From Congeria kusceri (taxonomy: Eukaryota; Mollusca; Bivalvia; Myida; Dreissenidae): DNA of 64,000 bases. The stretch is taken from NCBI GenBank assembly GCA_027627225.1, contig CM051036.1, positions 34,615,426 to 34,679,425 of the forward strand. Reading direction: 5' to 3'. Below the pieces are notes generated by a model. The model ran no database searches. It saw nothing but the letters and a program-made list of their open reading frames with translations, and had not been told where the DNA came from. Position 1 is the first letter of the stretch, and every line of letters starts with the position of its first letter. The translations under genes and the position numbers were made by a program. Below are positions 1 through 64,000 of this stretch, piece after piece.

Positions 1-2959
1 GGTATATACAACTTTACGGTAGATGTTTTCAACGATTGAAATAAGTCTGACTCTTTTAAATTCAACTGTTATCGTCGATGTTTAAGCGCTTGCTGTTACA
101 CTCCTCTCTTCTTCTTCAAGAGTTTAGCTTGCTTGGCTGCCCTGGTTTGTTCCCTCGTAGCGATTAATAGGACCCATTTACAGGTAGGAAAATTGTTAAA
201 TTTCAAAATTTATGTTATAGATCCCAAAACGAAAAGTACATTATATATAATCACACGAAATAACACTCCCGACAGAGGAATCATTATGTTGTCATTTATG
301 GGCAATCGTCAATTGAAATGGATAACATATAAAGCGTGTGTTACGCTTTTCGTCGGTATTTTGTATATATTTGTAACGAAGTAGTAAAATCTTGCTTGAA
401 GACGAAATACAAATGCATTTAATTTTTAAATTATATAAAAAAATTCTTTACGACCTGCCGGTATTCCTTACTTTTACTATGTACGGTCACGTGGTACACG
501 GTTATTGATACCTAAAATTACAGTTCTGAAAAACTAAAACATGAATAATGTCGTATTTGTTGTTTAAGTTAACTAAGTTAATTTTAATGTGAAATATTTT
601 TTAATTAAATTGGTTGTTATTTGTAGTAGACTGAGGACAATGTCCATAGGATTATGGAACAATTGAAACTATTTGATTTAGAAGGTGCGATAAAATAAAA
701 TGATACATAAACAATGTAATTCACAATATACATATACGCCACACTATTAATTATTTGTACAAGTAACGATGCCTTCACCTTTTTTGTTCTATGAAAATGA
801 CATTGAAGTGTTAAATCAATACTATCTCTGAGTATGTCTGCGATAAAGTTTGAAACAGTTTCAGTAGCCATTTGTATGCAAATAAAACATGAGGAACTAG
901 GTCGTACACCGACAGTATCCTGTGCTTTTTCCAGTTTCAGTTAATTCTTCTGGACTTACAGGGACAATGTCAACGAAACGAGTCCCATAGGGGAAAACCA
1001 CTATGGTTTTTTCCAGTATTTTTCTTTATTTGTTTTTATCAAAAGTCTCACAATGTAGCAAACTATTCCAGTGGTTTTTTCACCTTTGCGTGGAAGGTGG
1101 CGGGGCCCTTCAGATGGAGAATTTTACGGCAAAAGGGGATTTTTGTTAGAAAAGCATTATAACATGTTTATATTCTACTTCGATATAAAACATTTATTAA
1201 TTGTTTCGCTACAACTGATAACTTGAATTAACTTGGTTGGATGAAAAATTGCTGATATTGTTTACGCTAACTCCACTGTCTTAGCCAATTTTTGTCCAAA
1301 TTTGGTCTTCCTTTTTTTCAAAATAAAGCTTGTCTTAAGAGGGGAATGTTAAGGTAAATATAGGGAAAAATTTAGACTTTTTAAGCAGGGGAAGGGGGTC
1401 GAATTTCGGGCCCAAATTGGCCCTAAAAACACACTGTATTCATTCATTATTTATTGTTAACGATTTGTATAGCTCATTTCTTGAACATTATAACATTGCA
1501 TTTGCTGAAGGAGATCCTTTTTTCGTCGACATAGTCCTTATAAGGCTTACCCCGTATAAGAAATACCAAAGCTTAAACTTACAAATGTACAATGAAGTTT
1601 GAACGTAGTGCACAGATTTTTTTCGCCAATGTTGGCGATACTGGTTGTATGTATGGCCGCTTGCACATGTTTTGTATTATGCACGTTGGTTGTTTTATTC
1701 TCAGTAAATTTTTTATTGTTGATTTATAGTCAGTAAATTCTATTGTTGAATTTTAAAGTAAAATGTTAATGTCCATTAACGGTGATTTTGTCCGTGACCT
1801 CCGATAAGAAAAAAGGGTATTTTCAACTAATTATATAAACAAAAAGCTGAAAATACAAGTTCCTGCTAAAGTTACATGTCCCTTTGCAGTTTGAGAATAT
1901 AAATTGAGAAATATTTCTTATCTGAGTATTAATTACTAATTAGATTTCCCCAAATATTATCATGTTTTTAAATGTATGTTTTTGTTTGTTTTATGCATGT
2001 ACATTATAATAAAATCGGATCTGGGGTTTGAGTTCTCGGAATGGAGATAAAATTCAGTGATTAAAACAAACTTGCAGTTCAGGTCTACATAAGCGATGCA
2101 TTTTCCGCAATCAAATCCAATTTCATCGGTGTTGCACTAATTTAACATCATATCTTACCACAAATAAATAAACCAATGTATGTTTATTATAATATCGCAA
2201 ATAAAGTATTCAAACAGTTTTCACAAAACAGCTTGTTTTAACTAATGGGTCCCGAGAGCAAGCGTGCACAACCCAGGACGCTAAGGAAGTGCCATTGCAG
2301 CAACAATGGACGACTTAGCCCCGAAACCCGATTCGCGTTGTGCCCCTGCCCATTTTTAGAATAGCGTTTACAGACATTTAAAACCAACAGCTCTACGTAT
2401 ATTTTACATTTATTGTCGTCATTGTGCACTATTTCAGGTGTTATAAATTATTAAGTCACAGCACTTCATTCATATGCTTTGCAAATAAAAATGCGGTAGC
2501 TGCCAACCATTTATATATTTTCGCTGCCAACTATCTTGCAAACGGTGTGGAGTAATTATTTATATTCCTTGCTTCTTCCCTTTATTCATGTTTTGTTTTA
2601 ATTGCCATAATTAAATGGTGTATTATACTCTTTAGAAAACTAAATATTTTTGTTACACGTTTTGTCTGATGCCAATATGTTCTATATACGCATCCTGACG
2701 TATCTCATTGTACAGTAATTTTGTGCCTATGCATACATGTTCTTAGGTTATACCAAACCAGTCCGGAAATTTCGGGAAGGGTCGTCATCTCATGTTGCAA
2801 AAACGTGTGACCCAACCCTTTTCCTTTTTGGAAACATGTCAATATTTATTATTTATTTTGTCAACACCATGCTGTATTAGTATGTGTTTGTCACTTGTAT
2901 TTACATGAAAAGCAATACAGTAGTATTACACTAGAACCATTATATATATATCTAGTTTA
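1..2959. other. Intergenic DNA, no gene recognised
   Basis: AT-rich sequence downstream of the CRTAC1-like gene. No open frame longer than about 80 codons resembles a known protein. The minus strand around 905-1010 can be read as a short open stretch rich in Thr, Glu and Cys that ends at a stop near 905. It could be a further 3' exon of the CRTAC1-like gene, but no homology supports this. Confidence 0.4.
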
Positions 2960-5900
2960 TTATTGTATCAGTAAAAATGTATTTTTCATCCAGGAAACAA
3001 ACGACAACAAGAAACCATTACTGAAATTTGCATAAAATAACGCTGCACAAGAGAAAACGTGAAGTGGTTCTTGGTTTGTGGGTATCGCGTATATCACCTG
3101 TCCAGAGTAGGAGATCACCAATTTCGTGTTCACGTCTCGCTCGTGCATATACAGTCGTACAGAATGTCCACTCTGCCATTTGATTTGAACTTCCATTGGC
3201 CAGTGATTTCCAAGCACGAAATGAGCTGATGGTTCTGATTGGCACATATAGGAGCACTCTCCACCAATCACGATGCTTCTTTCAGAATAGTCCTCCGAAG
3301 TCATGGTCACCGAAGCGCCCCGCGCGGGAGCGCCATATTTGGTAAGTGGTAGAATTGTTAACCAGTTAAACTCATCTTTACTGCATTGGAAAACGGAAAA
3401 TGTTGTTCGTTGATGCAGACTATGAGATAGTAATAAATCCCGTCGACCTTTACCTTTCAGATCACTACTCGCAGTACCTAAACGATAATATTGCGATTTA
3501 GGATGTGCTAACTATGGATTATAATATTATCGAGCATGCATATTTAGTTCAATATATATATCAACACGACTTTAATAAACGAAAAATACCCGCTGATGAA
3601 AAATCATCACAATTGGAAGAATAATTTACTGTGTTTCGATCAATACAATTCTAATATTGGCTTTGATTAGATCTATTTGCTCAAGTCAACGACATAAAAC
3701 TTGACTGATAGTTTCCATATTTTCATGTGTAGATTTTAAATGTTTAAACACTTCAGGAAACTAGAGGATGTTTTCAATTGTTCAGAGTTAACTGACGGTC
3801 ATAGAAAACAGGTAGACATACTTCTGGAAAAGCGGGCCAAATATTGATGCGGATTCAGACACAAGGATTCATCCACAAAGCTCCTAAGGAAAATCTTAAC
3901 TTAAGTCATATTTAAGGGAAATATTCCAATTCAATTATCCTAGAGAAAAACATTATTTTATACTTGAAATATGGTAAAATTAGAAACATCTGTTGATTCT
4001 TTGCTAGAGTAAAACCATTTAAGACAAAATAAACTTTAAATGAACCGGCTCGGACTTAATGAATTTTATGATTTTAAGAAATTTACTAAAATGTTCACTA
4101 AGGGGCTTTGTGGATATGGGCCCAGTTTCTTTGATTTGAGAACACCCAGATAAATACTGATTGATACGACTGCATGGGTGGCACCAGGCACGTCATAACA
4201 TGTTCACAGTGTTGATTAATGATATTGCCATATCGGGTCAATAAAACGGAATATTAATGTACGGTTTAATGCACAGTATCAATTCCACTTTCAAGTACAG
4301 AGCTATACGCGCCAACAAAGGTGAATAATTGTATGTTATAAAATTGGTTATAAACAGGTGTTAGAATAATCGGTCGTAAAGGTGGTCAAACCGGCTATGT
4401 CCATATCCTTGATTTATTCCTCGTGTGTATGTATGTCACAATTATTTTTTCTGCACATAGATGTTATATTAATAACAAATATATATTAAGAGAAAGTCAT
4501 GTCGATTGCCAACTTTATAATAAAGCCTTATTGGGAGTATCAGGTCCCATTATTGCGACCATTCAATTTCTTAAACTTAATCTTAGTTTTAATCTTAAAT
4601 ATTAGCCAATGGAAATCAAAACTCAAATGTAACAAACATTCTCATTGTCTATATTTTAAGTTTAGACTTAAGTTTGAGATTGAGAACATTAATATTCATG
4701 GTGCCTGGACTACATTATCCAAACAATGTTGAGAACAGGCGCACAACGGTGATCTCCCCTGCTATGATTTGTGATACGAAGAAAGGGAGATCACTGTGAG
4801 AAGTTCGGTTTTAGAAAATGCAATCGCCATTCGCGCTAACGACACTGACCTGCAATTAAAACGTTTTTCAACGTGAGTGGAATATCCAGAGTACCGAAAG
4901 CGGTGGAGTTGCCGGTATCCAGTGACGTAAACACGTTGTTGTCGCTAGCGGTGTCCGTCCACTCGTCTGCGTCACTTTTCAGTAGGTCAGTTTGACCATC
5001 ACAGTTGACATCACTTAGCAACAAGGACCTAGAGGCTGTCGCTTTACTAAGCTTACTTCCGCGCAACTAAAACATAGAACATTGGTGTTTTATTATTTCC
5101 CCCCATTTGCTTCTAACTAAATGTACATAGTTTCGTAATAAATAGGAATTTCGACTGTCGGGTCTTTTACAATAATTTGTAGATTTCTTGCGAATGGTTG
5201 CTAAAACTCAGTAAAATCATTAAGGAGACAAAAACGGACATTGTGTGATGACACTGACGACGTGCATGGCTGAACTTTGCCTGATCAGCATTAAAGGCCT
5301 AGTTTAAGGAATGTCTGGCCTCTCCATGTGGTATCCACTCAGTGTATTTATCCACCATAAAATCTCTTCGCACTGTCTGCAGTCTTTTCTCTACGCTTCT
5401 GACTGAGCAAAGGGTGAGGGCAGTGTTTCAGTTGCAGCAGTGTATTGATCTCAGCTGATACGGATCGACACACTGTACCCACAGCAATCTGCCAATACAC
5501 AGGAATACAATACCCCAGCTTATTTTTATAATTTTTATTTTATTTAATTTATTTACTTTATTTATTTTATTCATTTTATTTATTTTTTTGTGTGGGGGCG
5601 GGGGGGGGGGGGTCAAATAAAGAAGGATTAAACTAGGCCTATGTATATATTGAACAAGGATGGCGGACACAAACGTATGTGTACCATGCGTATCCTAGGT
5701 GAACATAGAACAAAAGTAAACTATATCCATGTATGTTAAACAAATCCATTTCTTATAACCTGACTGAATGAAGACGAGTTGAAGTTGATAAGCACCCGGC
5801 TTGGTCCCAACCAGTTGACGTACACCATGTCTAGCTCGCCGTCGGCATTGTAATCACCTACTCCTGCGCCGACACTATCTTCGTCGGCATCTGAGACCCC

Positions 5901-8900
5901 TTGAAATTTGATGGTGTCCATTACGACCTATTGTCTATAATCTATTAAGTCAGTGTCACTTTTGATGTCTTTTTGTAAATGTTTTAATTTCATTTTCATT
6001 TTAAGCAATTTAAGTTCGCTAATGAATTTGTTTTAAGCCTATGAATATGGCAAATCTGTAAGTCTAAAACAATGTTGTTGTATGCGTTGTGTAATAATAA
6101 CATCAAGGGACTTTTGACGATATTTTGACATACAATTCGATTCATAAGTGTAAAGGTAAATGGTCTTCTTGACTCGTATAAATCTTAATGTACGCAGTTA
6201 CTGGATAGTCCAACGTTTTCGTTTTATATAAACAAAACATCTTTATCTGTTGTCTAGTACTGATTTAATAAAATTGCATGTGCAAATGGAAACTATCGGT
6301 GTCTCAAATGCTGACCATATTCCTGTGCCATATCGGTAAATGTGCCGTCCCCGTTGTTCCGGAGCAGCAGGTTCGAGCCGTCATGGCGCCGCACCGTGGT
6401 AACGACCACTGGGCTGTGGGTGCAGGTGATGAACATGTCGCTACGGGCCTCACCCCCCAGCAGAGGGGCAACCAGTATGCCGCGGACCACTGAAAAGCAT
6501 CACGTAAACTGTGGGGCAGTCCTCTTTGGTCATTAACATATTAAGAAATAATTTATCGTTGATTTATCGTTTTTTATCGGTAAATAAACAACGATCTGGA
6601 GTTCTGATGCGTAGGAATTAAGCTCGAGCGGTTTATAGCCACGCATCAGAACGACAAAGAATTGCTTATTGGCCGATAAACAACGATAATGCGACCATCA
6701 TTTCGATTCTAACATGATTTGACAAATATTTTTTGCAAGTGTAATCAGAACTACATATTTTAATACGCTCCGCTCAGAATCGGGACTACTTTCTGAGTTG
6801 TTTATTGGGCAGTTTAACAACGATAATTGTGTTCTTTGTCTATAGAAAAATTAGCGAGTATAATGTTCGAATAAATATTATACCACACAATTAGTTCATA
6901 AGACAGAATTAACGGCCTATAGGCTTATTATGTGCATCATATATAAGAATACATTTTACCAAATATTTTTGCTAAAAATATACGAGCAAATTATCCATGC
7001 AAACAAAGAGAGAATGATAGCTGATGCTTTCATTTCACAACATTCTCAGAACCGCGCAAAGAATTGTTTCACTCTTTTTTTCTTTTTCTTTTTAGCTGTT
7101 TTCTCCATGAAACACAAATTTCAAGCATGCTTATAACACTGTTTAAATGTCAGTCTGTGTTAACAAATTAATTGTCAATATACTACAATGTATACCTAAA
7201 ACAAATACACCCAATAAAAACGGGAATGGCATGGCATATAGGAACATATACCATTACTCGCAAACGTAATATCCCCACTCACTTGAAAGTACACTGTCTG
7301 TGTTACCTCTATTAAGTGGTGTCAGTTGCATGGCAGCCTTGTTCCATATCGGTAGATCTTGGACTATTATTCTGTTACTTGTCTCGTCTATAAAGATATG
7401 CTTCAGGACACCGTTTCCTTCTAAAAGCAATGGGACAAACATTTGAAAGTTCTATACCCGGACAATACAGTGTAACTTGTTATAACCAATTGGTGTTTTC
7501 TACACTTAAACTTTTATTAAATAAACGACCATTAGGCGTAAAAAATATGTTTGTTTGCGGTTACATGCCCAAAAAATTAGGAAGGCAGGGATTATTTTTT
7601 CTTATTATTTTTTTATTTGGTAAATGGTAAACTTGAAGATTTTAAAACTGAATAAATATTCAAAATATACTTGTGTAACCAGTGTACCTCATTCAACACC
7701 CCGTTACACTTGTAATAAACATAAACATTGTTTTAAAGTTGATCCTATCAAACAAAAACACTTATTTATTCAAAAACATTTAGTTATTGGAAAAAAAGTA
7801 AATAAAACAAAACATAAATATCTGACAAACTCAATAAAATGTTATAGGGTCGGGGCATTTGTTAGGGTAGGTGGAGTAACCTGAAAAACAAACATATTTT
7901 TTATTCCTTAGTTGTTAATAAAAACTGTTGTCTCTACTGTTGTTGCAACTGGTGTATCATTAAATTTTATATTCACACAAACCGTGTACATGTTTGCGAA
8001 TGTTACTGGATAGTATTTGTTTTAACTCCCAATGTGTATTTAATTGCATTGACCGTTCCAAGCCGTGCCCCCATTTGTGTTCAGTTTTGATGTGTGTTTT
8101 TGTTTCTTTCATGTTTTTTGTCTGGTATGTACCTTTCATTTTAAGTGAATAATTCTGGGTGTGATGTCTGGCGCCCATGAAACCTTGTTTAGCAATATTT
8201 CATTCATATCACGGCGGTCAGTTAACCTACTCACACTTTTCCCGATCTACGCGGTATACCAGTACTAAGTGCGCATACGTATGCAAGTAACTGACAACTG
8301 CTCTACATGACAATGTTAACCTACTCACACTTTTCCCGATCTACGCGGTATACCAGTACAAAGTGCGCGCGCATACGTATGCCAGTAACTGACAACTGCT
8401 CTACATGAGAATGGCCGTAGAGATTATTTTACGACCAATCCCCACACAAGTTATGTGGCCGGGTTGGGGTTCAAACTCACAAAGCCCAGATTGAGAGTCC
8501 AGCGCTCTACCAACTGAGCTAGTCGGGCCCGGCCCAGTTTTATTCACATTTGTGTTCTGTGTTTGTAACGTTTTTTGTATTGTTCTGTATTGTGCTGTGT
8601 TGTTATGGCAATTGGTCACTTGTCGTACAAAAGGACCATGTGCTGCTTTTAAGAGTTTTCTGCTGATGCTGCAGCTGGTGTTCCACTTTGTTTCTATTGA
8701 ACGTTGCACCTACAGGTCGAGTCATTCAGCGCGGCAAATCTCAAAATGTATCGAAATGTAAATGTACAACAAACAACGAATTGTAATCAACCAAGTGCTC
8801 TGTACAAACACGATATGCGTAAATAAAGAAATTTATTATAAGTACTATCATGACATATTTGTCATATGTGATGTGATGTAATATCATGTCATAGGTAATG

Positions 8901-11900
8901 TGATGCATAAGTAATGTTTTGATACCTTATGTCAAATTTGTCGTAGGATTTAATAAGAATAGAATTAATATCGTCGCAGTGGTGTAATGGATATTGTGTC
9001 CGCCTTGCGATCACCAGGTCGTGGGTTCGATTCCTACTAGTGGAGCGATCGAAGGCTTTTTCTCATAAGACACCATGTATTGGTTCGAACCTGGAAACGA
9101 CTGGAGAATATTTTAACATCAGCGAGCTAAAATGTACACATGTAGGTTGAAACTTAATATTATGATACCTCTGTCATAGGTTCCAATAACGACCTCATAT
9201 CTGCCGTCACCGTCGTGGTCTATACACGCGGCAGCTTCGCCGCCTCCACTTGAAGAGACGTCAGGTTCCCAGGTCACCTCAAAGGCGTCAGCGAACCCAC
9301 CGTGCGGCGTGCGTCTGAGCAGACGATCCGGAGTGATGACGTCACTGTTTGTTGCGTACACAGGATTGTCGTTATGTAGATAGATCTCCTCGTTGCCGTC
9401 TGCGTCCATGTCGCACGTGCAGATACATGTTGTCCGACCTTGGATTGCATTATTGTGTATATATTAAACTCTTATTGCACGCAACACGTTTCATAAATCA
9501 TAATATACGGATGTTGGGTTATTACCTCCGCCAATGAGGTTGTATTTTTGTTTGCTGATTTGAAATGGAACAATGAACAAATGAACACATTTTGCTGATC
9601 TGTATCAAATTCTTTAGTATTGGGAGATAGAGGAAGGGAGGTAACCTATCGTTGGCAAATACAAATGTTAAGTAGAGTTACATATCTTTGCGAACGTCTG
9701 TATTTTCTGTTGATTTCTATAGAATGTCAATTTCACATTAGCAGGGGCGGTTCCAGGATTTCGGGTTTGTGGGGGGGAGGCGTAAACTTTTGATCGTGCA
9801 GTTATGTTGTATGTGGGTCTGCAGTGATCAGCTAAAGATCCGTATCAAAGACTTATAATACATCTTTCTCACATCACCATCTTCAAAATCATCATCATTG
9901 TCATCATCATTAAATGCACTTTGTTTCACATAATAAATTAATACTTCACCGTTTTATGTTCGAAAGACATGTTGGTTCATCTTATGTCATGAACCTGTTT
10001 TGGCAGTAAATTGCCCTTGTTTGGTGTGCATGTCTACTAAATACGTATTAAAAATTCAATGTTATATATATCAGGAACATCTTTAATCATGTAAAATCTG
10101 CAGTTGACTAAATTAAAACACAAACGCATCGAGAATTATTGGTACTATTCGTTTACCGAAGTGTAATGACCTCTTTTCGAAGTGCATGTCATTGAATTAA
10201 CTCACACGTTCAGTCATGCTCATCAATTGTCTCCAAATGTGTTATGCACTGTGTTTTGTTTTTCATCGAACCGAACTAACGGGCAGACATACTCGTATGA
10301 TTGCGTTGTGAAATAATACGGCAAGTAATGTCGACGTTGTGTCAATTTCGCTGACTTATGGTGCCGAAAAAATATGAAATCGCCAGGAATTGGAGCTAAC
10401 GTTGTGTACACCCTTCTAATTTACCGCTTTGTATCTTTTTATGAATACATTTTTAAAAAAAACAAGAAATAAGGTGTGATTGCTAATGTCCAAAAAGTTT
10501 GTTTATTTAGATTTTTGGCAACTAAACTATTTATTGAGACATAACTGTTAAAAATCTAAAATAGTCATTGATTTTATTTAAATTTGACTTTAAGTCATAT
10601 TTATACGAAAAGTATAAATATCTTTTATGTGGTATCCTGTGCTAACGGTATATTGCATATGATCTGACGTCTTTATATAATCTATGAATTTAAAAATAGA
10701 AAAATATCATTTACAAATAAAGGTACAGCGGTGTACGTCAGAAATCGTAGGGGGGGGGGGGTCGGCTAGGTCGTGCATGTTATACTGAATTTGATATGTA
10801 TATTTTTACTAAATTGAGTGAGCGAAGCGAGCAAAACAAATTTTAGCTTATATTTCCAGTTTTAACCGTTTCATATATGCCCATTTATGTATGGTCCGGC
10901 AGTTTTAGGGCGGGCGCGCGCCGGGTGCGCCCCCACCTCTGGATCCGCTAGTAATTAGACCTATGCATTGCATTATTTTTCATGTCATTTTGATATTTTG
11001 TATAAACATAAGTACCCATGGAATCCTGCACTGGCTTGTATTTCTCATCTGTGTTCCCGATGTCCTCGACCTGTGACGTTACTTGGTTATATTTCAGAAT
11101 CTTGTTAGCTCCGTTTCGTCTGAAGAACGAAACAATGATTAGATGACTATGCATTTGATACAGGGCGTATTTGCTTCAAATGAAAGTGCAGTATTGTGCA
11201 TGAATGTGAGAAATTTGCATACGCTAGTGTCGGTCATCGTGTCACGTTATTACGCGCCGTTTTGGTACGTATTTGGCACTCACCTTCTGCCAATTGTTGT
11301 CAATTTTTACCACGCTGCGCCTCGATGTACTACGTAGTTACTGCGCTGTCGCTGCGTGGAAGAACACAGTACATAGCGGAGCTAAGCGTAACAATAAAAT
11401 AACAATAAAAGCAATGCGTGGCGTATCATAGTTTAAACGTAGCAAATAACGCAGAAAAATGTAGCAATCAACAAAACTCTCGTCCTGGGCCCAGTTGCTC
11501 AAAACTTTAACGGCCAGTTAAACAAACAGCCTGTTAACTTTAGATGTCAATAACATTAATATAAGCAGCACATTGTTTATCAAACATTTTACAAATTATT
11601 CCAACATAACCTTTTATATTAAATAAAGTAACAGTTTAATATTGTTATTTTAAATTTACAGAAATATCTTCAATAAGCAATAATGGCTTTCGACACAATC
11701 GAGCTAAAATAAACACAAGTGAAGGTCTAAACAAAAACTAATGATCTCATAACATAATAACCAATGAACTGATAAACTTAGGAGAGCGCATATATAAACT
11801 ATGATATATAATAATATACTAAAAGAAAATAGAATATTCAACCTCTGTTCAACCGATGAAAATCATGTTTTGGATTGCGAATATCATGCCTTTTTTCATT

Positions 11901-12485
11901 GCAATAAATATAATGAAATAAGATTAAGATATTTATCTTCATGGTATAGAGCTGGTAATTCGATACATGATTTTTTTAATATAATGGGTTCTAATGACGA
12001 AGCAAAAATAAAACAAGTATCATGTTATATATATCATCTCCTACAAATTGTTAACTCTCAAAATACTTAATATTTTGTTACTATTTTTCCTATTCAACTG
12101 AAACTGTTTATTACATTTTGATTGTATTGCATTATACATGAACGTGACACAACTCTCCTACTTATCGTATTATGTTATTATATTGACATGTATTTTGGGC
12201 CGGAGGCCTTTGTTTACGAATAGAAATAAACTTGTAAAAAACTTGTAAACTTGATTTATATCCAGGACAGGAATCAGTACCAACGCAAACGCTGTGTACG
12301 TACACGGCCACGAGGCATTCAAACCGTCCATCTCCGTCGATGTCTGTAATGGCGAGACCAGCCGTCTGGCCGTCGACCGTTCCTCCAATGTGGGGCCACT
12401 CTTCCACTGACCTCTGCACACACAGCCCATGGAATGACAGAAGGAGCACGATGCTTATGAACACCACAACCACATGTGTCATCAT
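2960..12485 (-). CDS. CRTAC1: CRTAC1-like secreted FG-GAP/UnbV (ASPIC) protein, 8 exons
   Basis: Exons (minus strand, 5' to 3'): 12485-12304, 11119-11016, 9438-9169, 7420-7283, 6489-6316, 5899-5760, 5066-4850, 3477-3098. All junctions are GT-AG and all phases agree. The last exon either splices at 3098 (CAG/GTGATA, 535 codons so far) or reads through to a stop at 2960 (580 aa). Exon 1 starts with a hydrophobic signal peptide ending near Leu-Cys, so the protein is probably secreted. FG-GAP calcium-loop motifs follow: TDIDGDGRFE (exon 1), CDMDADGNEE and CIDHDGDGRYE (exon 3), NNGDGTF (exon 5), DYNADGELD (exon 6), SDVNCDGQTD (exon 7). Exon 8 carries the UnbV/ASPIC domain (QSEPSAHFVLGNHWP). The order matches vertebrate CRTAC1, an extracellular matrix protein. 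The C-terminal EGF region of vertebrate CRTAC1 was not found. Exon 4 is the least conserved. The loop in exon 8 is degenerate (DLKGKGRRD). Confidence 0.88.
7736..7881 (+). repeat. Interspersed repeat shared with 52.9-53.05 kb
   Basis: About 140 bp that includes 'cttatttat', 'ctgacaaa-caataaaat' and ends 'gggtcggggc...tagggtaggt'. A clearly related copy in the same orientation lies at about 52905-53048. No coding content. Confidence 0.6.
8205..8530 (-). mobile_element. tRNA-derived SINE with a duplicated body
   Basis: On the minus strand, 8528-8450 looks like a tRNA gene: A box TAGCTCAGTTGGTAGAGC and a B box close to GAGTTTGAACCC. The T stem does not pair properly, so this is a SINE head and not a working tRNA. 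The body contains a 94-bp unit (TACTGGTATACCGCGTAG...GTGAGTAGGTTAAC) present twice in tandem (8221-8314 and 8315-8402), with one unit differing by a short GC insertion. It lies in an intron of the CRTAC1-like gene. Confidence 0.75.
8974..9110 (+). mobile_element. tRNA-like SINE head
   Basis: GTCGCAGTGGTGTAATGGAT resembles a tRNA A-box region, and GGTTCGATTCC is an exact B box within a pairable T arm. The acceptor and D stems pair poorly and the sequence runs on into non-tRNA sequence containing TGGTTCGAACCTGGAAACG. I read it as a Pol III-type SINE or a tRNA pseudogene, not a functional tRNA. Confidence 0.55.
11801..12070 (+). pseudogene. C-terminal remnant of a non-LTR retrotransposon ORF2
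   Basis: An 89-codon open frame with the Cys/His spacing typical of the end of LINE reverse-transcriptase proteins: NLCS, then DCEYHAFFHCNKYNEIR, then a helical tail with YIYHLLQI. Everything upstream (reverse transcriptase, endonuclease) is missing, as expected of a 5'-truncated insertion. It lies in the first intron of the CRTAC1-like gene, antisense to it. Confidence 0.65.
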
Positions 12486-14134
12486 CTTGTAAAAGGAGCG
12501 TTTATGAGGTTACGTATAAACGCATAGGCCTGTGCCACAATAGACCTTTCAGATTTTTGCCACTAAAATTTTAACTCCTCAGCCACTTTTAAATGATAAC
12601 TTTCCATTCATCGATAATCACAAATATCAAAAGCTTTACCACGTGTTTTCTTGTTTTAAATAGATTACCGGTAACCGCACAGTGCGTGACATTTAAAACA
12701 CAAAGAGTGAATAAAATACTTTTTGATTTTCTATGATTTGTGGATTCAAACGTGTACTTAATTATTTTCCAAAAAAATACAGAGATAATCCAAAACTGTA
12801 TCAGAATTTTTCACAGATGAGCGGATAATTAGTTAAATACGAATAGTCACAATGCCTCGAACACCTTATGCCCTGCTAGTGCGAGAAACAGTCGATATCT
12901 CAACTGTTTGACTCTCGCAGCTGTAACCATTTAATTGACTGGCAGTATGTCGTATTTTCACGCCAAACAGACTGCAGAATGGTCTCAGACGGTTGTCTTA
13001 TTAATTATTCACGCATGAACGAGATTTCTTTGCAGTAAGATTATCGACTGCCCTAATTCGATACTTAACATATTCAGCATTACTTGCTGTTCGTTAGTAA
13101 AATTTAATAGGTCAATACCAAGATATTCGTAATTGGTCATCTTCAACATATATCGTTATCAATTTCATAGTCTATTTCAGTCTAGTCAATACATCGTATT
13201 TACAGGAAAATATCCATACAATGTATTGCCACTCAAATTGAGTGATATGAATTTACATACAATTCAAAGGAAAATATCCATAAAATGTATTGCCACTCAA
13301 ATTGAGTGATATGAATTTACATACAATTCAAAGGAAAATATCCATACAATGTATTGCCACTCAAATTGAGTGATATGAATTTACATACAATTCAAAGGAA
13401 AATATCCATACAATGTATTGCCACTCAAATTGAGTGATATGAGACTAGTATTCAGTACAGGACTGACCATTATTGTACATAAGTACACTTAAAAAAATAT
13501 TGAAACAATAAAACTATTTCCCACCATATTCCTTGATCAGGGCTAGATTTAACTTACTTTAGATTTATATCAACCAAGTAAAATACATGTATTCAATATG
13601 TGGAAAGTTTCAAGTTCAACATTTATTAGTTAAATATCGGCAACAATTACGGAACATCATGGGAGACACATATTTATGTATTATGGAAAGGATCAGTGTT
13701 TACGATTTAGAATATTATTGTCTATGTAAATATTCTATAGTAATTTATATGAAGCTATAAAGTAACCAACCACTAGTATATAGTCGCTTAAAACTATTCA
13801 TACAAGGGATTGTAATCTTACCTCTAACACTAGCGGATCCGGGGGTGGGGGGACGGACCACACGTATATGGGCATTTATTAAATGATAAAAACTGGATAA
13901 ATATATGCTAAAAGCAACTATAGACAAAGGGTATATATACCTTTATTTGTGGATGATATTGTTTTTCTTTTATAAATTCATATATACATATGTCCGATGC
14001 AATACACCGTTGGTAGAGGATACCATATAATACAAATTATTTTCGAATGAGAATAGTCTCAATTATTACGGCGAATAAAGTGTTCCGGTCTCTTGGAAAT
14101 ACTTCCTCGTTACCTATAAAAAATACGGTTGCTA
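12486..14134. other. Intergenic DNA upstream of the CRTAC1-like gene
   Basis: AT-rich, no coding signal. It must contain the promoter of the CRTAC1-like gene just right of 12485, but no TATA box or other element stands out. It holds the 64-bp tandem array at 13204-13442. Confidence 0.4.
13204..13442. repeat. 64-bp tandem repeat, about 3.7 copies
   Basis: Units start at 13204, 13268, 13332 and 13396 with aggaaaatatccata. Copies differ at only one or two positions (for example cataaaatg for catacaatg in copy 2). Each unit contains the palindrome-like ctcaaattgag. Confidence 0.9.
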
Positions 14135-15147
14135 CTGGTTGGCAAGTAGTATCCGTGAACTAGCAGTATCCCGTGATTTGAATATTAAAAGGTGTAAAAG
14201 CTCTCCATCATTGAATGTTGAGTTTACACACATCACCTAGCAACTGTTCCAAACGCAATATAAGTTGAAGTCTCCAAAACTTCATATTTTTCAAGATATT
14301 TACATTTTTGTTAAAAAAAATCTCAAAACAACTTAACTCCTCGCGGGTCATTCACGCGCACGTCTTTGCGCATGCGCATTAATCTATAATTGGGTCCTTC
14401 TTTTTATCTTGTACTTCCCCATTTTCGGTTTACCGACGGTGATCGCTAGGTTATTCACATAAAGCAGCAATTTTAGTATTTAAACACCACCATCCATTTA
14501 TTCAACACGCATTTTTTGTGAAATAGATTTTCTTTAAAAAATCAAGAATTGCAATCGTAAAATGTTTACTCAAAGAAAATATTAACAAAGAATTGCAATT
14601 TTAAAATGTTTACTATTATTATACGGCTAGTTCCGGGACGATTTTGACAAAATTTCAATGCAGGGGAAGCGTCTAATTCGACGATAACATGGTTATCTCC
14701 CGTTTACAATCAGCTTATTTTTAAGGGACGCCAAAGGGTAATCAAAAGCCCATTTTCCGCCATCCACTTATGTTTGTAGTCGCATTATCACCGTTAATCT
14801 GGCATTGAATTTAATAATGTAACATCATTATGATGTATTTAAAATATTGTAGAATAGTATAGAGTGATTAAAATCTTGAGGCTTGTAGCACAAAAATCGC
14901 ATTTTCAATTGAAAGGAAAAATCACGGATACTTCTAGTTGTATTGCTTCAAGCAATGCTTATTGATTACCCCTTTTAAGCCCTTTATATGGTTAAAACCA
15001 TAAGACGTCATGACAAGATATTTACATCCTTGTAAACAGAAGGAGCCAAACTGTGTACTGCAACAAGCTTTTCTTTAAAAGTATTACTTACGCGATTGAA
15101 AATAAAGAAAAACTACTAAAAAACCACGGATACTACTCGCCAACCAG
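14135..15147. mobile_element. Non-autonomous TIR element flanked by TA (Tc1/mariner-like)
   Basis: The left end CTGGTTGGCAAGTAGTATCC (14135) and the right end are inverted repeats of about 24 bp, with one mismatch (CAAG versus CGAG). Both are flanked by TA (14133-14134 and 15148-15149). The 1.0-kb interior shows no transposase. TA duplication suggests the Tc1/mariner group; this is inference from the ends only. Confidence 0.7.
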
Positions 15148-15225
15148 TAACATATGCGGAACGCCTCAGATAACATTAAATACCACGTGATCGCAGATCA
15201 CGCGAGTGCCGAGAACTTTCTTTTA

Positions 15226-15696
15226 GGTCACAATATACTAAAAGATTTCCTTAACAAATTCAATGTAAAAGCAATAAATTCAACAAAAAATAAACTCAAC
15301 ATTTTGCGCGTAGAGACCCTCATAACCATACCTTTTCTTAAAGAGCATTCCGAGCCGAATTGATTTAGACAATAAAAAAGATAGGTCATGTGATATGTAA
15401 GAAAGAACTCGACGCGAATCAAAGTTCACTGTTTTACGGCCATCTTTTTACCGGATACTCTCCAGTTGAAGGTATACTGCCAACTGTCAAAGTCTCGTCA
15501 TGTAGTCTCCAACCTTCAAGCGAAACAGTGAATTTTTAGTACACAACAATGTTTTTCCTACCACACGTACAAAGAAATATTCAAAAATAAAGTCATGGCA
15601 AGTGACTATACAGAAAATTGTGTCTTCAAATAAATGGTGTTGATTTATTTAGAGAGTATAGCATTGCACACCTGAAATATTTAGTATACTGTAACC
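15226..15696 (+). repeat. Left 471-bp terminal repeat of the transposon
   Basis: Same sequence as 19020-19490 at a constant offset of 3794, with no indels and no substitutions that I could find. An internal hairpin pairs TTCACTGTTT (near 15425) with AAACAGTGAA (near 15523), plus an inner TTGAAGG/CCTTCAA pair. A short 64-codon minus-strand frame inside it occurs in both copies, but its origin is only repeat identity. Confidence 0.9.
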
Positions 15697-16414
15697 TATA
15701 AGAGAAATTTGTTCTCATTAAAATTAGTTTTTCTTGCATATAATTATCTTCCCATGCATATTGCACCAATATATTAAGTTTGGCTTGTATATCTGTCCAT
15801 TTGGCCATTTTATTTCATATTTTCAAACACAGGTGATTTTGGTCGGAAGCCGGTGATTTCAAGCGTCTTGAAGCTTAAATGTCCCTCTAACAATTAAAGC
15901 TGATATTTGCAATATTTGTGACAAAATACCCAAACAAACCAAACAAACATGTATGGGGGGCTTATGTGGGGTGAGGAGAGAATGACTTTGTTAGATATGT
16001 TTACTCTAAGCCATTTTGATAATGTATTTTTTGTGTATTTTTAAAAAAAAATCACCCCAAAAATGTAAATTTTATAGAAAAAAAATTCCAATTTCATCCA
16101 AGACAATTAACAAATTAGTCAAAATGGGAGATCAAAGATACTTTGAAGTGTAGAAATCAATCAGCTTCCAGTAATTGCTTGTTTCAAACCAATAAAGTGT
16201 AAAATCTTTAAAGCACCTTGTTTGTCGCAGCCTCTTTAATTACAGGCCACCAATTATATATTCTAGTATATAATGTCATGAGTGCCTTTAAACTGCAGCA
16301 GGTGGTCAATTTGCATTGCCTGCTCACATTTAGAGGTTTAAGGGAATACAAAATTGCATATTTTGGGCACAAAATAAGTACTTTGACTTTTTTTAAGGTG
16401 GCAATCTGGTCAAA

Positions 16415-18373
16415 ATGGGGTTCATAACCAAGCAAAAGAAAAAGTTGCTCAATGTTGGTTTTAAACGAGGTGGGACTAGTCCGGTGAAGGGGAAAAAACA
16501 TAATTATGAAAGAAGGTCAAATTCCAACACAACCTATGTAAGGTTAGAAAGGTCATCCTTTGAAGCACGGGTAGCTTACAATGACAAGGTTCTTACTTTT
16601 CGGGATGTAGACGGCTCTCAAACCCCAGCTAAGCCCTTGCGTCCGAGAGCGAACAAGATTCGCTATGTAGACCTGTTACGGGTTCCTGCTCCATCAAAAG
16701 TCCATCCCGACTTACTTACGAACAAGGTCTATGTCCCCGCCCTACTCCAGTCTATGATGTCCTCTGAAAATAGAAAGCATAGGTTAAGAAGTGATAAATG
16801 TAGGGGCGACTTGGTAATTGACGGCAGTGCTTCCATAAAGTGGGGCTTAGGCTGGGAGGAAAGGTTAAAATGTACAAGATGCAGATATGTAGGCAAGCAT
16901 TATAAGCTTTACAATGAGGTTCCATCAAGTACCAGGGCCAGAAAGGCAGCTCAGATCAATGTAGGCTTCCAAATAGGTGTTGCAAGTACTTCTATTGGGA
17001 ACACAGGTTCCCGCAGAATTCTCAACACAACCAATATCATTGCTCCCTCTCCACTTGCTATGCAAAAACAAGCAAATAAGGTCAATACTGCCCTTAAATC
17101 CCAAAATGAGAGAAGCATGTACCAGATTAGAGAAAACTTAGTTGCTGAAAATGCCAAAATTGGTCAAAAAGATCCCTCTAAGGTAAATGTTGAAGGGGAC
17201 ACTTGCTACAACAATCCAATTTTTAACTCTGACGCGACACCCTTTCAAGCCGGAACTATTGCCATAAGCACTATGTGTGAAAACAATACCAGAAACAAGC
17301 AAATTGTAGTGGTACAAGTAGCAAATAAACTATGCAGGACTGCATCAATGCTTAGGAATAAGGGTAAACCTGTTCAGTGCCCCAATCATAGGGGGCATTG
17401 TTCTGCAAATGTTTCAGAGAGGGAACCAATAGGTGATGAAGGCAAATGGAATAGGTTGTTAGGTGACCAGATCTCTAAGGACATCAAAATAGCAAATTTC
17501 ACTTGTGATGGGGACAGTAGGGCATTCCAAGGTGTTCGTAACTCTCACGGTCACAATGTGGGTCATCTTAAGGATCTGAGGCACCTAGGCAACTCGCTGA
17601 AGCGCGAGCTCAACAAAGCGCCTTTCTCAAAGGGCATGCTCAAGGGTCATTCCAAGTCTAATATCAGGAGTCGGTTCGCTCTCTCGGTCAAAGCTAGGTG
17701 TATGGCTGAGCTTAAAGCTGCCCACAATAAACACCAGGGTGACATCAAGGTTCTAAAGAAGGTCATGGTTGATGTAATCGCAACCATTGTTCTATGCTTC
17801 AGTGGTTACTGCGGTACTCATTGTGCAAAGTACAGTTATGTCTGTGCTGGTACAAATAGGCAAGCTAAGAATTTCATGCCAGACAATGTCAAGGTTAAAA
17901 TGGTTGACAGTGACCAACAAGTCCTTAAAAAATGCATTGAAATGGTTTTAGGTCCAGCTGCTCTTGACGCTACCAAACTTTTAACCACAACCCAAAAAAG
18001 TGAAGCAGTAAACAGGTCGTACCAAGCTGTCAATCCTAAAACTGTGACTTTCTCACGCAACTGTGTAGGTCGAATTCACGGGCAGGTTCACAAATTAAAC
18101 AATGGCTATGCTGACTCTGTAATTGCAAAAACCACTGAACTAAATGCTAACCTTACCCAGGGGTCAAAGATTATTAAGCAGATAGCATATGAGGACCGCA
18201 ACGACCTTAACCGAAAGCAAACATCCGCTACCAACAAAGCACGAGCTTTACGTGCCAGGACGCGGAATTATCGATACAAACTGCATGAGGAATTACACTA
18301 CGGCAAGGGCATGAGTGACCCCAAACCTGATTATGACAGTCTTCCACACCTTAAGCATCATAAATATGCTTAG
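16415..18373 (+). CDS. DDE transposase, Mutator-like type
   Basis: 652 aa, uninterrupted. The N-terminus is basic (residues 1-60). A zinc-binding-like CTRC pair is at about 153-156, followed by a conserved block (NVGFQIGV...STSIGNTG...MQKQANKV) that I associate with Mutator-like transposases of marine invertebrates. Candidate catalytic residues are Asp in VEGDTCYNNP (about 261), Asp in TCDGDSRAF (about 364) and Glu in KSEAVNRSYQ (about 529), the last followed by PKTVTFSRN. A Cys/His cluster (CFSGYCGTHCAKYSYVC, about 460-476) lies between the second Asp and the Glu. It should act in the nucleus on the element ends. The intact frame argues for recent activity. A polyadenylation-like AATAAA does not occur exactly; ataataaatt follows the stop. 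Family assignment rests on motif recall. Confidence 0.75.
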   Translation: MGFITKQKKKLLNVGFKRGGTSPVKGKKHNYERRSNSNTTYVRLERSSFEARVAYNDKVLTFRDVDGSQTPAKPLRPRANKIRYVDLLRVPAPSKVHPDLLTNKVYVPALLQSMMSSENRKHRLRSDKCRGDLVIDGSASIKWGLGWEERLKCTRCRYVGKHYKLYNEVPSSTRARKAAQINVGFQIGVASTSIGNTGSRRILNTTNIIAPSPLAMQKQANKVNTALKSQNERSMYQIRENLVAENAKIGQKDPSKVNVEGDTCYNNPIFNSDATPFQAGTIAISTMCENNTRNKQIVVVQVANKLCRTASMLRNKGKPVQCPNHRGHCSANVSEREPIGDEGKWNRLLGDQISKDIKIANFTCDGDSRAFQGVRNSHGHNVGHLKDLRHLGNSLKRELNKAPFSKGMLKGHSKSNIRSRFALSVKARCMAELKAAHNKHQGDIKVLKKVMVDVIATIVLCFSGYCGTHCAKYSYVCAGTNRQAKNFMPDNVKVKMVDSDQQVLKKCIEMVLGPAALDATKLLTTTQKSEAVNRSYQAVNPKTVTFSRNCVGRIHGQVHKLNNGYADSVIAKTTELNANLTQGSKIIKQIAYEDRNDLNRKQTSATNKARALRARTRNYRYKLHEELHYGKGMSDPKPDYDSLPHLKHHKYA

Positions 18374-18549
18374 TTGATTGTGTACCTGATAATAAATTGT
18401 TATTATTACCTGTTTTGGCATAAGAGACCTCTAACAAGTGGCCCTCGCGTCAGCATCAGGCGTTCCTCTACCTGAAAAAGGCAAAAATACCCAATAGAAA
18501 TAGATATAAAATGAAAAAAAACATGCATTTATGTATTTTAAGTGTATTT

Positions 18550-18972
18550 CTATGAATAAAAGGAAGTGATAAAGCTTGTTGTATTCATGTTTTTACCAAA
18601 TATGCAGGCTGGCTCAGTTCCATGCCCGCTGCACTGTCCGAACTGTAAACATGTCCGCCGTTCCATGTTGGTGGAATGGGGCTCTATGCTTACATGTTCA
18701 GGCTTAACACACAAGCTATTGTTGCATAAGTGGCTCACAGAGTCCCTGGCGTTCAATTCTAACTTCATGTAGCACATTAACGCTACACGGTGAACCAAGT
18801 ATGTCTCTGATTTTATGTCCGAAGGCAATTTAGCCCTCATTCGGCCATAATAGGGTAAGGAACTATTTGAAATACAACCATTCCAGATCAAACAATCTGA
18901 ATTGATGCATTTAATGCACATATTTTCTACTCTTTTGCTCAGAAATGACCAAAAATCTGCTTTCTCATCCAT
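18550..18972 (-). CDS. His-Cys-box (I-PpoI-type) homing endonuclease-like protein
   Basis: 140 aa from the Met at 18972; a Met three codons upstream (18981) is possible, but alignment to the second copy at 22895 favours 18972. Order of motifs: CLIWNGC, YYGRMRAK, VHRVAL, SHLCNNSLC, PEHVSIEP, NMERRTC, GQCSGHGTEPAC. These match the zinc-binding His-Me finger fold of I-PpoI, where the His in SHLC and a downstream Asn are catalytic. Enzymes of this type make double-strand breaks with 4-nt 3' overhangs. The gene converges on the transposase (177 bp apart). Its start is about 46 bp inside the right terminal repeat, which probably supplies its promoter. The frame is intact. Confidence 0.82.
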   Translation of the reverse strand: MDEKADFWSFLSKRVENMCIKCINSDCLIWNGCISNSSLPYYGRMRAKLPSDIKSETYLVHRVALMCYMKLELNARDSVSHLCNNSLCVKPEHVSIEPHSTNMERRTCLQFGQCSGHGTEPACIFGKNMNTTSFITSFYS

Positions 18973-19019
18973 ATTTTGCACTTGCAGACGATATTTTATT
19001 TTAACCCAAAGTCAGTTTA

Positions 19020-19490
19020 GGTCACAATATACTAAAAGATTTCCTTAACAAATTCAATGTAAAAGCAATAAATTCAACAAAAAATAAACTCAACATTTTG
19101 CGCGTAGAGACCCTCATAACCATACCTTTTCTTAAAGAGCATTCCGAGCCGAATTGATTTAGACAATAAAAAAGATAGGTCATGTGATATGTAAGAAAGA
19201 ACTCGACGCGAATCAAAGTTCACTGTTTTACGGCCATCTTTTTACCGGATACTCTCCAGTTGAAGGTATACTGCCAACTGTCAAAGTCTCGTCATGTAGT
19301 CTCCAACCTTCAAGCGAAACAGTGAATTTTTAGTACACAACAATGTTTTTCCTACCACACGTACAAAGAAATATTCAAAAATAAAGTCATGGCAAGTGAC
19401 TATACAGAAAATTGTGTCTTCAAATAAATGGTGTTGATTTATTTAGAGAGTATAGCATTGCACACCTGAAATATTTAGTATACTGTAACC
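19020..19490 (+). repeat. Right 471-bp terminal repeat of the transposon
   Basis: Direct copy of 15226-15696. Its left end (TTTA-GGTCAC) faces the start of the endonuclease gene; its right end (GTAACC-TTTA) abuts the DIRS-like sequence. Confidence 0.9.
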
Positions 19491-19563
19491 TTTATCGCCG
19501 GCCATTGACCAAGAAGGACCTCGTATTCAGACAATAAAAAAAATCATATCACACAATGTAGTT

Positions 19564-20480
19564 ATGCCAGGCAGAGGGAGAGGTGTGAAAAGGAGGAGAA
19601 CATGGGAGACAGAGGGCGTGGAATATGTTGGATCGATCGACGATTCGAGCTCAGTGAAACGAAAAACACAGTCAATTGATTTCGAAGAAATCCTTACGAG
19701 ATCAGAAATAATTAATCAGGGTACATGTAAATGTTGTAACTCAGGGTGTGGTGGAGCCACGGCCCCTGTAACAAACTCCGTAGCGGCTACCTCTACGGCG
19801 CCGACGGTACCTCCCCCGCACACGGTTGGCATCGAACAATTTCCACCCGCGACCTAGGGTCCGAGTCCGATACGGTTATCGCCCGACGATATAGCCGCCC
19901 ATGTCCCCGATCAGATTCGCAGTCAGACCAATAGGGCGAGTTTATTAACTTGGCATGGCTGTTGAAAGGCTCGCTAGAGCTGTCCGATTTCTGTTCCGGC
20001 GCGACGTTCCAATTATCGGTAGATGGTCACTTGATGTCTAAACCGCGGGAATGCAAAGACGCATTCATCATTTTTATGTCGATATATGTCAAGGTCAACC
20101 CCACAAAAACGTCAGAGCTAGTGCAATACATGTGGACAATCAGAGAATGCGCGGGTCGCCAAGGCGGCTTGGCGTGGCGGGTTTATGACGAGCAATTTAG
20201 GGTTAGGCAGTCATTGGGGTCTTCATCTTGGGCGCATATCAACAACGACTTATGGTGGCGTTATATCCAAATGCCTACCGCAAACGGGTCGGACGCCACA
20301 GCCCACATAATGGCGGTAAAGCAATTTAGAACATGCAACTTTTTTAATACCGGCAAGTGCACGTGGCCTAACTGCAGGTTTAAACATACTTGCTCTTCCT
20401 GCGGTCAAGGTCACCCAGCGTCAGTGTGTACTATACCGAACGTAGCGTCACCAAGCGCTCAATCCTTCGCCACGCAATAG
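19564..20480 (+). pseudogene. DIRS-like gag protein, broken
   Basis: The first part (19564-19857) is a basic N-terminus with PGRGRGVKRRR. The second (19950-20480) carries the conserved gag block: AWLLKGS, KDAFIIFMSIYV, LVQYMWTIRE, YDEQFRVRQS, then a Cys/His region CNFFNTGKCTWPNCRFKHTC and CSSCGQGHPASVC. A frameshift and an in-frame TAG (near 19931) separate the two. Confidence 0.75.
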
Positions 20481-20558
20481 CAGTAGGCTTATAACGTATC
20501 GCGCGGAAGCCATTTCGTTGGCGACAATTGTCAAGGCAACCAATGAAAACCAACGCTG

Positions 20559-21640
20559 GTGGAACAAATCAGCGGCCCTTGTAATGCGAACATCAAAGAC
20601 ATTGCTTGCTCACCAATCAATGTGGTTGTTTTACACAAATATTTAAGTACTTACGATGTAAATGATGCGAATTTTCTAGAAAATAGGTTTAAGAATGGCT
20701 TTAGTAAGCAATACATGGGCCCAAGAGAGACTAGGGAGGCAAATAACATTAAATAAGCCAGAAAGCATCCGAAAATTGTTAAAGAGAAAATTGATAAGAA
20801 AAATTTGGCCGGCCGCGTGTCAGGCCCGTTTGTCCGTAAACCATTACACAATTTGAATGTCTCCCCTATCGGCTTGGTACCGAAAAAACGATTTTCGAAT
20901 GATTCATCACTTATCTTACTCAGCAGGGGTTTCGGTGAACAAGTCATTGACCCGAATCTCACCTCTGTTCAGTATGCTAGTTTTGATGAGGCAATAAAAA
21001 TGACACACAAACTGGGTAGACACTGTAAACGCTTCAAGTTATACATCAAGAACCCTTTTAAACTTTTACCAATACGACCAGCAGATTTTGAGCTTCTAGG
21101 TTTTAAATTCAATGATAGGTATTTCGTAGAAAAAACATGACCTTTTAGGGCATCAATTAGCTGTGCAACGTTTGAGCGCTTCTCATCATTTCTCGAGCAT
21201 TGAATAAAATCGAAAGCCGCATCCGACTTTCTTGGGGGAGACGAGAATGATGAAGGGGCTTACGCTTTACTTTCGCTATTCATTGAAATAAGGCAGGAAC
21301 TAAACGTCCCATTAGCTCACGAAAAAACGGAGGGACCCACACAAGTTTTGGTTTTCCTCGGTCTGGAACTTGACACAAACAAAATGGTAGTGCGTATTCC
21401 TACAGAAAAGTCGAACATTTAGTTACAAACATCAGGTATATGATTGCTAAAAAATCAGCTACGCTCAAAGAAATGCAATCGTTGATAGGGTCACTCAGTT
21501 TTTGTTGCACATCTATTCCACAAGTCGCCCGTTCTGTGCGAAACTGATCAACTCGAACATTTGCACCACATCCGTTTGAAATCAAATCGCTGACAGCTTA
21601 TAAAGACTGTTGGCGACAAAAGAAACTACAAGCATGTGAA
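20559..21640 (+). pseudogene. DIRS-like reverse transcriptase, broken
   Basis: Recognisable blocks: GRVSGPF and NVSPIGLVPKK (about 20810-20890), YASFDEAI (about 20975), LYIKNPFKLLPIRP (about 21040), LLGFKFNDRYF, then in another frame VLVFLGLELDT (about 21350). The Asp normally present in the DIKNAFR-type motif is Tyr, and the LDD motif is unreadable. Stops interrupt the frame at 20754, 21138 and beyond. Non-functional. Confidence 0.75.
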
Positions 21641-22392
21641 TTATGAGTGCATTTTTGCTAAAAGGAAACATACATTTTGTTTGAATGAAGTTCAATTTCC
21701 CACCTTTAAACTTAATAATTTGGCTTCTTATTCAATAGTATTCGACATCTTAATGAAAACTAATTTGTAATTAACGAAGAAACATTTTGTTCAAGCTAAT
21801 TATCTTATGCAAACGGAATTATATACGTGCCAGTTAAAAAGTCAATCTGCAAGGGCCAGAATAACCGATAAAGCGTAGTAGTTAGGCGCACCGATTGTTA
21901 GTGCTTCTTAGCCACTGATCTATAAATAAACATGTTTATTTATACTAGATCTTTGTTCGTAGTCTACTGAGTCAAAATAGATCACACGATGCAAGCTCTC
22001 GATTGTCCATAGTACAGTTTAAAATGAATAAATTGCAGTAATTTGATGTCAAAATATTCATAATGAGAATTGGTAACAAGAAAACACACTTTCGCAACGA
22101 GTCAAAAATAACCGATGTAGCGCTTTAATTTGGTGGCCTTATTCCAGGTAACTCCGGTAAATATTTCGGTTGCATACAAATAAGTAGCAAGTAGGGGTGT
22201 CATTAGTTTACAGTTTTTTAAATATATAAATTGACTGTTTTACAGACTCTAATTGTAATAAATCACATGATATACACATTATAATACATATTACATACAT
22301 TATCGTAAATAAATAAAACGTAAGAAAACGGATGTGAACTTTTGCTGTTTTGAAGAAGCAACCATTCTGGTTTCGATTTACTGACTATAATA
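21641..22392. other. Non-coding stretch between DIRS reverse transcriptase and inserted element
   Basis: AT-rich, no recognisable coding block; may be decayed RNase H or methylase-like DIRS sequence. Nothing else seen. Confidence 0.3.
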
Positions 22393-22849
22393 GGTCAAAT
22401 TACTCCAAAACGGAAGTCGCATCAGTCGCTGTCAGTTAGATAATAAACACATAGGGTTCAGTGTATAATGCATATGATTTTTAAAATACAGTTTAAATGA
22501 TATGTTTTGGTATCAATTTAAAGGTATATATGTAAGAAATAAGAAAAAAAGACAGTTTTAGGCACTACTTTTAAATTGTTCCCAGCTTCATAACTTTTGG
22601 CCCATGAATTCATGCACAAAATGGCAGTACCCATGCCTGTCAAAACCGGTGTGTTTATTCTAAGGTAAATATTTTGAGTTACAACGTATAGAAATTTTTG
22701 ACATGCTGTTTTTTCAAAAGGTTATGGCCTTATCTTTCCAACAATGTATGGTGATATATTGGGAAGTTGCTTGGTCATGGTGAAAATTGAGATCAAACAT
22801 TGAATATTTATATGTAACAATGAAGGAATTTATTTGCTCATGTGTAACC
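22393..22849 (+). repeat. 457-bp GGTCA...TAACC repeat preceding the second endonuclease gene
   Basis: Begins GGTCAAATTAC and ends TGTGTAACC. It aligns along its length, in reverse orientation, with 51880-52341. Flanks AATA (left) and TTTA (right) do not match, so it is not a simple solo insertion. Its right end lies 45 bp upstream of the endonuclease start at 22895, the same geometry as in the 15226-19490 element. Confidence 0.75.
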
Positions 22850-22894
22850 TTTAAGAACTTCCGGTAAGATTTGTCGTCTGCAAAGATTTTGAAA

Positions 22895-23327
22895 ATGGAT
22901 GCCTACAAACGCACTGTAATGAAGAGAATCACTGCCAGATGCCAACTTGACCCCATTAAAGGCTGTATTTTATGGGATGGTTGCTCTAGTGGACATGGGG
23001 GGGGGGGGGGGTAGATATGGGAAAGTTAAAGCAAAATGTCCACCAGAGTCACCATTCAAGACCCATTGTGTTCACCGTGTTGTTTTTCAGTTTCATTTTG
23101 ACAATTATTTGCACGAGTCTCAACAATTATCTCATTTATGTCATAATACTTTGTGTTGCAATCTGTATCATTTAGTTTTAGAACCTGTAACTGTTAATAA
23201 TGACCGCAAAGTTAGTGTCCGCACTGGCCGATGCATAGGCCATGATGACCGTCCGACCTGCCTACTTCGAATAATACCAATTTTCCTAATTTGCAAAGAT
23301 TACAGATCCTATTTAGTTCATATATAA
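22895..23327 (+). pseudogene. Second His-Cys-box (I-PpoI-type) endonuclease, frameshifted at a G run
   Basis: Starts with ATGGATGCC at 22895, homologous to the start of the 18972 gene; the upstream tract 'gtcgtctgcaa' is shared too. Motifs: GCILWDGC (about residues 23-30), then a run of 15 G (22997-23011), then in the next frame RYGKVKAKCP, HCVHRVVFQ, LSHLCHNTLC, YHLVLEPV, NNDRK, GRCIGHDDRPTC. Relative to an uninterrupted frame the G run is one base too long, so the protein is split. This could be a real lesion, a polymorphic slippage site or a sequencing error. All zinc and active-site residues appear present. It may be a remnant of a second full element inserted in the DIRS-like retrotransposon. 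Confidence 0.78.
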
Positions 23328-23984
23328 AATACATGAAATACATGCATAAAACACTTTAGGGGCCCACGCAAACCCAGACCCCACCTAATGGAGTTAGCGG
23401 CATCAAAATTGGGGTGAAGTGACGGGTGAAGTGACGAGTCATCAAAACTACTGAACTTTGCAACTACACTGGAGCGTTGGGGCGGGACCGCAATGCTGGC
23501 AGTCGTGTCCGTACCATCAGTATCTTTGAAGGTTAGTACATGATTATTGTCATGTATTTTACTATGTAATGACTTCTTTTCCAGCCTGGCATACTTCTCA
23601 TCAACACCAGTAGGAAAAGCAAGAGTTTAACCCTTGTTGGGACTCTCAAACCCATTTTTGAACTGGACTGTTCGCACGTGAGCTCGACAATGTGAAGCCG
23701 GCATAGCGACTAGCCTTATCGCAATACAAAAACTGTGTAAACTATTGTATATGTACACTTATTGTATATAAGTTACACTAGTAATCACAATATTGAGTAA
23801 ACATGCACAGAAAACCTTTTTATTTTCACAGATTACACAGCAGAGAGTACCTGAAACAGACTGAAGATTGCAAGTGGCTGACCTCACCCACAGGCTCAGG
23901 TGTGACAGAAAACTGTTAATTAATATCTGGCATTTACATTTTGGGGTCAAATTCTTTTTTTATTGTGTGTTGCCGCGCGAAAAC
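23328..23984. other. Non-coding stretch after the second endonuclease gene
   Basis: No transposase partner, no second copy of the 457-bp repeat, no recognisable protein. The right boundary of the inserted element could not be placed. Confidence 0.35.
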
Positions 23985-24500
23985 AAAACACCTCCATGTC
24001 CAGTTTCCACATTGGCGGAATATTTGCTTAACCTGCGGTTGCCGTGGAGCATTGCCTGGCGGGGTGTCTGTGTCATCGGCTGGGATAGTTTCCGTAGGGC
24101 CGTTGAGTCCAATGCCCTCCTGTGTGGGCCGCCAAAGGTCATGATCCTACATTTAGGGGTTAATGATATCACCCAGTTTCCTTTGACAAAGATTTGATAT
24201 TCAATAAGTAGGGAAATACGTTACCCAAGAACAGCAGTTCCAGGCGCAATAATCATATGGGTGGATATTATCAACCGCTTAAATTGGAGAAACAATACAT
24301 CTATGGAAATAAACCAAATTTATCAGAAACGAAGACGCGTTAACCGTTTCGAGCGTACCTGGGTAAAATCTACAGGGCGTTAGGACGTGCTGTCGACTGA
24401 TATAGATACGGACACACCGTGATTTTTTGCGCCCCGGCGTACACTTGTCGGCGGACTATAACGCAATGTATATCGATGCGCTAAAAGACGTTATCGAGAA
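23985..24500 (+). pseudogene. DIRS-like tyrosine recombinase remnant and SGNH-hydrolase-like domain
   Basis: RENKTPPCPVSTLAEYL (about 23980-24030) resembles the region of DIRS recombinases just before the catalytic box. It is followed by GWDSFRRAVES, PPKVMILHLGVNDI (about 24130-24175) and IIIWVDIINRLNW, which match the SGNH/GDSL-like domain at the end of some DIRS elements. Frameshifts and stops follow 24198. Confidence 0.6.
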
Positions 24501-24530
24501 AAATATGTCACTTTAAGTTAAATTAATTGT

Positions 24531-25022
24531 TACTAGTATTAAGGAAGCTAGGTACTTAAATACATTGTTTCAATTAGGGCCCGTCCAGAATTTGGTGGGT
24601 AAATTTCATAAAATTTATTTATGGCGTAAAATTCTGGCGGCAGGTGAACAACCGTAATGTGTTAAAATTTCAATAATTACAGGGGCTGCTCTCTCACACC
24701 GCGCGTAGGGAGCTTCGGCTCGACCGTCCTAATTGTGGTGCTGGGACTGCATTCCTATTTTAATGTGTTATTCAATGAGTAGGGCCGTGTTGTAAATTAG
24801 TACATGTAATGTCTGTTAGTACGCTTGCATGCAGGTGCTGGTGCTTTGGTTCACTAGCCAGACATTTGTCAAGCCTGTGTGTATTATGTGTGAGTCCCAG
24901 GTTTACATATGGCAGCAAAGTGTTTATGCTGCCCGTTCAAAACATGTGTCAAGCCAGGGATCATTCGTTGTTACATGTGTGTGCCTGTGTACTTATATAC
25001 ACGGCGGAACTGTTTACTAATT
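24531..25022. other. Non-coding spacer
   Basis: No coding block recognised. Several overlapping Cys-rich frames of about 65-95 codons at 24809-25190 have no homology that I can see and run into repeat DNA, so I do not call them genes. Confidence 0.35.
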
Positions 25023-26258
25023 ATGCCCCCCTTCGAAGAAGTGGGGGTATATTTCTTTTGCACCTGTCCGTCGGATGGTCGGCCTGTCCGTAGACCATTT
25101 CGTTTCCGCACGATATCTAGAGAAATCGCTTTGACCTACGATCCTTTAAGTTGGTATGCTGGTTACTTGGGAGGAAAGAAAGACGCCTATTGATTTTGAG
25201 GTCAACAGGTCAAAGGTCAAGGTTACCGTTGCTAAAAATAGAAAAACGGTTTCCGCTCAATAACTTGAGAACGCATCGAGATATTTTAATGAAACTTCAT
25301 ACATAGATACCTTATATCGAGACCTCGCTTAGGATAGCATATGGGGTGGGTGGGGTCAAGGTTACCGTTGCTAAAAATAGAAAAAACGGTTTCCGCTGAA
25401 TAACTTGACCCGCATCGAGATATTTCAATGAAACATCATACATAGATACCTTATATTGAGACCTCTCTTAGGATTTCATATGGGGTGGGTGGGATAAAGG
25501 TCACCGTTACTAAAAATAGAAAAAATGGTTTCCGCTCAATAACTTGAGACAGCATCGAGATATTTAAATGAAACTTCAAACATATATACCTTATATCGAG
25601 ACATCGCTTGGGATTGCATATGGGGTGGGTGAGATCAAGGTCAAGGTTACTAAAAATACAAAAACGGTTTCCGCTCAATAATAATGCCCCCCTTCGAAGA
25701 AGTGGGGGTATATTGCTTTGCACCTGTCCGTCGGTCGGTCGGTCCGTAGACCATTTCGTTTCCGCACCATATCTAGAGAACCTACTTGACCTACGATCAT
25801 TTAAGTTGGTATGCTGGTTACTTGGGAGGAAAGGAAGACGCCTATCAATTTTGAGGTCAACAGGTCAAGGTGACAGAGGCTTGTAACATTAAAACTGTTT
25901 CCTCTGTAGACCATTTAGTTTCCGCATGATATATAGAATACACTTGACCTACGATCATCTAAGTTAGCGTGCTGGTTACTCGGGGGGAAAGGAAGACGCC
26001 TATCAATTTTAAGGTCAACAGGTCAAAGGGGCTCGTAACATGAAAACTGTTTTCTCCGTACAGCATTATGTTTCCGCAGGATATCTAGAGATGTAAAAAT
26101 AAATCCATAATTATACTCTATCTTTCTTTCAGCTTTATATTTACTTTTTATAGCATCAACTTTAATTTCCTCCCCATGTATTAATGTGCACATACAATAT
26201 TAAAAAAATTTCTAAACAGTTGCACATATTCACGACTTGGCTGCAAGTCGGGGGGCAT
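25023..26258 (+). repeat. ATGCCCCC-TTCGAAG repeat element with internal ~140-bp tandem units
   Basis: Begins ATGCCCCCCTTCGAAGAAG (25023), with a second such head at 25684, and ends GTCGGGGGGCATAC, the inverted complement of the head. Between 25215 and 25680 a unit containing 'aaaaatagaaaaacggtttccgctcaataactt' is repeated about four times. CTGTCCGTCGG-type runs follow each head. This type of repeat is abundant in bivalves. Non-coding. Confidence 0.75.
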
Positions 26259-26926
26259 ACATGTTTTACAAACATCTCTTGTTATGAATTGAATTGATAG
26301 TAAAAACTTGCAGGCCTGTCGTTGGGATTTTACGTCATTTTATAGGCGACCTATCCATGACGTTCATTCTGTTGTGTTGAATTTATTTAAATAAAAAAAT
26401 GTAATAAAAGCCATTTGAACTTTTCAAATAATATGATTTAAGTCGAAATTTAAGTCAAATCAATGACTACTTTCGAGTTTAAACAGTTTGCCTGAATAAA
26501 CAGTTTTGTTCGCAAAAATCTAAATCGACAAACTTTTTGTTCAATGTTCCATCAGCAATCACACCAAATTTGATATTGTTTTATACATTTATAAGAAAGA
26601 TGATTTCCCAGCTGCATTAATTAATTCATTTATTAATGGAATATAACAATTTTATTGTCAATCATGTCACTTTCACAATTTGCTTTCAATTTTACAAGTT
26701 TTTCAAAAGAAAATTTGTTAAGAAAATAACACACTGCAAATGTTTTTCTGTTACAGATTTATTTTCATGTCTGTTTTATATAACAATGCCTGCAGATTTC
26801 CATTACAATTCAAGCTAAATAAATTATAAGATGCTGTATATGATGTAACAATGCAAAACAATCGATCTGCACTCAAGTTATATTTTCTGAGATGGATCCG
26901 GTATCATTTGATCAACCTATCCACAG
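26259..26926. other. Intergenic DNA 3' of the RPUSD2-like gene
   Basis: AT-rich, no coding signal; includes the 3' untranslated region of the minus-strand RPUSD2-like gene, whose stop is at 26929-26927. Confidence 0.4.
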
Positions 26927-29900
26927 TCAGTTTGGCCACCGTATTTGTGTATCGCTGTCGACAAAGTCCTCCTTGGCCCAGTATGGCAAACTTGTGCTGT
27001 ACTCCCAGTCTGGGCCCTGAAATGGTAGAGGCAATAACTGGGGCGCTAAATAATAAAATTTCTTAAATATTTTTATTTATTTTTTTTCACTGAAGTGTAA
27101 AATTTTAATATATTGTATTTGTTTACTAAATTAATTTATTTGTATATTTTTCAGTTTTATATACGGGGTAATGCAGTTAAGGAAATTTCCCGTTTTAAGG
27201 ACAATGATATAATTTATCTTAAGATGCTTTGTGAATACTACCCCAGGTTTAGCACATGAATCACTCTACCAAGCGTAGCTTAAGACGATGTGAAATTAGG
27301 GTTGCTTCTGCATGCAGGTTAGCAAAGCATGGTGCAAGCAAAATACATAAATACAGGACTGATCTGTGCTGTACAATTACATGTATGGAGCTTTTATGTC
27401 AGAGGCTGAATTTGAATATATTAAAGCAAATGACATAGGACTAATTGGTGTTCCATTACAATGTTTACAAAAGCTATTAATCTGTGTGATTTTAAAATAA
27501 ACATGTAAGATTATTTGTAATCCTGTAAAAGATAACATTACAAAAAATCTAGTTAATTAGATCTTATTTTGGTCATTGCTAAATAACAATGTATATCATT
27601 CCAAGAGACAGTTAGATACTTCTCAAACACCTCAATAACAAAATACATGTAAAACAATTGTATTGTATACTGGCATTCAGGCTCTATTTACCAAATACTG
27701 GTAAAAGACCTGGCTTTTCAAAACCACAACCAGTAAAATGAAATTCACAAGTTCAAAACCATTTCTATGCGATGAATGACAAGTTCAATTTACTTTAATT
27801 TGGTGACTGGATAGAAACAATTACCAGTAAATAAAATGTATAACAGCGGACATACCGTGTACTTGACTGCATGCAGGTAAATAATCAGCTGATCAGGTGT
27901 GGGATCATGGTAGACATGTCTACAGGCTTTGCAGTACCGGTCGACACTTAACTTCCTTGGATCAAATCTTGGTTTCTCGTCACTCTCACCACTCTTATTT
28001 CTCACTTTTTCATTTGGCTGTTTCATTGCATCAACATCTTCACTTGATTTGTATGCGGAGATGCTTGGATCAAGTTTGAGCTTCTTAGACTCATTCTCAG
28101 ATTGTTCACTACCATTTTCTGTCACAGAATCAACTTCACGATGACTAGTGTCTAAATCTCTCTTATTTTCTTCTCTGCTGCTTTCAATTATTTTATCATC
28201 ATCCGCATATTCATCAGTGTTGTCTTTGTTTAGCTTTTGTGATCCATCACAATTAATTTCATCAAGTGAATCAACAACACCCTTATCAATTCCTGCTGCA
28301 TTTTCATAACCAACTGTTTCATTAGATGAACTATTATCTTTCTGGTTAATATTGATATTGCCAACGGTCTCAGCAACACTATCATTTTCCAACGGTACAT
28401 TCGCTGACAATGATGATAATGACGACAACGGCCCCTCTGCAGGTAAAAAGTCAGATGGCGCGGGTTTGAGTCCATCCTCCCCAAATTTGGCAATGTAATA
28501 GGGGTTGTCTCCCTTTTCCCAGGCTCCTATGTTACTGGTTTCCATCGTTATCCTCTCCATCTGATATATAAACAGACACTCAATATACGTTAAGTTTTAA
28601 CGCTTGTTCCTAATAATTGAGACATTTCTTTAATAACTTTATAGTGATTTGAAAAATTATGTCCATAGTTTTTGCACTTTCATTTTGAGCAGAAGACATA
28701 TAATCCACATATAAAGGAAAAACAGTTAGTTATGGTACATTTATCATGAGTAAGAAATGACCCAGTATTTCATATGATTAACACATCTTTAAATGCAATA
28801 TTTTTGGGGATGGGAGTTACTTGTTTGTCATTAGGTATAACTGTTACATGAACCTCAATAACAGGCAGAATATTTGTCGAAAATACTAGTGATGCAATGG
28901 GTATCCGAAATATCCGATCAGTCGAATCCATTTTTAAGATTCGCAGTTCCATCAGCGGCTTGAAATTTTGGATTAGATCCGGATCCAAATAAAGTTTTAA
29001 ATAACGAACAGTTTCAGTACAATTATCGCTATTGTTTTTCTTTTTTTTTTGCAGTAAATTGAAACTCATTTAAAGCACAAATACAAACCTATACATAACT
29101 TTTTTGTTCATTAGCAACGTTTTAAAAGAGATCGCTGGTTTTTAAGTAAAATAAAATTCTTTGCACCCTTACGGTTGAATTTTATACAAAAATGGAAATC
29201 GTCACCTACTTTTGTAAACATATTATATTTTGGATAATTTACAGGAAATTCATTTTTTGGCAACTGTGGACCCTGTTTGCAAATTCTCATAGTATATTTG
29301 TATGTCATATTTGTATTTCACATGGAAATCCTGACGTTTGCAAAAATATGTTGCCAAAATGTGTTTGCGCAAAAAATGGTACCGCACATAGTAACGTTTT
29401 CTTTGTACTAAGAATTGTGTTTACTGAAATGTAAAAATGTAAGAAAGCAATTAATTGAAGTAAGGAAAACTTATGGTATCAGTAAACTATTATTATGCTA
29501 ATGATAACCTAACATACGCCATGTCAACATGTGTAAATGTGATAATATTTGTCAAAGCAAATTCGCTGGTCGTGCATAAAATGTAGCCAACAGTCATCTA
29601 ACTAAGCAAAATGTCACTTATTTACCAAAAAGTTTGTAAACGAACTGAACTGTAGATAAAATACACTAATACACTTTAATGGGCTTATTTAAATGCATTT
29701 TAAATATATATACCAACTCTATTTCAAATTTAAATTAAAACTTTTTTTTTTGGCTTCTCACTCATGCAGGGAACGATATGACACAACTTTTGCTTTCTGC
29801 AAGTTATATTAGAAACCTATGATAGAATTAAAAAATTATTAGTTGTAGTTTATATAACTTTACCTGTTTACTAAAGGACGTGCAAATTACCCATATTTAA

Positions 29901-32900
29901 ATACATTTTATATTTGAATCTAATTATTTGCAAGATTCGATCCGAAGATCAGATCAGATCTTATTTGGATTTGGATCCGAAGATCAGATCAGATCTTATT
30001 TGGATTTGGATCCGAAGATCAGATCAGATCTTGTTTGGATTTGGATCCGAATAAAAAATTTGGATTCGTTGCATCCCTACAAACTACCCTTGGTTTTATT
30101 TTACTACCTAATACTAGCTAAACACAAGAATATATTGGATATTTTAAATAATATGCTGAAATATATATTCCAACCAGTTACTAAACTGTGGAAGCCTGTC
30201 CCTAAACTAACTACAATGGGAAATAGAGTGTGTGAGCTTTACTTTACCAGTATTTGTCTTGTGGACAGATAGTTTACCTCTTCCATAGTGTTTTCCATCA
30301 CTCCTCCTTTTCCTTTGCTTGGACCAAAAGCTATGTTGTTATAGAGAGGGTCGTTCAAAATAGGGTACCCTGTAAATAAGATTAATCAACTTTCATTAGA
30401 ACTGCACAATACATTGAGGTTTGGATAACCAAGACTGTTTTAGAAGAAATGTCTCCATTGTTAATATTTATTAAAGCTGAAAAGTTTATTGTGATAAACT
30501 AGGTATAAACCATCGTAGGAACCCACGTTCGCTCAAATGCGCTATGCTTCTTGATCAAACTGTGGGAGATTAGGCTAACAAAACTTCGTACCCATGAATA
30601 ATGAATGAGGCATTCCATTGGTTCTATGTCCATGTAAGGAAACTTTACCATTATTGTGAGCGTGGTTCATGTAAGTAGAAAATGTGCAGTGAACTGATAA
30701 GATAGAAGTTGAACACATTTGGCCAGCAGGTGGCTCATCAATATTCATGAAAACGAACTTTAGACGGCCAATTCTCCCAAGGTATATAATGTAGTGGTAA
30801 CAGAATATATACCGTGAGTTTCGACGATAAACATGCATTTATATAAGCATTAAAAGAAAATGCTGGTATAGAAAATTTTACCCAGATGATGTTAACGGTC
30901 TAACATTAACAATCAAGCCCTTAAAGTACCAATATGTTTATTACTTAAAACTATTTAGCACATAAACTGTAATGATTTAGTTATAGTCCATTACCCAAAT
31001 ACTGCAAGTGGACACGAATCTGATGCGTCCGACCAGTGTGTGGAATACCTGTAGGAAATAAACCAAAATTGGTTATTTTAAAGTCCTTAAACAGATATAG
31101 TGGCATAAATACAAATTACCAAATTAAGTTAATTAACATAGACACAAATTTCTATTTAAAATGGAATAAAAGTTAAGACCAAACTTTGCCGTAAAACACA
31201 TAAATGGCAAGTTTTTTAATTACAAAATATATAACCGCTGTATAGCAAGAAACTTCAATACAGGTATATTCGTTGACTGAACAGTTGTTCAAGTTACACA
31301 ACACTAATAAATGATGCAAAAGGCGACACTTTTAGTCGTTGATTTAGTTAGTTTTATAGTATTTCCTTGTGTATGTTTTTCTGTATGCTTTCAAGTTGTC
31401 AGTTTTTATTTGCTTATAAATTGATAAAAAGATGACAGATGCACACTTTAAAAGCTTAACACATAAATGGTGATCACATTAATACAGTTATAATGAGCAA
31501 CACACCTAGTAGTGGCTAGACATGCACTTTACATGTAAGAGTAAATGAATCAGACGCTATAATCAATTTTGTTCAAAAACAATGTTTTAAAAACTATAAT
31601 TTTATAAACTATAATACTAAACATAAGATAAACAATTTTGTTGCTGGTTAAGTACTTCAGAAGCAAAATTACCCGGTACTATGAGGTACACGAAACTAGA
31701 AGAGATAGTTACATGTATACATCTAAATAGCATTTATATTTATGGTCTCACACCCAAAATGAGACATATTTCATTAAAACAAAAAAGACATGAATTAAGC
31801 CAGATTTTCCCTTGACATGCCTAAATTTTTAAAAATGTTCTATATGACCACTGCGTACATTTAACTACACTGGAGGTGCCGTTGTAACTGAGGCGGGTGA
31901 AGGTAGTGTTGCTCCGTTTGCCCGTCGGAATGACGCCCTGCATCGACAGACGCCGGGACAGGATGTCTAGGGGCTCCGTGCACTCTACCTCGCCACTGGA
32001 AACGAGAACATACATATGTTCCACTGTTGGTATCGCACAGAAGCTTTAGCCTTAGCATTCTTGAACAAAATATTTGAAAAGTAAAAATCACAATATAGCA
32101 GTATCAAGTGTTTAGAATAGAGAATGCACAGTAGAGAAAAAGGTCTAAAACGGGTTTTGTAAAAAAAAAAGAAGTTTAGTCAACTACTATTTTGTTAAAA
32201 CTGTATATAAATAAATGGCACAACTACCATACCAACATTTGAAAACAAGCGGGCCATGATGGCCCTAGGTCGCTCACCTGAGTTTAAGGCATCATAATGG
32301 CTAATAACAAGAGGGCAAAATGGCACTAAACCCCTTACCTGAGTATAAAATCTGGGCCTTGCAGGTTCAGAAGTTTTTTTAGTCTATATAAACCATATGA
32401 CCCACAGGGCGTGGCCACTTTCTACCCCAGGGGCATAATTTGAAAAATATTTGTAGTTGACCACTATACAATGTTACATACCAAACATGAAACCACTGGG
32501 CCTTGCGATTTCAGAGAAGAACATTTTAAAGTCATTTTGCTATTTAAATGTATATAAACCATGTGGCCCCCAGGGGCGTGTCCAGTTTTGACCCCAGGGG
32601 CATTATTTGAACAATCTTTGTAGAGGACCACTATACAATGCTATATACCAAATATGAAACCTCTAGGCATTGCTGTTTCAGAGGAGAAGATTTTTAAAGT
32701 CATTTTGCTATATAAGTCTATATAAACAATGTGACCCCCGGGGCGTGGCCAGTTTTGACCCCAGGGGCATTATTTGAACAATATTTGTAGAGGACCACTA
32801 TATAATGTTATATACCAAATATGAAACCTCTAGGCCTTGCTGTTTCAGAGGAGAAGATTTTTAAAGTTATTGTGCTATACAAGTCTACATAAACCATGTG

Positions 32901-35900
32901 ACCCCCAGGGCGTGGCCAGTTTTGACCCCAGGGGCATTATTTGAACAATCTTTGTAGAGGACCACTAGAGGATGTCACATATCAAATACGAAAGCTCTGA
33001 GCTTTGCAGTTTCATAGGAGAACATTTTTAAAGTTTTTACTTTTTAAATCTATTTTTAGCTCTGGTGACCTACATATGCAGTGGACCGGAAAGATTTGAA
33101 CAACTTTGAAAAAGGTCCACCCAAGGATCATTCCTGTGAAGTTTGGTGACGGGCTTTCACAAAATGTAATCCCCAGGACTGGGAGCTAAAAACTGTATAT
33201 AAATCAATGGCATAACTAACCTGAAAATGCATGTTATAGAAAAAGGTTTAAAACAGGTTTTGTTTAAAATAAGAAGTTTAATATAATTAACTACTATTTT
33301 GTTAAAACTGTATATAAATCAATGGCATAACTAACTTACCAATATTTGAAACAAGAGCTGACAGAGGACAGCGCGCTTGACTATTCAAAGTATTTCAGTT
33401 GGCACATATTTTGGATAGTGGAAGGGGCATACATTTGTTTAAATACAAAACTTATAAGTGCCTAGTATAGTTGATACATTTTTGGAACAAAAACTTTAAC
33501 CACAATATCTATGTAAAAAGTGTGCATAACTCTGTCAAAATACAAAACAGAGTTATGGGTAATGTTGCCCCTGATACTTGAGTTGATGACAAAGGTTAGT
33601 TTAACCCATTTCATTCTGGATACACCTTTAGGTGTTTTTACCCTTGTATTCTGGATGCACCTTTAGGTGTTTTTACCCTTGTATTCTGGATACACCTTTA
33701 GGTGTTTTTACCCTTGTATTCTGGATACACCTTTCGGTGTATGACAGCATTTTTCTCTGTATGGGTATTGTTTTTGGTTCAATGTATGGCTGATATTGCG
33801 TACTAAGTACTATAAAGTTATACTTTTTTGAGAGATAATTAAATTCCTTTTATTATAAATATTGTTTAAGTCACAAATTAAAATTAATAATTTATAAACA
33901 AGTATTTATGTTTGACAAAAGAAAAGGAAATTACAATGATTTGGAAAATCATTTCTATGATAAATATATTTTATTCCCTTGCTCTCCCCAATTAACCAAA
34001 AGATACCAAATTGCATATCATTCCAATCAGCAGCTTGCGGAGCACCCTACTGTGTATACAGCTGTGGATTTATAGCCCCTGAGCATCTTTTATGGCACAT
34101 GTTATGGCCCCCTGGGTGGAAAAAGTAAGCAAGTGCTGCTGGTTGTAAAACATGGCTTTAGACAATGCATAATTAATTATCTTTGATTTATTATGTGACC
34201 TATAATGATGTTTGTTGGATTGGGTAAAAAATAAACTGTTTTGTACCAATAAATGCAAGTTTTTACCCCACAAAATGTCACATAATGAAAATTCGAAGTT
34301 TAACTGCCATTTTTATCATTCACTACACAAACCTAATTTAGCTATAATTAAATATAGCAATTCAGATTTTCCATTATTTTTGCAGCACTGCATGCAGAAT
34401 CAAATTTGCTTTAATTCATACAATGACACTACCAGCTAGATCTATCATTTATACCTGAAAAATGGCAATAATGGTTGAGCATTTCAGAAAATATTTTCAT
34501 TTAGCAAGTGCATCATCAATGTTTCATGCTTGAAATTAGTCTTTTATTTGATTTTCCACACTAAAACGTATATGAGTGCGTACAGTAATTTATATCTTTC
34601 CAAAAATATATACTTTAATTAGTCTAAAATTCATACATTATGAAAATACATTGTCTAAAATATACATATTTACATTTTTCCAAGTATACTGGAATATCTT
34701 ATAAGCGTCTGATAAGCAGTCCAGATATTCTGAGTATCTTTCCTAATGACTCTTCAGAATGAAATGGGTTAAAGTGAATAACTTATGTAGTTTTGAAGTT
34801 ACAAAACATTTGAATATGAACTTTAACCAGAAAATCTATGTGAAAAAGGGGCATAACTCTGTCAAAATACAAAACAGAGTTATTGGTAATGCTGCCCCTG
34901 ATACCAGAGTTGATAACAAGTAACAAGATACTAGAGTTGATAGAGTTCCAAGTTTCAAGTGAATAACTTATGTAGTTTTGAAGTTACCCAACTTTTCAAT
35001 ATAAACTTTAAACAGAAAATCTAAGTGAAAAGGGGGCATAACTCTGTCAAAATACAAAATAGAGTTATGGGTAATGTTGCTCCTGATACTAGAGTTGATG
35101 ACAAAGGTTAGTTCCAAGTTTCAAGTGAAAAGCTTATGTAGTATTGAAGTTACAAAACTTTTGAATATAAACTTTAACCAGAAAATCTATGTGAAAAAGG
35201 GGCATAACTCTGTCAAAATACAAAAAGAGTTATGGGGAATGTTGCAATGTTGCCCGATACTGGTGTTGATGACAAAGGTTAGTTCCAAGTTTCAGGTGAA
35301 TGCAGTTTTGAAGATAAAAGGCTTTTGGAATAAAAACTTGAACCAATTCAGACGCGGACACCGACGCGGATGCCTGGGGTAGTAGGATAGCTCACCTATT
35401 CTTCGAATAGTGGAGCTAAAAACCTATTTTAAGCCATTGCCCATATCAACTTACATACCAAGTTTGGCCTAAAGGTTGCGTGGTTATTGTCCAGATAAAC
35501 TTTTACAATTATTGGGGTTTTTAATAATCTTTTGGTCGGTTTGATCTTGATCTTTGACCCGAGGACCTCAAAATCAAAAGGGATCCTCTTCTTGTCATAC
35601 TCATAATTTCCCACCACGTTAAAAAAAATCTGGGCCTAAAGTTTGCATAGTTATTGCCCCGACAAAAGTTTCACAATCATTGGAGTTTATTTTCAATCAT
35701 AATTTGGTCAGTTTGACCTTGACCTTTACCCAATGACCTCAAAGTCTGTAGGGATTCTTCAGTAGCCATAACCAACATATCTACCAAGTTTTAAGAACCT
35801 AGGCATAAGGGTTGAAAAGTTATTGGTGGACAATGTTTTACAATAATCTGGTGGTTTTTTAACAATCTTTTGGTCTGTTTGACCTTGACCTTCGACCCAA

Positions 35901-38900
35901 TGACCCCAAAATCAATAGAGATCCTCTACTTGTCATAACCAACCTACCTACTAAGTTTGAAGAACCTAGGCCTAAGGGTTCTTTAGTAATTGCCCGGACA
36001 GATTTGGTCTACCAACAGATGGACAGACATTTGCATTTAGCAATATACCCCTGCTTCTTCGGAGGGAGGCATAATAATTCAAATTTTGAAAATGTAATTT
36101 TAATATGCTTTTATGCAGCTTTTTGCTCAATAGTAACTTAAAAGTATAGTAATGCTAATACTGTTGGCTTTATTGTCATGCAGCCAATCAAAAACATCAA
36201 TGGGGAAATTTGCGAGATCTGCAAAGGAAAAACAAATACTCCATAGCTGGGGCAATCAGGCCTTGTTTCGGCCTCCACATTACCTGCAAAAAAGCCACTT
36301 ACTCTGGGAACCTGCCGAGGACCCTGCAGACATACTCCTTGTGGAAGAGCTTCCTCTCCAACTGGGACTCCATCTTCACCGAGGTCTGCGTGTTCTTAGG
36401 AAGAATCAGCAGCCCAGAGGTGAGTCGGTCCAGCCGATACAGAACTGTGAAAGACATTCATTAATCGAAAACATGCATGATGGTTACAAAAAATGTTACA
36501 TGCTTCTGACTGTAGTGTTAGGACAGCATTTTTCAGACAGAAGGTATAACATACCACAAGGACGTTTTAATTAGGAGGTTTCTGTATGTGACAAAGGTAT
36601 AACATACCACAAGGACGTTTTAATTAGGAGGTTTCTGTATGTGACAAAGGTATAACATACCACAAGGACGTTTTAATTAGGAGGTTTCTGTATGTGACAA
36701 AGGTATAACATACCACAAGGACGTTTTAATTAGGAGGTTTCTGTATGTGACAAAACAGAGAAACAGATTGGATGATTTTTAGGTGTTTGAACTATTTTTT
36801 CAAACCCAATCGGTCTTACAGTGACACAATCCTTAAATATATACAGTCATGCATTTCCTTAAAAGTAAATATTCTTCTGGTTGTTTTCTTTACATATACA
36901 CTGATTTTCAATCCTATTTACATGCAAATAAAATGAACTTACTGCGCAGGTTTGTGTAGCCGTGTTCACGCTCCAGGATGTGCGTGAGGGAGTTGTACCG
37001 ATACCTCCCGCACGGGTGGCACGGTATGGACGGGGGCTTGTTCACCACCAGGAGGTCTGGGGTGTCTGCAATGATCTCCACTGACAGGTCTAACACTGCT
37101 CCCTCATGCCTGAGTAGTGACATATTGATTTAGGCTATAAAGTTATTTATCATTACTAAAACATTAAACCTATGCATACAATCCTGAAAACAGAAGGATC
37201 CGATCGTGATAAACAATTTTGGGAGACAGATTATGTCAATAGGTATTGGAAATGACAATGTTGTACTTTACACATGGTTATCTATAGAAGAAAAAAAGTG
37301 ACACATTGGTTTATGTGTTTGAAATAAACAATCCATCATAAAAAATCTTAAAACTTAGTACATGGAAAACACTGCATATGAAATCTATGCATAAAATCCT
37401 GAAATATTGGACACTTTATTTTATAATCGGAGGCATTGGCAATGACATACATGATACATGTATTGTAATTTTTTACACTCATGTTAATTACTAAGAAAAA
37501 ATATGCTTCAAGTATCTTTTTAATGTTCTATTCGATATCACTGACTATACTTCTACAGATAATTTTGTTAATAGGAATAGTACAGAATATTCATTACTTG
37601 TTACCATGGTTGTTGCTTAATATCTTCTACATAAACGGCTGTAATTGACTTAATTAGACTGTGTTGTTACAGCATCAGATTAAACTTTTTGCAATGTGCA
37701 CAACAAATAGTTCACAACGGCTACAGTTTAAAGCATCAGTCTAGAAATATGTTAATAAAAATAACAATTTGCAGAAATAATTTCTAATGGACATTTTACC
37801 GATAAAAATACAAACAAGGCTTGTCACAGGGTGTGATGCATGCCCCTGAAGCATATGCTTGTCAGACGAAGGCAACGCAATGTCAGTTACATTATAGCAA
37901 AAAATGATGCTTCCTACAAAAAGAGTTATGGTACTTGTATTTTGCACTCCCTCACAACATCCTCAATATACGTGGTTTTCTTTTAAATCACTTCAATACT
38001 AATGGAGTTATGCACTGCACAAGAAAATAAACTGAAGGGCAATAAATCCATAAATATTAAAGAAAGAGTTATGGTCCTTGCACTCTGCCCTTCCTCTCAA
38101 TGTCCTCTTATCAATATATGTAGTGTTATATTAAATTCCTTCAATACTAAGGAAGTAATTATCTGAAAAAAAGGACAATAACTCCGTAAATATTGAGTTA
38201 TGGTCCTTGTACTCTGCACTTCCTCGAAACTTACTCTATCAATATATGTGGTTTTATTTAAAATCCCTTCAATACTAATGAAGTTATGCTCTGCACAAAC
38301 AAATAAACAAACAACAATAAATCCATAAATATTGAAGAAAGAGTTGTGGCCATTGTGCTCTGCACATCCTCTCATTGTCCTCTATCATTATATGAAGTTT
38401 CATTCGAATCCCTTCAATACTAATGGAGTAATGCTCCGCACAAGAAACTTAAACAGCACAAGAAAATTAAACAAAGAGCAATAACTCTGTTATATTGAAG
38501 TAATCGTTTTTGTCCATTTACTCTGCAGATCCTCTCATTGTCCAGAAGTTTCATTTGAATCCCTCCAATACTAAAGGTAGTATGCTCCACACAAGAAAAT
38601 TAAAGCTTTGCACAGGAAAATAAAACAAAGTGCAATAACCCCATAAATACCGGTATTGAAGAAAGAGTTGTGTTCCTCTGCACTTCCTATCATTGCCTTC
38701 TATCATTATATGAAGTTTAATTTGAATCCCTTCCTTAGTAGTGGAGTTGTGCTTTGCACAAGAAAATAAAACAAAGGGCAATAACTCTGTAAATATTGAT
38801 TAAAGTGTTGTGGTCCTTACATTATGCACTTCCTCTCATTGTCTTCTATCACTATATGAAGTTTCATTTGAATCTCTTCAATACTAATGGAGTTATGCTC

Positions 38901-41900
38901 TGCACAAAAAAATTAAACAAAGGGCAATAACTCTGTAAATATTGAAGAAAAATAATGGTCCTTGTGCTCTGCACTTTCTCTCATTGTTCTCTATTATTAA
39001 ATGTAGTTTCATTTGAATCCCTTTAATACTTATGGAGGTATGCACCGCACAAGAAAATTAATGTTTCACATTAGGAAATAAAACAAAGGGCAATAGCTCC
39101 ATCAATATTGAAGAAAGAGTTGTGGTCCTTGTGCTCTGCACTTCCTCTAATTGTCCTCTATCATTATATAAAGTTTCATTTGAATCCCTTCAATACTAAT
39201 GGAGTTATGCTTCACAAAAGAAAATTAAACAAAGGGCAAAAACTCTGTAAATATTGAAGAAAGAGTTATGGTCCCTGTGCTCTACACTTCCTCTCCTTGT
39301 CCTCTATCATTATATGAAGTTTCATTTGAATCCCTTCAATACCTAAGGAGTTATGCTTCACAAAAGAAAATTAAACAAAGGGCAAAAACTCTGTAAATAT
39401 TGAAGAGAGTTATGGTCCCTGTGCTCTACACTTCCTCTCCTTGTCCTCTATCATTATATGAAGTTTCATTTGAATCCCTTCAATACCTATGGAGTTATGC
39501 TCGGCACACAAAAATTAATGCTTCACATAAGGAAATAAATCAAAGGGCAATAACTCTGTAAATACTTAAGACATAGTTGTGGTTCTTGTGCTCTGCACTT
39601 GGTCTTATTGTCCTCTATCATTATGTAAAGTTTCATTTGAATCCCATCAATACTAATGGAGATATGCACTGCACAAGAAAATTAAACAAACCGCAATAAC
39701 TTTGTCAATATTGAAGAAAGAGTTGTGGTCCTTGTACTCTGCACTTCTAATCATCCTCTATCATAATATGAAGTTTCATTTGAATCCCTTGAATACTAAT
39801 GGAGTTAGGCTCCGCACAAGAAGTGTGACGGACGGACGGACAGATGGACAGACGATGCGATTATTATATGCCCCCGAAGTTCTCTTCGGGAATAAAAACC
39901 GCATTGAAACTGGTAATAACGTTTTGGTAACTATTTATCATACAATTATCTGTATGCAATAGCTGGTGATGCCTCCGGAGTAAACATGTACATTAGTGTA
40001 TATTCCGTTCGTACCAAGCGTTTTCAAACCCAGACATAATAAAATGCCTTTCGTGAATAAGAAGAAGTTTTTAGTTGAATAAACGTCATTAACATTCATT
40101 CGAACTAATGCTAAGTTAAGGTGTTTTGAATTATATTCTATGGACTGCGGCTTTAACGTGTTGCTGTATCAACCCGGTATTTTAAAATGTACATTCAACG
40201 AAGACACAAAATGGAACATTTTTGCAGAAAAATGGAGGTAGTTTGAATGAATGATATACCTGTGCAGTTTGTTTTCTATCAGCTGATTGTTGGCAAGCAC
40301 AAAGTCTGGCGACACCTTCTTCCCATTGACAGTGATCAGCCCCTTCTCAATGTTACTTATCTAAACGGGATATGGGCCAGAATGGGACAGAACGATGAAC
40401 ACATACATAATCTTATGCACAATATTTTGGATTGTGTTCACTTGTAAACAAGGGTCGAACAGTTCTTTGTTATCTCAGTCAATTTGCTTCTATTCCCAAT
40501 AGATAAATCACATGATGTATATAATATATGACAGATTTTATATGTAATATATGACAGTTTTGTATCAAAAGATAATCCAGTCGTGAAAAAAACCTATAAA
40601 TATACATATTCACAGATTGGCAAACTGGCAATTTCCAAAGCTTTTGTCAACAATATAGATTTGAACTAACTAGCAACAATAATGTGACTACATATGCAAA
40701 TACATACTATAATATAAATAAATACAAAATAGAGTAACTCTAAAACTTCATCCAGTATTCAACTTACATGTTCTTCCAAACTTGTGGAAAGGTATTCAGC
40801 TTGATAGATATCTATCAACTTCCTCCCCATCCAGCGCCCTTTAACAAACGTCTTGAAGATGTACGCATATGGATAGACTTTACGCAGACCTTAAAAACAG
40901 TAACCACCAGAATATTCAGTATTCAGAAACATTATGTAGTGAAACTAACTAAGGTATTTTTTTCAAATTTTCATCCAAAGTATAATGAATTTTTGTTCAA
41001 TAGTCTCCAAAATCCCACACATAGAGAATACTAGGTTATTGTAGAATAAAGTTAAGTTTGTTCAACAAGGATTAAAAAACCTAAACCATGAGAATTGGCA
41101 AGTGATTGATGTTCTTGATGAGAATTGGCAAGTGATTGATGTTCTTGATGAGAATTGGCAAGTGATTGATGTTCTTGATGAGAATTGGCAAGTGATTGAT
41201 ATTCTTGATGAGAATTGGCAAGTGATTCATGTTCTTGATGAGAATTGGCATGTGATTGATGTTCTTGATGAGAATTGGCAAGTGATTGATGTTCTTGATG
41301 AGAATTGGCAAGTGATTCATGTTCTTGATGAGAATTGGCAAGTGATTCATGTTCTTGATGAGAATTGGCAAGTGATTCATGTTCTTGATGAGAATTGGCA
41401 AGTGATTCATGTTCTTGTGCCAAGTAAATAAGCTTATAATTATTCAACGCTTACATAGTATTTTATTTATTCGATCACTTTCTGTCTATATGTTTTGAAA
41501 ATAAACAAAAGAAGAATACTTAAGAACACAATCATAAAATGATGTCATGAAAAAAGAAAGCAAAAAAAAGATGTTATTAAGCTGAGCGTGTTTTCTTTAG
41601 CCAACAAGTTGAAATAAAGCAAGGTTTGTTCAACAGATATTTATTTGGTCAATGTATGCACAATGATATGATAAAAAGAGCATATCAAGTAGTATTTTTG
41701 TATGAAAATGATACAAAAAAAATATGTGTGAGATTTTTTTTCCAGAAAACTCTTTCCAATTAAGTTGTTAATAAAAGTTGTTGGCAGCCTTTAATGCATC
41801 ACTGAATGGCTGGTTTTTGCAAATACTATTGACTGTATGCATGTTGAATAATTAACGTATGTACAATGACATAGTTGGGAATAGTTTTTAAAGAAAACTA

Positions 41901-44900
41901 ATATTAAGGGTTGTCACAAGCAGACATTAGTGTAATAAATGAGAAGTTTTAATGCAAATTTTATAACAAGCCCCCATCCTATAAACATCGCCCATATAAA
42001 AAGTATCACAATGTCTGCAGAGGGCTTACACTTACAACTGATGCAGACACTGTCCTACAAATTGAAGCTTCATTATGAGTTTATTACCATCTTCAAAATA
42101 GTAGGAGGTGTCTGGTTCATGCTCAAACCCCTCAGGTGTAGAATTGTGTTTCTTAACAAACAGATCTTTAGCCCTTTTCTGAAAACATAATTTATAAATA
42201 TCAATAGTATAACTAGCATAACTTGTTAGCGCTCGGCGAATTTTTAGCTACGTTTTATATGGGCAATATTCGCTGGAGCGCATAACCGGGAAATGACCAT
42301 TTCTCTGGTGAAAAATAATCCTTCTTAGTGTATATTGTTCTGACAGGATTTTGATCGCAACTTTCACGTCCCAAAATCAGATAGTTATTGTGAACGGATT
42401 GCAATAAAAGTTACATACCTGGACAGATAAACCATTCCTAATTAATGTTCCATAAAAAAAAATTATAATGATATGGACACTTGCATTTTGGATGCATGAA
42501 CAATTTAAACCTACACACCTTTGCATTTTAAAATAAATCTCGTTAACCGCCACTGTGTAACAGTGTGTACAATTTTATCGTTAAATCTGCTAACTTAGGG
42601 CATTGCATTATTTCTATTGGTCAGTTAATAAAGTTGAAGGTGTAAACAAGGTAAAATAATGGCGGGTCTGTACATAAATGTAGTAGATAAATGAACATTT
42701 TAAAAGTATATCGTAACCTTTAATCAACTATTTCAGCACAGTTTAGCTGTTGTCTATGTAAATTACATCGATGGATATCTTTATTGTTGCAAATAATAGG
42801 AATTGATGAAAATTTAAACTTTTAGGTTCCACCACATAAAAGGTCCTTAGGCAATAAGACGTTCCAACATATTTAGCCCTGTATAAAAAGTAACACTAAA
42901 TTCGTTGCACGTCTTATAATATAAATAAGACAGAGCAGAAACCGGCCCCAGTCAAAACCGGTCTCAGTCTAAAACGGCCCAAAAAATGCAAAAACGGCCC
43001 CACATTTAGGCAAAACCCGCCCCAATGGTGTAAAACCTGCCCCAAATAGTTTATCTAAGACTTGAATGGATATTATTTTATGTATTTGTATGTTCAAATA
43101 AAATATTTGGAGCGGCGTTTGGTTAATTGTTATATTGTGTATCGGTGTTTGAAGTTGTTTGTCGATAATTGTTTTATTGTATGATACAGGATTAAACGAA
43201 ATTCGTGTCTCCAAGTGTATTAAAATATATAATTAGTATTTTATGGTCATACAATTTCTCAAGAGTACATACACGTATATGAAAACATGTTAAATGTAAT
43301 AATAATGTTTGTATTACATCAATGTGTAATGATGATATGCTATGGCAAGCGCTGTATTGAAATAGTGTAAAAGTGTAATGTAAAATGTGTTATGTACATA
43401 TCAATAGAAAAAAAACAACATGAATCATGCATTTGAGAAGAAATAAAACAATTTCATTTCGAAGACATAAGGTGCATATTTAAATACTTATTTATGTATT
43501 TTGGAAACAAATTAATCCAAAAATATCATTTCATAACTTAAAAAGACATTTCTTGCAAGTTTGATAATATTCACAATTTAAGGGTAACAAAAAAAAAAGT
43601 GCCCTTTTAGGTGGTGCTAGTTTCAATTGATTTACCAAATTGTTACGCAATGTTATTTTGAAAACAAATTACTCCAAAAATATCATGTCATAATTTAAAA
43701 ATACTTTTTTTGCAAGTTTGATAATATTCACAATTTAAGTGTAACACAAAAACAAATGCCTTTTTGGATGGTGCTAGTTTCAATTGATTTACCAAATTGT
43801 TACGCAATGTTATGCAATATTTTTCACACATTTCGGGGTAATGTCATCAATGTGTGACAGGTATACAACACCTCAATCATAACCTGCTATTGTTAAGATA
43901 GAAAACATAATTGAGTTACTTTATGTAGTAAAGCGTGTGCACTGAACATTTTGTAAATCGATTAAAATGGATTGAAGTATGTATATACTGTATGCCGTTT
44001 ATTTGCGAATTGTATTAATTCATAAATAACATAAAGGAGCATACCCAGAACCAGTTAACATTAACATTATTATTATTATTTCAAATTGACGAGTCAATGT
44101 AAATGATTTCAAGTTTTAAAAAAATCGGATTACTACAATAAAATGGAAAATTCTAAATTTAGAAATATTATTGCACAATTAAGATCGTCTTCCCATGTAC
44201 CAGTACTTTTTATAGGTGGGGTGATATTGTGTGTCAATCATGTTGTCATTGATTATTAATGTGCGCATTATGTATGAGAATAGTAAAAACTAATAAAAAA
44301 TAAAACTCCAAACGTAACACTATCTTTTTTAATCTTGGGGCCGCAGGGATGGCATAAAACCCAGGTTTTATAGTATTGACCGGCCTGGGCGGGTAATACT
44401 GGGAACAACCGGGTTTTACTGGGCAATAGTGGACAATACTGGGTAAAAAAGATATTGCACAATTATGTTTACATTACATGCTAATAATGAGTTTCTACAT
44501 TACAAACACATATCTAATATATTCTAATATAATAAAATGTATGTTACATTGTTTATTTCTATTAATGCATTGATTGGCACCTTAAGTGAATGATTCCTGC
44601 TGTTAATTGTGCATCAGTATAAAAATAATTATTCTTATTCTTTGCTTCATCATAATCATTATCCTGCTTTTAAAGTGAACAAAAAAGAAAGTAAATAATG
44701 AAAATAGAAGATAAAAGTGATTTGTCCAGAAATCCCCGGATTACAATAATATTGATCAGGCTGGCGTATTTGTCCAGAGAAGGCCTTCCTAAGTTTTATT
44801 GTTTACAAAAAACAACAGTTCAATACTAGAAAAAAGGATAAATAACTTCAATAAGTGTAGACATATTTCAATATCAAGGGGAATCATTTCACAAATATTA

Positions 44901-46855
44901 TAGAAAATGTTGCCATCAAAAATTAAATGAATGAACCAGTGGATATGTGCCGGCACTTATAAAAATACTGTAAATATATTGAATCTGCAAAACTAAACCA
45001 GTCATTTTCTTAATGACAAAATTTAACTGAGCATTTAGATTTATAAAAACAATAAAAACTGCATATCAGTATTGCCCAGTATTTCCCACATTCAGAGTAT
45101 TGACCGGGGCAGGAAAAACTGGAAAAACCCTCTGGGAAACCCCCGGGGTGGGTAATTCGTGCCAACCCTTTGAGGCTGATTTAGTCATTATGCAATCACA
45201 TGTGGGGCTGGTTTTGTTTTTTTGGGGCCGGTTTAGACTGGGGCCGGTTTAGCTGTACTTGTAAGCCCTATGCAAACACTGACCTACTTTTTATATGGGC
45301 AATGTCTGCTGACGGGCTGTACAGGGGAACAACCATTTCTGTGGTGGAAAGTTTTCCTTCTTTGTCTATAGGATTTTGATAGCTACTTTCACCTTCCGAA
45401 ATTAGATAGTTATTGTCAAGGGATTGCAATAAAAGTTACATACCTGGACAGATCAACCATTCCTAATAAATGTTCCATTTATGAAAAATTAAACTTTTAG
45501 GTTTCCACCACATAAATGGTCTTTCGGCGATGAGACACTCCAGCCAATTTAGCCCCGTATAAAAAGTAACACTAAATTTGCAGCACGTGTCATTAATTAG
45601 ACTAGGGCCGGTTTTGACTGGGTCCCGCTTTGCCATAAACCAAATAAGACTATAGTATTACACACAAACAACAACATATTATAATAATCACAGCAATAAG
45701 TAATAAAATTGTTGACTGCTACCATATGATTCATTGCTTGTGAAGTTTGATGACGATGTTGGCACTGGCAGTTTCACAAATTACTATTTACAGAACATAA
45801 CACACTGTTAGTTGACCCATCCGAATAACCATACATGCCATACGTCCCGGTCTCACCGGGATTGTCCCAGTTTCGCGAGGTCTGTCCCCGCGTCCCGGTG
45901 AGATGCATTTTGTCCCGGTCAATCACAAAAATCGATGTCAGTATACCATAAAACTTACATTGGGCCAACAATTAACTTCAGATCGTTAATCCCTTAATCG
46001 GTCCCTATGACAACAATACCCGCTAGCCGAGTGTCAAAGAGGAGCAGTAATGTTACCCCATTAGCAATTTATTGATCGTTTGTCACACTTTCGCGGGATG
46101 GGGGTCATATATCCGCGGTCGCTTATTGCTGCTGATTGTTGCATTGTTTCGGAATAAAAAAGGAACTGTGTTCGTTGCTATTTTAATTTAAAATAGAATA
46201 GGTGTTCTCACAGAATTAGTTTGGTAACGTTTGAAGGTAAGTATGAAAATTAATTGAGAACTTTTCGAGAATTAAAGATGCAAAAACAATCATTACTTTC
46301 TTTAAACTTTTGTTGTTCACATCGCAAAAGTTTATGCAGTTAATGACGCATTGTATATTGGAACGTAGCCCAGGTATAAGTTTGCTGGAGTAGTCTCCCT
46401 TGTAAAGGCATTTGTTTATTTGACAATCGGTGTTTATATTTGCGTGTTTTGTGTAATGTCTTTGATGTCATAATTACAAATACATGTAAACGTTTATATA
46501 TTATTGAATAAATATGAATAAAATATATGAGTGTGTATGTTTGTGTTATTCATTTTAGGTGTTTATTTGTTTGAACTATATAGACCACGAAACGGAATAG
46601 GACCTAGGTTAGATACGATAAACTATTATAATTACTTTTTTTTCGGACAAAATTACAATATTAATGTGTCCCGGTCAAATGTCCCGGCGATTTTTTGGCA
46701 ATGTCCCGTTTTAGCCTGAAAAAATTATGGCATGTATGGAATAACGAAATCGTGATAAAAAAATTATTTTAAATTGCCGATACCCTTTTTCTGGCCCTTT
46801 TTGTTAGTTTTTCTTCAGCATCGTCTATCGGTTTCGATTCCACTGTAGATGACAT
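26927..46855 (-). CDS. RPUSD2: RPUSD2-like RNA pseudouridine synthase (RluA family), 11 exons
   Basis: Exons (5' to 3'): 46855-46784, 42178-42088, 40889-40768, 40360-40260, 37109-36943, 36444-36303, 31995-31859, 31048-30995, 30369-30278, 28560-27856, 27016-26927. All GT-AG and phase-consistent; 590 codons plus stop (human RPUSD2 is of similar length). Landmarks: basic N-terminus KRARKRKRAK (exons 1-2), KGRWMGRKL (exon 3), EKGLITVNG (exon 4, S4-like), VVNKPPSIPCHPCGRYR (exon 5), RLDRLTSG with the catalytic Asp (exon 6), RLSYNGTSSVVKC (exon 7), TGRTHQIRVHLQYLG (exon 8), NDPLYN and GPSKGKGG (exon 9). Exon 10 adds an acidic, Ser/Asn-rich low-complexity insert, then CKACRHVYHDPTPDQLIIYL. Exon 11 ends in PDWEYSTSLPYWA. 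It isomerises uridine to pseudouridine in tRNA or mRNA. The usual His before RLD is Tyr. Introns hold many repeats. Confidence 0.92.
28887..30079. mobile_element. hAT-like non-autonomous element
   Basis: Left end TAGTGATGCAATGGGTATCC; right end, read inward, TAGGGATGCAACGAATCC. Flanks GAAAATAC and CAAACTAC agree at 6 of 8 positions, a plausible aged 8-bp target duplication. An internal 39-bp unit (ggatccgaagatcagatcagatct...) repeats three times at 29938-30053. No transposase. Lies in an intron of the RPUSD2-like gene. Confidence 0.6.
32245..33190 (+). repeat. Tandem repeat element, ~180-bp units, 'ggccatgatggccc' head
   Basis: Starts acaagcgggccatgatggcc; at least four imperfect units contain 'ggggcgtggccagttttgacccc' and 'accaaatatgaaacctctaggcctt'; ends gggagctaaaa. 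A 110-bp segment just before it (about 32130-32245) recurs just after it (about 33239-33350). Non-coding, intronic. Confidence 0.75.
33605..34768. mobile_element. piggyBac-like non-autonomous element (TTAA target)
   Basis: TTAA (33601-33604) then CCCATTTCATTCTG; at the other end CAGAATGAAATGGG then TTAA (34769-34772). The 14-bp inverted repeats are perfect. TTAA duplication and a CCC-starting terminus are the piggyBac signature. The interior (1.16 kb) has no transposase. It is inserted inside the tandem repeat element above. Confidence 0.82.
33616..33735 (+). repeat. 35-bp minisatellite
   Basis: Units start with ctggatacacctttaggtg at 33616, 33651, 33686 and 33721, at the left end of the piggyBac-like element; one unit has atgcac for atacac. 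The motif acacctttaggtgt is itself palindromic. Confidence 0.85.
35423..36077 (+). repeat. Tandem repeat element ending in 'cttcggagggaggcata'
   Basis: Three to four imperfect units of about 175 bp with 'ccaagttt', 'gggtttttaa-aatcttttggtc', 'ttgaccttgacctt' and 'caaaatca'; the end has 'cagatggacagac' and a cttcgga...aggcata terminus, related to the 25023-26258 type. Non-coding, intronic. Confidence 0.7.
36541..36755. repeat. 53-bp tandem repeat, 4 copies
   Basis: Units start aaggtataacataccacaag at 36541, 36594, 36647 and 36700. The copies read as identical. The array lies 97 bp upstream of exon 6 of the RPUSD2-like gene. Confidence 0.92.
37925..39895 (+). repeat. Long tandem array, ~150-bp units, about 12 copies
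   Basis: Each unit contains 'gaagtttcatttgaatcccttcaatactaatggagt', 'caaagggcaataactctgt' and 'ctctgcacttcctctcattgtcctctatc'. The array ends in 'gacggacggacggacag' and a hairpin-like CCCCCGAAG...CTTCGGG terminus near 39872-39890. Non-coding, intronic in the RPUSD2-like gene. Confidence 0.85.
41091..41420. repeat. 30-bp minisatellite, 11 copies
   Basis: The unit gagaattggcaagtgattga (plus tgttcttgat) repeats every 30 bp with only single-base changes (tgattgat/tgattcat, one ggcatgtg, one atattctt). Because 30 is a multiple of three, three reading frames stay open through it, giving apparent proteins of 109-131 aa that are artefacts. In an RPUSD2-like intron. Confidence 0.95.
42240..42930. repeat. 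Repeat with a shorter copy at 45285-45640
   Basis: Contains 'tttttatatgggcaat', 'ttgcaataaaagttacatacctggacagat' and 'cgtataaaaagtaacactaaatt'. The copy at about 45285-45595 has the same blocks in the same order and orientation but lacks an internal section. Both run into AAACCGGCCC-type sequence. Confidence 0.65.
43498..43815. repeat. ~160-bp tandem duplication
   Basis: Two copies starting at 43498 and 43656 share 'caaaaatatcat', 'gcaagtttgataatattcacaattta' and 'ggtgctagtttcaattgatttaccaaattgttacgcaatgtta' with scattered differences. Confidence 0.8.
44340..45172. repeat. Nested repeat rich in 'tactgggcaat' motifs
   Basis: The left part GGGATGGCATAAAACCCAGG and the right part, read inward, GGGTTGGCACGAATTACCC look like imperfect inverted ends. 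Both ends carry 'gtattgaccgg' and 'actggg' blocks. Non-coding. Confidence 0.45.
45829..46739. mobile_element. TIR element with 14-bp ends and AATAA flanks
   Basis: The left end CCATACATGCCATA and the right end TATGGCATGTATGG are perfect inverses. Both are flanked by AATAA (45824-45828, 46740-46744), a likely 5-bp target duplication. 'gtcccggt' motifs recur near both ends. No transposase. In the first intron of the RPUSD2-like gene, ending 40 bp from exon 1. Confidence 0.7.
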
Positions 46856-48223
46856 CTTGGAGAATATTTGGATGTTAAACACTCGTTGTATTTGCAACAG
46901 TGGGCGCTGACATATTGTCATTGCTTGATTGTCGTTTACTTTGCTTAAATGGTCGATTAAAGGTTACACTACACTTTTAACAAAACATTATAGCCTGTTT
47001 TGAAACATTCATTCGTCGAATACCCATGCGTGATATACTGTTTATTAACATGATGAATGCATCCACAGTTAGCAATCTCCCACAAAATCATAAACATTTG
47101 TTAATACTTTAATTGTAAAGAGTATACAGTACATATTAAAACGATGCATTCAGGATTGTGTTGAAATGCAAAACCGCCTAGTGTTTCTCGGGTTGGTGCA
47201 CTTAAAAAAATTTTTTTTACTAGTTAATATCCTTGTTAATTATAGATTTATACGCGCGTGCGTAATCAAATGCGGTCTTTCCCATGAAAAGTTCAAATGA
47301 TTTTGTTGCAAATACATATGCTATGATTTAGTTGTTGTTCACTAAAGAAAAATGTACAATCAAATAACGAGCTTCTGGAGGTATACAGTACTGTTCCAAA
47401 AATATATTACCGTAAGTTCAAATTTTTAATAGTTTAAGTTTTTTAGTCAAGAACAGAAATCAAATGTTCTATTGAGGTAACCTAGCTGCCAAAATTATTC
47501 ATTTTAAAATTTATCGTTATATATAAATAACCAGTCAGCATAACAGTATGAATCTTTTTATTTTATTTATTTCTTCCTTTATTTTACATTATTAAAATAT
47601 GTACGTGATGTTGTCTAAAAGTTATGTAATACAATTTGAACAATATTTAAAAATTAATTGTTTAGCGTTTGAATGTTCATTTAATGAAAAATGATTATTT
47701 GTATAGTGTGTCTACGTGTCTAGCTTGCTCTTGAGACGTGCACACAACACATGCAAAATCAAATTCCACCGTTATTAATCTTCTATGGGACCAACTGTAT
47801 ACACGTACGCGATATGCGAACTCTTTAAATCTGGTTGAAATGACACAGGCACTCGATGCAGAGATCTATTGATAGATCTTTGCTCGATGTTAAATGAGCG
47901 GTCATAAAAACATGAACGATGACTTATTTTTATAGTGTCCTTTCATGGCTCTTAGAACGTTTTTTAAAGTTGGGACCGGTTTTGCCTTGATGCGGGGTCG
48001 GTTTTGGTTTTTTGGGGGCCGTTTAATTTAGCTACCCTGTGGAAAATAGTCCATATTATATATACTTTAGTAAAATGTTCTCACTTTCAGCATCGTTTCT
48101 TTCATTGCAGTTCTTAAGTTAGTCATAGTCTTAATTATAGCATAGACACTCGCTCTGAGTATATTCAACACCCACGAATACATCATGGTGTCCGAATAAC
48201 GAACCTGTTTAAAGGAACATTTA
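46856..48223. other. Intergenic DNA upstream of the RPUSD2-like gene
   Basis: AT-rich; the promoter of the RPUSD2-like gene should lie just right of 46855, but no clear element is visible. A GGCCGTTT-type repeat end is at about 47965-48035. The 5' LTR of the plus-strand Gypsy element was not recognised. Confidence 0.4.
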
Positions 48224-48253
48224 TTGGATAAATTAATAAACTATATTATTAAA

Positions 48254-49060
48254 ATGGAAAACAACCAATCGAATCGACGAATGGATTGGGTATCAAAGGA
48301 TTTAAATTCGGCTTTTAAACGTTTCAAGAACCATGCGAATTGTATGTTTAAAGGTCCCAACGCCAATAAGACTGAGGAAGTACAATGTAATTACCTCATG
48401 ATATGGGTAGGAGACAAAGGACGCAATATTTATTCCACATGGAATTTAGCAGATGGAGCTGACAAAGTGTTAAAAACTTACTATGACAAATTCGAGGAAT
48501 ATTGTAACCAAAGGTGAACATTATTTATGAAAAATTTGTTCAAGAACCGTGTTCAGAAAGAGGAGGAACCTTTCGAACAGTTTGTCACAGAGTTGAAAAC
48601 TTTGATTAAAGACTGTGCCAATCCATGTGACCTTCATGAAGACTTGACACGCGATCACATTGTATTTGGCGTAAAATCAAGCAAAATCCGTGAAAAGCTG
48701 ATCATGGAAGGTTCAAACTTGACCCTGGGAAAAACGCTGGATATTGCGTACACGCAGGAACTGGGTCAGACACAAGCACAGGCGATTGGACAGCAACAAC
48801 CACAACCCGTGGACGCTGTACACAACAGAGGACGTGGACGCGGATTAGGGCGTCAACGCGGAACGCATCAACGAACGGAGAGGAGCGCCGGAAACGACCG
48901 ACGGACGCAGAATACATGCGGACAATGTGGCAACCACAAGCGAAGAGACATACGTGACTGTCCAGCTAGGGGACAACAATGCCACAAGTGCAATAAACTG
49001 AACCATTTTCAGAAAATGTGCAAAATCAGTGCATCAAGTGAGCGGCGACGATCGCTGTAG
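48254..49060 (+). pseudogene. Gypsy gag with two zinc knuckles, one in-frame stop
   Basis: Capsid-like region (LKTYYDKFEEYC, then MKNLFKNR and EPFEQFVTELKTLIKDC) followed by a Gln-rich/Arg-rich linker and CGQCGNHKRRDIRDC / CHKCNKLNHFQKMC knuckles. A TGA at 48515-48517 interrupts the frame without a shift. Pol must be read in another frame after 49060. Confidence 0.82.
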
Positions 49061-49149
49061 AAATGATACCAGTGCAGATGACAGTTTCTACGTAGATACG
49101 GTAAAAGGTTTTATTTCTAGACCTGACCAAATCTTCATATAAACGATAT

Positions 49150-49476
49150 AGGTTCCTAAACTAATTGCATTTCCAAAACTGATTTTCAAAAGCTTAACAG
49201 AAAGCACCCATTAGAACCAACAAATATGCACCTTACGTCGTACACAGGTGAACGATTGCGAGTTATCGGCAAAATCAGGTTAAATTGCAGCTACAAAGAT
49301 ACAGCGATAGCAACTGATTTCTTTGTTGTTGATAGGAATGCCCCACCCCTCCTTGGTCTCACAACATCGCTAGCATTAAACTTAATCAAGTTAACCTACT
49401 CAGTAGACCAATCCCACACAGGACCTGAACTTGACAAAGCGACTGTATTACGAGAATACAGTGACCTGTTCAACGG
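49150..49476 (+). pseudogene. Gypsy protease-to-RT linker fragment
   Basis: PTNMHLTSYTGERL, DFFVVDRNAPPLLGL and LREYSDLFNG blocks match the end of the aspartic protease and linker of K02A2.6-type Gypsy elements. The catalytic DTG is absent, apparently lost between 49100 and 49160. The frame is cut at the insertion at 49490. Confidence 0.7.
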
Positions 49477-49489
49477 AAAATGGTTATTT

Positions 49490-50634
49490 ATGTATTGTCC
49501 TAAGTGTAGATAAGGTCACAAGCATGGGCGTACTAGCACATCATGGCGAAGAAAGATAAGTAAGACACCTTACGAGTGAAAAAGGGCATTTATTCAAAAT
49601 GCCATACGCTGGAAATCCCCTGCCTATCGGAAATACATTCGATCGCCAATCACACCCCTGTCCGTTCCCATTTAACCCCTGGACTCTACAATGCCATTTT
49701 GGTTGCACATTTGTTAATCAGATCATTGAAAACAGAGTATAGTTCATTGTCATCTCCAGCTCGTTATCCTTTTACCTTCAAAAATTTACAATTTTGGTGA
49801 AACACTGGACTTACGGTTTAAGGCAGCAGTCTTCAGTGTACATTTAGCATGAACACTTTACTAGGTCCCTGTTCACTGGACTGACGGTTTAAGGCAGCAG
49901 TCTTTAGTGTACAATTTCAACCTATGTGTTTCTGTTGTTAATACCTTTTTATAATAAGTTTCACAGTGTTCGTTGTATATAACATGTGTATTTGCTAGGT
50001 TTATGTATATTTGTTTACATTTATTGTACTATCTGTTTTTCTGACCCATTAGGTATATAGGTTGTACATTTTATTCTCTGTGGATATCAGCTGATACCAC
50101 CTTAACATGTTTATCGTCATATTTTGTTTTACACAAATGCAGTTATGATTTCCATTTTTATGTTTTAGTTATGTATGTTGTTCCACTTTTTTCTCATGCG
50201 TATATTATCTCATTGATAATAATTGTTATGTGTGGTGTTTGCTCTTTTACCATGCAGATTTGATCTCAATTTTTATAATTGTTTTTGTATGTTTTTTACT
50301 CATTCAACCTCTCTCGGCATTTTTGGTGTTGACGTTTTAGTCAGCTGCCATCTATGTCTCCTTTGCATAATCTTGTTTTTGGTCACAGCTTGGTTTATCT
50401 GAGCGGAGTCGTTCCTCCTTGTGGCGGTTTTTAGGCTGCCCAATACAATAAAATGTAATATAATACTGAAGTACATCTTCAGTATTATATTACATTTTAT
50501 TGTATTTTGTATCAGAATTATATAACGTTTTATGGCATTTTGAATAAATGCCCTTTTTCACTCCCGTCCTAGAGATGGTGTAACTAGAACCCGTACTATA
50601 TAGTACAATGACATAAGAAAGTTTATGTAGCCAT
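49490..50634. mobile_element. 1.15-kb insertion with inverted ends and LINE-like 3' sequence
   Basis: Bracketed by AAAATGGTTATTT (49477-49489) and AAAATGTTATTT (50635-50646), a target duplication of 12-13 bp with one base difference. A 33-bp sequence at 49574-49606 (starting GAGTGAAAAAGGGC) recurs inverted at 50531-50563. Two 60-bp direct units (gacggtttaaggcagcagtc) lie near 49810 and 49870. 'tgtggcggtttttaggctgcc' followed by 'caatacaataaaatgtaat' looks like a retrotransposon 3' end. Confidence 0.6.
50442..50506. repeat. Perfect 30-bp inverted repeat (hairpin)
   Basis: Arms 50442-50471 and 50477-50506 are exact complements (AATACAATAAAATGTAATAT... to ...CTGAAG), separated by 5 nt (tacat). 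It sits at the 3' tail of the inserted segment. Confidence 0.9.
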
Positions 50635-50637
50635 AAA

Positions 50638-51879
50638 ATGTTATTTCCCGGAACATGTTCATTGCACTTACAAGAGAACGCAATCCCCGTGGTGTGCCCC
50701 CCACCCCCGATAAAATTCCCAATTGGGTTACAGGATAAATTGAAACAGGAACTTGATAGCATAGTTGAAAACCAGACCATCTGTAAAGTTACAGAACCGA
50801 CACGCTGGGCCAATTCATTAGTTTGTGTGCAAAACCCCAACGGAAACATTATAATATGTTTAGCCCCAAAGTATCTTAACGACAACATACAAAGATCTCA
50901 TTACCCAATGCGTTTCATCGACGATATAACGTCAACATTGTCAGGCGCAAAGTACTTCAGCGTACTAGATGCGACAAAAGGTTACTGGTCAATAAAATTA
51001 GACCGAGAATCATCTTATTTGGCAACATTCAACACAGTATTCGGACAGTATCGATATTTAAGGCTACCGATGGGTATTCGAAGTAGCCAGGACATTTTCC
51101 AACGGAAAATAGTCGAGACGTTCGACGGATGTCCGGGTGTGACATCAATCTGTGACGATGTGTTAGTGTTCGGAAATACGCGCGAAATTCATGACAGAAA
51201 TCTAATAAAAGCGCCAGCAAAGGCCAGAGAAGCTGGATTAGGATTTAATCCAGATAAATTACGGATATGGTTGACGTCAGTGAAATATTACAGACATGTG
51301 ATAAGTGCGGACGGACTGAAACCGGACCCTGATAAAATCACTGCTATCCTAAACACGAGAAACCCTCCTTACCGAGCAGAACTCGAAACGTTACTCGGGC
51401 TAGTTACGTACTTTACAAAATTTACCCCAAATCTAGCCGTGATAACAAGCCCCATGCGAGCTTTATTGCGCAAAGACGTATAATACCAATGGAATTCTGC
51501 GAAAGACGAAGCTTTTCACAAGGTGAAAACTGCTATTACGAAAGCTCCAGTACTCGCGTTCTATGACCCAAATAAACCAGTTAGGTTGCAAGTGGGCGCT
51601 TCCTCCAAAGGACTTGGAGTATGTTGCTTGCAAGATGGGAAACCGATTGCATACGCATCCAAGACATTAACACCCGCAGAGACGGCTTATGCTCAACTAG
51701 AAAAAGAGATGCTTGCAATACTATTCGGTTGCACTAGGTTCAAACACTGTAAACCAATTGAATAAATCATGAAGAAACCCCTGTGTAGTGCCCCGCCTAG
51801 ACTGAGTCGTTTACTGTTACATTTACAGAATTTCGACCTACAGGTTACAAATAACAAGGGAAAGAACATTCCGTTTGGA
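50638..51879 (+). pseudogene. Gypsy reverse transcriptase and RNase H, broken
   Basis: RT blocks: LDATKGYWSIKLD, ATFNTVFGQYRYLRLPMGI, SICDDVLVFGNT (catalytic DD kept), ISADGLKPDPDKI. An in-frame TAA at 51481-51483 precedes the RNase H-like part, which has QVGASSKGLG where an Asp is expected at the Gly, then IAYASKTLT and QLEKEMLAI. A deletion and TAA occur at about 51765, then MKKPLCSAPPRL and NNKGKNIPF. The reading frame then meets the inserted 462-bp element. Confidence 0.82.
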
Positions 51880-52341
51880 GGTTACGCATGCGCAAATAAA
51901 TTCCTTCTTTGTTACATATAAAATATTCAAAGTTTGATCTCAATTTTCACCTTGACCAAGCTGCTTTCCAACATATCACCATACATTGTTGGAAAGATAA
52001 GGCCATAACCTTTTGAAAAAACAGCATGTCAAAAATCTCTATGCGTTGTAACTCAAAATATTCACCTTAGAATAAATACACCGGTTTTGACAGGCATAGG
52101 GGCTGCCATTTTGTGCATGAATACATGGGCCAAAAGTTATGAAGCTGGGAACCACTAAGACAAAGAAGTGCCTAAAACTGTCTCTTTTTCTTATTTCTTA
52201 CATATATACCATAAACTTGATACCAAAACATATAATTTCAATTGTATTTTACTAATCATATGCATTTTACACTGAACCCTTTGTGTTTATTATCTAACTG
52301 TAACCCTGAGGATGTGACTTCCGTTTTGGTGTAATTTGACC
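51880..52341 (-). mobile_element. Solo 462-bp GGTTA...GACC element, target duplication TGGA
   Basis: Starts GGTTACGCATGCGC and ends TAATTTGACC; TGGA flanks it on both sides (51876-51879 and 52342-52345). Removing element plus one TGGA rejoins the Gypsy pol frame exactly (…NIPF to GDALSR…). In reverse orientation it aligns throughout with 22393-22849, the repeat that precedes the second His-Cys-box endonuclease. It has no gene of its own. Confidence 0.85.
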
Positions 52342-52668
52342 TGGAGATGCGCTAAGCAGGAAGAACGTAACAGACACGTATCCCGACCTAATTACTGGAC
52401 TAGACAGTCTGGTACACACTGTACTTAAATCACTACCTGTAAGCGATGCGAAACTTCTACAGGTAAGAACTGAGACACAGATTGACAACCAATTACAGAC
52501 ATTGATTGACGTCATTCAACGCGGATGGCCAGAAAAAAGACAAGACTGTCCAAAGACAATTCTAGATTTCTGGAATCATAGAGACGAACTGTCTTAAGGA
52601 GACAACATTGTTTTCAAAGGTCAAAAAATCATAATCCCAACAACAATGAGATCGGACATGATCGCCAT
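52342..52668 (+). pseudogene. Gypsy pol fragment between RNase H and integrase
   Basis: Open in one frame from GDALSRKN through LQTLIDVIQRGWPEKR and ILDFWNHRDELS, then a TAA at about 52595 and GDNIVFKGQKIIIP. It matches the linker before the integrase zinc finger, and stops where repeat DNA begins at about 52669. Confidence 0.75.
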
Positions 52669-53037
52669 GACTGTCTTATGTCGTCATATTCGTGTTGTCT
52701 TGTTCAGGATTGTCTTATTATGTCAAAAATACGTGTTATTATGTTAAAATATTAATTCATCATGTGCTATGATCAGGTGAACTTGTCAATGTAATGTGTT
52801 ATTATGTCAAAACGACATGTCATAATGTTAAACTATTGTTTCATCACGTTCTATGATCAGGTGAACTTGTCAAAAGAATATGTTATTATATCTTTAAACA
52901 TTGTTTATAAGTGGACTCTATCAAAACAAAACACTTATTTATCCAAAACACATATAAGTATTAAAATAGGTAAATAAAACACAAATCAAAAATCAATCTG
53001 ACAAACCCAATAAAATATACTTGGGTCGGGGCTTTTT
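52669..53037. repeat. Repeat DNA at the left edge of the minus-strand Gypsy element
   Basis: Two imperfect ~92-bp units (gtgttattatgtcaaaa...ctatgatcaggtgaacttgtcaa) at about 52720-52900, followed by the repeat that also occurs at 7736-7881. Confidence 0.65.
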
Positions 53038-53854
53038 TTAGGGTAGGTTGCATTTCATTTTTACGATTTCATAGGGTCTGGGATCAAAAGGTGGTGAGAG
53101 TTTGTTCTGTTTTTCTTGTTTGACGAGTACTTTGTCACCGATTTGAAAGTTGGACGTCTTGGCGTTTCTCCGTGTATCTGTGTATCGTTTCATTATTTCT
53201 TTTATTTTATTGTCATTCGATCTAGCTGTAGCATGTTTTCTCGTAGATTTCGGTTTTTGCGGTGCATTTGGTAACTTGATGTTGATTGGTCTATCGTAAA
53301 ATAATTCTGCTGGCGGGAGCTTTGTCGTTGCACGTGGCGTAGCGCGATAGTTGCGTAAATAAGCATACATGTCTTGTTTCCATGATGCATTTTGAGTATG
53401 CGCTGCTCTGATTGATTTGCTGACTGAACGCATAAATCTTTCACATTCCCCGTTTGCTTGCGGCCACATAGGTGTGATCTTGCGGTGTTTAAATCTAAGA
53501 TATTCGGCGAATTGTGCGAATATGTGAGAGTTTATGGGAGGACCATTGTCACTTTTCAGCGTTTTCGGAACACCAAATTCCGAGAAAATTTTGTCTAGCA
53601 CAGGAATCACTGCGTTCGCGTTGACTAAGCTTATTATTTCGACTTGGAAATCTCGAGTAGTCGTCGATCAGCACTAACAGATATTTTCCATCAGGAAAAG
53701 GTCCGCAAAAGTCTAAGCTAACTTCATCAAACACGTTTTCTTGCATTGAACTCATTTTGAGTGGCTCTGGAACATTTTTGTATACTGAAGCTAAGCAAGG
53801 TATGAAACTTTGGCATGTGTCTTCAACCAATTTATCAATTCCGGGGAAATACAC
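53038..53854 (-). pseudogene. Gypsy integrase, one frameshift, C-terminus cut
   Basis: Core triad visible: Asp in DFCGPFPDG (about 53720), Asp in LKSDNGPP (about 53550), Glu in NGECERF (about 53450). The two parts are in different frames, joined near 53640. The C-terminal part has QIGDKVLVKQEK and FDPRPYEIV, then ends in repeat DNA. Confidence 0.82.
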
Positions 53855-54136
53855 CTTTTGTCGAAGTAGTTGTTTTGTTCGAACTATTCCTTGGTGACCT
53901 TTCGTGTGCGATCGATATGACTTTCTTTTGCAGTGATTTGGGTATAACCCGTTTGGATTCGTGAATCAAAACTTCACTTTGATTTACAGCTGTCACGGAT
54001 AGGTTATTTCTGCAGCGTGCGAGAGTGTCAAGTGTGCTGTCTTATTTTTATGATTTATTCCATGTGTCGTTTTTTACATTCAAGATTGCAGTTTGTAGGT
54101 CAGTGTCCTTGGACGTTTCACGAACAATTTCCAGTG

Positions 54137-55493
54137 TCATTGCTTTTGGTACGTTGTGATGTATGATGAATGACAGGTATAGTGACATGTGTGAAATTTG
54201 GTAAGTTGTGGGTGTCGACTCAGGTAATCCAAAATGTTTGAATCTCCTGGTTTGAATACGACCTTGAAGTCATAGGCTTGAAGTCTCATTCTCCAGCGTT
54301 CTAGTCGAGCAAGGGGTTTTGATTTCGGATTGCTGTAGATGTTTTCCAAAGCTTTTGCATCTGTGATTAGCACAAATTTGTGTCCAAATAAGGATATGTG
54401 CTCATAGAAGTGCAAGGCTTTCCTTTTCTGTCTGTGAGTAGCGTTTCTCTACGTCGGTCAGCGATTTGCTTGCGTAGCAGACGACTTTTCCTTCCTGTAA
54501 CATTATTGCTGCAATTCCCACAGGGCTTGCGTCTACTATTACTTGTGTCTCCTTCTTAGGATCAAAATAGGTCATCACTGTTTCACTACTCAGTATTGAT
54601 GTCAACAATTCAAATGCATTTTGTTCATCAGCATTCCATTTCCATTTTGCATTTTGGCGTGTCAGATTGCGCAAAGGTTATGTAATTGTTGAGTAGTTCG
54701 GTATGAACCTTGAAACGTAGTTTTTCATAGCCAGGAAGCTTCTTACTTCCGATACGGTTTGTTGGCGGTGGAGAAGATTGAGCTTGTTTCGCATTTCTCG
54801 GGAACAGGCGACATGCCGTTTTCCTCAAAAACGTAGCCGTATAATTCTAACGTTCGTTTGTTGAATTCACACTTTGCTTTGTTTAGTGTCAGATGTTTGT
54901 TTTGGAGTATTTGTAGAGTTGCCTCGAGTCTCATGTTGTGCTCAGACTCCGTACGACCGAACACAATTATATCACCACCAATGTTTCGAACTCCCTCAAG
55001 TCCTTCTAAGGCTGTACGCAAGGCATTTTGGAATATTTTGCTAGCGCACGTAATTCCGAAGTTGAGACGGTTGTAACGTATTATCCTAGATGTGTCGTAA
55101 ACGTCGTTACGTTGCGAGACGATTGCTGATAAATCCAGCTGATGATATCATTGGTTTAGATCTAACTTGCTATACACTTTGGCAACGTTCAGATCCAGGA
55201 TCATATCATCTTTTGTGGGTATGATGTGACGCGTGCGTTTGATTGCCTCGTTTGGAAGTCGCAAACTACACAAATACGTACTTCGTTCGGCTTGCTTTTC
55301 GGTTTTTGGTGCTACAACGATAGGCGAGACCCAGTTTGTTGGCCCATCGACACGTTCCGTTCTATGATGTCTAGGTCTTCAAGACGTTTGATTTCATTCT
55401 CAACTTGCTGTCCGAGATGAAATGGTATGCATCTGTGTGGTTGCGTAACAGGTTGGACTGTGTCATCTACGTGTAACTCGACTTTCACGTCCT
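54137..55493 (-). pseudogene. Gypsy reverse transcriptase and RNase H, broken
   Basis: RT: GLEGVRNIGGDIIVFGRTES, where the usual DD active-site pair reads GD, then LNKAKCEF and LYGYVFEENGMSP. Upstream blocks at 55500-55150 (CIPFHLGQQVENEI, then NEVR-like) are interrupted by stops. RNase H: VIVDASPVGIAAIML, VCYASKSLTDVEKRYSQTEK, then in another frame FVLITDAKALENIY and LERWRMRLQAYDF. The active-site change and shifts make it inactive. Confidence 0.82.
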
Positions 55494-55899
55494 TCAGTTT
55501 GCCGATTCCCGTAAATACCTTCGAGTATTGTTGAATAAATCATCTACGTTGGTTGATTGCACAACGTTGATTTCGGGAATGACTTGTAGGTCAACAGCAG
55601 TCGTATAGCTCATAAGATTGCCGCTTTTACCTTTTGAAACGTATAGTGGAGCAGTAGTCATTTTGTGTTGTGTTTCAAATGTGCCTTGAAATCTTCCAAG
55701 CAATTTCACTGTCTCGTCCGCACCATATGCATACACTTTTGTGTCCGTTTTGCATAGCTTTGCCTTGGTTGTCATAGCATTGTATTTCGTCGATGACATT
55801 TATCGAACTTCCGGTGTCTACCAAAATTCTAAGTGTCTGATTGTTCAGCTGTACATTAAATTTTGGTATTGACGATACTGCATTCACGTGTTCACTCAA
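55494..55899 (-). pseudogene. Gypsy aspartic protease, frameshifted
   Basis: LRILVDTGSSINVIDE holds the catalytic DTG. The rest of the domain (YNAMTTKAKL, VYAYGADETVKLLG, APLYVSKGKSGNLM) continues in another frame from about 55790. Confidence 0.8.
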
Positions 55900-55965
55900 T
55901 CCGAATGAGTAGGCTACTGTTTGGGTGTCACTTTCACAGCTACTGTCGTCACTGTATCTAAAGTC

Positions 55966-56743
55966 CTAAACATTGTGAATGTTTTGTTTTGGCTTTGTGC
56001 TTCTTTTCTTTGCACGGCAAACAACTTCGAAATGATTTCTTTTGTGGCAGAAATTACATTGCTTTCCTTCAGCAGGACATTTTGAGTTCTTGTGTGGATA
56101 ATCTTGACCACAGTTTCTACATTTTGTCACTTTTCTGGAGTTTGATGTATACCTCTTTTGAAATATTGGAGATTTTCGATTTTGTGATGATTTTTGTTTT
56201 TTGATTGCATTCGTTTCTACAGATTTCTTCTCGATTTCTAACGCATGTTTGTCCGATAATTCAAGAGCTCGTGCTTCTTTTAGTAGGTCATCCAGCGACA
56301 TTTCCTGTCTCAAAGCTTGTCTTCGCAGCCGTGTAGAAGTACAACCTTGAATAATTTGAGATTTATCAATTCGTAAATTCACATGTTTCTGACAGTTTGC
56401 GTAACCTGGTATGGTAAGTGTCTATGTTTTCGGATGTTTCCTGTTGTGCCTGACGAAATTCGTAGATCTCGCATTCTGTACATTTCTTTGGTGCAAAATA
56501 ATTAGTCAGCTTTGTCTTAGCTTTATCAAAATTGTCACCTGGGTCAGGAAGTGTGTCAAAAACGTCATTTACTTCCTCACCTGCATAGTAAAGAAGTAGT
56601 GCTCTCTTCCGTGTTTCGTCTTTTATGTCCATGCCTACGAGTAGATTTTCTAGGCGTTTACACCATTTCTTCCAACGGGTGTCTACAGCTGGTTCACTCA
56701 CACAAAAACTAGGAAAAACTGGTAATCCTTGTGCCATTGTCAT
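55966..56743 (-). pseudogene. Gypsy gag with zinc knuckles, one frameshift
   Basis: First part: RWKKWCKRLENLL, LLYYAGEEVNDVFDTL, ECEIYEFRQAQQE. Second part, in another frame from about 56380: SQIIQGCTSTRLRRQALR, then CRNCGQDYPHKNSKC and CNFCHKRNHFEVVC knuckles. Confidence 0.85.
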
Positions 56744-56879
56744 TAATGAAACGTCAATTCTATTAATGAATCATTACAATGTCAGCAGGTTATATCCAGC
56801 AAAGTTATTAACTTTTAAATTCCACAGATAAGCGCATGAACAGTTGATATTGCATCTATTATGCAACATTAAGCATCCT

Positions 56880-57082
56880 CGTCGCCATTGTTATGTCCAC
56901 GTGTAGTAGGGTAAACATAAGACGGTTAAGCACTTTTATTATTGTTCTAATTACATGGTGGATACACACACTACTAATGCTACTATTAAACTGGTAAGCC
57001 TTTAGCGCCATCAGAGAGGGCCAGTGAGTAATTAACATAAAGAGGCGGAGCTCTGCTGTGAGTGGCATACAGCTACACTACA
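56880..57082 (-). repeat. Probable 5' LTR of the minus-strand Gypsy element
   Basis: On the minus strand it starts TGTAGTGTAGCTG at 57082 and ends near a CTACACGTGGACAT block, with TGGCGACGAGGAT just inside. The right edge coincides with the resumption of the plus-strand Gypsy pol frame at about 57085. Only one copy is present, so LTR identity is inferred from position. Confidence 0.55.
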
Positions 57083-57084
57083 GA

Positions 57085-57418
57085 GACAATTAAAACCACT
57101 GACAATTGGTGAAAAAGTACGCATTCAGAAAAACAAACGCTGGCTTCCAGCAACGGCTATTTCCCAGCAAAATCAGCACTTGTACAATTTACAAACACCA
57201 GAAGGAAATCGCCGATTTCTCAATCAAAGTGCAGACCTTCAAAATAATCCATCAATACATGAGATACCTATGCCTGGGAGTCAATCAGATAAGAGCACAA
57301 ACTCAGATTTTCCCACAAAACCTTTCGATATTGTGGGAAATTCACAAAAACAACCGGAACTAAACCGTGGTAATTATGTCAGTAGGTTAGGTCGAGAAGT
57401 GAAGCCAAATACCAAATA
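57085..57418 (+). pseudogene. C-terminal tail of the plus-strand Gypsy pol
   Basis: KPLTIGEKVRIQKNKRWLP, YNLQTPEGNRRFLNQS and LGREVKPNTKY match the chromodomain-like/tail region of Gypsy integrases. The frame is interrupted by the TA-flanked element at 57419. Beyond it, 58716-58736 continues the frame to a TAG stop. Confidence 0.7.
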
Positions 57419-58713
57419 CTGTGGAATCACTAATTTTCGAGGTGGTCTAATTTTCGCGCATTGCGCGTGTTTAAGACCACCGCGAATATTTACCGATTTC
57501 GTAGTGTAGCAACACCTTGGGAGCTTACACGTTCGTACAAATATACGTCAGTAATCGTTCGTAAATATATGCAGATAGGCCTATATTTTACGATGCAAAT
57601 GTTTTAAGGAAATGTTTGAATGTTTTCTTCATCGGCTTTCATTCTGATTAATTAATGCATATTTTTCTTTTAAATTCACTTGTGGGCGTTTTCGTAAATT
57701 TTAATGCGGTCATACGCTGCAGATCCGCTAAATCTCGATTCGCGGGGTCCATGAATATAAATATGTATATACATATACACTATAGCCCATTTTCGTGACC
57801 TAGAACATAAACGTAATTAGCTTGCCATTTTCATTGTTGTTAACATCCTAAATGTGTTATATTCATATGTAAAATATTCCATTTGTATATAAAAGTATAG
57901 AGATTTTATATTATTCATTATAATTAATTTCAAATCGCGTATAATCAATTCGAAATCCGAAATGCCTTTTTGAATATTACTGTTCACGTGATGTAAACAC
58001 AAATTCTATTTTACAATTAAACTGCACGTGTATTTCAAGTTAAACCCTTGATCTGCTGAAAAAAACGTGCGAAAATTATGCCGACATGTACAACGTCACG
58101 TCATCCGCATGGAAAGCGTGGGTGCATTGAAAACACTTTGTAGCACAGAGTAAATTGAAATGTTTACCTTTGTATAAGAATTTCGTAACGCATAACAACA
58201 CTATTGTATTTATTTAACACAGTTACGCAAAGGCATAAAATGTGACCACTCGTAATACAATGAGTAAAGGGAACATAAAGATGCTACTGTTCACAAGTTG
58301 ATATTCTGAGTAAAAAATTAGCTCCCGCAATGTGGAGCCGTGATGCGTATTTAAATCGGCACTTAATTAACAACAAGGAGTTAGTTTGATATACACTTGA
58401 TATATTGTATTTATTGTCTCGCCTAAATCTGCGACCACTGTTGTCAATTAAGAGCCTTATCAGGAACTAATATACGTGTTTATTGCAACAAACAAGCTGT
58501 CACAATAGGACCCTTTATTGGCGTTCTGCCTGGTTGGTCGTTTTATTGCATAATTGACACACATATTTTGTGTTAAAACCAAATGATGTTGTTTGTTTTT
58601 TTTTGTTTTTTTTTAAATTTAGATCGTAGTTGCGCAAATTTAAGACCGCGCGAATATGTCCGCGGTCGCAAGTGCGCGAAATTTGTACCCCGCGAATTCA
58701 AGGGATTCCACAG
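57419..58713. mobile_element. TA-flanked TIR element (Tc1/mariner-like, non-autonomous)
   Basis: CTGTGGAATC at the left and GATTCCACAG at the right, flanked by TA at 57417-57418 and 58714-58715. Cleanly inserted in the Gypsy pol tail. The ends also contain 'cgcgaa' and 'aagaccgcgcgaat' blocks in inverted arrangement. No transposase. Confidence 0.78.
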
Positions 58714-58736
58714 TACGCTGGAAATGAGTGGACCAC

Positions 58737-59406
58737 GTAGATTTGTTGATGATTAAAAAAAAAGAGTGCTTACAGTTATTAACTGTGCAGTGGTGAATAT
58801 GTAAATATGTAAATATATCGCATTAGTCGCAGTAAGATTACAAGATTTAATAATGGTACTTTACCAGAATAAATCTGTTAACCAACAAGCAATGATAACT
58901 GTTTATGAGAAACAGACATTAACAAATTCTTACTTTATTCTAGGATGAAGAATATTGATATTGCCAATATATGAGTATATGTTAAAATATATATACAATA
59001 AAACGATAGTTTAAATGAATAAATATTTTATTTCAAAACAAGGGGAATGTTGTATAATGCATGTATTGATTATTCTGCGCATGCTAAGATATTCAGATGC
59101 ATGATTTGATGGAGCAAGCAGTAGATCGAAAATGAAATCAAAATAATTGTCATAATCATGTAAGACCGACAAATACACAAAGGTAACACAAACATATATT
59201 GAAATATACACGAGAATATGTCATTACGTATTAAAATGTATATATACATGTACTATGACAAATGAAAAATCATGCCCTCAACTTGAGAATACAATTATTG
59301 TAAACCCAGTTGTAATTGCTCACGGTCACACACAGTTAAATAGTTTAGTCATTAAGTACATATATGCACAAAAGTCATATTGAATTACCGCGTCGGTAAT
59401 TCTTTT
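58737..59406. other. Intergenic DNA
   Basis: AT-rich, may include the 3' LTR of the plus-strand Gypsy element, not recognised, and the 3' untranslated region of the 172-aa gene. No coding signal. Confidence 0.35.
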
Positions 59407-59925
59407 CTACGAAATTATGCAGCCGGAAGATTCCTCTTGACGCCTCCTAGCGGCCGCCGCCCCACGCTTCCGTTCTTGCTCCTCGATCAACTCTTTCATA
59501 GGATCTATCCAGTGCTCCTTCAGCCACGGCATCTTAAAGGCCATGATCTTGGACACCCGGCGAGAACGACCCCCGATCATGATACTTCCGGCCACCAGCA
59601 GACTGTTCCTTACGGCCTCCACCTCGTAAAATTCGTTGTCCATATAGCCACACATTTCGTCATTTTGGAAAATACACTTGTTGATAAGAATATCCGGTTT
59701 CAGGGCGAGGCAGAGGAGTATCAGGAGGTCCGTGTCCCTCTCACTGAGGGACTGGTAGTTCCAGAACCTTGTTAACCTCTTCAAGTCTTCATCGTCTTTG
59801 TCCATCTGCAATACAGTTTTCATACAGCTCAGGTAGTACATCAGCTTCGCCTTCGGTTTGTTTGCTACACTCACATCTCGTCCAAACTGCTTAACTCCAA
59901 TCTCCGTTCTCCCCAACAATGCCAT
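59407..59925 (-). CDS. Uncharacterised 172-aa protein with CaaX-like C-terminus
   Basis: Single uninterrupted frame; start in a strong context (GCCATGG) at 59925. GC content is higher than in the surroundings, as expected for coding sequence. I do not recognise a named domain. Visible features: KPKAKLMYYLSCMKTVLQ (about 23-40), an acidic KDDEDL stretch, SERDTDLLILLCLALKP, NEFYEVEAVRNSLL, GSIMIGGRSRRVSKIMAFK, a C-terminal charged segment (EEQERKRGAAAARRRQEE) and the tail SGCIIS. CIIS fits a CaaX prenylation box, so the protein may be membrane-attached; this is inference. A degraded relative lies at 63306-63744, which supports the frame as a real gene. No introns seen. Confidence 0.72.
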   Translation of the reverse strand: MALLGRTEIGVKQFGRDVSVANKPKAKLMYYLSCMKTVLQMDKDDEDLKRLTRFWNYQSLSERDTDLLILLCLALKPDILINKCIFQNDEMCGYMDNEFYEVEAVRNSLLVAGSIMIGGRSRRVSKIMAFKMPWLKEHWIDPMKELIEEQERKRGAAAARRRQEESSGCIIS

Positions 59926-61315
59926 GGCAACAGAACTGAGCTCACTAAGTGAATTCCTGTGTTAAATTTCGCTTTTACGGATTATGTTGAAACGGGTAGT
60001 TTTCGTGTTTACGGATTTGTTCACGTGACACACACAGCAATATCTAGTACCTGTGCAATAAATCAAATCTTTATATAGACGACCTTGAAATATAAGCATC
60101 CGTCAACACAATTGTGCAAGCTGCAATGTCCAATCACTCTATATATGGATTAAGGTCTTGATCTTAAACACATTTGTGCAAATCATGCAGTCGGATACAG
60201 ACGTAACTTGGCATATGAATGCATTCATGTAAAACAAAATAGGATCAAGTTTGCAACACTCATATTTTTTTTAGTGCAGGCCGACAGCGGTTTAACCAGG
60301 GTGAACCCAATACATGTATGTTGAATTTTAGTGAATTATTACGCTTTAAACGGTGCTTTGCAGATTCATTTAATTGCACAGCACTGCGCAAAATTTGCTT
60401 TAACAATATGTTTTCGCAAGATGGGAGACGTAATGTTTTTTTTTTTTTTTTTGGGGGGGGGGGGGTCAACTTTAAAAATAAGTATAGTTTAGTACAAAAA
60501 CTAATGCGCAACGTATATTTTCCCGGGTTTAACTTCCTTGTTGGGAATGTGATAGTAAAAGTAATCAAACCGCAAGGATGGAAAGCCACTGGGCACACCC
60601 GCAAAATTACATTAAAATATATAGTAAATATCGGACTTTCGGGGATTTTCATTTTTCGGAATATTCATATACCGCGAAAAATAAAGCTAATATAGGCATA
60701 TTGTATCCGTCGGAATTTCGGGAATCAACATTTTCCGACGGACAGAAAGATACAAATTACATAGTAATTTGCGGGACATTTGTTCCGACGGGTAGAATTC
60801 AAAATCTAAAAAGCGTGGAACTTTTACATTTTCCGACGGACAGAAAGATATAAATTATATAGCAATTCTCGGACATACTTTCCGACGGCTAGAAATCGGA
60901 ATCTAAAAAGCGCGGAACTTTGCAAATCTTCCGACAAAGAGATTAAAAACAAACTGACTGTCTAGAAGGCAAAATACGGATTTTATTTCAAATAAAGAGT
61001 ATAAACACGAACGTTCATACATTTATGATTTATATGCATAACTCAATGAACGTACGATGGTAGTGACTATAAACAGCGTTAATATCAATTTATATCGCGA
61101 TAAACAATACTGAACATACTAGCAATATTTCTTGACCAGGAAGTATAACGCTAGTGCCAATAATTGACCGTATGTATTTAAATACATGATTGTATATGAA
61201 AATAGGATTTAAACTTTAAAATGAGTGCATAATTGCAAAATAATTGTGAACTTTATGTCTTCTTTATATATAAATTCATTTACAAACAAGATTACACCAA
61301 TAACAGACATCTTTC
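59926..61315. other. Intergenic DNA with short repeats
   Basis: Should contain the promoter of the 172-aa gene just right of 59925. A T18/G13 homopolymer pair lies at about 60438-60466. An imperfect ~105-bp unit with 'ttttccgacggacagaaagata' and 'aaaaagcg-ggaac' is repeated two to three times at about 60705-60950. No gene. Confidence 0.45.
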
Positions 61316-61732
61316 TACGGTGGCATAGACGTTTCATGTGAGAAAAATAATTCATCTCGTGACCACGAGTTAGTAACTAGACTTACGTAACTCGAGGCCA
61401 CGACATTATGAGCCAATCAGACATTCAGTTGTTCGGCTGAACAAATTCACTAGATACATAAGCCCCTCGAGGAAATATCTTGAAACAAGATCATTCCTAT
61501 CCGAGCTGCGATTTCGAGTGAATTAGTTCAGCCAAATAACTGGTTTTCTAATTGGCTAATTATGACGTAAGTCGTGACCACGAGTTACGTAACTCGTGAC
61601 CACGACTTAAAATAACTCGTGGCTTCGACTTACGTAACTCGTGGCCAGGAATTACTAACTCGTTGCCACGACCTAATATCTCGTGGCCACGAGATAAATG
61701 ATTTTTCTTACTATGCCACCGTATCTTTAGCA
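61316..61732. mobile_element. Foldback element with GGTGGCATAG ends
   Basis: The left end TACGGTGGCATAG and the right end CTATGCCACCGTA are inverses, followed by further inverted sequence (gagaaaaat-attcatctcgtg-ccacgag against its complement) to give arms of about 50 bp. The interior is full of CTCGTGGCCACGAG-like palindromes and TTACGTAACTCG blocks. Possible TCTTT flanks. Non-coding. Confidence 0.75.
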
Positions 61733-63305
61733 TGAAAATATATATTCGATTGTTATTTTCTTCTATTCACAAAGGTTAAGTGTTGTGAGACTTACCTTAC
61801 GAATAAAGAATTCAATCACTTAGAATCAATGAAAAACCTTGTGCGTTCGCAAATATGCCGAGTACCACTGTCGCTAATGTCACGAATAAATCACTAATAC
61901 AAAGTAAGATACAAATTAACAACCTTCTTAGAATACAGCAGCTTCACCTTTTACACCACGTATTAAGCCTTTGTCATGAAATGCATGACGATGATCTGGA
62001 ATATCTACTATATGATGCTAGGTCTTGAAATCTTGTGAACTAGAACGAATTTAGCTGATTCTTGTTTTACTTCATTTCATTTCATCGTGCCACAGAAAGT
62101 TGCACTTCTGTTGCTCTGGTAAACGTTAACCATGGAGTATTTAAATTGTAATTCAATGGAATTAATATTATCTTTTACTACTTTTTTACTACTGTAAATT
62201 GCAGTGCTATGAGTGTTTTTTTTTTTACAATTTTGTGTATTGTGATTATTTCTAGGCCAAGTGTGGCATGCCTTTAAACCGGTTAAACCCCTAATGCTTT
62301 TCATTGCCCGTTCTAAGGCGGTGACACCAGTTTTAACCATTGTTTTATGTTTTGTGTTGTGTTGTGTAGGCAAATGATCACTTGCTTCAAATAAAGGACA
62401 TGCGGGTGTTAATACAGGCTTCTCTCCTGGTGATGTCTCTGGAGGTTTATTTATCTAAGACTTTGTTGGGGAATATTGGCCAGGGCACAACAACAAGTTG
62501 TTATTGCGTGTCTACGCTTTAGACAAAGCTGATTGGATTTCCCACTGTCCGGTGTTAAGCAGCAAATTATAATTTGTGGAAACAAAGTATATTTATTGGA
62601 CCATGCTCGCAAGTTTATAATATTCTGTGGTATCAAACTCATAATATAGGCCCATATTTTACCGGTTGCTTCAAGTACTTGCTAATTTGAAAATTAAGGC
62701 GTGGTATACATGAACTCAACAAGGATGTATGAAACAAGATATATAATCAGGTCATGCTTTACACTTATAGATGTTAAATTATTTACCACTGACATATAAA
62801 CGATGCGAATTGTTATTATTCTATGTCCAATCTTTCATTTTTTTGTATAATATTGTACTAGATCATATTTGTTTCATCCTGCTTTACTAAGAAATAACTT
62901 GTAATATACGTGTTTACGTCGTAGTTTATTTTTATTGTTGATTTAATGACTCTTTATACCAAGTCCATTACCTGATTACTTAGAAAACTGCTTCTTTAAG
63001 CCTAAGGGCTTATCTCAGACATTTTGTGTACTTGCCTTTTATACAAACAGTGCTCTGAACTGTGAAGTATGTTGCAACATTAAACTGTAATTTCCAACTT
63101 TAATCTTCAACCCTGCCACATATATTGGCTGTAATGGTTGTATAAAAAGGGAAGAGCAAAGGTAAAGAAACTCACTTGGAATTGTGAATGTGGAAATGAC
63201 AACGGTTTGACGTTACTGCCGAGCGGCATATTTTAAGAACATAATTTAATTCATATTGATACTGGCATTTATAGGGAAAACAAGAATAGGTTGGAGGCCT
63301 AAAAA
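61733..63305. other. Intergenic DNA, nothing recognised
   Basis: AT-rich; short frames at 62077-62373 and 62451-62642 have no homology I can see. No tRNA, no clear repeats. Confidence 0.35.
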
Positions 63306-63744
63306 CATGCCAGTCGTCATTCCAAACAATCCGACAGCCAAGCTAATATACTATCTCAATTGCGTCAAGACGGTTCTTCAACTCGACAAAAAAGACGCCC
63401 ACTGTGACAGATTGAAAAGGTACCAGTTATAACGACTGAGCGAATCGGACACGGATTGTTAATTCGGTTGTGCATGGTATTCGAACCGAGATTCTGATCA
63501 ACAAATGTATGTTCAACAGCGATGCGATGTGCGGTGACGGTGGCAATTCTTTTTACGAAATCGAGGCCGTGGGGAATAAACCTTCTCATCGCCAGGAGCG
63601 TCATGATTGGCGGGCGCACGCGACGTGTCTCCAAAATCATGACATTTAAACGGTCTTGGATGGTACATAACTTAGTGAATCCATTGGACACGTTATTGAT
63701 GCTTCAGCAGATCAAAAGAACATCCGGGTCGTGGAGGAGGCGAT
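63306..63744 (+). pseudogene. Broken paralogue of the 172-aa gene
   Basis: Across three frames it repeats the landmarks of the 59407-59925 gene: TAKLIYYLNCVKTVLQLDKKD, LSESDTD, INKCMFNSDAMCG, NSFYEIEAVGN, VMIGGRTRRVSKIMTFKRSW, ending in SWRRR. A TAA at about 63430 and at least two frameshifts break it. Opposite orientation to the intact gene, 3.4 kb away. The C-terminal CaaX-like box is not present at the visible end. Confidence 0.75.
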
Positions 63745-64000
63745 AGTCCAATGTCTAATGTCAAAGGGTTTTTAGGATCATTGTCGCCGTAATATGATAA
63801 GAAGTTCATGAATTAAAGATGAAACTATGTACGTACTAAATGTCTCTGTGATTAAACCTTTTTTCCTTACCTCCTTATTATTATGTTTTTAAGATGGTTT
63901 AATAAAATTCTTTTTTTATGGTTTCATGTTTTGTATTGTGCTGTAACTATACTACAATATTGTAATTGTTCATTGATGATGCAGAACAAACTTTAATGAA
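63745..64000. other. Short intergenic end of window
   Basis: No feature seen. Confidence 0.3.

What the first reader, a model, noticed from the sequence alone, without database searches (positions are those of the whole stretch)
15226..19490. Transposon with long direct repeats carrying a DDE transposase and an I-PpoI-type endonuclease
Two 471-bp direct repeats, identical as far as I can read, flank a convergent gene pair: an intact 652-aa Mutator-like DDE transposase and an intact 140-aa His-Cys-box endonuclease. Cut-and-paste elements normally have inverted ends and one nuclease. His-Cys-box enzymes are known chiefly from mobile introns in rDNA, not as partners of a DDE transposase. Intact frames and identical repeats suggest recent movement.
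Basis: partly seen in the sequence, partly recalled or inferred. Interest (0 to 1): 0.92.

Follow-up and report, generated by a model that had tools for sequence, protein, structure and literature searches.

The report
KolobokP transposon that builds tandem arrays
This is a mobile DNA element of a published kind (KolobokP), with two identical 471-base ends around genes for a predicted transposase and a predicted second DNA-cutting enzyme; its genome also holds long tandem rows of it, which likely grew by misaligned recombination, often after end repeats had dropped out.

Summary
Window 15226-19490 is two identical 471-bp direct repeats around convergent, intact genes for a PF20700 DDE transposase (652 aa) and an I-PpoI-like nuclease (140 aa), flanked by TTTA on both sides.

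The architecture was published in 2022 as KolobokP (Kojima & Bao, PMC9587614): LTDR-INT-LTDR, each LTDR with its own inverted ends, plus solo LTDRs, multimers and INT-INT joints. Dreissena is in its species table, and Dreissena polymorpha gives the closest named proteins here.

The genome adds data. 18 of 21 insertions read on both sides have identical 4-bp flanks, 17 of them TNNA. A second family has the same two-gene linkage. There are 666 LTDR-free INT-INT joints. In the 100 listed, neighbouring joints carry the same excision scar in 64 of 78 cases (shuffle mean 25.8, maximum 42). So LTDR loss was often followed by amplification of LTDR-free units. That argues against LTDR cutting as the only engine of array growth. 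What the nuclease does remains inferred.

The parts
15222..15225 (.). left copy of the target-site duplication, TTTA
   Evidence: the same 4 bp follow the right end
15226..15696 (+). left long terminal direct repeat (LTDR), 471 bp, begins GGTCACAATATACTAAA and ends TTTAGTATACTGTAACC
15697..19019 (+). internal region (INT), 3323 bp, starts TATAAGAG and ends CAGTTTA
16415..18373 (+). DDD/E transposase, 652 aa, PF20700; likely catalytic D262, D365, E530; CCHC C307/C322/H325/C329; DxxH D387-H390
   Evidence: residue roles assigned by me from the signature described in PMC9587614
18550..18972 (-). [quoted passage not shown] S80 H81 C83 C88 H93 N102 C108 align with I-PpoI 97, 98, 100, 105, 110, 119, 125
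19020..19490 (+). right LTDR, 471 bp, identical to the left one
19491..19494 (.). right copy of the target-site duplication, TTTA

Best explanation
The window holds an intact copy of a KolobokP DNA transposon, two identical 471-bp direct repeats with their own inverted ends around convergent genes for a predicted transposase and a predicted I-PpoI-like nuclease, which likely moves by its transposase and then likely multiplies in place into tandem arrays by unequal recombination. Shown here: identical 4-bp flanks, mostly TNNA, at 18 of 21 insertions read on both sides, monomers and multimers alike; LTDRs lost from between units, leaving 0-5 bp scars; the same scar repeated along runs of neighbouring joints, so that loss often came first and amplification after it; LTDR-free arrays amplified too. 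Inferred: that the transposase cuts at the LTDR ends, excising either a whole unit or one LTDR; that the first monomer-to-dimer step is an LTDR-LTDR crossover, possibly provoked by a nuclease cut; that later growth is mostly exchange within INT, which offers seven times more homology than the LTDR. The nuclease's target and role are untested.
For: Anatomy. Published kind. Outer flanks: (18 of 21 identical 4 bp, of which 17 TNNA and one TTAT; two share only TTA; one, on C343, mismatched). Multimers with one outer duplication: 8 of 9 (2 to 5 listed units). Arrays: 23 nuclease rows on the 105,110-bp contig C462; ten transposase rows 3318-3321 bp apart on C934. INT-INT joints: 666 genome-wide, control 0; neighbours share the scar in 64 of 78, 0 of 10,000 shuffles reach this. 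Array-private changes shared by units: three compared units of the four-unit C6 array share one substitution set, with 18243 G>T seen at no other sampled locus (the fourth unit has a 1-bp length difference and was not compared); C38 has five units at 3777 bp instead of 3794. Nuclease homology to I-PpoI: E 2.5e-4. Transposase model (pLDDT 80): best PDB matches ISCth4 (IS256 family) and P element.
Against: No activity was measured. No Foldseek match reaches E 1e-3. One 2-unit array (C343) has unequal flanks. Eight of the 22 arrays hold two or three scar classes (for example C4:53.6, C4:63.8, C5:83.5 and C8:14.1 Mb), so LTDRs were also lost more than once per array; nine arrays of two or more joints hold one class, and five have a single joint. 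The 100 joints are the first listed in contig order, not a random sample of the 666. Near-identical tandem repeats can be misassembled.
Confidence: 0.86

Rival explanations
1. Kojima & Bao's model as the main engine: the nuclease cuts inside the LTDR, and repair from the wrong LTDR of the sister adds one LTDR-INT unit at a time.
For: Explains the first dimer, the co-occurrence of nuclease and LTDRs, and (LTDR-INT)n arrays with 3794-bp period. I-PpoI-type residues are intact.
Against: Joints with no LTDR are amplified as well: 49 INT-only spacings among the 100 listed joints, 45 of 49 with the same scar on both sides. Such units hold no LTDR to cut. No nuclease site could be picked out in the LTDR: the best local alignments between the two families' LTDRs score 18 and 20, against 18 for the LTDR with its own reverse complement.
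Confidence: 0.3
2. Circular intermediate (translocatable unit): LTDR-INT circles, or LTDR circles carrying 4 bp of flank, reinsert at or beside an existing LTDR, as IS26 does in bacteria.
For: 72 of 100 listed scars lost 4 bp with the LTDR, the length of the target duplication, as a circle with one flank as spacer would leave. Three loci read LTDR-TTTA-LTDR, two ends abutted over 4 bp. Best fold match is an IS256-family copy-out/paste-in transposase.
Against: Copy-out should leave the donor LTDR in place, yet it is gone. Loss of 4 bp can also come from microhomology repair of TTTA/TATA. The contexts of the three abutted loci could not be fetched.
Confidence: 0.2
3. The 471-bp repeats are independent MITEs that happened to land around a transposase gene in this window.
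For: The LTDR has its own TIRs, occurs solo and can be lost alone.
Against: The same LTDR-INT-LTDR unit recurs with new outer duplications at many loci, and the inner flanks TATA and TTTA are the same in the units read.
Confidence: 0.03
4. The long arrays are assembly artefacts.
For: Many lie on small contigs (C462, C540, C593, C869, C925).
Against: Arrays also sit inside chromosome-size contigs with other sequence on both sides and matching 4-bp duplications, and carry array-private scars and length changes.
Confidence: 0.05

Closest known systems
KolobokP (Kojima & Bao 2022, Mobile DNA 13:24, PMC9587614)
   Same: LTDR about 450 bp with short TIRs, RR/YY termini, DDD/E transposase on the direct strand and I-PpoI-like nuclease downstream on the other, 3-5 bp duplications, solo LTDRs, multimers with shared LTDRs, INT-INT joints with micro-deletions. 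Seen: Abstract, Background, Results and Discussion; not Methods, figures or supplements.
   Different: The longest LTDR-free array spelled out in the text I read is LTDR-(INT)4-LTDR; here ten units in a row are listed. Scars of 0-5 bp here; the paper gives 3-4 bp at INT-INT joints as the rule and 1-5 bp in its excision cases. Target flanks here are TNNA in 17 of 18; the paper says no strong preference.
Kolobok superfamily in general
   Same: Transposase signature (DxxH, zinc fingers), RR..YY ends, 4-bp duplication.
   Different: Canonical Kolobok duplicates TTAA and has no LTDRs (per PMC9587614); here TNNA.
IS256 family / ISCth4 (structure 6xgx; PMC7780238, passages only)
   Same: Best fold match of the transposase model.
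   Different: Bacterial insertion sequence with one ORF, 8-bp duplications (passages).
I-PpoI (His-Cys box homing endonuclease, PDB 1a73/1evw)
   Same: Active-site and zinc residues of the SHLC..C..P.H..N..C stretch.
   Different: Encoded inside a transposon and not a group I intron; only 46 profile positions aligned.
IS26-type pseudo-composite transposons (as described in PMC9587614)
   Same: Direct repeats around an internal region.
   Different: In IS26 the transposase lies in the repeat (recalled); here it lies between the repeats.

Membership tests
KolobokP | two LTDRs of about 450 or 660 bp, each with short TIRs (11-18 bp) | tested here: met
   471 bp, identical; 17-nt TIR, 88% complementary
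KolobokP | termini 5'-RR and YY-3' | tested here: met
   GG...CC in this family and in the second family of the same genome
KolobokP | target duplication of 3-5 bp | tested here: met
   18 of 21 insertions with identical 4 bp, 2 more share 3 bp, 1 mismatch
KolobokP | DDD/E transposase with C/DxxH and CCHC zinc finger | tested here: met
   D262, CCHC 307-329, D365, D387xxH390, E530 invariant in 18 aligned sequences; residue roles assigned by me from the paper's description
KolobokP | I-PpoI-like nuclease downstream on the complementary strand | tested here: met
KolobokP | solo LTDRs, (LTDR-INT)n-LTDR multimers, INT-INT joints | tested here: met
KolobokP | transposase falls inside the KolobokP clade | not tested
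Kolobok superfamily | TTAA-specific duplication | tested here: not met
   TNNA; TTAA in 1 of the 18 identical pairs. The paper reports no strong target preference for KolobokP, so this does not exclude KolobokP
Mutator/MULE (MuDR) | 8-11 bp duplication (recalled) | tested here: not met
   4 bp; the Pfam model PF20700 is named Mutator but that is a label
I-PpoI homing endonuclease | catalytic H98, N119 and zinc ligands | tested here: met
   profile alignment to 1evw; the residue roles are those given in PMC9587614
I-PpoI homing endonuclease | sequence-specific cleavage and homing | not testable with these tools
   needs an assay

The most novel reading that the evidence does not exclude
KolobokP is a transposon that turns itself into a satellite: one transposition event, LTDR loss, then runaway local amplification of LTDR-free units. 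Its nuclease acts not inside the LTDR but on the junction made when right and left ends abut over 4 bp (GTAACC-TNNA-GGTCAC), a semi-palindrome that shares the pattern C-TNNA-GGT with the I-PpoI site (CTCTC-TTAA-GGTAGC), so it would open excision circles or break end-to-end copies and thereby seed arrays.
Probability: 0.12. Interest if true: 0.72.

Novelty: new member of a known kind. Interest (0 to 1): 0.36.

Why it matters
The kind is published, but its copying mechanism is open. This genome offers many near-identical copies and arrays in which each LTDR-loss scar works as a natural barcode. The barcodes show that loss often preceded amplification and that arrays grow without LTDRs, which narrows the published model (nuclease cuts in LTDRs). 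They also suggest a route from a DNA transposon to satellite-like arrays.

Tried and rejected
Rejected: independent MITEs (see rivals). Rejected as evidence: the match of the virtual abutted-end junction to the I-PpoI site. It is 8-9 of 15 letters, while the element alone holds 33 places with 9 or more among 8502 scanned on both strands, so only the C-TNNA-GGT pattern of both families is suggestive. Rejected: dN/dS among three family-2 nucleases as a test of selection; dN and dS were about equal (ratios 0.83 to 1.06), as expected for copies decaying after insertion.

Led nowhere: AlphaFold model of the nuclease (3 sequences, pLDDT 31.8, unusable); single-sequence PDB search of the nuclease (only a DNA primase, E 0.11); viral-contig scan for the transposase (9 pattern matches, none confirmed); comparison of the two families' LTDRs. 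Genome-wide counts of LTDR ends could not be had because the search tool stayed busy. Paper searches: 'KolobokP' found one paper; 'long terminal direct repeats' with 'DNA transposon' and 'homing endonuclease' the same one; the first search also listed three other papers, which I did not open; two searches listed PMC6294500 and PMC7780238, of which I saw passages only.
Full report
What is there. Window 15226-19490 holds two 471-bp direct repeats, letter for letter identical, 3323 bp apart. Between them are a 652-aa transposase ORF on the + strand and a 140-aa ORF on the - strand, convergent. Pfam gives PF20700 (E 4.1e-40) and PF05551, the zinc-binding loop of His-Me homing endonucleases (E 7.4e-10). 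Each repeat begins GGTCACAATATACTAAA and ends TTTAGTATACTGTAACC, that is, has its own inverted ends. TTTA stands on both outer sides.

It is mobile and looks young. The window lies on contig C13 of a 1.55-Gb assembly that is not named to me. A search with the repeat returned 40 full-length places at 100% and one 463-bp partial, from 394 candidates of which 40 were scored. I fetched 20 stretches around them. I compared 15 units of exactly 4265 bp from 12 loci, the window's included; units of another length (L014 and one of the C6 array) were dropped and those on L027/L028 were not put in. In each of the 15 both LTDRs are identical and both frames are open; units from different loci differ at 0-13 positions (mean 4.9, 101 pairs). 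The 150 listed nuclease places (the cap, of 5026 candidates) have open frames without stops.

Flanks. I read both outer flanks of 21 insertions. Monomers 9 of 10, solo LTDRs 1 of 2 and multimers 8 of 9 have identical 4 bp; 17 of these 18 are TNNA and one is TTAT. Two more (L017, L024) share only TTA. One 2-unit array on C343 has TGAA against TGTA. Multimers of 2, 3, 4 and 5 listed units therefore carry a single outer duplication, as the paper also reports. Arrays whose two ends were not both reached (C25, C38, C4:63.76 Mb, C4:66.94 Mb, C5:83.46 Mb, C7, C2:71.44 Mb) were left out of this count.

What it is. The architecture is that of KolobokP, published in 2022 (PMC9587614; I read Abstract, Background, Results and Discussion; Methods, figures and supplements not seen). 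[quoted passage not shown] Dreissena rostriformis and D. polymorpha are in its species table. The nearest named proteins to this window are from D. polymorpha: transposase 87%, nuclease 70%. Two locus tags there with successive numbers, DPMN_175128 and DPMN_175129, are both such transposases, which hints at tandem copies in that species too. Whether this exact family is among the 228 published ones could not be checked.

Proteins. In an alignment of 18 transposases, D262, C307, C322, H325, C329, D365, D387, H390 and E530 are invariant. Their order fits the Kolobok signature in the paper; the catalytic assignment is mine. The AlphaFold model (pLDDT 80) has as best PDB matches ISCth4 of the IS256 family (E 2.5e-3) and the P element (E 6e-3), none at or below 1e-3. 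A profile of six nucleases matches I-PpoI (E 2.5e-4), with the residues named H98, H110 and N119 in the paper conserved.

Linkage. A second family in the same genome was found with a more distant protein (66 matches, loci of the first six fetched). Its transposases are 51-54% identical to the window's and its nucleases 33-35%; nuclease and transposase occur together on opposite strands in 6 of 6 loci. It looks older: three of the six transposase matches contain a stop. In L051 the LTDRs are 473 and 471 bp, begin GGTTAC and end TTTGACC, with duplication TTGA; L052 has TTTA. So the gene pair is not an accident of one copy.

Arrays and scars. Beside monomers the genome has long arrays: 23 listed nuclease rows on the 105,110-bp contig C462, and ten transposase rows on C934 at 3318-3321 bp, about the length of INT without an LTDR. 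18 of 18 joints fetched because the spacing lacked an LTDR read as INT joined to INT. A genome-wide pattern found 666 such joints and 0 in the control. The 100 listed joints fall into 22 arrays (my cut: gaps under 40 kb) and seven scar classes with 0, 1, 2, 3, 4 (two classes) or 5 bp lost; 72 of 100 lost 4 bp. Neighbouring joints share the class in 64 of 78 cases; 10,000 shuffles gave mean 25.8 and maximum 42. Nine arrays of two or more joints hold one class, eight hold two or three, and five have a single joint. Hence an LTDR was often lost once and the joint then copied, while some arrays lost LTDRs two or three times. Among pairs with an INT-only spacing, 45 of 49 match. The list is in contig order (C1 to C8), not a random sample.

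What this says about mechanism. The published proposal is that the nuclease cuts in the LTDR and so induces unequal crossover. LTDR-free stretches have no LTDR to cut, yet they are amplified. Ordinary unequal exchange between INTs is enough for that and for array-private changes (C38 units 17 bp shorter; three compared units of the four-unit C6 array with one shared substitution set). The nuclease may still matter for the first dimer. This step is inferred.

Abutted ends. A pattern for right end, 0-20 bp, left end gave 50 places, control 0. Three have exactly TTTA between the ends; 40 have the same 14-bp spacer TCAACACACATTTA on five contigs, mostly about 4280 bp apart (a whole monomer plus spacer) or about 485 bp apart (an LTDR plus spacer), again likely local amplification of one event. 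The remaining seven have other spacers; those that begin TATA and end TTTA may be remnants of INT. The junction GTAACC-TTTA-GGTCAC shares the pattern C-TNNA-GGT with the I-PpoI site CTCTCTTAAGGTAGC (site as printed in PMC6294500, one passage). Over 15 letters the match is only 8-9, which is not special within the element. I keep this as a bold but unproven reading.

Verdict. Observation confirmed; kind already published; this family may or may not be listed there. The added value is the order of events read from the scars.

Noticed in passing
L047-L052 (G000 C8, C56, C14, C9, C10): A second, apparently older KolobokP family in the same genome with its own LTDRs, convergent nuclease and a tandem array on C14 at about 3318-bp period.
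   Followed up: partly
G000 C93, C319, C869, C882, C925: Arrays of whole monomers (about 4280 bp) and of single LTDRs (about 485 bp) that share one 14-bp spacer, TCAACACACATTTA.
   Followed up: partly
G000 C5:59119763, C19:1988554, C59:927410: Two LTDRs abutted over exactly 4 bp (TTTA), the junction an excision circle or a targeted insertion would make.
   Followed up: no
window 48527-53610: Remains of retrotransposons: reverse transcriptase frame (PF00078) at 50638-51483 (+) and an integrase-like frame (PF00665, below cut-off) at 53038-53610 (-).
   Followed up: partly
window 14130-15152: A 28-nt inverted pair, 93% complementary with 967 nt between the arms, just left of the element; may be a MITE.
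   Followed up: no
window 13204-13442, 32383-33053, 34772-39822, 41088-41417: Tandem repeats of 64, 167, about 146-185 (and longer periods) and 30 bp; a period of 166-167 bp recurs in several places.
   Followed up: no
P0029, P0033: Relatives of the transposase in Mactra antiquata carry the database name 'lens induction in camera-type eye', probably a misannotation.
   Followed up: no
G000 C5:83506882-83507815: Two LTDRs in opposite orientation directly abutted (463 and 471 bp), a palindromic arrangement.
   Followed up: no
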